Of a stretch of 64,000 nucleotides of DNA, positions 1 through 64,000 are shown in pieces. Origin of the DNA: Coptis chinensis (taxonomy: Eukaryota > Streptophyta > Magnoliopsida > Ranunculales > Ranunculaceae); contig CM027378.1 in the NCBI GenBank assembly GCA_015680905.1, forward strand, positions 83,357,501-83,421,500. The letters are read 5' to 3'. Each line of letters opens with the position of its first letter. Within the stretch, counting starts at the first letter, position 1. The notes beneath the pieces were generated by a model. It did not search any database, was not told where the DNA came from, and worked only from the letters and a program-made list of their open reading frames with translations. Both the position numbers and the translations under genes were made by a program.

Positions 1-445
1 ATGGAGGCTACAAACTCTAGATCTAAACCTAAGAACTAAACTAAAGTTGGATAATACAATAGATACCTAGAGATGAAGTTAACCACTACTTTTATATGGA
101 ACAAGTGGGTAGGGTTTTACATGGCTTGGTTAAAATTTCATCATAGCTTGAGCTCATGGGCTAAAATAATATTTCACTAGGGTCTAATAATCAAGGTCCA
201 AATCAGTAGCGTTTTATTGTTGCACCATTTTAGTCGACATGTATTGCTTCAAGTGGGTAGAGGCTTAAACGGTTAGAAAGTTATTTTTGAGACGGATGTT
301 TTGATATAAAATGATCCTTAAGCAGAACTCTGAATCCAAATATATGATCATTTGAAGTTTTGTTAATTTTTCAGCAGTTTTCCATATGGATTGACTTTCA
401 CTTGATTCCTTTGACTTCTTTTTCAGGGCTTTTATCTATGTTTTT
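1..445. other. Unassigned AT-rich DNA
   Basis: No open frame, RNA gene or repeat boundary could be supported here. The stretch ends in a T-run (441-445) that serves as the left copy of the 5-bp target duplication of the next element. Confidence 0.6.
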
Positions 446-732
446 TGTTAGAATATATCAGTATTAGAATATGTCAGTATTATAATATGTCCAATATGGA
501 AAGTCCCATGTTTCTATAAGTGTGGACATCCATATCTAGTAGTTTCTATTATCATGTTTTAGGTTAGTATAAGTATGTAACTCTGGGTAGAGAACAATCT
601 CTCTCAGACTCTCTCAACCTAAGAACTCTTTAACCCTAATAAATCTCTAGTCTTCTTTGGTCTTCTTCTTGGTGTCTTTAATATATCAATATCACAACTC
701 TCCTAGCATCACCACTAACACAGAATTTAACA
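446..732 (+). repeat. 5' LTR, 287 bp
   Basis: Starts TGTTAG and ends AACA. It matches 6040-6326 base for base as read by eye. The tail is rich in short CTCTC and TCTTC runs, as in many short plant LTRs. Confidence 0.93.
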
Positions 733-744
733 TGGTATCGGAGC
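733..744 (+). other. Primer binding site (tRNA-iMet type)
   Basis: TGGTATCGGAGC directly follows the LTR end. It differs by one base from TGGTATCAGAGC, the usual plant site complementary to the 3' end of initiator Met tRNA. Confidence 0.85.
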
Positions 745-962
745 GAGGTTCAGTGGTATACTAGGAGAGGAAACCCTCACCAAGAAAAAAATCAAAATCA
801 GTTTGTTTTAATTTTCAGTATAGTATTCAAGTCAAGTTTCAAGAAGAAGAAGGATTTCTCACAAGAAGAAGTTCTTATATCTCAATTCAAGTTTCAATTT
901 TTTTTTTTCGGTACATTGTTCACCCAAGACCTTTGTTCATGGTTACTATTTACCGATTAATC

Positions 963-3900
963 ATGCATCGTATTTTTAAATACGTATTTTTCTATTTAAT
1001 TAATTATTTAATTATGTATTTTCAAAATTCGTCGGATTGGACTCGGGATACGTGGGCCTGGTTTTGGGCCCGAGTCGGTGTTGGGCTTGGGTTTCGGACC
1101 CAAGTATATAAACACATTTTTCTAGAAAATAGGGTTCAGAGAAAAATAAAATAATGAAAATGGAGGCAGAGATGAAAATTTGGATTCACGGAGGGTGGGC
1201 TTGCACGGCTTTCGGACTTCGGAGAAATTCATAGGAATTTGTTCATACTGGTGAGTAGCTATTTTGCTATTTCACGGATTTATGGTTTTCGTGTATTAGT
1301 GTATATCGTTTAATGTTTACGTTTTTATATACCGCTCATTATATTGCTTTTATTCGGGCGGTCCCCGTACATTTGAAAACTCGTTGAATTTGTCGTGTTG
1401 GTAAATTTAAAAAAACTTCGAAATTGAGGTGGAACCGTCGAATCTTGTTTGGGTCAGAATGGGCGAGATAAAGCCAAATCGCAAGAAATCGTCCTCTATG
1501 TCTATGTGAACTCTGTTGGGGTGGTCTGGAACCCTTACGGATGAGGTTAGAAGTGAAGGATGTTGGTTGATGTTGGGATGATGTCGGGGTAGTTGATTTT
1601 CTTTGAATAGCGTCAGTAGAGTGTGCTGTTGGAAGCCTCGCAGAAGCTCTGTCGAAGCTCTGTTAATGGCGGCGCCCAGTTTTATTTCGAACTTTGTTGT
1701 TGGTTGGTGGGTTCGGTTGTGTTGTTGTGCTCTGTTGAGTGGGGGCTTGACAGTGGGCGGAATGGAGCCTTGAATCCGGCGTTAATGGCGGTGGCCGAAC
1801 CAGTGTTGGGCTGATTTTCGGTTGGTTTCTCTTGGTTGAGTGATGGTGGGTTGGTCTATTGTTAGTTGTGGGTGTTTGGGTGAGTGGGGGCTTGATAGTA
1901 ATATTTGTCGATTTAAGCTTGAACCAAGCTTTAATGGTGGCCGATTTTATCTCAGATCTAGTTTTGGTGAAATCGAAATTTAAACATTTGAAGTTTTTGT
2001 GTTTAGTAAAGTGGTTTGGTTTTTCCTTCTCTTCATTTTCGGTTTGATGGAAGAGGGGAATGGTGGCCGGCGGTTTTGGTGGCTGTTGGTAGCTAGAAGA
2101 TGATGAACAGTAATCCGAATTTGGGCTTGGGCCGGACCAGTTTGGTTCATTCAATGGGCGGTTTATTTTGGTTTTGTTTGGGCGATTTTGTTTGGGCAGT
2201 TCTATTATTTCATTTTGGGGCGAAATCTAATTTAAGTTGTTATGGGCGAAATTTAAATGTTTGGTTGGGCGGATTGTGTTTAGTTTGGGCGGATTAATCC
2301 TTTGTTTGGACCGGTTTCAATTATTATTTTGACCCGGTTTAATTAAGTTTTGTTTAGGCCTTCTCCAATACGTTTTTGGGCGATTCGAACGCGTTTGTGG
2401 GCCCGCTTCTAATATTATGCGAGGCGGTCCATAGGACTTAAAATAGATCCAATTGGGTCAGGTAGAATAAATAAGTGGACTTTTAGACTTTCGGATTCTA
2501 AGGTTTGGGCTTGGCCAGTTGGGTCCGAACCAGGACCGTGGTCATGAGCCCATGAGCCATGTACCTTTGACTTTAGCCATGAACCATGGCTATGACCCTG
2601 GACCTGTTGAACACGGAAACGACAGTTTGACTTTGACGATGACCTGTTGACTTTGACCAGGACAGTTTGACTTTGACCAAGACATGTTGACTTTGACTTT
2701 GACCATGACATGTTGAGTTTGACCTTGACCATGATGTGTTGAGTTTGACCTTGACCAGGATGTGTTGACCTTTGACCGTTGACCGTTGACTTTGACTATT
2801 GACCGTTGACTTTGACCGTTGACTGGGAATGTTGACTTTTCCAGTTTTTCACATATTTGATCATATGGATATATATAGTAAGAAAATATTGTTGATATTG
2901 TATAACTTGGTTGGTCATTATCTAATTAAGATTTGACGTGAGTAGTGTGTAAAGTATATAAATATTGGGCTTTGATTGTAGACTTTTTGACTGTCTAATT
3001 GTGCTACGTTTTATGTTGTATATTGTATGGACAAGCCATAAAATAAAATGGTACGGAAACCTGCATAATTGGTTAGTCACTGTCTAAGAAAGATTTGACA
3101 GTGATGTTGTGTATTTTTGACACGTGACGATATTGAGATGTTATGAGACATTATATTCCTAATACGTTATAATAAATAATGTATGCGATACGTGGAAGCA
3201 TTATGACATGACATGATATAATACGTTATAATATATTGATGCAATATCTTGGAGAAATGTATATACCCTCCATTATTTTATATGTGAGATGCTAGTATAG
3301 CACTGGTGAATATTTGCCCACGGGAGTGTGGTGTAGTGCAATAAGATATTGGCACGTGAAAGTATGAAATATGGTTATGAGATATATTGAGATATTTCTA
3401 GAGATTGTGGATTAGTGCAATAAGGTAATTGACCTGCACGTGATATAGTAGAAATGTTTATGAGTCATAGATGTATGACACCTGAATAAATTACGTAACG
3501 AAAATCCTAGAACCTGACTACCACAACTCATGTGATTGGCCCTTCCGGGGCTTTTGAGTTAAAATTTGAATGGCCTTTGACGGGCGCGTTTCATTTAAAT
3601 TTGAATGGCCTTCGGCCCCCTCTGGCGAAACCGAATAGTGGCTTGATTATTCCGTTCGCAAAATAGAACGATGATGCGCAATATTTTCTGCCGAATAGTG
3701 GCGTTACTTACATAATTGCTTCCGTGTGAGGATTTACCTGGTGTGCGGCATCCCGCTCAGGGTAGTTACGCACGGAGTGGTTCATTATGTAAGGGGAGGC
3801 ATGTGGATGTACATGTTCGGCGTTGGGTAGCGATTGTGGTAGCCAGGGAAACTAGGTAAGACATAGATACGACGTGATTTTAGGGACACGCAAAGAAAGC

Positions 3901-4576
3901 CTGAAATAATCTAATTATGGTAATATGTTTGGTTGGTTATTTGTTTAGTTAGAACCTAAGGCGCCTCGATGGAGGAACTACATGCCTTATTTATGATCCG
4001 TATAGTTTGTTGTATGGTTAGTGGGAAGTTAAAGGCCTCGATTGGAGGAACTACCGCCTAGATTATTGTACTTAAGGATGTTGTATTAGTCGTTGAAAGT
4101 TAAAGTACCGGTGGAGGAACTAACTGCCGTTTGGATTGATTGTATATATATGTATATTATATGTTGTATTTTAGGACTACTCACACCAAAGCATTGTTTA
4201 TAATCTTGACCCGATTTGCATGTTTGCTTATCGGGGTGTTCATTCAATGAACATAGTTGATAAGTTTTGGATGAGTTTAATGTTGAAGAAGATTGGTTTG
4301 CGGCTTGTGGTTTTGCGTTAAGCGTTGCATCTCGGGATGTGTCTTGTTTTCCTTTGAGGTGATATAGATTTTCAGTTGAGATAATGTTATTTGCATTTTC
4401 ATTTGTAAATTATTTTTGAAATGAATAGGACTTTGTTTAAGTTAAAAATTTTATTGGTTTTAATTATCCCGATATTTAAACTGTTTATGGGTTTTGGGAG
4501 TGGAGAGTCGTCACACCTCGGAGATCGAAGGCGGTCGGGACAAATAATGTTTTTCAATTCGCCGAAATTGGGGTGT
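963..4576 (+). mobile_element. Nested solo-LTR-like element, copy 1 (3.6 kb)
   Basis: This segment is homologous along its length, in opposite orientation, to the element at 17453-22334. Both share the GGGCCCGAGTC and GGGCTTGGGTTT start region, the TTGAC array, the block containing CGCCTCGATGGAGGAACTA, and an end of the form GAAATTNGGGGTGT. ATTAATC occurs at both edges (956-962 and 4577-4583), but the ends are degraded, so the exact duplication is uncertain. There are no internal LTRs and no pol. The better-preserved copy 2 has TG...CA ends and a 5-bp TSD, which fits a solo LTR of a long-LTR gypsy element. Strand gives orientation relative to copy 2 only. Confidence 0.7.
2627..2836 (+). repeat. 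Array of about 23 TTGAC motifs (W-box core)
   Basis: The stretch is built from units such as GTTGACTTTGACC. I count about 23 TTGAC pentamers in 210 bp, nearly all followed by C or T, which is the W-box core bound by WRKY factors. The sister element has the same array as GTCAA at 20688-20825. Confidence 0.85.
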
Positions 4577-5555
4577 ATTAATCGCTTGTTTATGGTTACC
4601 GTTCAGCGACAACATTCACTTAATCGTTCATCGTCATCTTAAAGTAAGTTTTCAAGATTCTGCTAGTGTTTAAAGTTTGTTTGAAGAAGATAGGAGAGAG
4701 ATATGAAGACATTCAGTATTGGTTTCTTAGTATTGTTTCGCTTCCGCAATCTACGTCTTCTGCAATCACTCTGTCTTAGTATTAATAAGAAGGGCACAAC
4801 CTCTCTGTATCCCGGAGTCTTTGAAGTTAGTATTGGACAGGCGTGCACGTGCTCCAATATGCCTTGACGAAGGCGCGCCCGCGCTCAAGCTTCCACTCAT
4901 CAGTTTTTGAGATTTTTGAAGTATCAAGCCTTTGGAAGGTAGTTTGCACTCTCATCCAAGATTGGAGGGGTAGTATTGTTTGTATGCTGTTATGGATGTT
5001 TGGGTTTCTAGCTTCTGCGTAATTGGTATTGATGTCGTCTTCTCTCTCAGTTTCTAGAACATGATCAAGTTGCTTGTTTGAAGTATTATAGGGGCACATG
5101 ACCTCTATCTCACGAGGAATTATTCTTTCCATCTTCCACTGTTTCAGAAGTTCGCAGTCATAAAAAGGCGCGACCCACCCTCCACCCTCTATAGTGAGTA
5201 TTGTTTGATGCATGTTCTATTATAATTGTTTTTGTGTATTGGAGTATGAAGTATTATGTTTTGAAGTGAGCATTGGTTGGTTGTATAAGTTGGTATTTAG
5301 TTTTCTTAGTTTCAAGTTCAAGTCGGAATAGACAAGCCTTTGTATTTTTCAACAGCCTTGTATATTCCCACTTGAGAGGGGGAATAGGGAGATATGAAGA
5401 CATTCAGTAGTATATGAGGGAAAGAGAATATGGAGACGTATGAGGAAGAGTACTCATGTCTCCATATTCCAACAAGCCTTGACGAACTCTTCATGACAAG
5501 GAAATCCACTATTCAGTCTTCAGTATGACATCCCCACTCTGCAGTCTTCAGTATT

Positions 5556-5660
5556 CAGGTAGCAGTCAAGCCTAAACTGCAAACAAGTTTCAGGTAGTAG
5601 TCAAGCCTCAACTGCAAGTATGTTTCAGGTAGCAGTCAAGCCTCAACTGTACGTATGTTT
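5556..5660 (+). repeat. 35-bp minisatellite, three units
   Basis: Three consecutive 35-bp units begin CAGGTAGCAGTCAAGCCT and differ at a few positions. A fourth starts (CAGG at 5661) and breaks off. It lies in the 3' untranslated part of the LTR element. Confidence 0.85.
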
Positions 5661-6031
5661 CAGGAGTACCCATAATAGTATTTTGTTGACATTAACAGTG
5701 ATATTGATAGTAGCAGCCAAGAAGCGCACATCAAGTCACTGTTATTGTTTTCAATTTATATTATGGCCGACCATAACAACGAATGAAGTGAGTAGTAGCC
5801 AAGCAAAGACGCCACTACATTGGTGTTATGATTTCAGTTTGTGGTCGAGGTACATCTTGATTCGAGGTTAGGTCATTGCCTACACCGACAGCGGTTTCAA
5901 ACTCGAGCGCCTCAACAGGTTGTTCGAGTTCTTCAATGAAGAGCGGTTTCTATGCGAAAGGGGAGCAGTATTCTTATCTTTTGTTTTGTAATCCAAGTTG
6001 TAATTTGCATAGTTTTGCGTAATTACGACTC

Positions 6032-6039
6032 GAGGGGAG
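6032..6039 (+). other. Polypurine tract
   Basis: GAGGGGAG lies directly before the right LTR, in the place and composition expected of the plus-strand primer for reverse transcription. Confidence 0.75.
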
Positions 6040-6326
6040 TGTTAGAATATATCAGTATTAGAATATGTCAGTATTATAATATGTCCAATATGGAAAGTCC
6101 CATGTTTCTATAAGTGTGGACATCCATATCTAGTAGTTTCTATTATCATGTTTTAGGTTAGTATAAGTATGTAACTCTGGGTAGAGAACAATCTCTCTCA
6201 GACTCTCTCAACCTAAGAACTCTTTAACCCTAATAAATCTCTAGTCTTCTTTGGTCTTCTTCTTGGTGTCTTTAATATATCAATATCACAACTCTCCTAG
6301 CATCACCACTAACACAGAATTTAACA
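6040..6326 (+). repeat. 3' LTR, 287 bp
   Basis: Same sequence as 446-732, followed by the TTTTT duplication at 6327-6331. Confidence 0.93.
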
Positions 6327-6572
6327 TTTTTTACCTAGTAATCAATTTAGCTTTTTTTCACACACTATTGACATCATTTCTACACTTATTCAGCTCTAAA
6401 GCCTGAAATACACAAAAACAAGTAAATAGTGATAAACTCACATTATTAATAACATAATTTGCCTAAATAAACTATTATTAAAGAATTTAAACTACAATTT
6501 TGGGTGCTTTTATATAGAGGAACACTAATACCTGGTTGAATCATCACGTATATATGCCGGTTTACAAGGTTT

Positions 6573-7454
6573 TGTTGGAATCTTCATGTGTATTTCAAAT
6601 ACTTGTGTGTTGTTTAGTCCCACATTGATGAACCACCACTAGCTAGTGAGGTATTTGAGGTGAACCTCTAGCATAAGGGCGTGCCCTTAGGGTACAAAGG
6701 CTTTTGTGTTAGGAGGGAGGACTCACCCAAAGCCACACACGCGCGCGCCCGGCCGCCCCGCACCAAACCGAGCCGAGTCGTGTCGTGTCGTGGGCTTGGG
6801 CTTGGGCTGTTAGTCTAGTGGGTAGTGGATTATCAATAGCCTAAACTTTTTCTTTTTGAACTAGTTTCGGCTGGAGTTCCACTTACAGTTGGATTCTGTA
6901 TCAGCTTGAGAGTTCTACTTTGATTTGGTTTTGTGAAACCGAATTAGAGAGGTGTCCTTCTCCATCTATGATTCGATCATACCTCTATATAAACACAGCT
7001 GTGTTCATTAGAGGGAATCAATCACAGAACAGAGAGAGAGAGACACAGAAGAGAGAACTCGTGTATCTGATGTTCTTCTATATCTATATTGAGAGAGAGA
7101 AGAAGTCGTCTTTGCCTCCATACACACCAAATAAAACGAAGTTGAAGTCGTCATACACCCTTCTCTTACCTACACGAAACAGATAAGTCTTTGATTGCTT
7201 CAATCTTCTTCTCTTCTCTTCTTCCTGTCAGCCCGAGAGAGTTATATCTTCGTTCTAGAGGGTAGTCTATTCTAGTGCAAAGTTAGGCTGCTGTTAACCA
7301 TTGAATCTGTGAGGAAGACGCATGCTTGTTGCCTTTCTCGCACCATTGGAAGGGGCTTAAATCTTTCCTTAAGGACAGACCCTAATCCAGCGCCTTGGTT
7401 ATTTATTGTTATTACGTCCTTGTCTTCTATTGTTTTCTTTTATCGCATACAACA
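6573..7454 (+). repeat. Copia 5' LTR
   Basis: It begins TGTTGG and ends CAACA. A TATA box (TATATAAA, 6986-6993) is followed by purine-rich leader sequence, so the transcription start is probably close downstream. Confidence 0.92.
6986..6993 (+). promoter_or_regulatory. TATA box in copia LTR
   Basis: CTCTATATAAAC matches the plant TATA consensus. The same box is at 12471-12478 in the 3' LTR. Confidence 0.65.
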
Positions 7455-7473
7455 ATCTTAAGGAAAGAACAAG

Positions 7474-7861
7474 ATGTCTACACTGTTGACACCACGCCGA
7501 TCAAAGAAACTAAGTGCGAGTCATGGAAGTAACCGTCTATGAGAGATGCTCTGCACCTCTACTGAATGCTCGCAATTTACCTAATGTGTCAAAGATTGAA
7601 TCCTTCAACGGTTCACACTTCAAGCGATGGAGAGAAAGGGTGTTCACAGCCCTAGATGTACTCAACTATGCAAAGTATCTCACTGATACAGCACCCGTGG
7701 AGGGTTCTAATGATTTCGAAAGAAATCAAGCTGCTTGGCTCAATGGGAATAAGGTATGTCGTCATGCTATTTTGAGTACCTTGTCCAATGAGATTTTTGA
7801 TATTTATTGTTCAAATAAGAATGCACATGATATATGGGAGAGTTTGAACAAAAATACATAA
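7474..7861 (+). pseudogene. Copia gag, N-terminal part (broken)
   Basis: A start at 7474 opens a short frame that soon stops. The frame from 7514 then gives 115 aa with a typical copia gag N-terminus: a FNGSHFKRWRERV motif, followed by AAWLNGNKVCRHAIL and DIWESL. Gag forms the virus-like particle that encloses the element's RNA. The frame stops at 7861, and homologous sequence (KYAIGNFLKFHM, near 7885) continues after the stop with further shifts. Gag should be about 300 aa, so the protein is truncated. Confidence 0.85.
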
Positions 7862-8299
7862 TAGAGGATCGCTGGTACTCAGAAATATGCTATTGGGAAT
7901 TTTCTAAAGTTCCATATGAGAGAGGATAGAGATGTAACGTCTCAAATCCATGATTTTCATGTGTTGATTAATGATTTGAAAACTGAGGGTATTTATTTAC
8001 CCGAATCCTTTGTTATTTGGATGTTTGATTGAGAAACTCCCCGAAGTCTTGGAAACACTATAAAAATAGTATGAAGCATAAAGCGTAAGCAGATGACTCT
8101 TGAGGATGTGATCATTCACATTCACATAGAGGAAAAGAACAAGACTTCGGGATGAGGTGTTGTCTAAGGAATTTCATTCTAAAGCCAATATCGTTGAAGG
8201 TAATCGGCAAATCTAACAAAACCTCTAAGAAGTAAGTCCAACAAAAATAAGAATTTCAAGGTCAAAGGCACTTCTTTTTAAAAGGAGTGGTAATGCGCA

Positions 8300-8600
8300 A
8301 TGGAAATTGTTATGTTTGTGGGTAAACCCGACATAGGGCTTTTCGGTCTGCGGACACAAGAAAGACACCGATGATCCTCCCAATGCTAATCTAGTTGAGG
8401 GAGATGATATTGTTCTTTCTTTGCCGTGTCACAAGTGTTCATAGCCACCGGGAAGAGGAACTGGGTACTAGATTCCGGTGCCACCCGCGTCTGTGGTGAT
8501 GTTGAAGCCTTCTCGGACTACATACTAGTGAAAGATGAAAAGGTCTATATGGGTGACTCTAGGTCTGTTCTGTTGAGGGAACAGGCAAGGTTCTTCCGAA
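8300..8600 (+). pseudogene. Copia zinc knuckle and protease remnant
   Basis: Short frames show a CCHC-like start (GNCYVCG) that runs into a stop. Further on, near 8458-8500, NWVLDSGAT carries the DSGA motif of copia aspartic protease, then GDVEAFSDY. Order and spacing match a copia polyprotein, but several frame changes separate the pieces. In an intact element the protease cuts the polyprotein. Confidence 0.75.
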
Positions 8601-8788
8601 GTTAACTTCGGGAAAACCCTTTCACTTAGTAATGTTCTTCATGTTCCCGAGATTCGCCGAATCTGATTTAAATGTCCCTACCGGGGAAAAGGCCAAGGTG
8701 ACTTTTGAGAGTGACAAGTTTGTTCGACAAAGAATGAGGGTTTTGTTGGTAAAGGTTATTGTAATAACAGTGGGTCTTTTCATGTTGA

Positions 8789-9205
8789 ATGTACTTGACA
8801 ACATTATTATTAATAAGAATGAATGCATACGCTTATTTGCTTGACTCTTTTAATATATGGCATGGTAGACTAGGACATGTGAATGTTCAGTATATGAAAA
8901 GGATGAAAGCATGTGGTTTATTGTCTAATATTTCTGATTTTTCTAATGATAAATGTGAGATATGTGCTGAGACTAAAGCCACGAAGAAACCCTGTAGAAC
9001 TGTGTCTAGAGATAAAACTGGATTACTAACTCTTATTCATACGGATTTGGGTGAATTCAGAAGTACCATGTCTAGAGGGGGGAAGGTTTATTATATTACA
9101 TTCATAGATGACTTCTCTAGGTACACCATGGTATATTTACTTAGACACAAGCATGAAAGGGGTGAGATGTTTCTCAAGTACAAAGCTGAAGTGAAAAAAC
9201 CTTAA
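8789..9205 (+). pseudogene. Copia pre-integrase and integrase N-half
   Basis: Contains WHGRLGHVN and CEICAETKATKKP, the HHCC-type zinc-binding part before integrase. It continues with LIHTDLGEF and YYITFIDDFSRYTMVY, which hold the first two catalytic Asp positions of the DDE integrase core. Integrase joins the cDNA to host DNA. The frame ends at 9205, and the next 200 bp are frameshifted, so the core is broken. Confidence 0.9.
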
Positions 9206-9412
9206 TCAGAAGTAAGATTAAGAGACTTGGTCCGATAGGGGTGGAGAATATGAGTCTAACCCCTTCCGGGACTTTGTGACAAGAATGGCATTATTCATGA
9301 GACTACTCCACCATACTCTCCTCGAGTCTAATGGAGTAGCTCTAACGAAAAAAAAGAACACTAAAAAGATGATGATGAATGCTATGCTTGTAAGTTCGGA
9401 GCTTCCCTGAAC

Positions 9413-10129
9413 TTGTGGGGGAAGCAATCCTATCCGCTTGCCATATCTGAGAATAGGATACCCAACAAGAAAACAGGGAATAAGACACCATATGAGTTAT
9501 GGAAAGGTCATGTACCTACCCTGACATACTTAAAAATGTGGGGGTGTCTTGCTAAGGTTCTTGTGAACGAACCTAAAAAGAGAAAATTGGGACCTAGAAC
9601 TGTTGATTGTATGTTCATTGGTTATGCTCATAATAGTGCTGCATATAGATTTTTAGTAGTAAAATCTGATAATAACCTTGTCGATGCTAACACTATTATA
9701 GAGAGTAAAAATGCTGATTTCTTTGAGAATTTGTTTCCTTTGAAAATTGGCATTGAGAGGTTGGTAGCTCCTAGTGAACAACAATCAACAGATCCTGAAT
9801 TTTCTGAACAAGAAATTCGGAAGAGTAAAAGAGACAGGAAATCCACCAATTTTGGTGATGACTTTTACACATTTCTTCTTGATGATGATCCTGTGACGTA
9901 TAATGAGGCAATCAGTTCTCGAGATGCACCTTTCTGGAAGGATGCTATACACTCAGAGCTAGATTCGATTATAGCTAATCACACATGGGAGATAGTTGAT
10001 CTACCTCCTGGGGCGAAACCTATACGTTACAAGTGGATCTTCAAAAAGAAATTGAAACTAGATGGTTCCATTGAGAAATACAAGGCTAGACTTGTAGTCA
10101 AGGGATTCTCCCAGAAAAAAAGGCATTGA
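9413..10129 (+). pseudogene. Copia integrase C-half joined to reverse transcriptase start
   Basis: This 238-aa frame has NKTPYELWKGHVPTLTYLKM and the integrase C-terminal region (MFIGYAHNSAAYRF). After a variable linker it has the start of reverse transcriptase: FWKDAIHSELDSI, then HTWEIVDLPPGAKPI and KYKARLVVKGFSQ. All match copia spacing. A frameshift just after KGFSQ separates it from the rest of the enzyme. Confidence 0.92.
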
Positions 10130-10343
10130 CTATTTTGATACTTATGCTCTCAGAACTAGGATTTCTTCTATAAGAGTTCTAATGGCTCTAGCTGCTATTC
10201 ATAATTTATTTATTCATCAAATGGATGTAAAACTGCATTTTTGAATGGTGATCTTGATGAAGAAATATATATGATGCGACTGAAAGTCTGATAGTACCGG
10301 GAATGAGCATAAGGTATGCAAGTTAGTTAAGTCTTTATATGGG

Positions 10344-11373
10344 TTGAAACAAGCGCCAAAACAATGGCATGAAAAGTTTGACAGTGTCATGATGTCTAAT
10401 GGATATCACATAAATGATGCTGATAAATGTATTTACTTCAAATCTTTTGATGTGAATTCATATGTGATTATCTGTCTATATGTGGATGACATGTTAATCA
10501 TGAGTCCTAGCCTTGATGTTGTGAGAAACACCAAGATGTTTTTATCCTCCCAATTTGAAATGAAGAATTTGGGAGAAGCTGATGTGATTCTTGGAATCAA
10601 AATCATCAGAAACAGTGATGGCTATACGCTTTCACAAGAGCATTATGTTGAGAAGTTTTTGAAGAAGTTTAACTTTTATGATAGTAAGCTTGTGTCGACA
10701 CCTTATGAGGCAAATAGTGAACTTCAAAAAAATGCTCAACATGGTGTACTTCAGTCTAGATATGCCCAAATTATTGGTAGTCTCATGTACTTGATGAATT
10801 GCACTAGACCTGACATTGCTTATGCAGTTAGCAGGCTAAGCAGATACACTCATTGTCCTAGTCAGGAACATTGGAGTGCGTTAGAGAGATTAGCCAAGTA
10901 CTTGAGAGGAACAATGAATTACGGCATAAGGTTTAGACAAACTCCACCTGTGATAGAGGGTTATTGTGATGCAAACTGGATATCTGATTCTCATGATATC
11001 AAGTCCACTAGTGGTTATATTTTCACCCTAGGTGGAGGTGCAGTCGCTTGGAAATCTTCTAAGCAGACCTTGATAGCTCGTTCAACCATGGAGTCCGAGC
11101 TTATTGCTTTAGATAAAGCAGCAAGCTTGAGATTTGAGTGGCTTAGAAACCTCTTGGCGATCTTCCTATTGGTACAAAACCGCCTCCAAACCGTATTCTA
11201 TGCATTGTATTTGTCGGGCCGCAATAGCAAAGGCAAAGAGCAAATTGTATAATGGGAAAAGCAGGCATATTAAATGCGAGACTACGGTCTATAAAGCATT
11301 TCTTTGGAATCTGGAGTTGTGGCTCTAGATTATGTGAAGTCGAGTTAAATTTGGCGATCCTCGACAAAGCCAC
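10344..11373 (+). pseudogene. Copia reverse transcriptase C-half and RNase H
   Basis: Begins within the RT ([13 protein letters not shown]) and carries the catalytic YVDD motif near 10480, in [10 protein letters not shown]. It then passes through the connection domain ([15 protein letters not shown]) into RNase H ([38 protein letters not shown]). The frame breaks near 11150, and the last part (KSRHIK..., near 11260-11370) is in other frames. The stretch 10130-10343 holds the missing RT middle with indels. Confidence 0.92.
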
Positions 11374-12059
11374 TTAACGGGGAGACAAGTGGTTGATCGT
11401 CGAGGGGGATGGGACTTTTGCCTTAGATAGAGGGCGACATCGACGGCAAGAACCCCACCTATGTGATTGGAGATCCCATGAAGTAGGTTCAAAGGGAAAA
11501 ACAAGTCACCTAGTCGCCATGGTATGCTATTGTCTTTATTTGAGACGCGTCCCACCCTATGACTAGATAGCATTTTTGTATACTTTGTATAACTTGAATA
11601 GCAATGAGAACAGGATGAGTTATTTTACTCTTAATGGAATCCATAGTCCTTATTTTTATGAGATAGTGTATTTTAACTGCTATGTACACTTGATGGATAT
11701 CCACCTACGTGAATGTAGAACTGGGTCGGTTCTTATGGTATTTAGGCAAATACTCAGAGCATTCACTTAACACAGGTAGCGCGCAAGGGCCAAAAAGCGC
11801 AACACCGCAGAACAGGCATATAATGAAAGAGCAATGTGGGTGCATGTCCTCTATTTTACTACAAGGGAATGTTGGTTCAAAGATTTTTTAATCCACCACT
11901 TTCACGTATTATAAGACATGTTACCCTATGACTGGTTCAAGCCCGAAAAGCACCAGTATCTTATGCATTGTTTTTTCGATTCTCTCTGGCATTTCGTTAA
12001 CCCATTTCTTTTGTAATATCCTATTCCAAAATAGTGGGGGACTATAAGTATTTTGAAAT

Positions 12060-12069
12060 AGTGGGGGAT
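12060..12069 (+). other. Copia polypurine tract
   Basis: AGTGGGGGAT directly precedes the 3' LTR. A near copy (AGTGGGGGAC) lies about 28 bp upstream, so the tract region looks locally duplicated. Confidence 0.7.
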
Positions 12070-12951
12070 TGTTGGAATCTTCATGTGTATTTCAAATACT
12101 TGTGTGTTGTTTAGTCCCACATTGATGAACCACCACTAGCTAGTGAGGTATTTGAGGTGAACCTCTAGCATAAGGGCGTGCCCTTAGGGTACAAAGACTT
12201 TTGTGTTAGGAGGGAGGACTCACCCAAAGCCACACATCGCTAGCCGCCCGCCCACCGCGAACGAACCGAAGTCGCGGTGGGCTGGGCTTTCAATGTTAGT
12301 CTAGTGGGTAGTGGATTATCAATAGCCTAAACTTTTTTTTTGAACTAGTTTTGGCTGGAGTTCCACTTACGGTTGGATTCTCAGATTAGCTTGAGAGTTC
12401 TACTTTGATTTGGTTTTGTGAAACCGAATTAGAGAGGTGTCCTTCTCCATCTATGATTCGATCATACCTCTATATAAAACACCGTGTTCATTAGAGGGAA
12501 TCAATCACATAACGAGAGAGAGAGAGACACGTAAGAGAGAACTTCGTATATCTGATCTTCTTCGGGCCGCTTCTATATTGAGAGAGAAGAGTAAGTCGTC
12601 TTTGCCTCCATACACACCAAATGAAATAGAAGTTGAAGTCGTCATACACCCTTCTCTTACCTACACGAAACGGATAAGTCTTTGATTGCTTCAATCTTCT
12701 TCTCTTCTCTTCTTCTTCCGTCGGCCGCAGAGAGAGTTATATTCTTTGCTTCTAGGGTAGTCTATTCTAGTGCAAAGTTAGGCTCTTTGTTAACCATTGA
12801 ATCTGAGAGGAAGGCGCCACCGCTTTGTTGCCTTCTCGCGCACCATTGGAAGGGGCGAAATCTTTCCTTAAGGACAGCCTAATCCGCGCCTTGGTTATTA
12901 CTTGTTATTCTGTCCTTGTCTTCTATTGTTTTCTTTTATCTGCATACAACA
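12070..12951 (+). repeat. Copia 3' LTR
   Basis: Same ends and length as 6573-7454, with a TATA box at 12471-12478. It differs from the 5' LTR mainly in a C/G-rich block near 12235-12297. Confidence 0.92.
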
Positions 12952-14072
12952 ATACACCGCCCTTCCACACTTAAATCGACAAGCTGGTGGTGACGACCCT
13001 AGTCCATCATCTACTGAGTCTCCTCCAATTCAAATGAACTTCCTTCACTTCCATCCACCAATTACTCCTTTTGATGCCGTCCTATTTGTTTTTCATTAAT
13101 TAACGACTCAAAGCCTTAAAAAAAAATGTCTTGCATGTTTATTGTTTAACATGCATGTTTATGGGCCCAAAGTTTATATTGTCTTACTAAGTTGTCGAGT
13201 TTGAGAGAAAGTCGTAAAGCCAATTAAGAATAATAGTACATACGTGTCGAGCGAAGGCAATTGTAATAGTAAAGAGATGGTATGTAGTAGTGATCGATTG
13301 CAATGGTACGGCGCTGGTGTCGTAGAACGTCCATGGCAAAGAATGAAGAGTTTTGGGAATGAGCTGAGTAGGCCAGAAGTAAAATGCAAAAAGTTCATAG
13401 TATATATGTAAGAGAGTGTGGTCTTATTGTGGTTAGTTGCGCTCTCAAGTTGCATCGAAAAAAAAAATAGTTGCGCTCTCAAGTCAAAGAATAGTGAGCA
13501 AGAAAGAGATGTGTCATGTGTGCTTGCTGATATTTCTATTTTTTTAGTTAGACATATAAGTTTTATTGCATGACATACTATGGCATGATGTAGTCACCAC
13601 GTTATGTATATACCGTGTACCGTACATATTTTTTTCAAGGAATAACCATATACACCTATATATATATATATATACACACGTTGTGAACTTTTTTTTTTGT
13701 TGTAATTGACAAAATAATTAAAAGACATATTTTTTTAAATTTGGGAGAACAATTTTGTAATTAGGTTGCATGCTTTTAAGATATTTATAGATAAGAATAC
13801 ATAAATAGAACAACACTTACTCTTGTTGAAAGTTGATAGAACCCCTTGTCCATATAAACGTGTCTTAAACCTCGCCTTATATATATGAAATGTCCTATCA
13901 ACTTTTTGATTGATGAGAATACTTGCAATGCTTCAAATATGGATATCACTAGGTACTTATACTTTTGAGGGATTTAGGGATGAGCCCTCCAGTAGTTATA
14001 ATTTTTGTAATGAGCTCAGCCCCATTTTAGTAATTTGATTGGTTTAAGCCATTAATTGTCTTGCATGCTTCT
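12952..14072. other. Unassigned DNA between two retrotransposons
   Basis: No gene, RNA or element end was found. It contains a (TA)n microsatellite at about 13656-13674 and several A or T runs. It ends in CTTCT (14068-14072), the left target duplication of the next retrotransposon. Confidence 0.6.
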
Positions 14073-14627
14073 TGTAAAGGGGTGTTTTTCTCTTACATAT
14101 ACAGGGGAAGAAGAAAGGGTTTGGATTTGGGAAAGACAGAATTCGCTAAGTAGCGAGCTGCCTACGTATCTTCTCTTGATTTTGGGGGAAGAGAAGAATC
14201 AGGTCTCACGTAATTCATGTAGGTGGTATTTATAGGCACAAGAGAGTGTTGATCTTCGAGACACGTGTACTCCCTTGTACATATGTAGGGTGGAGATTAC
14301 GAATGAGTGTTAGGTTGGTTACGGTAGGTAGGAAGGTGTGATCATTGGGAGTGGGTGCAGTAGTTCATAATTCCCGATAATTGGAAGTACAGATATGGCT
14401 TTGGTAATGATTACCCTTGGATTAAGGAAAATGTCTTTATTCGAAGCATTCTGCTCTAGGTTGTTCAGTCTTCTTGGAACGTTCTTGAGCGAGCTGGAGT
14501 GTACCACCTACATAAAGTGAGCTGCTCGCGAGTCGATCTTAGAGGACGATATCCTGATTGCGTTGCGATCTCTACTTATGCTTAACGCGTGTTTAATATT
14601 TTTTAATGAGGATATTACTCCCTTACA
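14073..14627 (-). repeat. Tat 3' LTR (left copy)
   Basis: Matches 33456-34008 with scattered differences of a few percent by eye. Ends are TGTAAAGGGG / CCCTTACA. Confidence 0.93.
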
Positions 14628-14640
14628 TAGCCCTCTCTCA
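14628..14640 (-). other. Tat polypurine tract
   Basis: The minus strand reads TGAGAGAGGGCTA directly before the 3' LTR. Confidence 0.75.
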
Positions 14641-16817
14641 GTAGATTGTGATGTTCATTGAAGCGATCTGCTAAGAGAAAAACAACAATACGTGTTGAGC
14701 ATGAGTGGACGAGTGGCTGGTGTAAATGGAGTAATTGGCACGCTGTAACGTTCGACTTGGGTTGCATGACGGTTGGAAAACAAAAGTTGTCACGTGATTA
14801 GCATGTGACGGAATCATAGCAGTTGGTAAAGAAACGTGTCGCCGCATTTTCCAGAATCGTGAAAAGACAGTTCCTTGAGCCACGTGTGTGGGCTAGGCCG
14901 TAGGTTGTAATCATAACTCCTTGGTAACTGAACGAGCGGTTGCACAAAATCAAAGTTGGGACAACTGCAAAGTTATTTTTTGTTTTCGTTTTCAGCAAAA
15001 CTACAAGCTAGGGTTTCTCAGGTGAGTGTTTCTGCTGCTGCTGCCTTTCCGTTTTCCATTTTCTTTCATCTTAGTCAAGCGTTGTGTGTTTAGTAGATAG
15101 GTTGGTGTTAGGCTTTATTATTTAAGTTTGGGTAGTCGGTAAGAAGAAAACGTAAAAATTTCTGACTCTGACGATACTCGATCTGAAGAGGTTCGAGAGG
15201 TCTCTTTAAGTTGTGGTGAGTATGAGGATGATAAGGAAGAGTCAGTGAGTCTTGGTAATCAATCTGAGCATGGTGAGGAAGTTAGGGGAGATGAGGGTAG
15301 TGTACGATCTGGCTCTGTTGGTGCTATGGCTAGCACGTCAGGTCGTAGTGAGGGGTCGTCTTCAAGTGGGTTGCCCCCTAGACGGTGGATCGTCATGCAG
15401 CGAGTGCGTTCCCCGAACTGAGGGCAGCTTATGGGATAAACGTACCGAACTTGAAGATATACGAACCAAGGTCGAGTGAAAATGTGTGGAGTGAAGAATA
15501 CAATCCGCCGAATGGTGGGGTAATAATCTGAGGGCCAGCTGAGAGCGCATATGCAAATACCGTTCTCGAAGCTGGTTTGCGACTTTCTAGCTCATTGTTG
15601 GAAATCCCCTTGTCAGTTTGTTGGTAACACCTGGCGGCTGTTCAGGGTGTTCGACCTGCTGAATGCAAGTGACGAGTACCACATAGGGGTGTCTGATATT
15701 ACTGAGCACTTCGTTGTAAGGCGATCTGGTAATTTCAACTTTAGCTTGCAAACTATGACAACGCGTTCTGGTGTGGTCGACGGTGGAAGCAACGAGGCTT
15801 GGACCAAGAGGCCGTTGCTGCTAGTCGGCAACTACTGTGCTAGCGGGTGTAGGTTGCAAACTAGGATTTGCAATATCTCCAGTGGGTGGGAGTGTCTTGT
15901 ACATGTCATTTTAATGGGTGAGTTGTTGCTATTCTAACTGACTTGTGTCTTTGCTTTGGTTGTAGATTTTTCTGTTAAAACACGAACTGATCGTGGGGAA
16001 ATAGAGAGGTTCGCGCGGTTGAGTCGAGTGCAGAAACAAGCGAAGCTGCCTGAAGTTGCTCATTTCTTTGTAGAGAAAGGTGGTCCAGCGATCCGGGAGA
16101 AAAGAAGGATTCAGAAGGATCGAGCTCGAGGTCAAGCTAGGAGGAAAGTGATGGAGAAGCGCGCAAGTGACTTGGTAACCAGGGAGGATAGAAACCGGGG
16201 TCGTGTTAGTTCCAGACGACCCTCAGGAGGTGTTGGTGCCTCAAGTGCGGGTGGGTCAAGCTGGCGACTTGAGGGTGGGTCAATTGATGCTCCTATAGAG
16301 CTGGAGACGGTGGTTTTCAACCCTCGTGTAAGGAGCAAGTCGTCGAAAAGGAAAGCTGATGCGTCTGAGCAAGATGCTGTAAGGGTTGCTAAAGCTGCGA
16401 GGCCTGCTTTGGGGGAGAGTTCCAAAGATGGGGTGGTTTACGGTGGTGGTCGAATTGGTGGTACTACCACTCGCATAAAGACTTCGAGGCGAGACGGAGG
16501 AGTTCGGATCCGCTACTTTTGGAGCTAGGCCGAACTCGTCGCCGGTGGTGCGAGAGCCTAGTCCGCCAGCGAAGGCGAAGAGTTCCCGTAAGGCGAGTGG
16601 GAAGTCAACTATGACTGCTGAGGACATGGAGACCTAACTAGTGTACCTGGATGACAACGAAGTGCAGCGTACTGTGAAGCGGATTGATTGCAGTTTTAGG
16701 TCGAGTAAGGTAGCGGCCTGTCTGCTTGATCATATAGCTTTGGATGACAACCGTAAGGAGCTGGATGAGAGGGGGTTGGAGGATAACTTAAAACGGATGG
16801 AAATCGCTCAATGTCTG

Positions 16818-16903
16818 GTACGTGGGGTTGTCCTGCTTTAACTTATTTGCTTGCTTATTAAACTCGTTGCGAACTGATTATTAGCATATGTGTGCGTCTG
16901 TAG
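16818..16903 (+). other. Predicted intron in antisense ORF copy A
   Basis: GTACGTGG...TCTGTAG, 86 nt, sits directly after codons for AQCL. Copy B has an 81-nt GT-AG interval at the matching place, after VACL (23753-23833). Confidence 0.6.
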
Positions 16904-18588
16904 CTTGTGAGTAGATTTCAGAAGCTAAAGGAGATTGCCCAGTTCTTTGAGACAGATAGGGAAACTGTGGTGAAGCTGACTGAAGAGCTAAAGAATGTTC
17001 AGGACGCTGCTAAGATGGAACACGAGGAGCTTGAAGACCTGAAGAAAACGCACCAAGCTCTTAGTTTGGTGAAGATGCTAAAGGATCCGAGGCCGGAAGA
17101 TCCGAGTTTGAAACTCTGGTGTCAAGAGAACGTTAATGCAAATGCGATTGTGGGAAATTGGTAGAATTTGAATAGCACGCTCTGACCGCAAAGGGAGTTG
17201 CTCAAGACACTACTAAAGCTTATGACGAGCTGGATGCCGACTCTGTTGATCTAGAAGTTGATTATAAAGCTTTGAAAGAGGAGCATGGACGATTTGTACT
17301 CTTTCGATCTCCGGTGCTGGTGGAATCTGAGGGAGATACCAGTGGTGCTCTTATTTCTTCCATCGCTGCTCCGGAGATTGTTGTGCCTTGCACTGAAGCT
17401 GCTGTGTCTGATGTTCTTTGAGTCTAAATCTAGACGGTGTGTCCATAGTAGTTGTCACACCCCGAATTTCGACATAATTCGGAAAAACAATATTTGTTCC
17501 CGACTCTTCGATCTTCGAGGTGTGACGCACTCTCAACTCCCAAAAACCCATAAACAGTTTAAATATGCGGATAATTTAAAAACCAATAAAAATTTCAAAT
17601 TAACAAAAGTCCTCTTCATTACAAAAATTAACAAATGAAAATGCAAATAACCTTATCTCAATTGAAAATCTTTATCACCTCAAAGGAAAACAAAACATAT
17701 CCTGAGATGCAACGCTAACGCAAACCACAAGCAGCAATCAATCTTCTTCAACACTAAACCTGTCAAGACTTATCAACTATGCTCATTTAATGAACACACC
17801 CGATAAGCAAACATGCAAATCGGGTCAGCATTATAAAAATGTTGGTGTGAGTAGCTCTAAAATACAATATATACTTATACATATATATACACCATCCATA
17901 CGGCAGTTAGTTCCTCTACCGAGGCGCCTTAACTTTCAACGACTAATACAACATCCTTAAGTACAATAATTAAAGGCGGTAGTTCCTCCAATCGAGGCCT
18001 TTAACTTCCCACTAACCACACAACAAACTATACGCATAATAAATAAGGCATGTAGTTCCTCCATCGAGGCGCCTTAGGTTCTAACTAAACAAATAACCAA
18101 CCAAGCATATTATCATAATTAGATTGTTTAAAGCTTTCTTTGCGTGTCCCTAAAATTCACATCATATCTATGTCTTACCTAGTTTTCCTGGCTACCACAA
18201 TCGCTTCCCAACGCCGAACATATACATCCACATGCCTCCCCTTACATAATGAACCACTCGGTGCGTAACTACCTTGAGCGGGATGCCGCACACCAGGTAA
18301 CCCTCACACGGAAGCCATTATGTAAGTACTGCCACTATTCGGCATAAAATATCGCGCGTCTCGTTCTATTTTGTGAACGGAATAATCAAGCTACTATTCG
18401 GCTACGCCAGAAGGGCCATTCAGCTTACTGAAACGCCAGAAGGGCTAATCACATTACTTACGCCAAAAGGGCCATTTAGATTCACTGAAACGCCAGAAGG
18501 GCCAATCAAATTGCACACGCCCACACAGGGCAAATCACATGAGTTGTGGTAGCTAGGTTCTAGGATTTTCGTTACGTAATTTATTCAA

Positions 18589-18779
18589 GGGTTATTTAGA
18601 CTTTGGTCCTACTTATTTAGGGGTATTTAGGTTTTAGTCCTAAAATTATCGATTATTAGGCTTTAGTCCTACTTTCATCTGTTGACCTTGAGTCGTCTCA
18701 GTTGACTGTGGTCAAACTATTTTATAATAATATATTTTTCATTTTTTTATCAAAATGGCCAAACTACCCTTCAGCGTAC
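18589..18779 (+). repeat. Left TIR of Pack-MULE
   Basis: About 191 bp, ending in CTTCAGCGTAC. It pairs with the reverse complement of 19929-20120 with roughly ten mismatches or gaps by eye. Confidence 0.93.
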
Positions 18780-19215
18780 CACCATTGGATCATTTCTTAT
18801 TTAGAGTTATACAGAATAAATAATTGCATAAAATCAAATCTGAAGGCATCGATTCCCCCGCAACTAATTTAAACACAATATATACAATTTTTTTTTAATA
18901 AACCATCATCCACTCTAAAATATTAACAGATCAAATGAATGATCTAAAGATCTACAACGTTATCTCCAGATCTTCATCAATAAAACTCGATCAACATTGC
19001 ATATATTAGATAAGCGAAGCAAGAACAATTAACTCCAAACAGATCAGATTTAAAAAAGCGAGTAAAGCCAAAATTATTTAGAAGTAGAAACTCATGTTCA
19101 TCTCAACAGAAACAAAGATAACATCACCCCATTGACAAGACTTACATAACATCAAAAGACAAGATCCATAACCTAAACCAACTAAATCCCAGATCATACA
19201 CTAAATCTCGATGAT

Positions 19216-19736
19216 CTAAGAAAGCTGACCACAATCAAATGGCGATTAAATGTGCCTTTTACAAGTTCCAGATTGAGATCCAACCTTCTCAACGTCATTC
19301 ACAAAATTCATACCTTCAACAACTTGCCCAAACATAACATGTTTCCCATCAAGCCAAGCAGTCTTATCAGTACAGATGAAAAACTGAGATCCATTAGTTC
19401 CAGGTCCAGTGTTAGCCATTGAGAGAATTCCAGGCCCAGTATGTTTCCTAACGAAATTCTCATCAGCAAACTTAGCACCATATATTGATTCACCACCTGT
19501 TCCATTCCCAGGAGTGAAGTTACTGCCTTGACACATGAAACCTGGAATCACACAGTGGAATGATGAGCCCTTGTAGTGTAGTGGTTTACCGCTTCGGCCT
19601 TTACCCTTTCTCTTGTGTAGAGGGCACGGAAATTTTCAGCAGTTTTCGGGACTACGTCAGCGTAGATTTCCATCACGATATGCCCGACTGGTGCCCCACC
19701 GACGGTCATGTTGAAAAAAACTTTAGGGTTTGCCAT
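19216..19736 (-). pseudogene. Cyclophilin (peptidyl-prolyl isomerase) pseudogene
   Basis: Starts [14 protein letters not shown], as plant cytosolic single-domain cyclophilins do, and passes through [10 protein letters not shown]. After a frame change it continues [36 protein letters not shown] and [15 protein letters not shown]. The C-terminal DCGQLS and stop (19216-19218) are in a third frame. The 521-nt span fits the usual 170-174 aa. Intact relatives isomerise Xaa-Pro bonds. Two frameshifts, near 19600 and near 19250, make this copy non-functional. Absence of introns says little, because plant cytosolic cyclophilin genes are often intronless. It lies between MULE TIRs, so it is cargo. Confidence 0.93.
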
Positions 19737-19928
19737 CTTGATTTTTTATTTTATTTTTTGGTTTTATGAGAAGACCTTGAACCGGTCGAACAAAATGGGG
19801 GGAGTCTGTCTATCTCACCTATTTCCTCGAGATGCGAATAAGAAATGATCAAAAGACTTATATAATTTCATCCCTCACAGTTTGACACGTGGTGTTAAAA
19901 AACAATTCAATATAAAGTAGCGTGTCAA

Positions 19929-20120
19929 GTACGCTGAAGGGTAGTTTGGCCATTTTGATAAAAAAAATGAAAAATATATTATTATAAAATGGTTTGACCG
20001 TAGTCAATTGAGACGACTCAAGGTCAATAGATGAAAGTAGGACTAAAGCCTAATAATTGATAATTTTATGACTAAAACCTAAATACCCCTAAATAAGTAG
20101 GACCAAAGTCTAAATAACCC
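19929..20120 (-). repeat. Right TIR of Pack-MULE
   Basis: Inverted partner of 18589-18779, followed directly by TTTATTCAA. Confidence 0.93.
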
Positions 20121-20687
20121 TTTATTCAAATGTCATACATTAATGACTCATAATAATTCCACTATATCACGTGCAGGTCAAATACCTTATTGCACTAAGC
20201 CACAATATTTAGAAATATCTCAATTATATCTCATAACCACTTTCATTCTTTCACGTGTCAATATATTATTGCACTACGCCACAATCCCGTGGGAAATATC
20301 CACAAATACTCTACTAGCATCTCACAGATAAAATAATGGAGTGTCTATACATTTATGTCTCCAAAACTATTGCATTCAATATATATATCCCAACATATTA
20401 TATAATGTCACAATATCAACGGCAAATCTTAATTAGATAATGACCACCAAATTTATACAAGCTTCCACAGCATTTTAGCATTTGATTTGTCCATACAATT
20501 TACAACATAAAATGTAGCACAATTAAACAGTCCACAATCCACAATCAAAGCCCAATATATATATGTTTTACACACTACTCACGTCAAATCTAAATTAGAT
20601 AATGACAAACAACGTTATATAATTTTCGACAATATTTTATTACTATATTTGTCCATATTCTTAAATATGATAAAACTGGAAAAAGTC

Positions 20688-20825
20688 AATATTCCACAGT
20701 CAACAGTCAAAGTCAAAGGTCAACGGTCAAAGTCAAAAGCCAACAGTCAAAGTCAACACATCATGGTCGAAGTCAAACTGTCATTGTCAAAGTCAACACA
20801 TCATGGTCAAAGTCAAACTGTCATT
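20688..20825 (-). repeat. GTCAA (TTGAC) array in solo LTR copy 2
   Basis: Repeated AGTCAAAGTCAACAC-type units give over a dozen TTGAC motifs on the minus strand. It is the counterpart of 2627-2836 in copy 1. Confidence 0.8.
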
Positions 20826-23082
20826 TCCATGTTCAACAGTTCAAGGTCGTAGCCATGGTTCATGGCTAAGGTCAAGGTGCATGGCTCATGGGCTCATGAC
20901 CAAGGTAATGGTTCGGACCCAACTGGCCAAGCCCAAACCTTAGAACCCAAAAGTCCAAATGTTGAAAGACCCATTTGGATCTCTACTAAATCCTATGGAC
21001 TGGCCCCAAACAATATAGAAACTGGCCCAAAACAGTTAAGTGGTTCGGCCCAAAAATTGAACTGAAACCGGCCCAAAAACTTAATCTAGAACTGGCCCAA
21101 CAACTTAAAACAAAATCGGGCCCAACAACTAATAAGCTAAGGCCTAAAAACCGAAACCCATTGGCTTTGGCCCAAGCCCAAACCGATCAACAGTGCTTCT
21201 TCTCCCTCCACCAGCAGCCACCGATTTGGCCACCGCCAGTTCCGATCGTCCGCCCCTTTCAACCTCACGGTTTTGATCCAAATCGAAAACCTTATAACTT
21301 TACTAAAAACAAAATCCCCAAATCATTTGATCCCCTATCTTCCTCAAAACTAGATCTGATTTTCGCCGCCATTAACGACTTCTCAAAGCTTCAATCTTAC
21401 CTCTTTTACAGCCCTCACACACCCTACCTTACCCCACTACAACCATTCCTCAATCCACCAACACAAACAACCGAAACACAGTTTAAACTATTGTACTGGA
21501 GTATTTGGGCGAGCTGCCATTAATGCTCGTTTCAAGCTTCAGCCGCACCATTGTCCAGCCCACAACCACCACCAAACAATCCATTCCAGCCGACACATAA
21601 AAAAAACCAAACATCAAGAGTTCAACCAACATCATAACAGGCGACGCCATTGATGAACAGTGCAAGCTTTGCCGCCACCCCCAATATCTTCAATCCTAAC
21701 CACATCAGTACGGGTTCAAAACCAACCCAAAAGAGTTCAAACCAAAATATGGGACGATTTCTTGCTGTTGGGCTTGCGCTGCCATTAACAGCTTCTCGAA
21801 GCTTTGACAGTTCAATGTCGATCTCACAGAGTTTCAAAATACAGTTTAACCAATTTTTAACAGTATGAGCAGGATGAATGCTAATAACAGTATGAGCAGG
21901 ATAAAATACATTCTCAACAGTATGAGTTTCAAAACAGGACGAATGCTAATAACAAAATAATGAACTAAAAATATGAGCAGAAACTTTTTAACAGTATACG
22001 CCGGTACACGGAAACTATAAATTTGGTGAAATAGCAAAAATAGCTACTCACCTGTATTAAAACTCAACTCGACGAATCCCTCCTCGTCCGAATCGTCGCG
22101 CTCCACCCTCCAGCAAACGAGTTTCTAGCTCTGCCTCCATTTTTATTATTTTTCTTCTCTCCAAACCCTATTCTCTAGAACAATGTGATTATATACTTGG
22201 GTTTGAAACCCAAGCCCAAAATAGACTCGGGCCCAAAAATCAGGCCCGCGTATCCCAAATCCAATTTAGCCGATTTTTAAATAAATAAATAAATAATTAA
22301 TTAATAAATATGTATTTTAAATATGGGCGTTACAGTAGTTGAGGGGAAAGAAGCTGAAGTTGACGACTCGCTGGTGGTCGGAGGTTTGGCCGTTATGCCT
22401 GGAACTAGCGAGTTGTGATGTAAGGTTGGTAATTTGAATGGTTGTTAGTTATGATACAATAGGACTGGTTTCTCGGGGTAACTTGGGCAGTTCGCTTTTC
22501 TGATTTCTGTTTGATAATACTGGACGACCATATGATGATGAATATTGGTTAGCCGAGCTGGATTTCCTGAGTAGACTCAGGAGCTCGGCTGACCTATGAA
22601 CTGTGTTTGGGTCCGCCCTAGCATATCGCTTTTTGCTTATATGTTATGCTTAACACTTGGTTCTTTGCTTTGTAAGACTCTTGTATGGTTAAATGTATAA
22701 ATGGAGGTATCGCTATATCTGTGTGGCTGTGTAGACGCTTCCTTGTGACCATAGTTGACTTTAAGTAACCTGTGATCGTTAAATGGGCGCCCTGTCCTTA
22801 CTAGGGCCTTCAGCGCTGTAGGTCGCATGTAACATGAGTTGGTGATTCGTTAGGCATTGCGGAGATAGTAGGACGTAGGTCGATATCTCTGTTTTGTAGA
22901 AGTGAAACAGTTTTGCACGTGCATGCCACGTGTAGGCAAGTGAGTGGTTAGCTATGTGCAATGATGACTGCCAGGTGGCCTGACGTTTGGTGTCTCGATG
23001 TAATTATGATGTACCTAGGGAAGATATGTTATTACACAATAAGTAACACTATTCGTAGAAAAGCAAAGGCATTTGTTCCCAT

Positions 23083-24234
23083 TTGCTCTTCCTAGCTAGT
23101 ACTGCATTTCTTCGTCTCCAACCTGTGCTGCTTCATCTTCTTCGCTGCTTGTTCAGGTACGTCTGTCTTCTTTATATGGCTACCACGTTGGAACAAAAAC
23201 TGGTGTTTTGGTTGTTAACTCGCGTATTGTCATTCTTGCTCGTAGATTACGTTATGGCCAGGTGCTGCAGATATACAAGGGGAGAAGGAAGTTTGAGGAG
23301 GACCTCTCCTCTGATAATGGAGGAAATGGAATTCCATCCCCACGTGCATGGTGATCGGGGTAAAAGGAAAGTTATTGCTGTAGATGCCAAAGGGAACAAG
23401 CGACCTAGAAGATCAGGTCGTTCGACTGGGGGCATTGTGTTCAGGTCGCCCCAGCGAGTGGACGATGCCGTTTGGATTTAATACAGCATGGAGCAATAGA
23501 ATTTAATTGGGCAAAGTCACCATCGCCATCGGTGAGAGTTCGATCTCCAGCGTCGGTGATGTGGGGAGCGAATTCTACTACATGGGGAAGACGGGGAAGA
23601 AGCATGCGGTGAAACGCTCTGATTGTAGCTTCCACTCGGCACCCATAGCGACCAGTCTTCTAAAGGGGATCGTGTTGGATGGTGACAGGGCTGAGATAGA
23701 GGATGAAGATATGGATACGCTGTTGGGGACCATGGACATGGTTGCTTGTTTGGTGAGTAACTTATGCGTGATGTTTTTGTTTCTGTTACTTGGGCAGTTT
23801 TGACTTTAACCTTGTACCAGCAGTTTTTTGTAGGGTATGACAAATTGAAGAATCCTGTGCAGCGCACCGATACTGACACTAACCCACACGTCGAGCTAGG
23901 ATGTATGCGAGCTGCGTGGGGAGTTGACAAGAAAAAACTGGAGGTGATGACCAAGAAATGTCAGGATGCTGCTGACGAGAACACTATGTTGGTTACTGCT
24001 ATGACTGATTTGCAAGGGGAGCTGGCTAAAGTGACTGAATATGCTAAACAATGTCAGAGGGTAACGTGCAAGGCGCAAGACGCGTATACCATGGCATGTG
24101 TCCAATATGCTGAGCTGGACGAGAAATATCACCAGCTGAAAAAGGCGAGTGACGGCGGGGAACAAGGATCAGGTATGCGTGTGGTGTTGAGATCTACCAA
24201 GCACACCCCTTCGACTAACGCTGCCCCGAAGATA
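23083..24234 (+). pseudogene. Antisense extra ORF, copy B (diverged, partial)
   Basis: Same order as the C-terminal half of copy A: a basic stretch (GNKRPRRSGRST), then KRSDCSFHSAPIATSLLKGI, the partner of KRIDCSFRSSKVAACLLDHI in copy A. Next is an acidic stretch ending VACL, a predicted intron (23753-23833), and a coiled coil with DENTMLVTAMTDLQGELAKV. The N-terminal domain of copy A was not found here. Frame changes occur near 23480. The region therefore holds two diverged copies of one gene in tandem; whether they arose inside this element or were inherited as a pair is unclear. Confidence 0.65.
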
Positions 24235-24699
24235 AGCATGTTGTGGCTGATTCTTGATTGTGATGTTTCTTCTTGTCTTTGTCATTTGTGGGAATTTTAT
24301 AAATATTTTGTAAGTTCACCTCTCTTATACGAGAGTTAACAATAGAGCTGTGTCTTCAGGCTTGCTTGAGCAGTTCACCATTTTGATACCGAGAACTGGT
24401 TTCCACGAGAGTGGCAGTTCAATGTTTTGTTAACATGTTAGAAGTATCGATCTGGATTTCCTAGGTAAACCCAGCAGATCGGTGAATTAGTGTCTTGGCG
24501 TTGGCCGAGTATTCCCTTTTAATGTGTATGGAATGCATGTTTCTGCTTGAATGTTTATAGCTAGCACCTTGTTTATAATGCGTATGGGATGGAATGTCTA
24601 AGGAACCTGTGGTTTATCTTAAAGAAGCGTTACACTTGTAGTTATCGCTTTCTTTCATGGTTGTTGCGCTCTGTTATGAGGCTCATTGAGAGTACTCTC

Positions 24700-25373
24700 G
24701 TTGAGCTGAGCTTAATATTAAGGATTTCTCACTAGGTGAGTTGGGAAGGCGTTGGGGCCTGTAAGCTAGAGATAGCGTTCTGCCCGGAGACAGCGTGTTG
24801 GCTTAAGAAAGCGTGTTGCTCAATGAGAGTGTTCTCGCTGAGTCGATCCTAGAAGTATAGGTCCTCGACTAGCGAGACTCGGAGAGGCTGTGGAGCCTGT
24901 AAGCTCATAAGAGCATTCTGCTCATGGAGAGCGTGTGGGCTTATGAAAGCGTGTTGCTCATTGGGAGAGTTCTCACTGAGTCAATCCTAGAAGTATAGGT
25001 CCTCGACTAGCGAGACTTGGAGAGGCTGTGGAGCCTATAAGCTCCTGAGAGCATTCTGCTCACGGAGAGCGTGTGGGCTTATGAAAGCGTGTTGCTCACT
25101 GGGAGCGTTCTTGCTGAGTCGATCCTAGAAGTATAGGTCCTCGACTAGCGAGACTCGGAGAGGCTGTGGAGCCTGTAAGCTCGAGGCGCTCGCTCCGCGA
25201 GAGAGCGTGTGGGCTTATGAAAGCGTGTTGCTTCATCGGGAGGCGTTCGGCCGAAGTCGATCCTAGAAGTATAGGTCCTCAACTAGCGAGACTCGGAGAG
25301 CCTGTGGAGCCTGTAAGCTCCTGAGAGCGTTATGCTCATGGAGAGTGTGTGGGCTTATGAAAGCGTGTTGTGA
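24700..25373 (-). repeat. 138-bp tandem repeat array
   Basis: The landmark AGTC[GA]ATCCTAGAAGTATAG recurs at 24841, 24979, 25117 and 25255, exactly 138 bp apart. A more diverged unit precedes it and a partial one follows, giving about five units. It lies between the end of integrase and the antisense ORFs, the 3' untranslated region of the element in its own orientation. Confidence 0.93.
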
Positions 25374-25473
25374 GATTTGCCATTGCGAGTAAATGAAGTG
25401 AATTGTAATAATAAACAAAAGTAAATTAACTTTGAATTTACAGTAAGAGAAAACATGAGAATTTACAGTAATT

Positions 25474-26640
25474 TTACTGATAAAATTTCTTCAACAAATA
25501 AGTGTTCCAAGGTCGTGATAATAATTTCCCTTCTTGAGTTTTGATCCAGTATGCTCCGCTGCCTACAACGCGTTCCACTATGTATGGGCCTTCCCAAGTT
25601 GGTGTTAATTTGGAGTCATCTTGAGTCTTTTTCAAAACTAGATCGCCGGGTTGAAAAGATCGAGGATGCACTCGCTTGTTGTAGGACTTCTTCAGAATTT
25701 ACTGATAGGATGCTACTCTGACGGTGGCTAGGTCGCGCCGTTCTTCCAGCAGATCGACCTCTCGTGCTAAAATGGAATCGTTGCCTCTAGACTCGACAAG
25801 TTCTGACCGAGTAGTAGTGACTGTCAACTCGATGGGAATAACGGCTTTTGTGCCGTAACACAAAGAAAATGGCGACTACCAGATTCTGATTTGCGCTGAA
25901 AGTGCGTGAGCCCACAAAATGTTTTCTAGCTGATTTGGCCATTGGCTTTTGGTCTTCTCAATCTTTTTTTTCAAATTTTCTAAGATTGCTTTGTTGCTGG
26001 CCTCAGCTTGACCATTACTTTGTGCGTACTGGGGAGTGGAAAATGCATGAACTATTTTCCACTTGGCCAGAAATTCTTTGACCGTTTTGCCTTTGAACTG
26101 TGAGCCATTGTCCATCACCAGTGTGTGCGGCAAACCAAATCTGGTGATGATATGAGTCCAGATGAAGTTTCTGACATGTGACTCTTTGACATTTGTGAGT
26201 AGAATAGTTTCGACCCATTTAGTGAAATAGTCAGTTGCAGCTAAGACGAAGCGGAATCCAGTACTTTTCTGTGGGATGAATGGTCCCATGATGTCCATGC
26301 CCCACATGTGAAATGGCCAAGGGCTCGCGATGCTAGTCAACTCATGAGCTGGTTGTATGATGTTGTGACCAAAGGTCTGGCATTTGACGCACTTGAGTAC
26401 ATATGTTTTGGCGTCGATCTGCATGCGAGGCCAAAAGTATCCCTGGGAGATCGCTTTGTGAGCCAAAGAGTGACCTCCCGCATGGTTTCCACACTCTCCT
26501 TCATGAATCTCAGCGAAAATCAGTTGGCCTTGTTTTGGGCTTACGCACCTCAAGTGAGGGCCACCAGCGGACTTTCTAAACAACTTGCTATTGAGCATGC
26601 AGTAACGGCGGGCCTGATATGGGATTTGCCTAGCCTTGGT
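25474..26640 (-). pseudogene. Tat integrase
   Basis: From the right: the HHCC zinc-binding part (HEGECGNH, then KCVKCQTF), then the DDE core with WGMDIMGPF, ATDYFTKWVE, VMDNGSQFKG and YAQSNGQAEASNKAILENLK. This includes two catalytic Asp and the Glu. A stop at 25876 and a shift separate the C-terminal part (FQPGDLVLKK, then WEGPYIVERVVGSGAYWI; 25474-25671). In place of RNase H, the sequence before the zinc domain (IPYQARRYCMLNSKLFRKS) joins directly to a protease-derived spacer. Integrase inserts the cDNA; this copy is close to intact but split. Confidence 0.9.
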
Positions 26641-27770
26641 ACGCTCGTCTGGGAGCGTGCCGTGTTGGGATCATCTTCAGTTCCTAGGTTCACTCGCTCT
26701 CTGTCTGCATGCTGAGATGTTATCTTTGGCGCGGATTCTTCCTCAGTTGGTGATACTTTAACGATCTGAGAGAGAGTGGAACTGGCTGCACGAGCTGGAG
26801 CGATATCTATGGTGTCGACAACAGGGGCTGGAATGGCCTCTGTGGTCATGACAACAGAGTCTGGAGTGATCTTCGGAATTGATATTGGTTGTGCAAAACA
26901 TGACGACACGACTTCTGGGGTGCTGAATGGTGGAATGACGACAGTGGAAGCGACCTCTGGGGTCTTGACTGCTGGATTGACAACGAATGACGTGACTTCT
27001 GGGGTCCGACCTGGTGAAGCAACAATGGTTAGATTGACTTTTGGAGTTGAAACAGACGACTGGCCCCCAGCGAGTTGTTTTGGTGCTTTGGCTCTAACCT
27101 CGGCAACCAGGTCTTTGGCCATTGTATAACTGGTGGGCTGGTTCCTTGTGTGAGTATGCAGGTCAGCGGTCTTGTTTGCAGAGAGGATTTGATTACAATG
27201 ATAAGCCTCGAGTTGATTGCTTAGAAGCTCCATCATGCCTCTTGGGCCTGGGAAACGGAAGATTTGATGCAACGTGGATGGAATAGCTTGCATTTGATGA
27301 ATCCAATGCCGTCCTAGAATAGCATTATAGGACGATTTGATGTCTAGAACACTGAAGTGTGTATTGAAGCTGACTTTGTCCTCTCTAGATCCCAATGAAA
27401 CTGGAAGTATGATATCGCCGATTGGGTCGGCCCTGGAGCCATTAAACCCATAAAAAGAAGCGATTGGATCTATAAAGACTGACTTAGGTAAGTTCATTTC
27501 TTAAATTGTATGATAGAAGAGAATGTCGCACAAACTGGCCAGGGTCTATCAGGACGCGTTTGACTGTCCAGTCACTGATCTTGACATGGACGACAAGTGC
27601 ATCATTGTGAGGGAGGCAAACCTTGTTGAGGTCGGCCTCGGTGAAAGTAATATCCCCTGCGGTTCGACCTGAACTTCGTGGGGCGTGTGACGCTTGTGAA
27701 GAAAAATGATCACTACAATAAAATTAATCTTTTGCCACAAGTACAACCTTGCTTTAGCCACTGTCATCAG
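26641..27770 (-). pseudogene. Tat protease region with Thr/Pro/Val-rich spacer; RT and RNase H absent
   Basis: Right part: HNDALVVHVKISDW then VKRVLID, the lead-in to a gypsy aspartic protease. The usual D-x-G-S active site is altered to DPGQ and frameshifted. Then come FYGFNGSRADPIGDIILPV and FSVLDIKSSYNAILGRHWIH, typical of the protease-RT linker in Tat elements. Where RT should start there is instead a low-complexity spacer with TPEV repeated several times (26800-27050). It leads straight to the pre-integrase segment. No RT motif (such as the YxDD box) was found on either strand between 25474 and 33128. Confidence 0.8.
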
Positions 27771-28113
27771 CTGTTGCCAGGGTCCAACGGCCCACAGTCG
27801 TGTTCAAGTTTTTAAGTGGTCGTGGGGTATTGTTTAAGTAGTTGGAATTTAGTTCCCATTTTGGCCACGGCTGTCCATTTGTTTCGTCCACCGTTGGATT
27901 AGACTTGGATTTTGATGTCCGTTAAGATCTCATGAAACCCTTGTGAAAATAAAGAGTAACGCGAAACAACTATCAAAAATCGAAGAAGAAGACTCGAGTT
28001 GTTCGAAAGAAAACTCGATTTTAAAGCAACAACAAGGTTTGTCTTCCTTCTCTCTCTCCTCTATAAACCTTACTTCTATATTATTCACTTCTCTCATCTA
28101 ATAGAACTTCCCT

Positions 28114-28128
28114 CCCCCCCCCCCCCCC
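28114..28128 (+). repeat. C15 homopolymer followed by CT repeats
   Basis: Fifteen C in a row, then CTCTCTCTGTCTCTC. Its length may be unstable or misread. Confidence 0.9.
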
Positions 28129-28387
28129 TCTCTCTGTCTCTCACCCAGGTTGAAGTTCGAGGAAAAGCATCAATTTTTTCCCCTTCACACACTCTCTCTC
28201 ATGGTAGAGTCACGAGAACTAGGTTCGATTGCACTCTTATATCTGTTTTTGTTTTTTTTTTTATACTTATTTTGACGAAATTACTTGTGGCTATTTTTTT
28301 GATGTCATGTATGTTCTCTGAGATCGTGTATTTTGTTGTTATGGGCCATTTTGATATCCGGTATTCTTGTTTTTTGTTTTTTTCCAG

Positions 28388-30412
28388 AATGGTGATAAAG
28401 ACAAGTTACTAGCAAAGAGACATTTTTCAAAAGCAGAAGTGGATCAAGCTATTTATAGTCTATATGTTCATGCTTATGTGCAGGTGAGTAATGAAAGTAT
28501 GAATTTGTGGTAGCATTATTCACTATGTACTATCCTTACCAAGAGTATTATTTCAAGCAGTCTGAAGGTGAAAAGCTCAATTATATAGGAAGAATAGTGG
28601 AATTTTTTGAATCCGACAATAAGGAGCCTTATTTTAGAGCGCAATGGTTTTTTAGACCGGTTGATACTGTAAGATCAATTGCCGACCTGCTGCAACACTT
28701 TGTTATGTTATATATATTGTGTGTTTATTGTAATGGTGTTTTTGTGCTTGGATGTTTAACTAGGTCTTTAAATAGGTTGTCACCCAAGAGCTGAATAGCA
28801 CATTCGAGAGAGACATGTATTCTATTATGAAATCAGAGACGACAACCCATTAGAATGTCTGGTTTCAAATATCACAGTTTTACAAGTGCCCTCAAATGTT
28901 TGCCTCTATCACTCTGCCCTCTTTAGTGTGTTTTCTTTCATTTCAGTCCAGACTAATTCATCTTATTAAATAGATCAGTTTAGCGGAAATACCGCAGTGT
29001 GATTTTTTTTATAATATGGCATACTCTTTGCCTTATTCAACCTTTCAAAGCCTACCAGCAGGTATATTACTGTTTTGTTTAGTATTGGAAAGGCATCTGA
29101 TTATGCCATATCTTTGTCAATATCGACCGATAACAAATCTGGTTAGATTCTTCAAGAGAGTTCGGAACCATCTTTGCCAAGTTCGAGTAAGGAATGTTCT
29201 AGTGAAGCTTCAGAGGAATCCGAGATGAAGTTACTTGATTTGTATTCTGGCTGTGGTGCCATGTCCACTGGTTTATGTCTTGGGGCTGCCACATCCGGGG
29301 TTAAACTTGTCACTGTAAGTCAAATAGTTGTAACATGTGTCATATACTGTTTCAGTATCTCATTAACAAAGTGTTGACTCATTGTAATGCTTACTGTATA
29401 AATGGGCAGTTAACCTTAATAAGGACACCTGTAAAAGCTTAGAGCTCAATCATCCAGATACCAAGGTCTATTGATTAGTTGCTGTTAACTTCCCATGTCA
29501 ATGAGAGTGCATACATTTGAAATAATACCTTTTTTTTTTTCCGAAGTCGGGAATGAAGTCGCCGGATTATCTATCATCGCCGAGGAATGGCAGAAGCTGT
29601 GTGTAAACTTCTCCTTGTTGGGGACTAGAGCTCAACAAGACACCAGCTGGAGTCAAGTATCTCTGAAGAGGATGTATTTGGAGATGGGGACGCCATTCCT
29701 GAAGGTGAATATGAAGTGGGGAAGATACTTGATATTTGCTATGGCAATCCAAACGATAAGAAAAAACCTGGATTGTACTATAAGGTACTTGTATAATGGA
29801 AATTTATAGCCATTCATTTATTTGAATGTTCTTCCGATTCAACAAGTTGTGATGCATATTTATATTTGCAAATCTTTTGCTTACTCGACCTTTTGTTCAA
29901 TCTAAATGTATTATGTTTGGCATTCTTGGGAAAAATGGTTCTACGGAATTTTTTATTTTTATTTTAGTTTTAGTTGTAATAGATAATGCATTTTGGATTA
30001 TATGTTTTTGCTATTGTTAATTTTTTCAGTTTTACACTTTGCCTTGAATCTGTAGGTAAGTTGGAAGGGATATGGCCCTGATGATGACACATGGGAGCCA
30101 GCTGAGAACCTCGACTATACAATACTTGTGTAAATGCTATTGTAAGCTTTGTATGCTTTAGTATGTCTCTGTGTACTTAATGTTGTTGATACTTATTCTC
30201 CAGTGAATGCCCACAAAAAGTAGAGGAGTTTGTGACCCATGGTTACAACTTGAATATCTTGCCTTTGCCTGTAAGTTCTTCTGTGAATTTCTTAGCAGCT
30301 ATATTAGTTTACAAGAAATACTTATATCACCTATGCTCTGTTATAGTGCATAATTCTTATTATTGGCTTGTTTTACTTGATTATCAAGGGTGATGTTGAT
30401 GTTATATGCGGA
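28388..30412 (+). pseudogene. CMT: Chromomethylase (CMT) gene fragment, intron-containing
   Basis: Exon-like blocks with GT-AG borders give, in order: KRHFSKAEVDQAIYSLYVHA (28388-28483); the BAH part IGRIVEFFE...YFRAQWFFRPVDT (28561-28668); EIRDDNPLECLV (about 28799-28898); and YNMAYSLPYSTF (to 29061). Then come methyltransferase motif [21 protein letters not shown] (to 29314), WAVNLNKDTCKSLELNHPDT (29403-29467), the EEWQKLCVNFSL stretch (from about 29544), chromodomain halves EYEVGKILDICYG (to 29784) and WKGYGPDDDTWEPAENL (from 30056), EEFVTHGYNLNILPLP (to 30270), and GDVDVICG (30389-30412). BAH, chromodomain and motif I in this order is unique to plant chromomethylases, which methylate CHG/CHH cytosines at H3K9me2 chromatin. 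The fragment stops just before the catalytic PCQ motif and has a frameshift in the chromodomain exon, so no active enzyme can be made. Confidence 0.93.
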
Positions 30413-31599
30413 TCATTATTGATCATCCTTGTAATATGTATTCATACATTTTGTTTCTATAATTCCCAATATATTCAGGTTCAAATTGATGCCGTTAAGT
30501 TTATTGTGAATCACGCTTGTACAAGTCATCTTTTGTGTGCCACATACATTGAATACTATAAGGCCTGCCCTCTGTTCCTTGTTTGTTATTTTCTTTTTCT
30601 TTTTAATTTTATTGTTGTTAACATTTGGTCCTGGACTGCAAGTGTTTTTACTCCACTTTTCATGTTTGTCACCTTATTCATCTGAGATTCCATCCGTTAA
30701 TTTGTCCAGGTCCAAGTCTTAAGTGGTACGCCTGTTAGCACATAGTGTGTTAGCAACACCGAAATTAGTAAAGGTGACTTATTTGCCAGAGGTTCCATCC
30801 GTACGTCTAATAGTGGTATGGGTGTGACTGGTATGTGTAATTAATCCTTGTAGAGGTATGTAACTCCATTTGTTTTCTCTCTTGCAGGTAGTATGAGGAA
30901 TAGATGAACACATGCCGTCTCTTCCATCATCAACTGGACACGAGGTTATATCATATTCAAAACTACTCAATCAGGTAATCTTTCATAATTCAAAAATAGT
31001 GTTCAGATGTATGCGCTGCTACGTTGTTTATCTAGAGAAACCAACAAACTACTTCTGTGATTGTGATACTTAATTCTTAAACAAATATTTATTAGTGTTT
31101 TGTATTATTAATCTTTCTATTTGATGATGACTGAATCTTATATATTGACTTAATTTTTCTGTGAATTTCTGTGAAAATGTGTGTAGTTCAAGTTCTAATA
31201 ATTGATTTTATATGGTTTTAGCTATATCTTCAATCTTCAATGCCTAGCCTACTGTCCAACATGATGAGGTACAAGCAAGCAAACCGGAATAGGCAGACTT
31301 TGATCGTTTGTCGAGTTTAGGCACTATATACGGTGATGTTTTCATTTTTTTTTAAGAGTCATTCTAAATAGTGTTTAAATTTTTAAAGAGTGTTATATTT
31401 GTTCTTTTAAGTAAGTTACGATGCCTAATGGGATCTATGTTGTAAAAAAAAACCTTATGGCGAGTACATATTTGAGTATGAAATATTGAATTGTGGATAA
31501 TTAAGATTTTTGTGGGTTTGATTGGAATGTATGAATTTTGTATGAACTGCAGGTGATGCGAATTGTATGAATTTTGTATGGCGCGCTAGAATCAATTTT

Positions 31600-31954
31600 T
31601 TTTATCCAACAAAAGACATTTGCCACGGCCATAAACTGTGGCTAAACTTTAGATACTATCCACAAAAGACATTTGCCATGGTCTAAACCTGTTGCCAAAT
31701 TATAGATCCAAGTCCACATAAGACATTGGGCTGGTCGTGTGAGCAATGGCTACGGTTTAGTGTTGTGGCAAACGAGGACATTTACCACAGCCCTTGTAAC
31801 GGTTTATGTCCGTGGCAAAAAATGAAGCTTTACCCACGGTCTTTAGCCGTGGCCAAAGATTAGCCACAGGCGCATTGGCAACGGCTTAGAACCGTGTCAA
31901 AAGGTCTTTAGCCACGGTCTAAGACCATGGCAAACGCTCAGTATTCTTGTAGTG
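31600..31954. repeat. CACTA right subterminal repeat region
   Basis: Short motifs related to TTTGCCACGG and CCGTGGCAAA recur about ten times in both orientations up to the terminus. In studied CACTA elements such arrays bind an element-encoded protein. A shorter set lies at 27733-27900. Confidence 0.75.
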
Positions 31955-31964
31955 GATAAACTTC

Positions 31965-33128
31965 TTAAAGTGCGCCGACACACCTGCGTTTCTCCCTGGA
32001 AGATGTCACGGAATCGTATGGGAAAGTGATCATATGAATAGTTCTTGTGTTGTCGCGATCTGATGAGTGATGTCGGCGTTCATGGCGAGAACGGTCACGG
32101 TCTGGGAAGCGGGGACGTCCTCTGCTGCGGGAGCGAGCTTGAACCTTGTGGTGGTCCTGGCGAGGTGGGGATCTATTGCGCACTCGGCGAGCCATGAGTT
32201 TATGGCGTAAGTCGTCGTCAGCTATGTTAGTATACTGTTTGATATGCCCTGCTTCGATGAGATCTTGGAGGTAGTGTTTTAGCCCCCAGCATGCATCGGT
32301 CTCATGACATTTGGCTCGGTGAAATGCGCAGTACGGTTTGTTAAGTCGGTCCACTGGTTGCCTCACATCAAGTCGGAAATATGAAACTCGCTTGATCTTT
32401 TCTAAGATGTAATTAGGCGAGCGTGTCAGGACGGTGAACTCTTGGTTGTTATTCGTTCTGTTACCCGGCTTCCGCTCTTGCTGTCGGGGGCGTTTTTTGG
32501 AGACTGGGGGGTCATCTGATATTGTTGCGACCTCTTCTTCTTCTGGTAGGCCTTGACGGTTCAGGCTTTCCTGCAACTTTATATACTTGTCGACTCGAGT
32601 GTAAAGCTCAGATAACGTCTCGGGGCGCTCTTTCATCAGCGATCTGGCGAGTGTCGTGTTTCGCACACGGCAAGCGTTGTAGAATGCCAAGGTGGCGAAA
32701 GACTCTTTCAATCCTGCTTCCATGCACAGTAGTTCAACTTTGAACCGACCTAAAAATTCATGAATTGTTTCGTCTTTGCCTAGTGAGAGCTGGAACAGCG
32801 AGTCCAGATCAGCCTTCTTACGTCTATTGTGCACATATTGACTAGCAAACGAATCGGTAAGTTGTTCGAAGGTCTTTATCGAGTCTGGCTCGAGTAAGAA
32901 GAACCAATCGAATGCGCCATCTTTGAGACTAGCTGGGAACAAACGGCAGTGGAGGTGATCGAACTCTGGTGCACTATAGAGTGCCAGGCTTTGGATATAA
33001 CGAGCCACGTGTTGACCAGGGCATGTGCTGCCATTGTACATCAGAAAACGTAGCTGAACAAAATCCTGAGGAGTGGGTTTATTTAGTACCTCTGTGGTGA
33101 ATGGCGATGCACGGTACGTCTTGAGCAT
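31965..33128 (-). CDS. Tat-type gag polyprotein
   Basis: A continuous 387-aa frame, the longest in the window. The capsid-like part includes TPQDFVQLRFLMYNGSTCP, YIQSLALYS, CRLFPASLKDGAFDWFFLL and LTDSFASQYVHNRRKK. ETIHEFLGRFKVELLCMEAG follows, then ETLSELYTRVDKYIKLQE. The C-terminal part has CAFHRAKCHETDACWGLKHYL, a Cys/His cluster common in gags of this group, and an Arg/Asp-rich tail (SRSRGRPRFPDRDRSRHERR). Gag would package the element's RNA. The frame ends 11 bp from the CACTA insertion, but its stop lies before it. Because it is still open, it may supply particles for relatives. Confidence 0.9.
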   Translation of the reverse strand: MLKTYRASPFTTEVLNKPTPQDFVQLRFLMYNGSTCPGQHVARYIQSLALYSAPEFDHLHCRLFPASLKDGAFDWFFLLEPDSIKTFEQLTDSFASQYVHNRRKKADLDSLFQLSLGKDETIHEFLGRFKVELLCMEAGLKESFATLAFYNACRVRNTTLARSLMKERPETLSELYTRVDKYIKLQESLNRQGLPEEEEVATISDDPPVSKKRPRQQERKPGNRTNNNQEFTVLTRSPNYILEKIKRVSYFRLDVRQPVDRLNKPYCAFHRAKCHETDACWGLKHYLQDLIEAGHIKQYTNIADDDLRHKLMARRVRNRSPPRQDHHKVQARSRSRGRPRFPDRDRSRHERRHHSSDRDNTRTIHMITFPYDSVTSSREKRRCVGAL

Positions 33129-33437
33129 TTTCTGGACAATCTGGGTTGCGTCCTTTCTTACTGCGCTTTGGCCAATTCGTTGCGATAGTTCGTTAATCTG
33201 CTGATTAACTTCGTTGATGCCGTTCTCGGTGACGTTCCCAACTGGTTGTTGATGTGCGTCTACTTGTGCACGAAGAGCAACATTTTCCTACCGAAGCAAG
33301 GAAATGCTTTCATTTGTCAAGCCTAGCTGGTTTGTGAGGCTTTGAACTTGAGCTTCGAGGCTTGCCATGCTTCGTGGGCTTGAGAGTTTTGGTTTTTGAG
33401 TTTTGATTTATGTGAAATTGGTGTCTCAAGTAATCGA

Positions 33438-33455
33438 GACCACAGACGGCGCCAA
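33438..33455 (-). other. Tat primer binding site
   Basis: On the minus strand TTGGCGCCGTCTGTGGTC directly follows the 5' LTR. TGGCGCC is the usual start of primer sites in plant gypsy elements, commonly assigned to tRNA-Asp. Confidence 0.85.
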
Positions 33456-34008
33456 TGTAAAGGGGTGTTTTTCCCTTACATATACAGGGGGAAGAATAAA
33501 GGGTTTGGATTTGGGAAAGACCGAGTTCGCTAAGTAGCGAGCTGCCTACGTATCTTCTCTAGATTCTGGGGAGAGAGAAGAATTAGGTCTCACGTAGTTC
33601 ATGTAGGTGGTATTTATAGGCACAAGAGAGTGTTGATCTTCGAGACACGTGTACTCCCTTGTACATATGTAGGGTGGAGATTACGAATGAGTGTTAGTTT
33701 GGTTCTGGTAGGAAGGCGGTGATCATTGGGAGTGGGTGCAGTAGTTCATAATTCCTGGTAATTGGAAGTACAGATATGGCTTTGGTAATGATTACCCTTG
33801 GATTAAGGAAAATGTCTTTATTCGAAGCGTTCTGCTTTAGGTCGTTCAGTCTTCTTGGAACGCTCTTGAGCGAGTTGGAGTGTACCACCTACATAAAGCG
33901 AGCTGCTCGCGAGTCGATCTTGGAGGACGATGTCCTGATTGCACTGGGATCTCTACTTATGCTTAACGCGTGCTTAATATTCTTTAATGAAGATATTACT
34001 CCCTTACA
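33456..34008 (-). repeat. Tat 5' LTR (right copy)
   Basis: Partner of 14073-14627, flanked on the right by CTTCT (34009-34013). Confidence 0.93.
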
Positions 34009-34013
34009 CTTCT

Positions 34014-35107
34014 TACGTGATGGATAGACGTTGGTATTTCTTTAATGAATAAACTACCCATTACGCTTTCATTATGTATATGCCACTGAGTAAATACTTA
34101 GAGTATCTATAAGTGGTAGCAAGCAATTGCATTTGGTACCAAATTTTGAAATAACCCGAAAAACCAACTCTGGTGGTGGCAAATCCATTCACAAACAGTT
34201 GTTGGTCGCATTTTTGTCTTCAAATTTGCCTCCAAGGATGCGGATACGGCACACCACTTCTATTGGCACGTGACACATTAACTGACGTCTGACTTTTTGA
34301 CTTTTGTAATGTGATAAAATTGTGGTATGCGCATAGTTTGTGATTCCGAACAAAACTCTGGAATTCCGCTCGGAATTTCGGTTTTTCAAAAAAATAGAAT
34401 TCCAAATATAAAGTTGAAATATCCGAAATTATCCGAAATTCCAAATGTAATAAGGGTCGAAATTTAATAAATTTTGGTTTTTGAATTTGTCGGAATTCCA
34501 AAAATTTCAAAATTCCGAACTATGGGTATGCGGTGGTGATGCCAGGAAATTGGTTGACCCCCCATGTAAGGTACACATGGTCTCTAGTATGAAAATAGAA
34601 CATTTCTTTGTCCCTAATGTCAACGTGTACGCACTTTCGGAGAACCTACAACAGTGCCACTTAAATTTGCACAAACACGGGACACATTCAGAATCCAAAG
34701 TTTAGCAAAAATGGATTATCGAGTTATACATGTTAAGTTACTTGTTCTGAATATGAATATGTATGTTAAATATTGGTTTTAACATTTATTTTTTTATTTT
34801 TTTTTAACATATATTGTTGCTTAATTGAAGTAAACCTTCCTAATGTCATGAATAATATTCGATATTGAGAACAACTCCTACTTTATATAAGGATCAGATT
34901 TGGATTAGAGTGCAGTTGTATAATAAACAAAAACTTCATTTTATGGGTGCAATACTTCAACGAATCTCGATCTTCATTTTATGAATAAGTATATTTTTAA
35001 CATAAAGTGAGGGTACGCCAGTGTGTATCCTGGGCCTTCTAGGTCCGCCACTGGTGGTATGGGTTGTAAAAAAAAGGTGAAAAGAATAATAATTATAATA
35101 ATAATAA
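34014..35107. other. Unassigned DNA
   Basis: No gene or element end was supported. 34370-34520 is rich in GGAATTCC/TTCCGAAT-type words that can pair with each other. The right edge is a TAA microsatellite (about 35085-35107) used as target by the next MULE. Confidence 0.55.
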
Positions 35108-35258
35108 GGGTAATTTCCCAATTAGTAACACATAATGTCAATCTGTTCCCAAGTAGTAACCACTCTTCAATTTTGACTTTTCAACCTCACTTTTGACATT
35201 TTTGCCCTTCTCCTTATTTTCAAACAATGCCCACGTGGACATGCAACACTCTCTCTCT
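35108..35258 (+). repeat. Left TIR of Kaonashi-type MULE
   Basis: Pairs with 46180-46330 over about 151 bp with only a few mismatches by eye. It ends in the CTCTCTCT stretch. Confidence 0.93.
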
Positions 35259-35709
35259 ACTGCAACACTCTCTCTCCTTATTTGAAGTGATTTGAAGTGA
35301 TTTGATGGGTGTGTGGATAGATACCACAGATTATCTTAGAGATGAAGAGATGCAAATGAAGCGGTCCACTTAACGATCGTGGTTTAAAAGCCTCGAGATT
35401 AAGTAAACATTAAGATGGACGGTTATTTACATTAACACTGTTCATATACTATTTTTATTATAAAAAAATTATTTTTAATAAGAAAAATATAGAAATAATA
35501 AGATTCTTGTAAAAATAACAAGATAAAAATCATGAATTAAACCAACCCATGTATTAAACCCTTAAAACTAAGCAAAATCTACACAGCATTCACAGGACAT
35601 GTTCTGGTTCTACAACTATCATCAACAAAAATTGCAAAAGCACCAGAAACTAAGACAAAACATAAACCCCAACATAAAAACTGAACATAACAACAGAACA
35701 TAACAACCC

Positions 35710-35964
35710 TTAATCTTCATCGTCTTCATCTTCCTCGTCTTCATCATCGCCATCATCCCTAGAACTGGAACTATCATCATCATGTTGGTCTTCCCACATG
35801 TAATCAGTAGGGTCTTCAAAAAAATAAGGATCATACATCTCTTCTTCTTCATCGTCTTCTTCTTCATTAGTGTAGTCATCAGTAGAATAACTATCCCACA
35901 TTTTCTCGTACTCATCACTTGAGTAATCAGTGGTTTCACCGCTTGAACATCCAGGAAGAGGCAT
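35710..35964 (-). CDS. Small acidic protein in MULE, unknown function
   Basis: 84 aa, starting MPLPGCSSGETTDYSSDEYE and ending in a run of Asp/Glu (DDEDEEDEDDED). Over 40 percent of residues are acidic. It lies just inside the left TIR, oriented toward it, where MULEs often hold a second gene. I recognise no domain. Low-complexity GA-rich DNA can give such a frame by chance, so expression is uncertain. Confidence 0.4.
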   Translation of the reverse strand: MPLPGCSSGETTDYSSDEYEKMWDSYSTDDYTNEEEDDEEEEMYDPYFFEDPTDYMWEDQHDDDSSSSRDDGDDEDEEDEDDED

Positions 35965-36447
35965 GTTGATAAAAAACGATGGAGAGAAAAGTTTTAACTT
36001 TGGTAGATTGTTGCTAACAGAAAGAATATTAGAATGTGAGAGAGATCAAATTTTAGATGACTATTTCAAAGATAAATGTTTGCGGGAAACGAGGCATTGT
36101 AATTATGTGGGGTGGTTAGTTTTCTTTTCACCTTTCTTAATGTACCGTAAATGGTCATCATGACACACAAACAATGAAGGGACAGGCAAGACCAAATTAA
36201 TTTAGAAAATGAAGTGAATTTTGACCTTTGTCAAACCCAATGTAATTCGTTTGTTGCCATATTAGAGGGACATGCAAGTATGCAACTCGACTAAATTACC
36301 CCGAAATTAACCCATAAATGGACCCTAAATGGATTGAATGAATAATTTGGGTACCCCATAAATAATTATCAATGTACAAGAAAGTTCTCGATAGTCTTAA
36401 GGCCACAATATAGTTATTAATTGGACAGACGAATATGAATATCATTA

Positions 36448-36461
36448 TTTTGGCGGGAAAT
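36448..36461 (+). promoter_or_regulatory. E2F-like site 1
   Basis: TTTTGGCGGGAAAT fully matches the E2F consensus TTTGGCGGGAAA. It lies about 530 bp upstream of the Ulp-like gene start. Confidence 0.7.
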
Positions 36462-36757
36462 TTGAGGATTGACATGTGTCCCCAATTTGTAGAAGACCTT
36501 TTATTTATTTAAAGGCAATCAAACCCTTTTTTTCTTTTTTCAAATACCCATGTTTATTTCATGATATCTAGTGGCAAGCATGCTTCGGCATGTTAAAAAG
36601 CTTCATGTAGAATGTTAATCTTTATCTTGAATTTCATTGAATTTTTTTAACCTTATTAGAATTAATTATTTAGACAATGTATAGTAAAGTTCTTTGATAG
36701 TTCTAGGGTAGGAATATGTTTATTCATTTGATAGAGGAATCAACATGGACATCAGTA

Positions 36758-36771
36758 TTTTGGCGGGAAAT
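36758..36771 (+). promoter_or_regulatory. E2F-like site 2
   Basis: The same TTTTGGCGGGAAAT, about 220 bp upstream of the start at 36990. The sites sit in similar surroundings 310 bp apart, which suggests a local duplication. Confidence 0.72.
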
Positions 36772-36989
36772 GAAGTTGGGTACCCAATGAAGTCTGACAC
36801 GTGGAGGGAAATGACCTTGGAACGTACGTGTCACATTAACCGAAACTTAAAGAAATCAATTGGGAATTAGGGGGAAAAACTGTCCTAGTGAACCTCAATT
36901 AAATTTGGAAACCCTAATTTTTAGTTTCACTTCAATCTCCATATTATAACCCTCATTTTATCTTTACGGTTCGAATTATTGGTGGAGAA

Positions 36990-39900
36990 ATGAGGAAGCT
37001 TAACCTGACATGTAGAATGTCATTAGATAAAATGCAGAAATTATTTGGTGGATTTAGTAAGGAAGAAAGGGAGGACTTTGAGAATTCCTGTTTTCGAAGC
37101 TTTTTGCAAATCCAAAAAAATATGCACGCAACAACTACACTAGTTTTTGCCATAGTTAGCCATAAAGTTGGTAGACTTTGCTATCGGATTGGTAACAAAG
37201 ATTTGGTATTCAAGAAGAGTGATGTTGCATTGATTATGGGTCTTAGTGTAAACTCTGTTGCTAACTCATTCTACACCACTGACGTGAAGAACAACACATC
37301 AGAATTTCGTGCTAGGTTTTTTAAAGGAAGCACTGTTAGTGAGACAGAAATATTAGATGCTTTAGTGGTGGCAAAATCCAGTGGTAGTGAAGATAAAAGT
37401 GATATATTTAGGCTCAATAGGTTGTATGTGCTGCTCCAAGTTGTGCTTCCTGGATCTTCTAGGACTGTAGATGGAAGGTATGTTGATCTTGCAGAGGACC
37501 TAACTGCTTTTGATCAGTTTCCATGGGGCACACCTTGCTTTGAGATGTTGGAATACTGTTTGGATGAAATTTACAAAAATGTGTTAGCTGAGAAGGACTC
37601 CTTTGCAGTTTATGGTTGTGTTATTTGTTTTGATATTTGGGCATACCTTCACATCCCCCTCTTGGGGCTCGTAGGGCATTGAATGGTAAATTCCCAAGAA
37701 TACTAGATTGGGTTCAGTTGCCTCCCAAGAACTTACATCTCCAGACCTGGAAGAAGAAGCTCGAGCCTCTTAAGGGTAAGGTTGTTGCCTTTGACACTTT
37801 GGATATTGAAGAAGAAGAAATGAATGAAGATGTAATGAATGTGGCTTTCAACCAATAGGCCACACAAAGCGCTGCTTCAGTTTCAGAGGAGATGCTTCAG
37901 AGACAGGCACACCTACTGAAAGGCCTTGTAAGCATATGATTGAAACTCTGCATTGTTGATTATAAACTCTGCATTGCATTGTTGATTAGAAACTCTGCAT
38001 TGTTAATTATATTCTGCAACTGGATACATCAGCATTGCATTTTTAATTATTTGACATCTGTTGCATTTATAAGAAAGGTTCTTAAACTGAAAATATTAGG
38101 AAGTATATATTACATTTGTGTTGACTCACAGGATAGGTTCTTAAACTTGATATATCAGAAACTCTATGGTAGTTTTATGTTAACTGATAAGATAGGTTCG
38201 TAAACTGGATATATCATGAACTTTATGTTAGTGCTCATAAGGTAGATAGGACTCTATGATACACCGGCAATGCTTACTTCAACTAACTTTTGAATACAGG
38301 TTAGGGTGGCTCGGAATGACATCAAGTCTGAAATTAGGACAGGTATGGAGACAATACTGCAAGGGGTTTTACAGGGTGGGAAGAAAAGTGGATTGGGTGA
38401 ACCATCATCATCCCAGGGGGTTGTGAAGGGACCAAGAACAAAGAAAACAAGGGGAAGAAGCTGTGTCTACACCAATGCTGATGCTGTTGTCAAAAAACCT
38501 ACTACACGGTTTGTTAAGAATAAGGTTAAAGATGTTGTGGAAGAAGTTGTGTCTACCCCACCTTTTAAGAGGAAGTCATCACCCCCACCTCCTAAGAGGA
38601 AGTCGTCATCCCCACCTTCTAAGAGGAAGTCATCATCCCCACCTTCTAAGAGGAAGTCATCGTCCTCTAAGAAAGTTACATTTGATCTTTCACATGAGGT
38701 TGAAGAAAATAGAAAAAGAGGAGTGAATGCGGGGTTTAAAATGGTAAGGAGGAGGGTGAAGAGAAACATAGTATGCAACAAGTGAGAGTCCCCACCAAGG
38801 TTAAGTAAAGTAGAGGTAAAAGGCTAGCAAAAGGCAAACAATTTTGAAAAGAAGTCAAGTCGATTGAGAAAAGAAAAGACATGGAGGCTAAGAGCAAGGA
38901 AGCTAACAAACCAAAAAGAAGAAGAAATTTGATTGGTTTAGGTGAGGAAGAAGAAGATGGAGAGGGAGAGGGTAGTGAACCGATCTTGTTGCAAAGAAAG
39001 GTGATGTTTTGAGAGATATTAGTGAAGAGTTACCCAAGACTCCTCATGATGACCGGTGATGGGGAAGACCATGTACATGGTTTTTCCAAGAACCTGAACA
39101 TGAACATGAAGGCCCTTATGATAATGATGAGGGTGCTCCAGAGTTTTAGTTGAGGAGGTTGAAGAAGAGGGTTGTAAATACCTACAAATGTCAAGAGAAT
39201 GTGGTTCGGGAGTCTTTGAGCAATGAAGTCGCGGGGAAGAAGGTGTGAAAGAGCATTGATGAGAATGTGGTTGGCCAAAGTTCCCTAGTGGAAGTCTATA
39301 ATATGGATGTTGTTGAGCATGTGCCATTTATTAGTCCCTTGGACATTGCTCCTGGTGATGGTCCCTTGCCTACACCTAATGTTGATGTTCCCTCCAATGA
39401 TGATGTTGATATTGATGGGAAGAAGTCCCCGAACTCATAAATGGAGAAGGTCACATTTTACGCTTTACTTTCTTGCAAAGATCGACATAACTGACTTGCC
39501 TGTATTGTCACCCACAACCGCTCAAACCTTTGAGGTAGATAGTCAGCTCAAATCTATTGTTGTTATGAAATCTAAAAATGATAATGTGATGTTGGGAGAA
39601 CGTGATAATGATGTAGATGATGATGATGCTGTGGAGGGGGAAATGGTGGTCCCTAATGTGGTGCGCATACAGAGTCAAATGGCAAGTGAAATGGAAAAGA
39701 AAACTGAAGAAACACACCAAAGAAGAAAGAAGAGAAGGGAAGGGATGCAAGGTCAGTCATGGGAAGAAAACATTAGACAGGAATGTGATGAACTGATCAA
39801 GTCTGCTCTGGCCAAAATATTTATCAAGAAAACCACCACCAAAGGTGACCTCCTCATAAATCTACTGATACTATTGGAAGATGTTCACAAGGTTGTACAG

Positions 39901-40743
39901 TCCACAAAACTGTTTAGATGCTAGAGTGTTTGGATACAACCAGTCTATTTCAGTGCAAAGTTTCCATTCATTGCATGGAAGAGAGTGGGTAGATGGAGAG
40001 GTCAGTACACAACTAACATATTATCTTACATGTTAACCAGCAGCAACTAACATATTAACCATCAGCAACTAACATATTAACCATTAGCAACTTCTGCATA
40101 ATAATGTTTAAAATTCTATTACTCAGGTGATCACCATATATGTGAAGCTGTTGATCAGGTGGTACATCCAACATTGTAAGGAAAATAACATTCCAGAAGA
40201 AGAAACATATACTATCATTGAGGATGTATACTTTTCTGTAAGTTGTATCTCATTGGTTGATGGAATTTGTTTTGTATAGTTCACCTTATTGATGAAGTAC
40301 TTTATGATTTTGTTGATGTAGAAATTCATGAACAGAGAGTATACAAACTTTAAGAAGAAGATGGAAGACCAAACCTTGATTGGTGCAACTCGATGATGAC
40401 AGAGTAAATAGTGGTGCGTATCATCCACATGAAGTTGTTAAAGAGTACTTAGACCCTTATGAAGGAAGAATTAGAGATCAAGCACACCCATCCAGGGGCA
40501 ATGGGTCTTATCATTCCCTTCTTCAAAGTTGAAGGTAGCCTTTGGGTTCTTGAAGTCTACAATTTTGGAAAGAGAAAAATCTACAACTATGATTCTCTTG
40601 GTCCGAAGAAAGTTTCGATGAGCAACTTGCTATAGAGACTTGTCTTACTTTATGTCATGAGGTGTGCTGATCCATCGTCACCTCATGATTTGGGAGCCCC
40701 TTGGGCTCGTGAGAGTTTGTGCTTGTTACTCAACAACCGGATA
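36990..40743 (+). pseudogene. Ulp1-like protease gene of the MULE, broken
   Basis: The N-terminal frame (36990-37682, 230 aa) resembles the DUF1985-type domain that precedes Ulp1 domains in plant transposons: FSKEEREDFENSCFRSFLQI, VGRLCYRIGNKDLVFKKSDV, RLNRLYVLLQVVLPG. A frameshift near 37645 leads to ALNGKFPRILDWVQLP. The middle part (38306-38785) has Lys/Ser/Pro repeats, followed by a long charged stretch with several stops. The Ulp1 part starts at REWVDGEVITIYVKLL (near 39985) and reaches EGSLWVLEVYNFGKRKIYNY, then DSLG (near 40535). Ulp1 enzymes remove SUMO. The catalytic His expected in the S-H-W position reads Leu, and the Asp-Cys-Gly motif is not seen before YVMRCADPSSPHDLGAPWA, so it is probably inactive. 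An intron fits 37930-38300. Confidence 0.82.
38567..38668 (+). repeat. 27-bp coding repeat (KRKSSSPPS)
   Basis: Units start at 38567, 38594, 38621 and 38648 (the last partial) with AAGAGGAAGTC. They encode Lys-Arg-Lys-Ser-rich nonapeptides, basic and nuclear-signal-like. Confidence 0.88.
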
Positions 40744-41260
40744 TAAATAGTTGTGGCCTATTTTGCCTAGCCTATCTAGGGCCTTCGAGGGTGTAACCGA
40801 GGGAAGTAAACAAAATAGATATGCAACCCCATCGAATGAGGAAGAGGATTGGAATGGATATAATTAATTGTGGGTTGAATCCAGATCTTGTTTCAAAAAG
40901 TAGACAAGAGCAATTGGAGAAGAGTTTGGAGGATGCTAAAGAAGCCTGACGCGTGGAGGGGAATCACTATGAAACTTAGTGGATGCTACTTCTTCTATTT
41001 TGTGTTTAGTGAAACAAATAACTTCTTCTATTTTGTGTTTAGTTGTCTAATTTTAGTATGGTAATATCATTTTGTGGTGCCGATTAATATCATCACTACT
41101 TAATTTGTGATGATGGAATTTGTCATTCATTGCCTCATGCTTTCATGGAGTGATGAGTTAAGTTTTTAGTGAAGTATTTTTTATGGAATTAGTTGCTGAT
41201 AGGTCCTGCAATGCAATATGGTTATTGGAATATTTTGTTTCATCAAACATTTGTGTATAG

Positions 41261-41298
41261 TTTAGGCGGGAAATGTTTTGGTGGAATAGTTTGGCGCC
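41261..41298 (+). promoter_or_regulatory. Paired E2F-like sites 3 and 4
   Basis: TTTAGGCGGGAAAT (41261-41274) and TTTGGCGCC (41290-41298) lie 15 bp apart. A TATA-like TTTATAAG (41330-41337) follows, and a short frame starts at 41398. This is good promoter architecture. Confidence 0.62.
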
Positions 41299-41397
41299 AA
41301 CACCACTTGGGGGAAAATAGTGTGTTTCCTTTATAAGTACAAACGGGTTGCCTTTCTTGGTCCATCCCATTTCTCTTTCTCTTTTTTCTCATTCAAA

Positions 41398-41562
41398 ATG
41401 GGTGGGGGTGAGGATTCTACCAAGAATAATACAAATGTTGGTTCATCATCAACCAACTATAGCAAATGTTTTGAGTGTGGGGAACCGGGTGGGCCTTTGG
41501 AAGATCAATCGTCCATGGGCAACTACGCGACATTTGTCCGCTATGCTCAAATCGAAATATGA
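41398..41562 (+). CDS. Short frame behind E2F/TATA promoter, unknown function
   Basis: 54 aa, starting MGGGEDSTKNNTNVGSSS and containing KCFECGEPGGP. The start is 61 bp after a TATA-like box and is the first ATG of a plausible leader. Frames after the stop (KKVSLMQGPIHARVLNG near 41600) suggest this is the first piece of a longer broken gene. I recognise no family. A CxxC pair is present but is too short to call a zinc finger. Confidence 0.35.
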   Translation: MGGGEDSTKNNTNVGSSSTNYSKCFECGEPGGPLEDQSSMGNYATFVRYAQIEI

Positions 41563-42345
41563 GGTATGGTGTAAGTACAAAGCCACATAGTCTGGGAAGA
41601 AGGTTTCTCTCATGCAGGGGCCGATCCATGCAAGGGTTTTAAATGGATAGATCTAGAAGGTGAAGGGACACATAAGGCTAAAGCACGCTAGTGAAGCAAA
41701 TGTGACAAAGGAAAACCGGTTGCAAATCACCATTGATGGTCCTATTAAAATGAAAAATAGAGGCGTGTTGATGATGTTAGCCTACTTGTAAAGAAACTAT
41801 CCATTAGAGACTGACCATGTCATTGTTATAGTTCTTGATATTAATAGTACAAGAAGATGTCCGTTCAAACCAAATTAATTCTGAAACCAAAATTGCCAAC
41901 CAAAACTATCCAAAATATCAGCCCTCAAGTAAAGCCACGGGGTAACAATTTACCACTAACATATATGCAACTGCAAGTGCCAATTTCAAACAAACAAACC
42001 AAAGCTGCCACTATTGGTGATTGGTTAAAAGAAAGATCATATGTACTCTTCATATGCAAAATCTAGTGGAATCCCAGCTGAAAAATCAATCCACTCAAGA
42101 TCATCATCGCAACCGACCGCAAGTTGCCTTATTGTGTCCAAGACCACCACAACGCGTACACCTTCTTCTTTGCACTGGGACTCCCTCTCCTTTAGAGCGC
42201 TTTCTCTTTTTCTGTGGTCTTCCGGGCATCACCTCATCAACGGGTGGACGGACGATGATGCCATCATAAACCCAAACCCACTGTTTTTTCCTCTTAATGG
42301 TGTCCAGTTCTCTCTATATGTATCCATCATTGTTTCTTTTGTGTA

Positions 42346-45300
42346 CTAATGCAAGCAAAAGTCATATGCACATAGCTTACAGTGATCGATTGCCTTCATA
42401 GCATGGCTACAAGGAAGACCAACCTGTTGAAAAAAACCGCATGTGCAAGTCCTATCCAAAAGGTCTACGGTGTCAGTACGGTCTAGTGATTGCACAGAGT
42501 AAACGTGCTCACTTGCCTTTGTTGCTGTGAAACGTCTACTCGAATATCTCGACGAGATGAGCACTTCCTCGGTGATTTTTTCTCAGTTTTGTCTTCAGCT
42601 TTGGACGCCATCACCCGGTAGTCATAAAAATGTTTCATTATGTTCAACCCGATACCATTGACAAAGAGATGTCACGGCATAGCTCTCTCCGGAAGTATCA
42701 TCTTGTTCCAGCTCTCTCTATGTGATTTGTGTAGCAAATGACATACCTTCTCATTGGAGCAAAAGCACAACACCACGACTCTTTCAGAATCTTTACAATC
42801 TTTGCATAACCTTTCTTTGTCAAGACAATAAATTTGGCTCATAAGTCTTACAAATTCTGCTCGCTCATAAGTTTATTTGACTCTCTTCACCTTCCCTTTT
42901 GTCTCTTGCTTAGTCATACAATTTGAAATGTGTTGTGCACAAAAGCAATGGACCGCATTAGGAAGTATTTTAGGCACGGCTTGAAGAATGCTTATATGCC
43001 TATCAGAGAGAAGAACAAAGTTTTGCTCCGTCCCAACAACAAGGTCTCTTAACTTTTCCAAAAACCAATTCCAGTGGTCATTATTTTCCTTTGGGACTAT
43101 GGCAAATGCAATTGGAAACACGTGGCTATCGCCATCAGCCGCGATAGCAGTTAGTATGATTGACTTGTACCTACCTGTCATGAAAGTTCCATCAATCATA
43201 ATCAATGGACGAAGACATCTTTTGTAAGCTCGGACAGTGACGTCGTAGCTCACAAACAAACGTTCAAACTTGTGCTCAGGGGCCGATGACGTTTGCAGCT
43301 CAGTGAAACAATCTGAATCCACTCTTTTAAGTTATTTACAATAATTTGCCAACATTTGGTACGACTGACTAAAGCTTCCCCTTATCTGCAAGCAAAAAAG
43401 CCAAACAAACATAAGTTAGTTGTTGCTACTATTGCGTTCATTAGTTGCTGATATAACCAAAGCAGTTACCTTTTGCATTGCAATTTCTTTTGCTTTCCAA
43501 GCAACTTTATACGACACATTTGTCTGGTGTGTGCCCTTAACCTCCAACTGCAACTGTTTCGGAGCCATATCAATATTGTCCCTAAGTTTCGATTTCACAA
43601 CTTCTGAAACCCATTTTGCATCAGCTTGCTTATTAGTTGCAATTGCTTTATCTTGTGAACATGTATGTGCTTCTCTAAAGGTTATAATAACCCATATATC
43701 AAAACCAGTGGTCGGTTTTGCAAACAAATGAAATGTGCAACCAGGAGACTTACACTTCATATAAATCCTCCGGGAGAAGTGTTTCGCGACGGTATGAAAT
43801 CAAACATGTTTGCTATTGCGTATGACTTCATGTCTTTTATAAGATCATCCCGAGTAGGATAGTGTTGTCCTACTTTAGGAGGAACAAACTTCAGGTTCAC
43901 ATGAGGAGGAGTTACATCCACTTTAGCTGGTGTTTATGGACTATGGGGAGAGCGAAGAGGATCATATCCTTGATGTAAGTCTTCTGAATTGAAATCTTCT
44001 GCACCGAATAGCGTAGCATCAACCATTCCATTTGTTTCAATATCAGGTTCACTTTGGCCTTCCTCATCATTAACAGTCATATCAGGTTCACTTTGGCCTT
44101 CCTTACCATTAACAGTCATAGGCGTGCCTCCCCAAAAAAACTCTTGACTACGGTTAGGAGTAGACCATACATCACAATCATCATCCAATAATTGAACTTC
44201 ATCATCATCATCTTGATTACCACCATTTACTACTCTAACTTCATCATCATCAGCTCCATCCTTTACTTGTACTACTTTTTCTTCTTCAAAATTAACTTCA
44301 TGTAGTATTTCAACTTCATCATCATCACCCTCATTATTGTCAATATTTTGATTCATGGAAATTCTATATTCCTCAGGGACGTCCTCTGTATCACCATATG
44401 GATTTTGGGAATCAAAGTCATCATAATCAGGTTGATCAAGATCTCGTACACCATCTTGCTCATCACCATCATTGACCGTCCCTGTATTATATCCAGTAAT
44501 TAGCTCCCCACTATCAGCAACTGGAACTATATGTTACCTTGCAAGGTTATAGAGTGTACCTTCCACAAAAGAGAAGGCGGTGTGACCGTTTCTTTTTCAG
44601 ATCTTGAAGGTTCAGTGTAACCGGAGGAAACACCCTCTCGCCAAATATCTATATTTTAATGAACACTCAGTAAGTTCCACACCACTATCAGCGACAGGTA
44701 AGCTATCATCTATCAACATATCCCATTGATATCGAAGACTTACCTGCCATCACCTTTTCGAACGTTGACAAGCTGTGAGGTTGAATGTGTTCTTCGACGT
44801 CGTGAATCTCCACATCTTCCCATTGATGAGTCCCCACTCTCCCACTCCAGGGTTGGTCAAGGGGACTTTCTGGAAAACCAAAGATTCATAACTATCAGGA
44901 AATAAAGCATGTACCCACCCTCACTAATAATGACCTAACCAAATGGAAATGCATTACTTACCAATTGCTTCATCGACAAGTTTAAATTGGTTAATAGGAC
45001 GCTTCTGACGAGCTAGCTCCTTCTGTTTCAGAAAAGAGTGTTTCAGAGGAGAAACAATGCTTGGAGTAGCGTCTTTCTTAAACAACTCAATAACAACTTC
45101 TTTCTTCTTAACATTAGGTTGTCCATTGCTTACCACTTCTACTTCGTTGATAACCCAAACCATCATTGTTTTTCTTGGAGACTTTCTTTGTTTCATAATC
45201 ATGTTCAAATAATCTGTTTCTTCATCAATTCGACACGGGGACTTCTTCGTCAAGTATCTTATAGAAAAAGTAGATCTCTTTCTCGACAACACACCTTCCA

Positions 45301-45469
45301 CGGTACTCATGAATCCTTCAAATGAAATACCCCCATCACAAACTCTCAATTTCACCTCGCCACCAACATACTTCATCCGGCCATACTTGTCTGCTTTCAT
45401 CTCCCCATTGTAGTGAATAAGAACATCCAAAGAAGTACCTAACCAGTAAGTATAAAAAAAAACAACCAA
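42346..45469 (-). pseudogene. MULE (MuDR-type) transposase, broken
   Basis: Read right to left. The first exon (45469 to about 44962) has LDVLIHYNGEMK and MKYVGGEVKL, a PB1-like start seen in plant MULE transposases, and ends at a fair splice donor. A long acidic part follows (to 43934), then a stop, then a Cys/His DNA-binding region: KSPGCTFHLFAK, then IITFREAHTC (43760-43416). The catalytic domain (43322-42873) has LMIDGTFMTGRYKSIILTA with the first Asp, HVFPIAFAIVPKENNDHWNW, and LLSDRHISI with the second Asp. The C-terminal SWIM zinc finger (CTCGFFQQVGLPCSHAMKAI, near 42400) is in a separate frame. Together these would bind the TIRs and cut the element out. Stops and shifts separate the parts, and the segment that should carry the catalytic Glu (42570-42870) is degraded. 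Confidence 0.9.
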
Positions 45470-46179
45470 AAAGCGATGGTTACAAAGAAGTACCTAACCA
45501 TAAACCATAAAAACTGAAAAGTAAATTCAAACATTTAAGCACAAACTAGTTAAACTAACACTTTTAGGACATTTATGACAGAATCTATCTTAAATGCCTT
45601 AATATTAAACCCAACATTAAATATAGAATCAATATGGAAACCACCAACATTCTACCACAACTATATAATCAACATGCATTTATGCATGGAGACGTCATAG
45701 CTGTCTTCAAAACCCTCTTCCTTAAAAGATGAAACATCAAACAAACAAAACACTAAACTACGTGGAACAAAACCGTAGACCCAAGGCCCTAAATAGCTTA
45801 AAAAACAACAAACTATACCTTTATCATGTGAATGTGTCATGTTTTCCATGTCAAACCTTAAAAAATACAAAAAGCAGAGGGACAATGACGAGGAAGATGA
45901 AGAAACAACCAAGAAAAAAACAGAAACTTTGAGCTTTTGTCCTTATTTTTTAGGTTGGCTCAAAATACGAGGTAAAAGTTGTAAAGGTACTGACAACCAA
46001 AATCACTGAGAATTGCTGATAGTTTATTAGTCAGTTGCTTCTTCATTATAGCAACCACAGATACTACAACATGTTTTGATTAACGTGTTTTCTTGATTAA
46101 GATCCAACGGTTGTCCATCACTGTAAAGTCAAACTCATCAGGTACAATATGACAGAGTTATGCGCAGTAGGTAAAGAGG

Positions 46180-46330
46180 GGAGAGAGAGTGTTGCAGGTC
46201 CACGTGGGCATTGTTTGAAAATAAGGAGAAGGGTAAAAGTGTCAAAAGTGAGGTTGAAAAGTCAAAATTGAAGAGTGGTTACTACTTGGGAACAGATTGA
46301 CATTATGGGTTACTAATTGGGAAATTACCC
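46180..46330 (-). repeat. Right TIR of Kaonashi-type MULE
   Basis: Inverted partner of 35108-35258. It ends ...GGGAAATTACCC, followed by the TAA repeat (46331-46355). Confidence 0.93.
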
Positions 46331-46362
46331 TAATAATAATAATAATAATAATAATGGACAAT

Positions 46363-46977
46363 AGTGATCTTGGACACACCCATAAAACCACTCCCATACC
46401 CCATAACTAACTAAATTTTTTGTCATACCCCTATAACCGCCTCAATCCAATAATATCTCCCAAATTCATTTAAGGTATTTCCAATAGAGACAAAAAATAT
46501 AATAATAATAACAACAACACGGCCTTGTAATCTTGCACTTCAAAATTCAAAATCATTAATTAGTTGTTGATTGAGACTTAGGTTGGACAAAAAACGTGGG
46601 TATTTGTACTTGTCCATTGTAGTAATCCAAAGTATAATAATTTTCTAAATTCTCTCATTCGTCAAAATTTGATTTTTTTTTTTTTCAATTTTGATTTTTT
46701 TTTTTTTTTTTTCATCCTCATTACTTTGGTATAGTTTATTCATGCTCATGTTTATTGGTGAGAAAAATATTGCTAGAGAGCGAGATAAATGATTGGAGAA
46801 GAATTCAAGAACATTTTTTTGAAAGAAAGAAGAATAAGTAAATAACATGTTTTGTTTTGGGTACACCTAATAAAAAAAAGAGTAATTTAGAAACTTAAAT
46901 ATGTCTAAAATAATTTTATTTATTTATTTTAAAGTTGGGGAATGGGAGTGTTTTTATGGGTGTGTCCAAGATCACCC
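46363..46977. mobile_element. 615-bp MITE, MULE-like
   Basis: The left end AGTGATCTTGGACACACCCA and right end TGGGTGTGTCCAAGATCACC form a TIR of about 45 bp that continues into ATAAAA and CACTCCCAT. The flanks are ATGGACAAT (46354-46362) and ATGGATAAT (46978-46986), a 9-bp duplication with one mismatch. There is no coding capacity; the centre has two long T-runs (46672-46712). Confidence 0.8.
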
Positions 46978-47091
46978 ATGGATAATTGTGTTAACTCCCG
47001 GTCAAGAATGTTGAAGAGCTTAAACCTAACAAATTGTCAAAATGGGGCTTCTCGCACTATATTGGAGGGGCTCATCCTTAAATTCCCCTAT

Positions 47092-47475
47092 CTATCTATA
47101 TCTTAATACTAAAGCTCCCACAAGGAGTATTTTTCGAGCTCTATTAAAATTTCACATCATCTCATATTAAAACATAAATTTATCTCTTATTTGAAAACGG
47201 AAATCATTTTTTACAATGAGAATTCCTCTCCTATTATAACGGGAATTATTCTCTTATTAAAACAAATTCTAGTACTTTTAATTAAAGCGGGAATCCTTCT
47301 CCTATTAAAACAGAATGTCTCTCCCAATTGAAAAAACGGGTTTTTAAAACTTAATTAAAAATAATTTGTTAGAAAATTAAAACGGGTTAGCGACTAAAAC
47401 GGTAGTCCCAATTTTCTAAAAAAATCTAAATGTTTTCAAAAGAGTCGGTGCGTATACACGGGCCTACAAACTAGT
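47092..47475 (+). mobile_element. Helitron-like element A
   Basis: Begins near TCTATATCTTAATACTAAAGC and ends GTGCGTATACACGGGCCTACAAACTAGT. The CTAGT end, preceded by a short hairpin about 12 bp upstream, is the Helitron 3' signature. No target duplication is expected. It is too short to encode Rep-helicase, so non-autonomous. Confidence 0.75.
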
Positions 47476-47936
47476 ATATTAATATTAAAGCTCCCACAAG
47501 GGGTATTTTTCTAGCTCTCTTAAAATTCCACATCATCAACTCCTATTAAAACGAGAATTCTTCTCCTATTGAAAAAAAAAAATCTAACATTTTTAATTAA
47601 AACGGGAATCATTCTCCTATTATAATGAAAATTCCTCCCCTATTGAAAAAGAAAAATCTAACACTTCTAATTAAAATGAGAATTATACTTCTAAATTAAA
47701 ATGGGATCCCTCCCTCAATTAAAAAACAGGTTTTTAAAATTTAATTAAAATAATTTGTTGAGAAGTTAAAATGGGTTTTTAAAACTTGATTAAAATAATT
47801 TGTTAAGAAATTAAAACGGGTTAACGACGAAAATATGAATCACGATTTGTTAGAAAATTTATATATGTATAGTTATGATTGTTGAATAAGTTTTTAAAAG
47901 AGTCGGTGGTGCGTATGCACGGGTCTACTTTCTAGT
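47476..47936 (+). mobile_element. Helitron-like element B, head-to-tail with A
   Basis: Shares AAAGCTCCCACAAGG near its start with element A. It ends GTGCGTATGCACGGGTC, then TACTTTCTAGT; GTGC and GCAC pair as the 3' hairpin. It starts where A ends. Confidence 0.75.
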
Positions 47937-48022
47937 AATAACAGAAAGTCCTCGAGTCCGAATTTGTTCACCAGCACTTTTGATGGTGGAATTCACCAGC
48001 GCCATAATTGCCCCAACAAATA

Positions 48023-48124
48023 GTTACAAATAAAAAGAGACTCTTTTTTTATTTTTTGATTTATTTTAAACTACAAAAAATATTCTAATAAACCAATATG
48101 GAAATAACAATTTTTCCCACGATT
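48023..48124 (+). repeat. Left TIR of FAR1-type MULE
   Basis: Reverse-complement match to 55866-55967 with about ten differences by eye. Confidence 0.9.
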
Positions 48125-48359
48125 TGTCTGGTTGTCTTGCTTCTCTCCAAAACTCTCTTCTCTTCTTTCCCAAACTGAAAACTCCCCTCTCTCCTCAATA
48201 ATTCCTCTCTCTCTCTCTCTCTCAATAACTACTTTTTGTCCCAACATTGCACTTCTAGCTTGTTCTTTTTGTAGTAAAATAAAGATTTCGGTCTCGCAGT
48301 GGGGAAATCTACTAAGGAGAAATATAATCTGTGAGTTTAAGGCGAGCTCAATGCGTCTT

Positions 48360-50270
48360 CTTGGAAGAGAGATGGGAGAAGAAGGGGGAAAGAGGAATAA
48401 GAGTTCTGAGGATGAGGATGAGGATGATTTAAGTATGGATGGAGATGAGTCGAGTTTTATTTTTTATTCTAATGAAGGAATGGGGAATGATAATAATAAG
48501 GTGGAGTAGAATTCTAAGAATGGTGATGGGAGTAGTTCGAATGCGAATGGTATTATTACTGGTGGTGGAGATCAGAAGGGGAAGAAAAAGGGGCCTCCTG
48601 CTATGAATCTGATGGCTGAAAGACGTGGCAGGAAGAAGCTTAATGATAGGCTTTACATGCTGTGGTCTGTTGTTCCCAAGATCAGCAAGGTGAGTTTCTC
48701 TATGTTTGTACTCTTGTCATCATGAATTTAATGTTTTTTTATTAATCTTAGTGTTGCTGTTTAAGTATTTGTCTTTCAAATTATATTTTAATTATTGTTT
48801 CCCATTAATTAGTTTATTTACTATGTTAATCCTTTGGAGTTGAGGATGCTAGTGGATTGTAGTGGTTCATAGGTTTTATGTATTCCATTTCAAACTTGTT
48901 TTGGTGTTTATAACAGTTTTCATTCTTTAAAACTGATAAATTGATCTTCTACCAAATGGTTTATGAGTTAGCTCCACATGAGTAAATAGGATTTATTAGG
49001 CGCTTTCTATATTTTGTTAGGGTTTTTTAGCTTGAGCAATTTATCAAAGACTACATAATCAAGGCTATACAGGATGGTCAAATATACCTAGGATACTAAA
49101 GAGTAGATAAGAACTGAAGGAGTAATTGAAAATTCTTGCTTGACTCAGTAAAAATTTGTCTTGAGTTTGATAAAGGCTAGCATGATTTTGTATACAATTG
49201 ACATTGTTTTACACAACATGGAGTTTAAATTGTAGCTGAGCAGAAGCCACTATCTTGGTTGCTTTGCAAGACCAATTTTGTGTTTCTTTTTGTTTGTACT
49301 TCGACGATATCATTATGACATTGATTTTTAATGATCTTGCATTTCGGACAGATGGATGGAGCTTCTATGCCTGGGATGTGATTAAGTACTTGAAAGAGCT
49401 TCTGCAAAGGATTAATGACCTTCACAATGAGCTAGAGTCTACACCTCTTGGATGTTCACTTCCTCCTAGTACAAGCTTCAACCCCTTGACACCGACTCCA
49501 CCTACTTTACCCTGCCGTGTCATTGTGTCAAGGAGGAACTTTGCTCGAGCTCAGTCCCGAGCCCGAATAATCATCCTGCAAGGGTAAAATTTTGATCAGG
49601 CAGTGGAATCACTCAGTTGCCTTCTTTTAGTGGAAGTCCTGGTTCTTAATTTAAATAAGTTTGCCAAGCACTTATGCAAGTGGAAATGACAAATGGGTGA
49701 ATGCCTGCTTTAGTTAGCTTCATTGATCCATCTTATTACATTTTACTTCTGTCTTTAGATGATTAAGATAATTTAGTTGAGTCTGAAACTCATAACTAGG
49801 ATCTGTTAATATTATTCCTCATAGTACACCATGTGAAGTAAACTTTCTGTTTTATGTAGTTATTTATTTTCTTACTCATATATGAGAATTTCATTGCTCT
49901 AAAATCATCAATATTACAGCAATAAGTGCAATTTGTTAGGTTCCCCTCTTTCTTTGTTTCGGTTAATTTTCATCCGTTTTTCTTGCCAATAAAATTTTCT
50001 GTTTGCATCACTTGCTGAAACCTCACTGATCACTCGTTATTAATCGATTATACGAGAGAAATCTTAGTCGTAAATATTTACTTTCTTTGCACTTTTCAGG
50101 TGGAAGTTAAGATGAGAGAAGGGAGGGCTGTCAACATCCACATGTTTTACTCTCAGAGGCCAGATCTCTTGATATCCACCATGAAAGCTCTCTATGATCT
50201 TGGGCTAGACATCCAGCAATCTGTCATCAGGTGTTTCAATGGATTTGCTCTGGTTGTTTTTCATGCTGAA
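48360..50270 (+). pseudogene. ICE1: ICE1/SCREAM-like bHLH gene fragment
   Basis: Three exon blocks with GT-AG borders. Exon A (to 48689) has a Ser/Asp-rich stretch, then [20 protein letters not shown] and [17 protein letters not shown], the bHLH of the ICE1/SCRM family. Exon B (49352-49583) has [19 protein letters not shown], then the [19 protein letters not shown] region. Exon C (50100-50270) has [20 protein letters not shown] and [13 protein letters not shown], the C-terminal ACT-like domain. Intact ICE1 controls cold response and, with SPEECHLESS-type partners, stomatal fate. The first ~300 residues and the last exon are missing. There is a stop at 48507, a 1-nt loss near 49375 and an 8-bp insertion near 49515, and two basic or helix Arg positions read Gly and Trp. 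The gene was copied with introns, so at DNA level. Confidence 0.93.
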
Positions 50271-50528
50271 GTAAGATTCCTACCTTCATCTTTTCTTGAT
50301 TCTACTAAGCATGCTAAATATGAGACCGCTTAGTTCATTCTTGTCTCTTAAGACCTGGCCAATTGTCCCAAAAGCCATCCTGAAATTTGGTCGTTAACTC
50401 CCGTTATTTTTGTCCTTATTTTAGAGGGAACCTAAGTTATCTTAGCCATTACAATCTATTCGCAAATTCATTGGATGCACTCATGGTGCATAATACACAT
50501 TGACGACCCTGCTCACCCTTTTCTAAAT

Positions 50529-50617
50529 GGATCTTTAGCTTAAAAGGTAAAGCGATTGGGATCAAAATGCGGCACATACATATCCCAAGAGATGGTGGTT
50601 CGAATCCACTAAGATCC
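50529..50617 (+). tRNA. tRNA-like structure (pseudo-tRNA or SINE head)
   Basis: A 7-bp acceptor (GGATCTT / AAGATCC) and a 4-bp D stem (GCTT / AAGC, loop AAAAGGTA) are perfect. The 5-bp T stem has one G-U pair around the invariant loop TTCGAAT, and a B-box GGTTCGAATCC is present. TTGGG/CCCAA closes the anticodon arm, but its loop is 23 nt, so an intron or degeneration is needed. Position 8 is T, and the variable loop is 5 nt. It may be the head of a tRNA-derived SINE reaching an A-run near 50791-50797. Identity cannot be assigned. Confidence 0.45.
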
Positions 50618-51578
50618 TTAGACTCGAAAATCGATGCCAAATTAGTATTGGTTCCATGTATTGGTTTCTTGTGTCTTTTCCTCCAAGTTGTGCTGTAAAT
50701 TTCTTGGGTGGAAGAAGGATCTAGGACTGAGCCTATGTATTGTTTGCTTCCACTACTCGAGGCTTCTTGTTTGGCTACTGTACAGTTGTTGAAAAAATAG
50801 AGATTTCTTAGATATCAAATTAACTATACTTTACCAATCAAAAAATAAAATAAATATTTCTTCCTTACTTCTCTCTAGTCCTGCTGTGGATTCCAAGCAT
50901 CAACTATTACCTCTGAAGTTATTTTTGATTGTTTAGATATGCTGACATTGGTTGGCTTTATCCTAATGTGTGATACCATCATAATATTTCAGTTCATGTA
51001 TTTCGTTTGCTAAAGACATTTTTTTTCAACTTTACCGTCTATTTCCAACAGTGCAGCTCACAATCTTCTCATTAATTCCAGGCAGTTAAAGCCCAAATCT
51101 CGATTATTCTCATTTTATATCACTTCCATTGGCCTTTCATCCTAAGCTGGTAGATAAGCTTATTAGTTTTCAGAACTCTATCTTTGGGAGCCGATTGATT
51201 CTAGTAACCGCTGACGACTTCTCGTTTTTATCGAAAATCATCGATCGCGTTTTGGCGCTTTGATCTTTCATTGTACTATGCATGTTTCCTATTGGTGACC
51301 AAGTAACATTAGTGCGTATAAGAAGTTGGGTGCTCAGTTACTACAAGGAATTAAGAGCTGCCATTCAAGAGAATAAGAGCTCAGAAAGCATATGTATATG
51401 AAATTAGGCATTGACTTAAAAACCAAAGTAATACATTAAAACATATGAAAGTATTCACTTGCTTAAAACCAGAGTAAACAAAAGTAAACATAACCCCTTC
51501 GAAGGAAAAAAAAATTAATGTCTGCATAAAATTATTCTCTACTTCACATATATGCGTATTCCCTGTGACGTCCGATTA

Positions 51579-54500
51579 CTAAGCCCTTGAAGAGTCTTGA
51601 AAATCTAATCTACGGACCGGACCTCCTGGATATGTTGGCATGTAAAACATTGGTACAAGACCTTTGCTTGGAATGTAGGATTGATTCGTATCCCGGTCAG
51701 TGGTTAAAAATAATGGTCTATCACTTTCTTGTTGACGATTCACTTGTGAAGCACCATCGATGCCATACATCATTGGGTACCCCGTCATATAAGCTGGTGG
51801 ATAAATTCCTTGCTGCATAAGTGACATCTGATTTGAGTTCCATAGTGGTTGGTGAGAAAAACCACTTGAATCATGTATACAAACATTTGGATTACCACAT
51901 ACCTAATATGTATCGTGCTGAAAAATTAAAAAAATTCAAGCTACACACACAAGTTTTAACCTGTGAAAATTGATGAACATTTGAAATACCACCGTCGTGG
52001 TTTGGTTTCATTGGTGGTTGGTGTGTCAAAGACTCCTGTACAATTATGAATGTCAACAATATGTAGCCATCCAAGTGTTTACCTAACACAAATAAACACT
52101 AGCAAGAAAAAAAATAGTTATATAATCTTTCATACCATACCTGAGTAGCATTTTGAACATCAAAATTGTTTGGGTTACTTTGCTCGTGTTCTTGTGTCAT
52201 GGTTGCATTTTCTTCTTCAGTACCTGCAAAACTCACAATGTTAACGTGACTGAACACTACTACCTATTCTTTTTCCTTTTTCTGGTGAACAATGTATAGG
52301 AAAAAAATATTTTAAAAAAAATAAATTCATACTAATACAAACTTTTTTGCTTGGATTGAACGCTTTTCTTTCGTGTGTTCCTCTCGATAACACCCCTCTT
52401 TCTTTTTGACGAGCCTCGGTTCTGCTTCAATTTTGGTGCTCTCAGCTGCACATCATCATATGAGTCTTGTGGTGGATCATCAATATCTAATGTGTTTTTT
52501 TGTGAAGCTCCCTGAGGATGTTTCATCTCTAAAATATCTAAGGCTTCCAATTCCTTGTCGAGTTCTAGCATCTTTGACTTCCCATACACACACAAAGAAT
52601 CTGGCTTTGCACCAATAGCAATAACATTCTGTGAAATATGTGACAACTCACTGTAACGAGTTGTTGTTGATGGATCCAAGCCACCTTGAATAGCCTCCCC
52701 GTATGCATCGTAGATAATTTCATTTATGCAATCTTTTGACCATCTTTTCAAATAATAACAAGAATGCAGACTTGTGAAATCCAATTCATGAAACAACTTT
52801 AATGCGTGAGAGCAAAGGATACCTTGGAATTCGAATTCTCTACACGAACATTGCACGGTTTGTTCTGATTGCACATATGTCACTGTACGACAATGATCCT
52901 TTCTGTCATTTCCCCTCTCCTTGACATTGTAAATTTTAGTATTTCCATCGTCTGATTCCTGCACTAAACGAAGGTTAAAAAGTTTAGTATACTCTTGCTA
53001 GAAAATACTAAACATCTTTCTTGTATATTTTTTCGATGCCTCTCTCTCAATAGACCAAGTAGACAATAAGTTTGGTGCGATCTGTGTAGACTTAGTTTCT
53101 GTTACTCATTCGTTCTCACGAAGATGGTCCACAACTTTTGAATATTGATCAACAAACAACCGAAAAATGAGAGTATTTCCTAAATATTGTTTAAGAAATG
53201 CATTGATGCTTTCGCTTCTTTGAGTTGTTGTCATACCGACACAAAAAAAAATGTGTGCATATACTTGTGCCCACTTTTGGCATGATTTGTACAAATTCAG
53301 CAACCAAAGATTTTCTTCCAACCCATATTCTTTAAGCATGGACGCCCAACTATCTTCAAATTCACTAATTGTCTCTGGTTCATAAATGCATTTTGTGAAC
53401 TGCTTAACAATTTTCTTAAACTCACCAAGTTTTCCTAAATTCTGTAAAGCATTCATACGTAAGTGCCAAAGACAAAGCTGATGACTAGTTTCAGAGAATA
53501 CCACCTCAATCGCATTAGAAATGGTCATAGCCTGATCAGTAAATATAGTTTTTGGATGCTTCCCACCCATTGCTTCCAAGAATGTCTCAAACAACCAGAT
53601 AAATGATTTTGTGGTTTTGTCACTTAATAATCCGCACCCAAAAATAATTGTCTGCCCATGAATGTTGATACTAGGGGTGGGCAATGGGCCGGGTCGGGCT
53701 AGCCCGGCCCTAAACATTTAAAGCCCTTCAAATATTAGGGCCGGGTCGGCCCGACCCTAAAGTCAGCATAGGGTCAGGGGGTCGGGCCGGGTCACAAGTC
53801 TAAACCTCAAGCCCTTACCCTACCCTAAGCCCTCTTTAAAGGCTTTAGGGCCGGGCTTTAGGGCCGGGCCTATATATTTTCTTTTTTTTTACTACATCAA
53901 TTTTAAAACTCATTTATATTACAAAAATGTACAATAATCTACAAACTCAAAGTCCAACCAATCTAGTAATAATCAGTATAAGTCCAAAATTTTAAATGCA
54001 CATCCACAATCTAATGAACTCAAGTACATCGAGAGTTCGGAATTTGTTCTTCCTTGTACTCAAACCTCACTAAAATTACATTTTAAATTGAAATACATAG
54101 ACAAATAATTATATTATCATTTTAAAGGAAGAAGTAATAGATATAAAGAAGAAACATAATAGTTTTGGTTAAGGGTCATGGAAGTTGTTAAACTATTTGT
54201 AATATCATAAATTATTTCTATAATAGATTCAAACAAATATAATATTACCTTTCTTCTAATTTAAAAGTGATTCAAGCTTTCTATATGGAAATGAAAATAT
54301 TGGCTTTTGAACAAGTGATGGAGAAAGGTTTGAGATTACAAATGTCATTTTTCTGACAAAGGTTGTTTTTGGTTTTCTATGTTACAAATGTCCGGCTCAG
54401 ATTTTTTCCTTTAATGGTGTGGAAGGAAATCTTTAGTTTTAGACTTGGCTTGGATGTGAATAAAAATATAATTTATAAGAAATAAGTGAGAAAAAGAAAT

Positions 54501-55730
54501 TGAGAATAATAAGTTATGGACTTTGACTTGATGATCAAAGGAATAAAGTCTTATTTTTTTATTAGACTAGTGCTCATTGTTCTTCATGGCTGTTAAGTTG
54601 ACAAGTTTTTGTTATATAAGACAAGTTATTGGAAGTACCCTTGGGTGTAAGTGATAAATTACAAAGGACAATGTTATTTTAATTGAAAATATTTAACAAA
54701 GAGTTTGACAATTATGGTATGTGTATTTATAGTGAAAGTGTGAAACAGGGCCGGTTAGGGCTTGGTTAGAGTCGGGCTAATGAGGGCTGAATTAGGGTCG
54801 AGCCTATGTTTTAGAATCTTAGCCCTAGCCCTGCCCTAGAAGGCATTAGGGCCGGCCCGGCCCGGCCCTAAACTCTGTGAGGGCTTTATAGGGCTTAGGG
54901 TCGGGTCGGTGAGGGCCGGGTTAGGGTCGTTAGGGCCAAATTCCCACCCCTAGTTGATACCCACAAATGGCGCACACATCATATGATAATTATTTGTTTT
55001 AAAGGTTGTGTCGAAAGCAATTGCATCACCAAACAACCCGTAGTCTCGTCTTGCCTTTGCATCACAAAAGAATAGTGTTGTTATTTCATTCTCTTCGTTG
55101 TACCGAATAGAATAAAAAAAGAATTTGTCTTCTTTCTTTTTCTCTCTGAAGTAGTTAAGAAGACATTGTGTGTCTCCTTTTTTCAAAACTTTCTCCGCTC
55201 TTTCTGTAATAGATTATTCAAATCACTCCGAGTGTAATCTAGATATTTAGCCCCTCCAGCTTCTGTAAAAGCATAAGCATGAATTTGACTTGGTTTTAAT
55301 CCTGCTGAATGCATTTTCTTCACCATTTCTTCTTGAGAGTCGTATGATTTGTGAGACCTCAATAAATTAGAATTCATTGGGGGCACGAGATCGTGACTAT
55401 GTTCACTAAAAAACTTAGTCAAAACATATTTTTCATTCTTCAGCCTAATCTCGAATTCCGCCAAACATCCAAATCGCCTTTCCTATTTTTTTTTCAGGCG
55501 TTTTTATCTTTTTCTTCGCATGAACAACAAAAACAACACTTTATTATTTTTTTAGAATCCGAACGACCACTGTTTGATCTTTTAATCCTTACACTAAACC
55601 CAACAGCTCTTGCATAACTGTTATAGTAATCATTAGCCTCTTTTATACTCTCGAATGTCATTCCAAGTACAAGACTCACATCATATAATGGTTTATTTGA
55701 TTGTTCTCCGGTTTCCCTTTCATGTTCCAT
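51579..55730 (-). pseudogene. FAR1/FRS-type MULE transposase, broken
   Basis: Start at 55730: MEHERETGEQSNK, then GMTFESIKEANDYYNSYARA, the FAR1 DNA-binding N-terminus. After a frame change in an A-run come RFGCLAEFEIRL and SEHSHDLVPP. Then comes the DDE region: DYGLFGDAIAFDTTFKTNNY (first Asp), the hAT insertion, GCGLLSDKTTKSFIWLFETF, PKTIFTDQAM (second Asp), and LCLWHLRMNAL. The SWIM zinc finger CSCREFEFQGILCSHALKLF is at about 52800-52860. A C-terminal exon at 51579-51827 follows an intron. FAR1-family proteins derive from such transposases. At least three frameshifts plus the insertion make this copy inactive. Confidence 0.92.
53672..54952. mobile_element. Non-autonomous hAT element (1.28 kb)
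   Basis: Ends are TAGGGGTGGGCAA... and ...TTCCCACCCCTA, with the 8-bp duplication GTTGATAC on both sides (53664-53671, 54953-54960). Subterminal regions repeat GGGCCGGG and CGGCCC words. No transposase frame is present. It interrupts the FAR1-type transposase between VGIN and IHGQ codons. Confidence 0.95.
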
Positions 55731-55865
55731 CTTTAATTACTAACAGAGAAAAAATATAGAAAAGTATAGGAGTGGAGAAGATGAAGAATGAAAGAAGGGT
55801 GGGAGAGAGAACGAAAGTTGGAGGGAAGTGGGAGAGAGAGAGAGTACGCAATGATTTGAGGAGAA

Positions 55866-55967
55866 AATCGTGGGAAAAACCGTTATTTCCATATTGGTTT
55901 ATTAGAATATTTTTTTTTAGTTTAAAATAAATGGAAAAATAAAAAAAGAGTATCTTTTATTTGTAAC
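55866..55967 (-). repeat. Right TIR of FAR1-type MULE
   Basis: Inverted partner of 48023-48124, ending ...TTTTATTTGTAAC. Confidence 0.9.
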
Positions 55968-56765
55968 TAGGGGTGTTCATGGTTTGGTTGTGGGTTGGTT
56001 CTTATCGGTTTTGGTTCTAGGTCTATTTTTATTGGTTCCTATCGGGTTCGGTTCTTTCGGGTTTTTTCTTATATTTTGAAAACTCGGACCCATACCCATT
56101 AATTAAGTCAGTTCCGATTCGGGTTTCGGTTCCTTCTCGGGTTATACATTTTTATTGCTAAAATTATATTTTTTAGTTATATAACCGATATAAAAGTTGG
56201 TTTACAGCGACTATAACAATTGTCATCAATATTTTTGTCCTCTCATAAGAAGTAATGGTCCTAAATTTAATAATAGTATTTGAAAGTTATCTAAAAACTT
56301 TAAATACATTCTCATATATTATATGTATGCGTATATTTTAAATAGAACATATGTATATTATACTATACGTAATGCGTCATATATAGAATAAATACCACGT
56401 GTACCACAATTGTTAGTTAGCATTGCACGTATTCGTTATCTAATATATATACATGTAATATATCAAGCACGTATACGTAAATATTATTGTTAATATTTAT
56501 AATACATATATTTAATGTAATATTATAAAAAAAATGCATTTAATAACACATATTCACTATTATGCTAAATGTTATATATATTTAGTATAATTTTATACCT
56601 AATAAATATGGACTATATATAATAATAATGTTTGGGTTTGTCTTTATTTAGTGTAATATAATACTAAATTCTATATAATCGGTTTCGATTTCGGTTTGGG
56701 TACCCATCGGTTTTTTATTATTCGGTTCTAACGGTTTCGATTTTTTATCGGTTCGGTTCTTAAAG
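55968..56765. mobile_element. hAT-like fragment, one end only
   Basis: Starts TAGGGGTGTTCATGG, the usual hAT-type terminus, and is rich in GGTTCGGTT and ATCGGTT words near both edges. The matching right terminus (CACCCCTA) and an 8-bp duplication were not found, so it is truncated or its end has changed. The right border is approximate. Confidence 0.55.
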
Positions 56766-57278
56766 ACCCATTTTAAATGGGTCTAATATTTTAGGACCCA
56801 GAACACTAAATAGTTTCGGTTGAATTCCACCAGCAAAAGTGGTGGTGAACAAATTCTGGAAAGTCCTGTGTGTTTTACTTAAGGGTTTTCCCATTACTTC
56901 GGCCATCTTGTCAGCTAATTCAACTATACCAATTAAAACAGTCATTACGAAAAGAGACGTCATTTCCTACGGATGATGCATTAAGTGAGATGAAAGACGT
57001 GGACTTTAAATATTCACTCATTTATCAATTTTTAAATCGTTTTCCTTTCAAACAAAGAATATAAATACAAGAAAGCAACGTGTCGGCTCAGGGTATAACG
57101 CAGTTAGATAAAAACACTCCCAGTGAAGCGGAAAGATGCCCAAAAACGAAAAAATCTCTCTCTCACCTCAAAAAAATTGACGGTATATAGAGAAACAAAG
57201 AAAAAAAATCTACACTAGATCTTCATCTCCTCTCTCTAAAATCCCCTAGATTTCCAGTCAGTTTGAAACAACAACAAT

Positions 57279-60119
57279 ATGAAACCTGACGAAACAGTTA
57301 CCAAGTCACCACTTGACAAACCACTATTCCAACTCACTGAAGATGATATTTCTCAACTCACACGTGAAGATTGTCGCAGATATCTCATTAACAAAGGTTC
57401 AGCCCTCTTGCAAACAATTTCTCTATATATGTTTTTTTTCCTTACCGACACTTTTTGGCATTTCGGCACAGGTATGAGACGGCCTTCTTGGAATAAATCA
57501 CAAGCAATTGAGCAAGTTATTTCTCTTAAAACTTTACTTGAACCTAAACCGGAATTTCACACAACTACTGATATTCCGAAGAAAGTTGTCTTTTCTCACC
57601 CGGTAAATTCCACTTCTCACTTTTATTTCAGCTCACAGACATTTTTTTATTAATATTATTCTATTTTATATTTTGTAGGTGGCTAGAAATGAAAATGTAT
57701 CGTGCCGGGAAAAAGAGTTCCCGAAACCCGATACTTCAACTGACGTGCCGGTTCAGGTTCCTGATAATAACACTTGTTCTTCCAGGTATATAGTTTCGTC
57801 GGTGAATGATTTTGTAATAATGTGATTGATGGTGGGCTTACTATTAATGACCAGAATGTTGGCCCAAATTAGTTTGGGCCCATGTAAATAAATATAGAAT
57901 GTACCAACAAAACACTTGCATGTCTAATACAATAAGGAAGGATCATAATTCATAAACTGAACAAATTGCAATTTTCCTTGTGTTACTTTAAGTAAACATG
58001 CTTATAAAGCTGTGTGTTTTTGTTTCTGAAAAAGTAAAAAGTTGAGAAAATGTTTTCAATTTTTGGTCCTAAATGAATAATTCTAATTAATGATATCGTC
58101 CTTAGTTTAGAAATACATACAGTTTTACCTTGGATGCATGTCATTTCCTTCACTGTCAAGTCTCAGTAAAGGCATTTCTTAAATAATTTCTCAGAAACTC
58201 AACGAATAGGCTGGCTGGCCAGATGACGATTTTCTACTGTGGGAAGGTGAATGTTTATGATGTTATACCTGCTGAGAAGGTAATGAAGCTCGGCTTTTTC
58301 TGTATACCAGGGTAAGTCCTATAGCTCTTGGCCTACCAGTGAATGCATTCAATTTATCAACATGCAGGCACTTGCAGTCATGCAACTTGCAGCAAGCAAT
58401 GTTCATGTGCCTCAGGATTCTCCACCTGCTGGAACTGCATCAAGTCAATCCTTTGCATGCCAGTTACAGGCAGCTTGCATCAGATCAGGACTTGCTTTTC
58501 CTTCTACTGCCTCTGCGTCACTGCACAATGGTAGAGTTGTCAAATTGTAAATCTTCACCTTTCTTTTTATGAATTTTAAACTTCGTTGTTTGAGACACTA
58601 TAAAAACAAAGCACCAACTCAAAACCAATTGGTAATGAGTGGTGTCGCTATCTCAACAGATGATAATGAATGTACTAACACTAATAACTTAACCTATTAC
58701 AGTTACTGTGGGGTATATATATATCAACGTAAATATCAGAATCAAAGTTAATCGTACTCTGTACTAGTTTATGTACTTAGTCTTAGCATTTTTTTTTTTT
58801 TTTTTTTTGTTTTACATGTTGGCATCAGCGATTAGACTAGTGATGCCCAAATAACCTATATATTACAAATACTTGTTGATGTACAAGTTTGTAAAGACTA
58901 TCATTTAACAGATGAATAACAACAGTAATCATAGCATAGCTTAATTATCTTTATATATCTGCTTCCTTAATTGTCATCGGCTCAATCAAACAACACTAGT
59001 TTTCCTGGACGTTTTTTATGTATTCACCCAATTAGCAAGAGAGCAGTTTGCTTGCACGTGAAAGCAACTATATGGATACCTCTTCAACTGAAGTAGAATT
59101 TGATAAAATATATGCGTCTTCAAATTTGAAACATGTCAGATAAAGAGTATTCTACTGCATTTCTAATGATTTGTGGTTGTGATGTTGCAGTGGTAGCTGA
59201 AAATTCTCAGCATTACAAGGAAGACGTAACACTTTGTCGTGAGGTTGAACCTGGTATGCATTATATTGCACCATTGCATATAAATAACCAACATTACGTC
59301 TGTATTCTCCAGGAAAGATGAATGACTGGGTATCTCACATTCAAATGATATAAAGTACTAAAATATAATATGGAGTAACGTCACAGCGTCTTCAAAACTT
59401 GATATTTAACATGATGCCTGTTTGAGTCGAAATGTCAAACTGCAGATCTTTGGTTGTAGCTTCAAAATTCCTTAATTATCACTTAAAAACCAATAATTAC
59501 TTAATTAGTGTAAGCATATTTTCTGCATATTATCTGTAGAGGATTATAATTTTACACATTATTTCTGACTTTTATAGTTTTGATTGAATATAGAGGGTCC
59601 AATTAGTAGAAAAGCGTCGGTGCAAAGATATCTGGAGAAGCGAAAAGACAGGTATCCTTTAGGTGAAAACAATGATTTCTATAAGGAGCAATATGCCCTC
59701 CAAACTGTCTACGAATCACTTTGTTTTGTTATCCTAATTACCTACTAGGGGCCGGCTTAAGAACAAGCGAAAGATAGGGGTATCTACTAGTTTAGAGATG
59801 TACTTGAACCACCAAGTGAGGGATCAGTACCCCAATGAGCAGTCAAGCCAGAGCAGAGCATGTTCCCCTCCCCATCCTAGACCACCTCACACTCCCACTC
59901 GTTCCAATTCGGTAGAGAACCAAGCCAAGAACTTCGTATTCCCCATTGATCTCAATGAAAATGGTAAGCTACAAATTTATTTGGTGCCGAATATGCTATA
60001 TAAACTTAGAAGATAGTCTTCATAGTATATATTTTCTTCTCAATTATCAGTTTTACTGGTTTGTTATTTTTGAGAAGGTAAGCTGGATTTCTGACATTTC
60101 AGATGACCAAGAAGTGTGA
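57279..60119 (+). CDS. TIFY4: PEAPOD (TIFY4) transcriptional regulator, intact
   Basis: Nine exons with GT-AG borders: 57279-57396, 57472-57602, 57679-57785, 58195-58279, 58368-58530, 59191-59253, 59594-59651, 59749-59963, 60103-60119. They total 957 nt, 318 aa plus stop, close to Arabidopsis PPD proteins. N-terminus: PPD domain (LTREDCRRYLINKGMRRPSW, then NKSQAIEQVISLKTLLEP). Centre: TIFY domain with the variant core TIFYCGKVNVYDVIPAEK. C-terminal third: degenerate Jas motif (SVQRYLEKRKDRGRLKNKRK), then FPIDLNEN and DDQEV. PEAPODs act in the nucleus with KIX and TOPLESS-type co-repressors to limit meristemoid division, and so leaf and seed size. The start is the first ATG of a typical leader and begins the family's N-terminus. 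Intron 5 holds a 20-T run (58789-58808). All phases fit and no stop was found, so it is probably functional. Confidence 0.95.
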
Positions 60120-61816
60120 TTTTCGTGACACTGGATGGATGGTGTTCTGTTGAAACTTTGTAGCCATCTTTCAACAGAGGTCACCTTGCCTAAGCTTACA
60201 GCCTATAAAATGCTAATGCGAGAGGAACTGATCAGCGAACTTTGAGCGTGTCTCTCTACATTCATGTTGCTAATGTACCGGTTCGTACATTCTCGAGATA
60301 ACTTATCTGCTGTTTTGACAGAAAACAGTTAACTTGTTTGTGTTTATATTCTTCACAGGAACGTGGGTAGAATATAAGAGAGCTCTGTTCATCGTCCTTG
60401 CAGATAATTCTGTCTTTGACATTGCGTGTTTTTCTTTCCAACACATCTTTAGTCTTCACTACAAGATGTTTTTACAATCTAAAATAGCCCAGGTGAGGCT
60501 TAAGATATGTTAGATTTCATGAAGACAAGTGTGACGAATAATGTTATCTTGCTATATAGAAAACTATGGGGTCTAATGAATAGTGATTGGGAATTGATCT
60601 CATAAACCCATATTAGAATATTATCATAACATGTGCATTCTATTTAAGAATTAATATAAAATCTTTTGTTTATATTGGAATATTTTTAACAAATTGGATT
60701 TGTAAATAGTTATGCGTGCATAAGTACTAGTGTTAGCATAAAAGTTTAGCCATTAGATTTTAGGCAAAAGCTGTGTCAGACAAGGCATGTGTGACACATG
60801 TATGCATTCATGGCAGAAAGAAGAGGAAAAAATAAATAAAAGAATTTTAGTGGTGGTCTTATCCTGTTATCTTGCACGTCATTCCCTTCAAATGTCTTCA
60901 AATGTTTGAATTCCAAGGTCCAACTGATGGACACGGTTCATGGGCTAGATGTGTGCGCGCTTCTTTTCCCTCCAGAACACTTTTGGAATCACATTAATTT
61001 ACTTGTCCAGGATAGAGTGATGTAAGGGATGTGAAAATGTTTTAGCTGCAAAATAGAAGCCAGAGTGATTCGAGGTAAAATGTTTCTCTGTCAGTAGAAT
61101 GGTAGGGTATTAGATAGGGTATATGTCGATCTTGCTTACTTAGATTTTAACTAAAAACATTTTTTATTCAATCAGAACTGACCAGTTGTGACGCCAGGCA
61201 AACTATCACTAGAGACCTGACGATATGCACACGAGGACCTTTCTTCTAGCCCAAGTTAGTCTTTAGCCCAGGTTAACCTATTTCTTGAGCATTTGTATCA
61301 TAACTTCCACTACCTCCACAAATGATTTTACGTTAACTTTCTTCCATCTGTCTTATGAGAGACTAGAACGTAGGACAACTTAAAATCAAAGTTTTGATAC
61401 CATAACAAATCCATGTTTACGCTTGAACTTGTTGAGAAAACTGATCTTTTTAAGTACATGAATATACCCAGAGGAGGTACAGGCGAGTAGGGCACGTCTA
61501 GAAATGGGAGTCTGGCTATGCAATAAATCGAAACCCAGTAAACGTGTAAAATCCAAGGCCACTTGTCCAAGCAGCTAACAGAAGTTAACCCTCTGCTTTC
61601 TTATTCATTTTACATTATTTTTCCAGTTTTCTATTTTAAACAAAAAAACTCACGAACTAAAAAGGCCCTTCCTCGACCTCCAAATAATCCCAGGATTCTT
61701 ATGGAAAAAAAGGAATCGAAAAAGAAAAATAAAAGAAATTGTGCTCTTGTGGGTATGTAATAAGAGATTAGTTGAGAAAAAAAATGCTAGAAGAAGAAGA
61801 GATTGATGGGTCTATT
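60120..61816. other. PEAPOD 3' flank, no further gene seen
   Basis: The first few hundred bases after the stop probably hold the 3' UTR; a poly(A) site cannot be placed safely. No other coding region, RNA gene or element boundary was supported. Confidence 0.55.
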
Positions 61817-62720
61817 AAGGGCCGGCTCAACCAAAGTTGAGGTGGTTGAGGCCTTGGACGAAAATCATATGACGAGGCTTCATATCTAAGCCTTTATGCG
61901 GGTTTCGGATCACGGTCAACTCTAAACAATGAATCTAGCATAGTAGCATCATATTGGTGACAAAAAATAATAGTATCTAAACTTACGAAAACTAGAATCG
62001 AAATGTAGTGAAGAGTGATTTAAGAAGAATAACAAGCCAATTTCTTCATTGGCTCTCATATTGGTAGAGAGAAAGACATAAAGAATAATAGAAGTAGAAA
62101 ATAAAAAGAGATGTTAGAGAAACGTGGGGTATTTTTCATTTATTTTATCCTTTTTATCAAGGAAAACTTTTGATCTAGTATAGATACTCTCACAAAAAAA
62201 TCAAACCGTTGCTGCTTTTAATGCCATTATATTTGTTATAGGGACTCGAGATCTCTACAACCGGTACAGAGATCATCTCTGTAACCGTGTTATCTCGCTG
62301 TTGATCTGAGTTCGAGATGTGTGTGTGTCTCGATATCTGTGTGTGTGCTCCGAGATGTGTGTGTGTGCGCCGAGATACGAGATGTGTGTGTGTGTGGTAC
62401 AGAGATCAATCTCTGTACCCGATTACAGAGGAACCGGTCTCTTGTTATAGTTCTCTAGATGCAACACTCATTGGTGGTGGACTACTTGATTTGTACTTCA
62501 ATTTCCTAATTTTTCTCCCAAATTTTGTGTGGGCATACAGCTATAGACTATGAAAAGAAAATCAATAATGATTGATTAACCGTTTTCTCTTTTTTCTTAA
62601 TTTTACTCATACATGAACTGAATTTCTTAACAAGTACAAGAGTAGTTATGGAGTTTTGAGGCCTATTTTAATGAGAGGCCTTAGGTGGTTGCCTAACTCG
62701 CCTTATGGACAAGACGACAC
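61817..62720. mobile_element. 904-bp class II element with 10-bp target duplication
   Basis: TGGGTCTATT flanks both sides exactly (61807-61816, 62721-62730). The ends (AAGGGCCGGCTCAACC and ...GGACAAGACGACAC) are not clear inverted repeats, although GAGGCCT/GGTGGTTG words occur near both. A 9-10 bp duplication points to a MULE-like or related element; family not certain. Confidence 0.6.
62317..62396 (+). repeat. (GT)n-rich degenerate microsatellite
   Basis: Runs of TGTGTGTG broken by CGAGAT and CCGAGAT. It is bordered on each side by near-palindromes built on GGTACAGAGATC. Confidence 0.8.
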
Positions 62721-62920
62721 TGGGTCTATTTGTTGATTTTGATATGTTTATTGGTTGTTGTCAAATATATACTACATACAATTGACAAAGATATTTGGGT
62801 TGTTCAAGTATTTGATCTTTCCCTCTAAAAAAACATTCTGAATAATTTAGAACAAAGCAGATTTTCTCTCAAGACAAACACAATTTTGTTTTCATTTTCG
62901 TGTGTATATATATATATATA

Positions 62921-63316
62921 CAACCCGGCTAAAAAAGGGACCTTAATAAAATCTAAAATCAACAACTGATAATTTTCATTTACAAAATGATTTAAAAACA
63001 ATTTTTTATAAGATATGATCTACTAACTATAAATAACATCTCTACAAAAATTCAACTCGTTTGACAATTTTTAATATTGGCAAAAGATGATTGCAAAAAC
63101 TAGACATTTCTGAACCGTTGTATATTTTTAAAAAATGAACAACAATTTTTATCTAAGTTAGAGGATATCAAACGAGCTGAGTTGAATTTTTGTAAAGATG
63201 TTCTTTACGGTTAATAGATCATATGCATAAAAGATTAGGTTTTAAATCATTTTATAGGTGAAATTGTAGTTGTTTTAGATTTAATCCTTATTTAAGCCCC
63301 TTTTAGGAGTCGGGCT
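62921..63316. mobile_element. Foldback MITE 1
   Basis: The left arm starts CAACCCGGCTAAAAAAGGG, and the right arm ends CCCCTTTTAGGAGTCGGGCTA, its imperfect inverse. The arms continue to the centre: TGATCTACTAACTATAAATA (63015) pairs with the region of TTTACGGTTAATAGATCA (63205). It is inserted in a (TA)n run. Confidence 0.7.
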
Positions 63317-63323
63317 ATATACG

Positions 63324-63703
63324 AGCAGGTTCCGTTTACCATACTTTTTATACCATAATTTATACTACACACTTTACAAGATGAGTTAAGTGTTAATAGT
63401 TTGTAGATATGATCTACTAACCATAGATAACATCTCTACAAAAAATCATCTCATTTGAAAATCTCTAACCTAGTTAAAAATCGTTGTCAACTTTGAATTT
63501 TTTTTAATGGCTCAGATTTTTCGATTTTGCAATCATCTTTTGATACAGTTAAACCTTATCAAATGAGTTAAAATTTTATAGATGTGATCTTCATGGTTAG
63601 TTGAACACATCCACAAAAAACTAGGTTACAATTCATATTATAGATAAAATTATGGGGCATGGTATAAACTATGGTATAAAAAGTATGGTAAACGGAACCT
63701 GTT
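63324..63703. mobile_element. Foldback MITE 2
   Basis: GAGCAGGTTCCGTTTACC at the left and GGTAAACGGAACCTGTTC at the right are nearly perfect inverses and extend through ATACTTTTTATACCATA. The interior shares ATCTACTAACCATAGATAAC with MITE 1. Confidence 0.78.
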
Positions 63704-63720
63704 CAATATATATATATATA

Positions 63721-64000
63721 GTCGATCTTAGAAGTACATACTTATTTTAAGTTAAAATAAGTACGTAAATAAAACTTCACTTATACAATGAATTCAAACG
63801 TAATATTTTGTGGATATGATATATTCACCATAAAGATCATCTCCACAAAATTTCAGTTCATTTGGAAACTTCTAACCTAGGTAAAAATTGATGTCATCTT
63901 TAAGAAGAAATCTAACGGTTTAGAAATATCGAAGTTTTGCAATCATATTTTATCTAGATTAGAGGTTTCCAAATGAGCTAAAATTTTGTGGAGATGTTCT
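63721..64000. mobile_element. Foldback MITE 3 (runs off the window)
   Basis: The left arm starts near GTCGATCTTAGAAGTACATA. The interior (CACCATAAAGATCATCTCCAC, 63828) is related to MITEs 1 and 2. A second arm begins near 63945 (ATCTAGATTAGAGGTTTCCA), and the end lies outside the window. Confidence 0.6.

Follow-up and report, generated by a model that had tools for sequence, protein, structure and literature searches.

A CACTA element carrying a segment of a chromomethylase gene in Coptis chinensis

A non-autonomous CACTA element in Coptis chinensis carries a segment of a chromomethylase (CMT) gene within the 64-kb window analysed here (the whole stretch of DNA, 64,000 nucleotides). Chromomethylase-type DNA-methylation genes keep transposons silent, and a silencing gene is an unusual cargo for an element of the Pack-CACTA kind. 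The segment is probably transduplicated cargo of a Pack-CACTA-like element, dispersed to at least five loci and decaying at this one. If a transposon family spreads a piece of a silencing gene, it would provide a natural test of counter-defence selection versus chance cargo. Cargo status also would explain at least one partial methyltransferase-like gene model in the Coptis annotation, P0124, and perhaps four more.

The terminal inverted repeats of the CACTA superfamily are evident, with CACTACAA at both ends of the element (Table 1). The window contains three copies of CACTACAA on the plus strand and four of TTGTAGTG; a visual comparison of the six ordered pairs that begin with CACTACAA shows matching 3-base flanks for 27711/31954 alone. 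This confirms the exact termini and GAT duplication reported in a preliminary description of the sequence. The available text of PMC8978399 gives a 3-bp target-site duplication (TSD) for the superfamily, and that of PMC8903248 gives 5 nt for CACTA elements in rice and maize.

Table 1. Positions of the CACTA element, its cargo and its host in the window
Feature	Position	Strand	Basis or remark
Non-autonomous CACTA (Pack-CACTA-like) element, 4244 bp	27711..31954	+	termini, GAT/GAT TSD, subterminal repeats
TSD GAT, left copy	27708..27710	.	adjoins CACTA 5' end
TSD GAT, right copy	31955..31957	.	adjoins CACTA 3' end
5' terminal inverted repeat, CACTACAATAAAATTA	27711..27726	+	preceded by GAT (GAT, then CACTACAATAAAATTA)
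3' terminal inverted repeat, CACTACAAGAATACTG on minus strand	31939..31954	-	plus-strand TATTCTTGTAGTG, ending at 31954, then GAT
Direct and inverted subterminal repeats of the TTTGCCACGG type	31617..31941	.	repeat families D1, D2, I1, I2, I4; extra copy at 27752-27787
Captured chromomethylase segment, about 10 exon-like blocks plus introns	28388..30411	+	tblastn with 120 CMT proteins; ZMET2 match
Exon-like block 1, upstream of BAH domain proper	28388..28483	+	has AG and GT borders
Exon-like block 2, BAH domain	28561..28668	+	tblastn, Pfam
Exon-like block 3, end of BAH	28764..28891	+	in-frame TAG 28773-28775; frame change near 28808; compared with Coptis P0126
Exon-like block 4, linker	28974..29061	+	
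Exon-like block 5, methyltransferase motif I	29147..29314	+	tblastn
Exon-like block 6	29400..29468	+	without AG acceptor directly upstream
Exon-like block 7, chromodomain start	29546..29784	+	frame change near 29620-29629
Exon-like block 8, chromodomain end	30056..30112	+	without GT donor directly downstream
Exon-like block 9	30204..30270	+	tblastn
Exon-like block 10 (GDVDVICG)	30389..30411	+	clear CMT similarity stops just short of PPC
Host Ty3 LTR retrotransposon	14073..34008	-	LTRs 14073-14627 and 33456-34008; TSD CTTCT; gag 31965-33287; integrase 25876-26670

Direct and inverted subterminal repeats, another trait of the superfamily, are present as well: a 36-nt unit recurs seven times with 61-100% likeness, six times within 31617-31941 and once near the 5' end, at 27752. 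Five of the window's six occurrences of the 7-mer GCCACGG/CCGTGGC lie inside the element (binomial chance about 7e-6, for a word picked after it had been sighted). An inverted copy of the 5' end at 30603-30626 (21/24, matched by none of 100 shuffles) hints that the element is more complex. Pfam scanning of 10 of the 19 stop-to-stop open reading frames of at least 60 aa identified no transposase family, which autonomous CACTA members would encode, the sole match being BAH; on this basis the element is classed as non-autonomous.

The cargo was delimited by tblastn with the best 120 of 710 CMT homologues (285-906 aa). CMT blocks start at 28382, and outside them these queries match nothing in the window at E<0.01. 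Similarity is clear up to 30411-30415, before the catalytic PPC motif; PPC and the later methyltransferase motifs of a functional chromomethylase are absent by the same 120 queries. (Weak alignment runs on to 30466-30514 in 11 of them, with PPC unmatched; a further exon at 30416-30514 was considered and dropped.) The joined exons match maize ZMET2 (4fsx) with E 4e-67, and both Chromo and BAH exceed their Pfam cut-offs; the BAH-bearing reading frame alone falls just below (29.6 versus 30.8 bits). The BAH, motif I and chromodomain sequence noted previously is borne out, and the earlier count of at least nine exons with introns agrees with the roughly ten found. A host-gene segment between element ends, as in Pack-CACTA elements, is represented by the CMT exons.

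This copy is damaged in several ways: a stop and a frame change in exon 3; a frame change in exon 7; and defective splice sites. Judged by its sequence, it is dead as a gene: neither a methyltransferase nor an intact reader protein can be made from it. The window keeps 47 of 54 residues invariant among 38 CMTs, versus 28 of 86 in the most variable columns; in a leave-one-out control, the worst intact CMT keeps 54 of 57 invariant residues. To judge from these residues, the block's divergence mostly arose under constraint, before decay.

The CACTA element is nested within a minus-strand Ty3 LTR retrotransposon, whose LTR pair has diverged by K80 0.061. When the insert and one GAT are removed, the retrotransposon frame is continuous across the junction, bar one stop two codons upstream. 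Past the junction this frame looks protease-like, judged by eye only.

Five annotated Coptis protein fragments bear the CMT piece: P0124, which represents the window's own locus and equals its exons at 167/167 compared residues; and P0126, P0130, P0134, and P0147. The latter four lie on contigs of 97.7, 124.6, 114.4, and 85.2 Mb, respectively, which, judged by length, are the window's contig and three others, in a genome of about 958 Mb according to the available text of PMC8166882. The best ungapped blocks agree with the window at 82-94% (P0126, 125/152; P0130, 91/100; P0134, 77/82; P0147, 68/72), figures that lean high because the best local stretch was taken per block, after low-scoring chance placements had been dropped. 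Those placements were P0130 E7b (8/30), P0147 E1 (7/20) and E7b (9/36), P0134 E10 (3/8), and P0126 E8 (4/7); with them the totals become 99/130 for P0130, 84/128 for P0147, 80/90 for P0134, and 129/159 for P0126. Over all shared alignment columns, the two fragments tested agree at 74% of 127 (P0130) and 65% of 214 (P0126). P0147 also contains sequence encoded by an intron of the window (22/25 residues, counted separately). The copies differ in extent, since P0130 has a 36-residue 5' part absent from the window. All five annotated fragments are short (110-310 aa), with Pfam BAH in two and Chromo in none. P0126 seems to include badly predicted stretches.

A single relic copy, which the preliminary description had named as a finding that would count against its proposal, is not what the genome holds: with four further Coptis fragments bearing it, the CMT piece is no lone relic. 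These siblings, known from annotated protein models, may belong to the same CACTA family.

No close intact donor is present among the best 120 of 710 homologues, the top one being 52% identical across 59% of the query; the best of 38 intact CMTs compared is 55% identical to the window. Besides the window and P0126, the tree built here comprises those 38 CMTs, drawn from the 120, together with one piece from Stephania and two of CMT2; P0130 was aligned and excluded. In this tree the window groups with P0126 at the end of a long stem (0.49, support 100), away from the Aquilegia and Thalictrum CMTs; their exact position is not trusted, because of the long branches and the apparent misprediction of P0126.

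The best explanation is transduplication: a non-autonomous CACTA element would have taken up a copy of some 2 kb of a chromomethylase gene, exons and introns alike, and retention of the introns argues for copying at the DNA level. Dispersal of the CMT segment to five loci or more would have followed, presumably through CACTA transposase acting in trans, and the window's copy would have jumped into the Ty3 retrotransposon, where it decays as passenger cargo. The capture route, movement of the siblings by CACTA transposase, and absence of function are what we infer, as is the capture itself, because a donor gene was not found among the best 120 of 710 homologues.

Another agent (a Helitron, a Mutator-like element, or segmental duplication) could instead have spread the CMT pieces, one of them coming by chance to lie inside a CACTA element. 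Variation in the extent of the copies, as in the P0130 5' part, would fit, as would siblings seen as protein models. However, matched CACTA ends enclose the whole of the window's CMT block. Several inverted pairs span the block; the longer ones involve the CACTA's own ends or subterminal repeats, and none is located at the borders 28388 and 30411. Dispersal by another agent is unlikely. Less likely by far is that some sibling with less damage encodes a BAH-chromodomain protein that lacks catalytic motifs and would rival CMT for methylated histone H3. Both domains score above Pfam cut-offs in the joined exons, and clear similarity halts just before PPC; but the window copy is frame-broken, and the five fragments have the short lengths and sparse domains given above. 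The chance of such a competitor is minute.

The preliminary description proposed an anti-silencing role, in which small RNAs from the mobile CMT copy could reduce expression of the parent gene, much as in the miR820 case. In the form considered here, RNA read from either strand of the CMT block would give rise to small RNAs acting against a live chromomethylase, as miR820 acts against OsDRM2. The rice CACTA precedent is real, as the available text of PMC3459959 has it. The fragment's presence at several loci also would suit such a role. Moreover, the CMT fragment is sense to the plus strand and the Ty3 host lies on the minus strand, and transcription running in from the right LTR would therefore produce antisense CMT RNA. 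Against this, the CMT block contains no 21-nt foldbacks with up to 4 mismatches (mean of 20 shuffles, 0.05), and so has no miRNA-precursor shape of the miR820 type within its methyltransferase-derived part. (Across the whole element there are 13 overlapping 21-mer pairs, with first arms starting at 31616-31839 and partners at 31796-31914.) siRNAs need no foldback. Yet homologues reach at most 52% identity (best 120 of 710), and the 55% of the best intact CMT is too distant for small-RNA pairing, if the CMTs compared are the sole targets. Lowered parent expression thus lacks support, and an anti-silencing cargo is highly improbable. Slightly more improbable still is its extension to a multicopy Coptis CACTA lineage, in which antisense read-through from the surrounding retrotransposon would pair with sense transcripts of siblings or of a live CMT, and the resulting small RNAs would reduce chromomethylase activity and ease silencing of the element. 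In sum, the CACTA element with its CMT fragment is confirmed and the anti-silencing reading has no support here; the alternative offered alongside it, chance cargo, fits best.

Passenger cargo in a Pack-CACTA-like element has several relatives, described here from the available texts. Pack-CACTA and Pack-TYPE elements of Arabidopsis, rice, and maize likewise combine CACTA ends and host gene pieces with no transposase (PMC8903248, PMC13317346), but the cargo in Coptis is a silencing gene and its siblings are known from protein models alone. Tgm-Express of soybean, likewise a CACTA element, has picked up fragments of genes (PMC1947982); plant and cargo differ, and in the Coptis element a single donor gene is seen. 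The rice miR820 elements are multicopy and contain sequence similar to part of a host DNA methyltransferase gene (PMC3459959). Theirs is a miRNA precursor directed against live DRM2, whereas the Coptis element holds a 2-kb CMT block with no foldback, and no live donor was found among the best 120 of 710 homologues. VANDAL transposons of Arabidopsis counter silencing through VANC, an encoded protein; they would be a parallel only if the Coptis element does likewise, and no intact protein is seen in it. In Arabidopsis CMT1, a chromomethylase is broken together with the Evelknievel retroelement (PMC5410703), but there the transposon inserted into the gene, whereas in Coptis it is the transposon that holds a piece of the gene. 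The accessible portions of the open-licence literature searched yielded no description of a transposon carrying a chromomethylase fragment, which is not proof of absence.

A Copia open reading frame has at least 120 matches, those listed being 53-74% identical and spread over many plants, and they say nothing about the species. Rfam, applied to the whole window at its gathering threshold, returns a single match, a tRNA at 50529-50618.

Both ends of the CACTA element (27711-31954) read CACTACAA and its flanks are equal, GAT and GAT; among the six ordered CACTACAA/TTGTAGTG pairs of the window, compared by eye, this is the one with matching three-base flanks. Repeats of the TTTGCCACGG type, direct and inverted, cluster near the 3' end, with one copy near the 5' end. 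Five of the six GCCACGG/CCGTGGC words in the 64-kb window fall inside the element, a clustering with a chance of about 7e-6 for a word picked post hoc. A Pfam scan of 10 of the 19 stop-to-stop open reading frames of at least 60 residues touching the element revealed no transposase, the sole match being BAH. With no transposase visible, the element is non-autonomous.

Its cargo is a chromomethylase (CMT) segment. With the best 120 of 710 chromomethylase homologues as tblastn queries, CMT blocks in the window are confined to the element at E<0.01. They cover three features in CMT order: BAH, motif I, and the chromodomain. The closest solved structure is ZMET2 (E 4e-67). Clear similarity ends at GDVDVICG (30411-30415), where intact CMTs continue with the catalytic GGPPC; weak alignment extends to 30466-30514 in 11 of the 120 queries, with PPC not matched. 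Because introns are kept, the block was copied from DNA. Ends, flanks, repeats and tblastn blocks thus confirm the CACTA transposon with CMT fragment put forward in the preliminary description.

The host is a minus-strand Ty3 LTR retrotransposon of about 20 kb (14073-34008) with gag and integrase domains, LTRs of 555 and 553 bases bounded by TGTAAAGG...CCTTACA, and CTTCT at both outer sides. The CACTA insertion adjoins the gag reading frame, just after it. When the insert and one GAT are removed, the Ty3 frame is continuous across the junction, save for one stop two codons upstream; the insertion is younger than its host. The LTRs differ at 32 of 552 sites (K80 0.061, or about 0.03 per lineage). 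Overlapping direct repeats, about 85% identical, lie within the Ty3 element at 24681-25370.

The CMT piece is unable to make a methyltransferase. Exon 3 contains a TAG (28773-28775) and, relative to a sibling Coptis fragment, P0126, shifts frame near 28808; exon 7 has a frame change near 29620-29629; exon 6 lacks an AG directly 5', and exon 8 a GT directly 3'. The start of exon 5 is in another frame in siblings P0130 and P0147, which, judged by eye, suggests one more indel.

When did this decay begin? A set of 38 intact CMTs, chosen from the best 120 homologues, has 54 invariant columns, and the window keeps 47 of them; in leave-one-out comparison the intact CMTs themselves keep at worst 54 of 57. 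At the most variable columns the window matches the consensus in 28 of 86. Most of the divergence thus arose under constraint that has since ended. The seven losses, taken as all neutral and with 20% of changes silent, correspond to roughly 0.06 changes per base since then. Nine clean blocks, together 768 bases, contain no stop; the chance of this is 0.076 with 0.06 changes per base and 0.014 with 0.10. These blocks were picked by CMT similarity, and neither the stop-bearing exon 3 nor the initial part of exon 7 belongs to them. Though rough, the estimate is around double the host retrotransposon's 0.03 per lineage, so the CMT piece was probably already in decay before insertion into the Ty3 element.

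Related fragments occur elsewhere in Coptis. A 200-residue query matched 37 proteins, five from Coptis chinensis. One of them, the partial protein P0124 (IFM89_002283), is identical to the window in 167 of 167 compared residues; the window thus belongs to Coptis chinensis or a very near relative, and the fragment has been annotated as a gene. Going by the stated contig sizes, P0134 is on the window's own contig (114.4 Mb), and P0126 (97.7 Mb), P0130 (124.6 Mb) and P0147 (85.2 Mb) come from contigs of other sizes. Agreement with the window in the best ungapped blocks, dropped placements excluded, is 125/152 (P0126), 91/100 (P0130), 77/82 (P0134) and 68/72 (P0147). Counted across every column shared in the alignment, the figures are 65% of 214 (P0126) and 74% of 127 (P0130). 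Intron 3, read as protein, shares 22 of 25 residues between P0147 and the window. At the protein level, these matches support dispersal of the fragment among Coptis loci. Residues 1-36 of P0130, which open with a Met and an acidic stretch, attach at the border that also delimits exon 1 in the window (28388), and have no significant match within the window. Several short partial CMT proteins are also present in Xanthoceras sorbifolium (P0128, P0131, P0142, P0143, P0144), three on contigs of equal given size; perhaps these are another spread of CMT pieces.

As to the donor, none of the best 120 of 710 homologues (285-906 residues) is named as from Coptis, with P0003, P0039 and P0098 bearing no name and P0067 a truncated organism; across all 120 the highest identity is 52%, over 59% of the query. 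Had there been a close donor of such length, it would have headed the ranking. The best intact CMTs, from Tetracentron and Macleaya, share 55% of 331 columns with the window, which groups with P0126 on a stem of 0.49 (support 100) outside the Aquilegia and Thalictrum CMTs. The donor may be either a fast-evolving Coptis paralogue, now lost, broken or mis-annotated, or a gene annotated outside 285-906 residues.

Does the cargo counter silencing? The preliminary description proposed small RNAs that lower the parent gene, by analogy with rice, and the precedent is sound: miR820 arises from CACTA elements, has a precursor that is similar to a portion of OsDRM2, and lowers OsDRM2 (PMC3459959). One point, of anatomy only, favours the idea: the Ty3 element reads opposite to the CMT block, so read-through would make antisense CMT RNA. 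However, unlike a miRNA precursor, the CMT block has no foldback (0; shuffles, mean 0.05), and no live CMT target at close identity appears among the best 120 of 710 homologues. The transposon and its cargo stand, but the anti-silencing role is unproven and very improbable. CACTA elements that have captured genes are on record from several plants, and chance cargo explains the block without further assumption. The element is of an ordinary kind, its cargo of unusual meaning.

An inverted copy of the element's 5' end (27704-27727, with 7 of 24 bases outside the element) lies at 30603-30626 and matches at 21 of 24 bases, a score reached by none of 100 shuffles (best 18), although the pair was taken from a list and the sequence is rich in AT. 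Should the match be genuine, the copy may represent a relict inner CACTA end just after the CMT block, closing it off, which would fit an element fused from two.

Further features of the window
Feature	Position	Strand	Remark
Direct repeat pair, 89% identical	6572-7456 and 12069-12953		around copia pol
Copia pol, in pieces	8789-11252	+	between direct repeats
DUF1985 ORF	36918-37682	+	
Two Mutator-type (MULE) transposase pieces	42873-43331 and 53106-53717	-	
tRNA-Leu(CAA), 90 bases	50529-50618	+	
SWIM domain ORF	52332-52997		beside second MULE piece

The 6572-12953 region is probably a copia-type LTR element. DUF1985 is often seen with plant transposons. The tRNA may bear an intron. The stretch 62946-64000 aligns with its reverse complement at 67-74%, and is probably AT-rich simple sequence.
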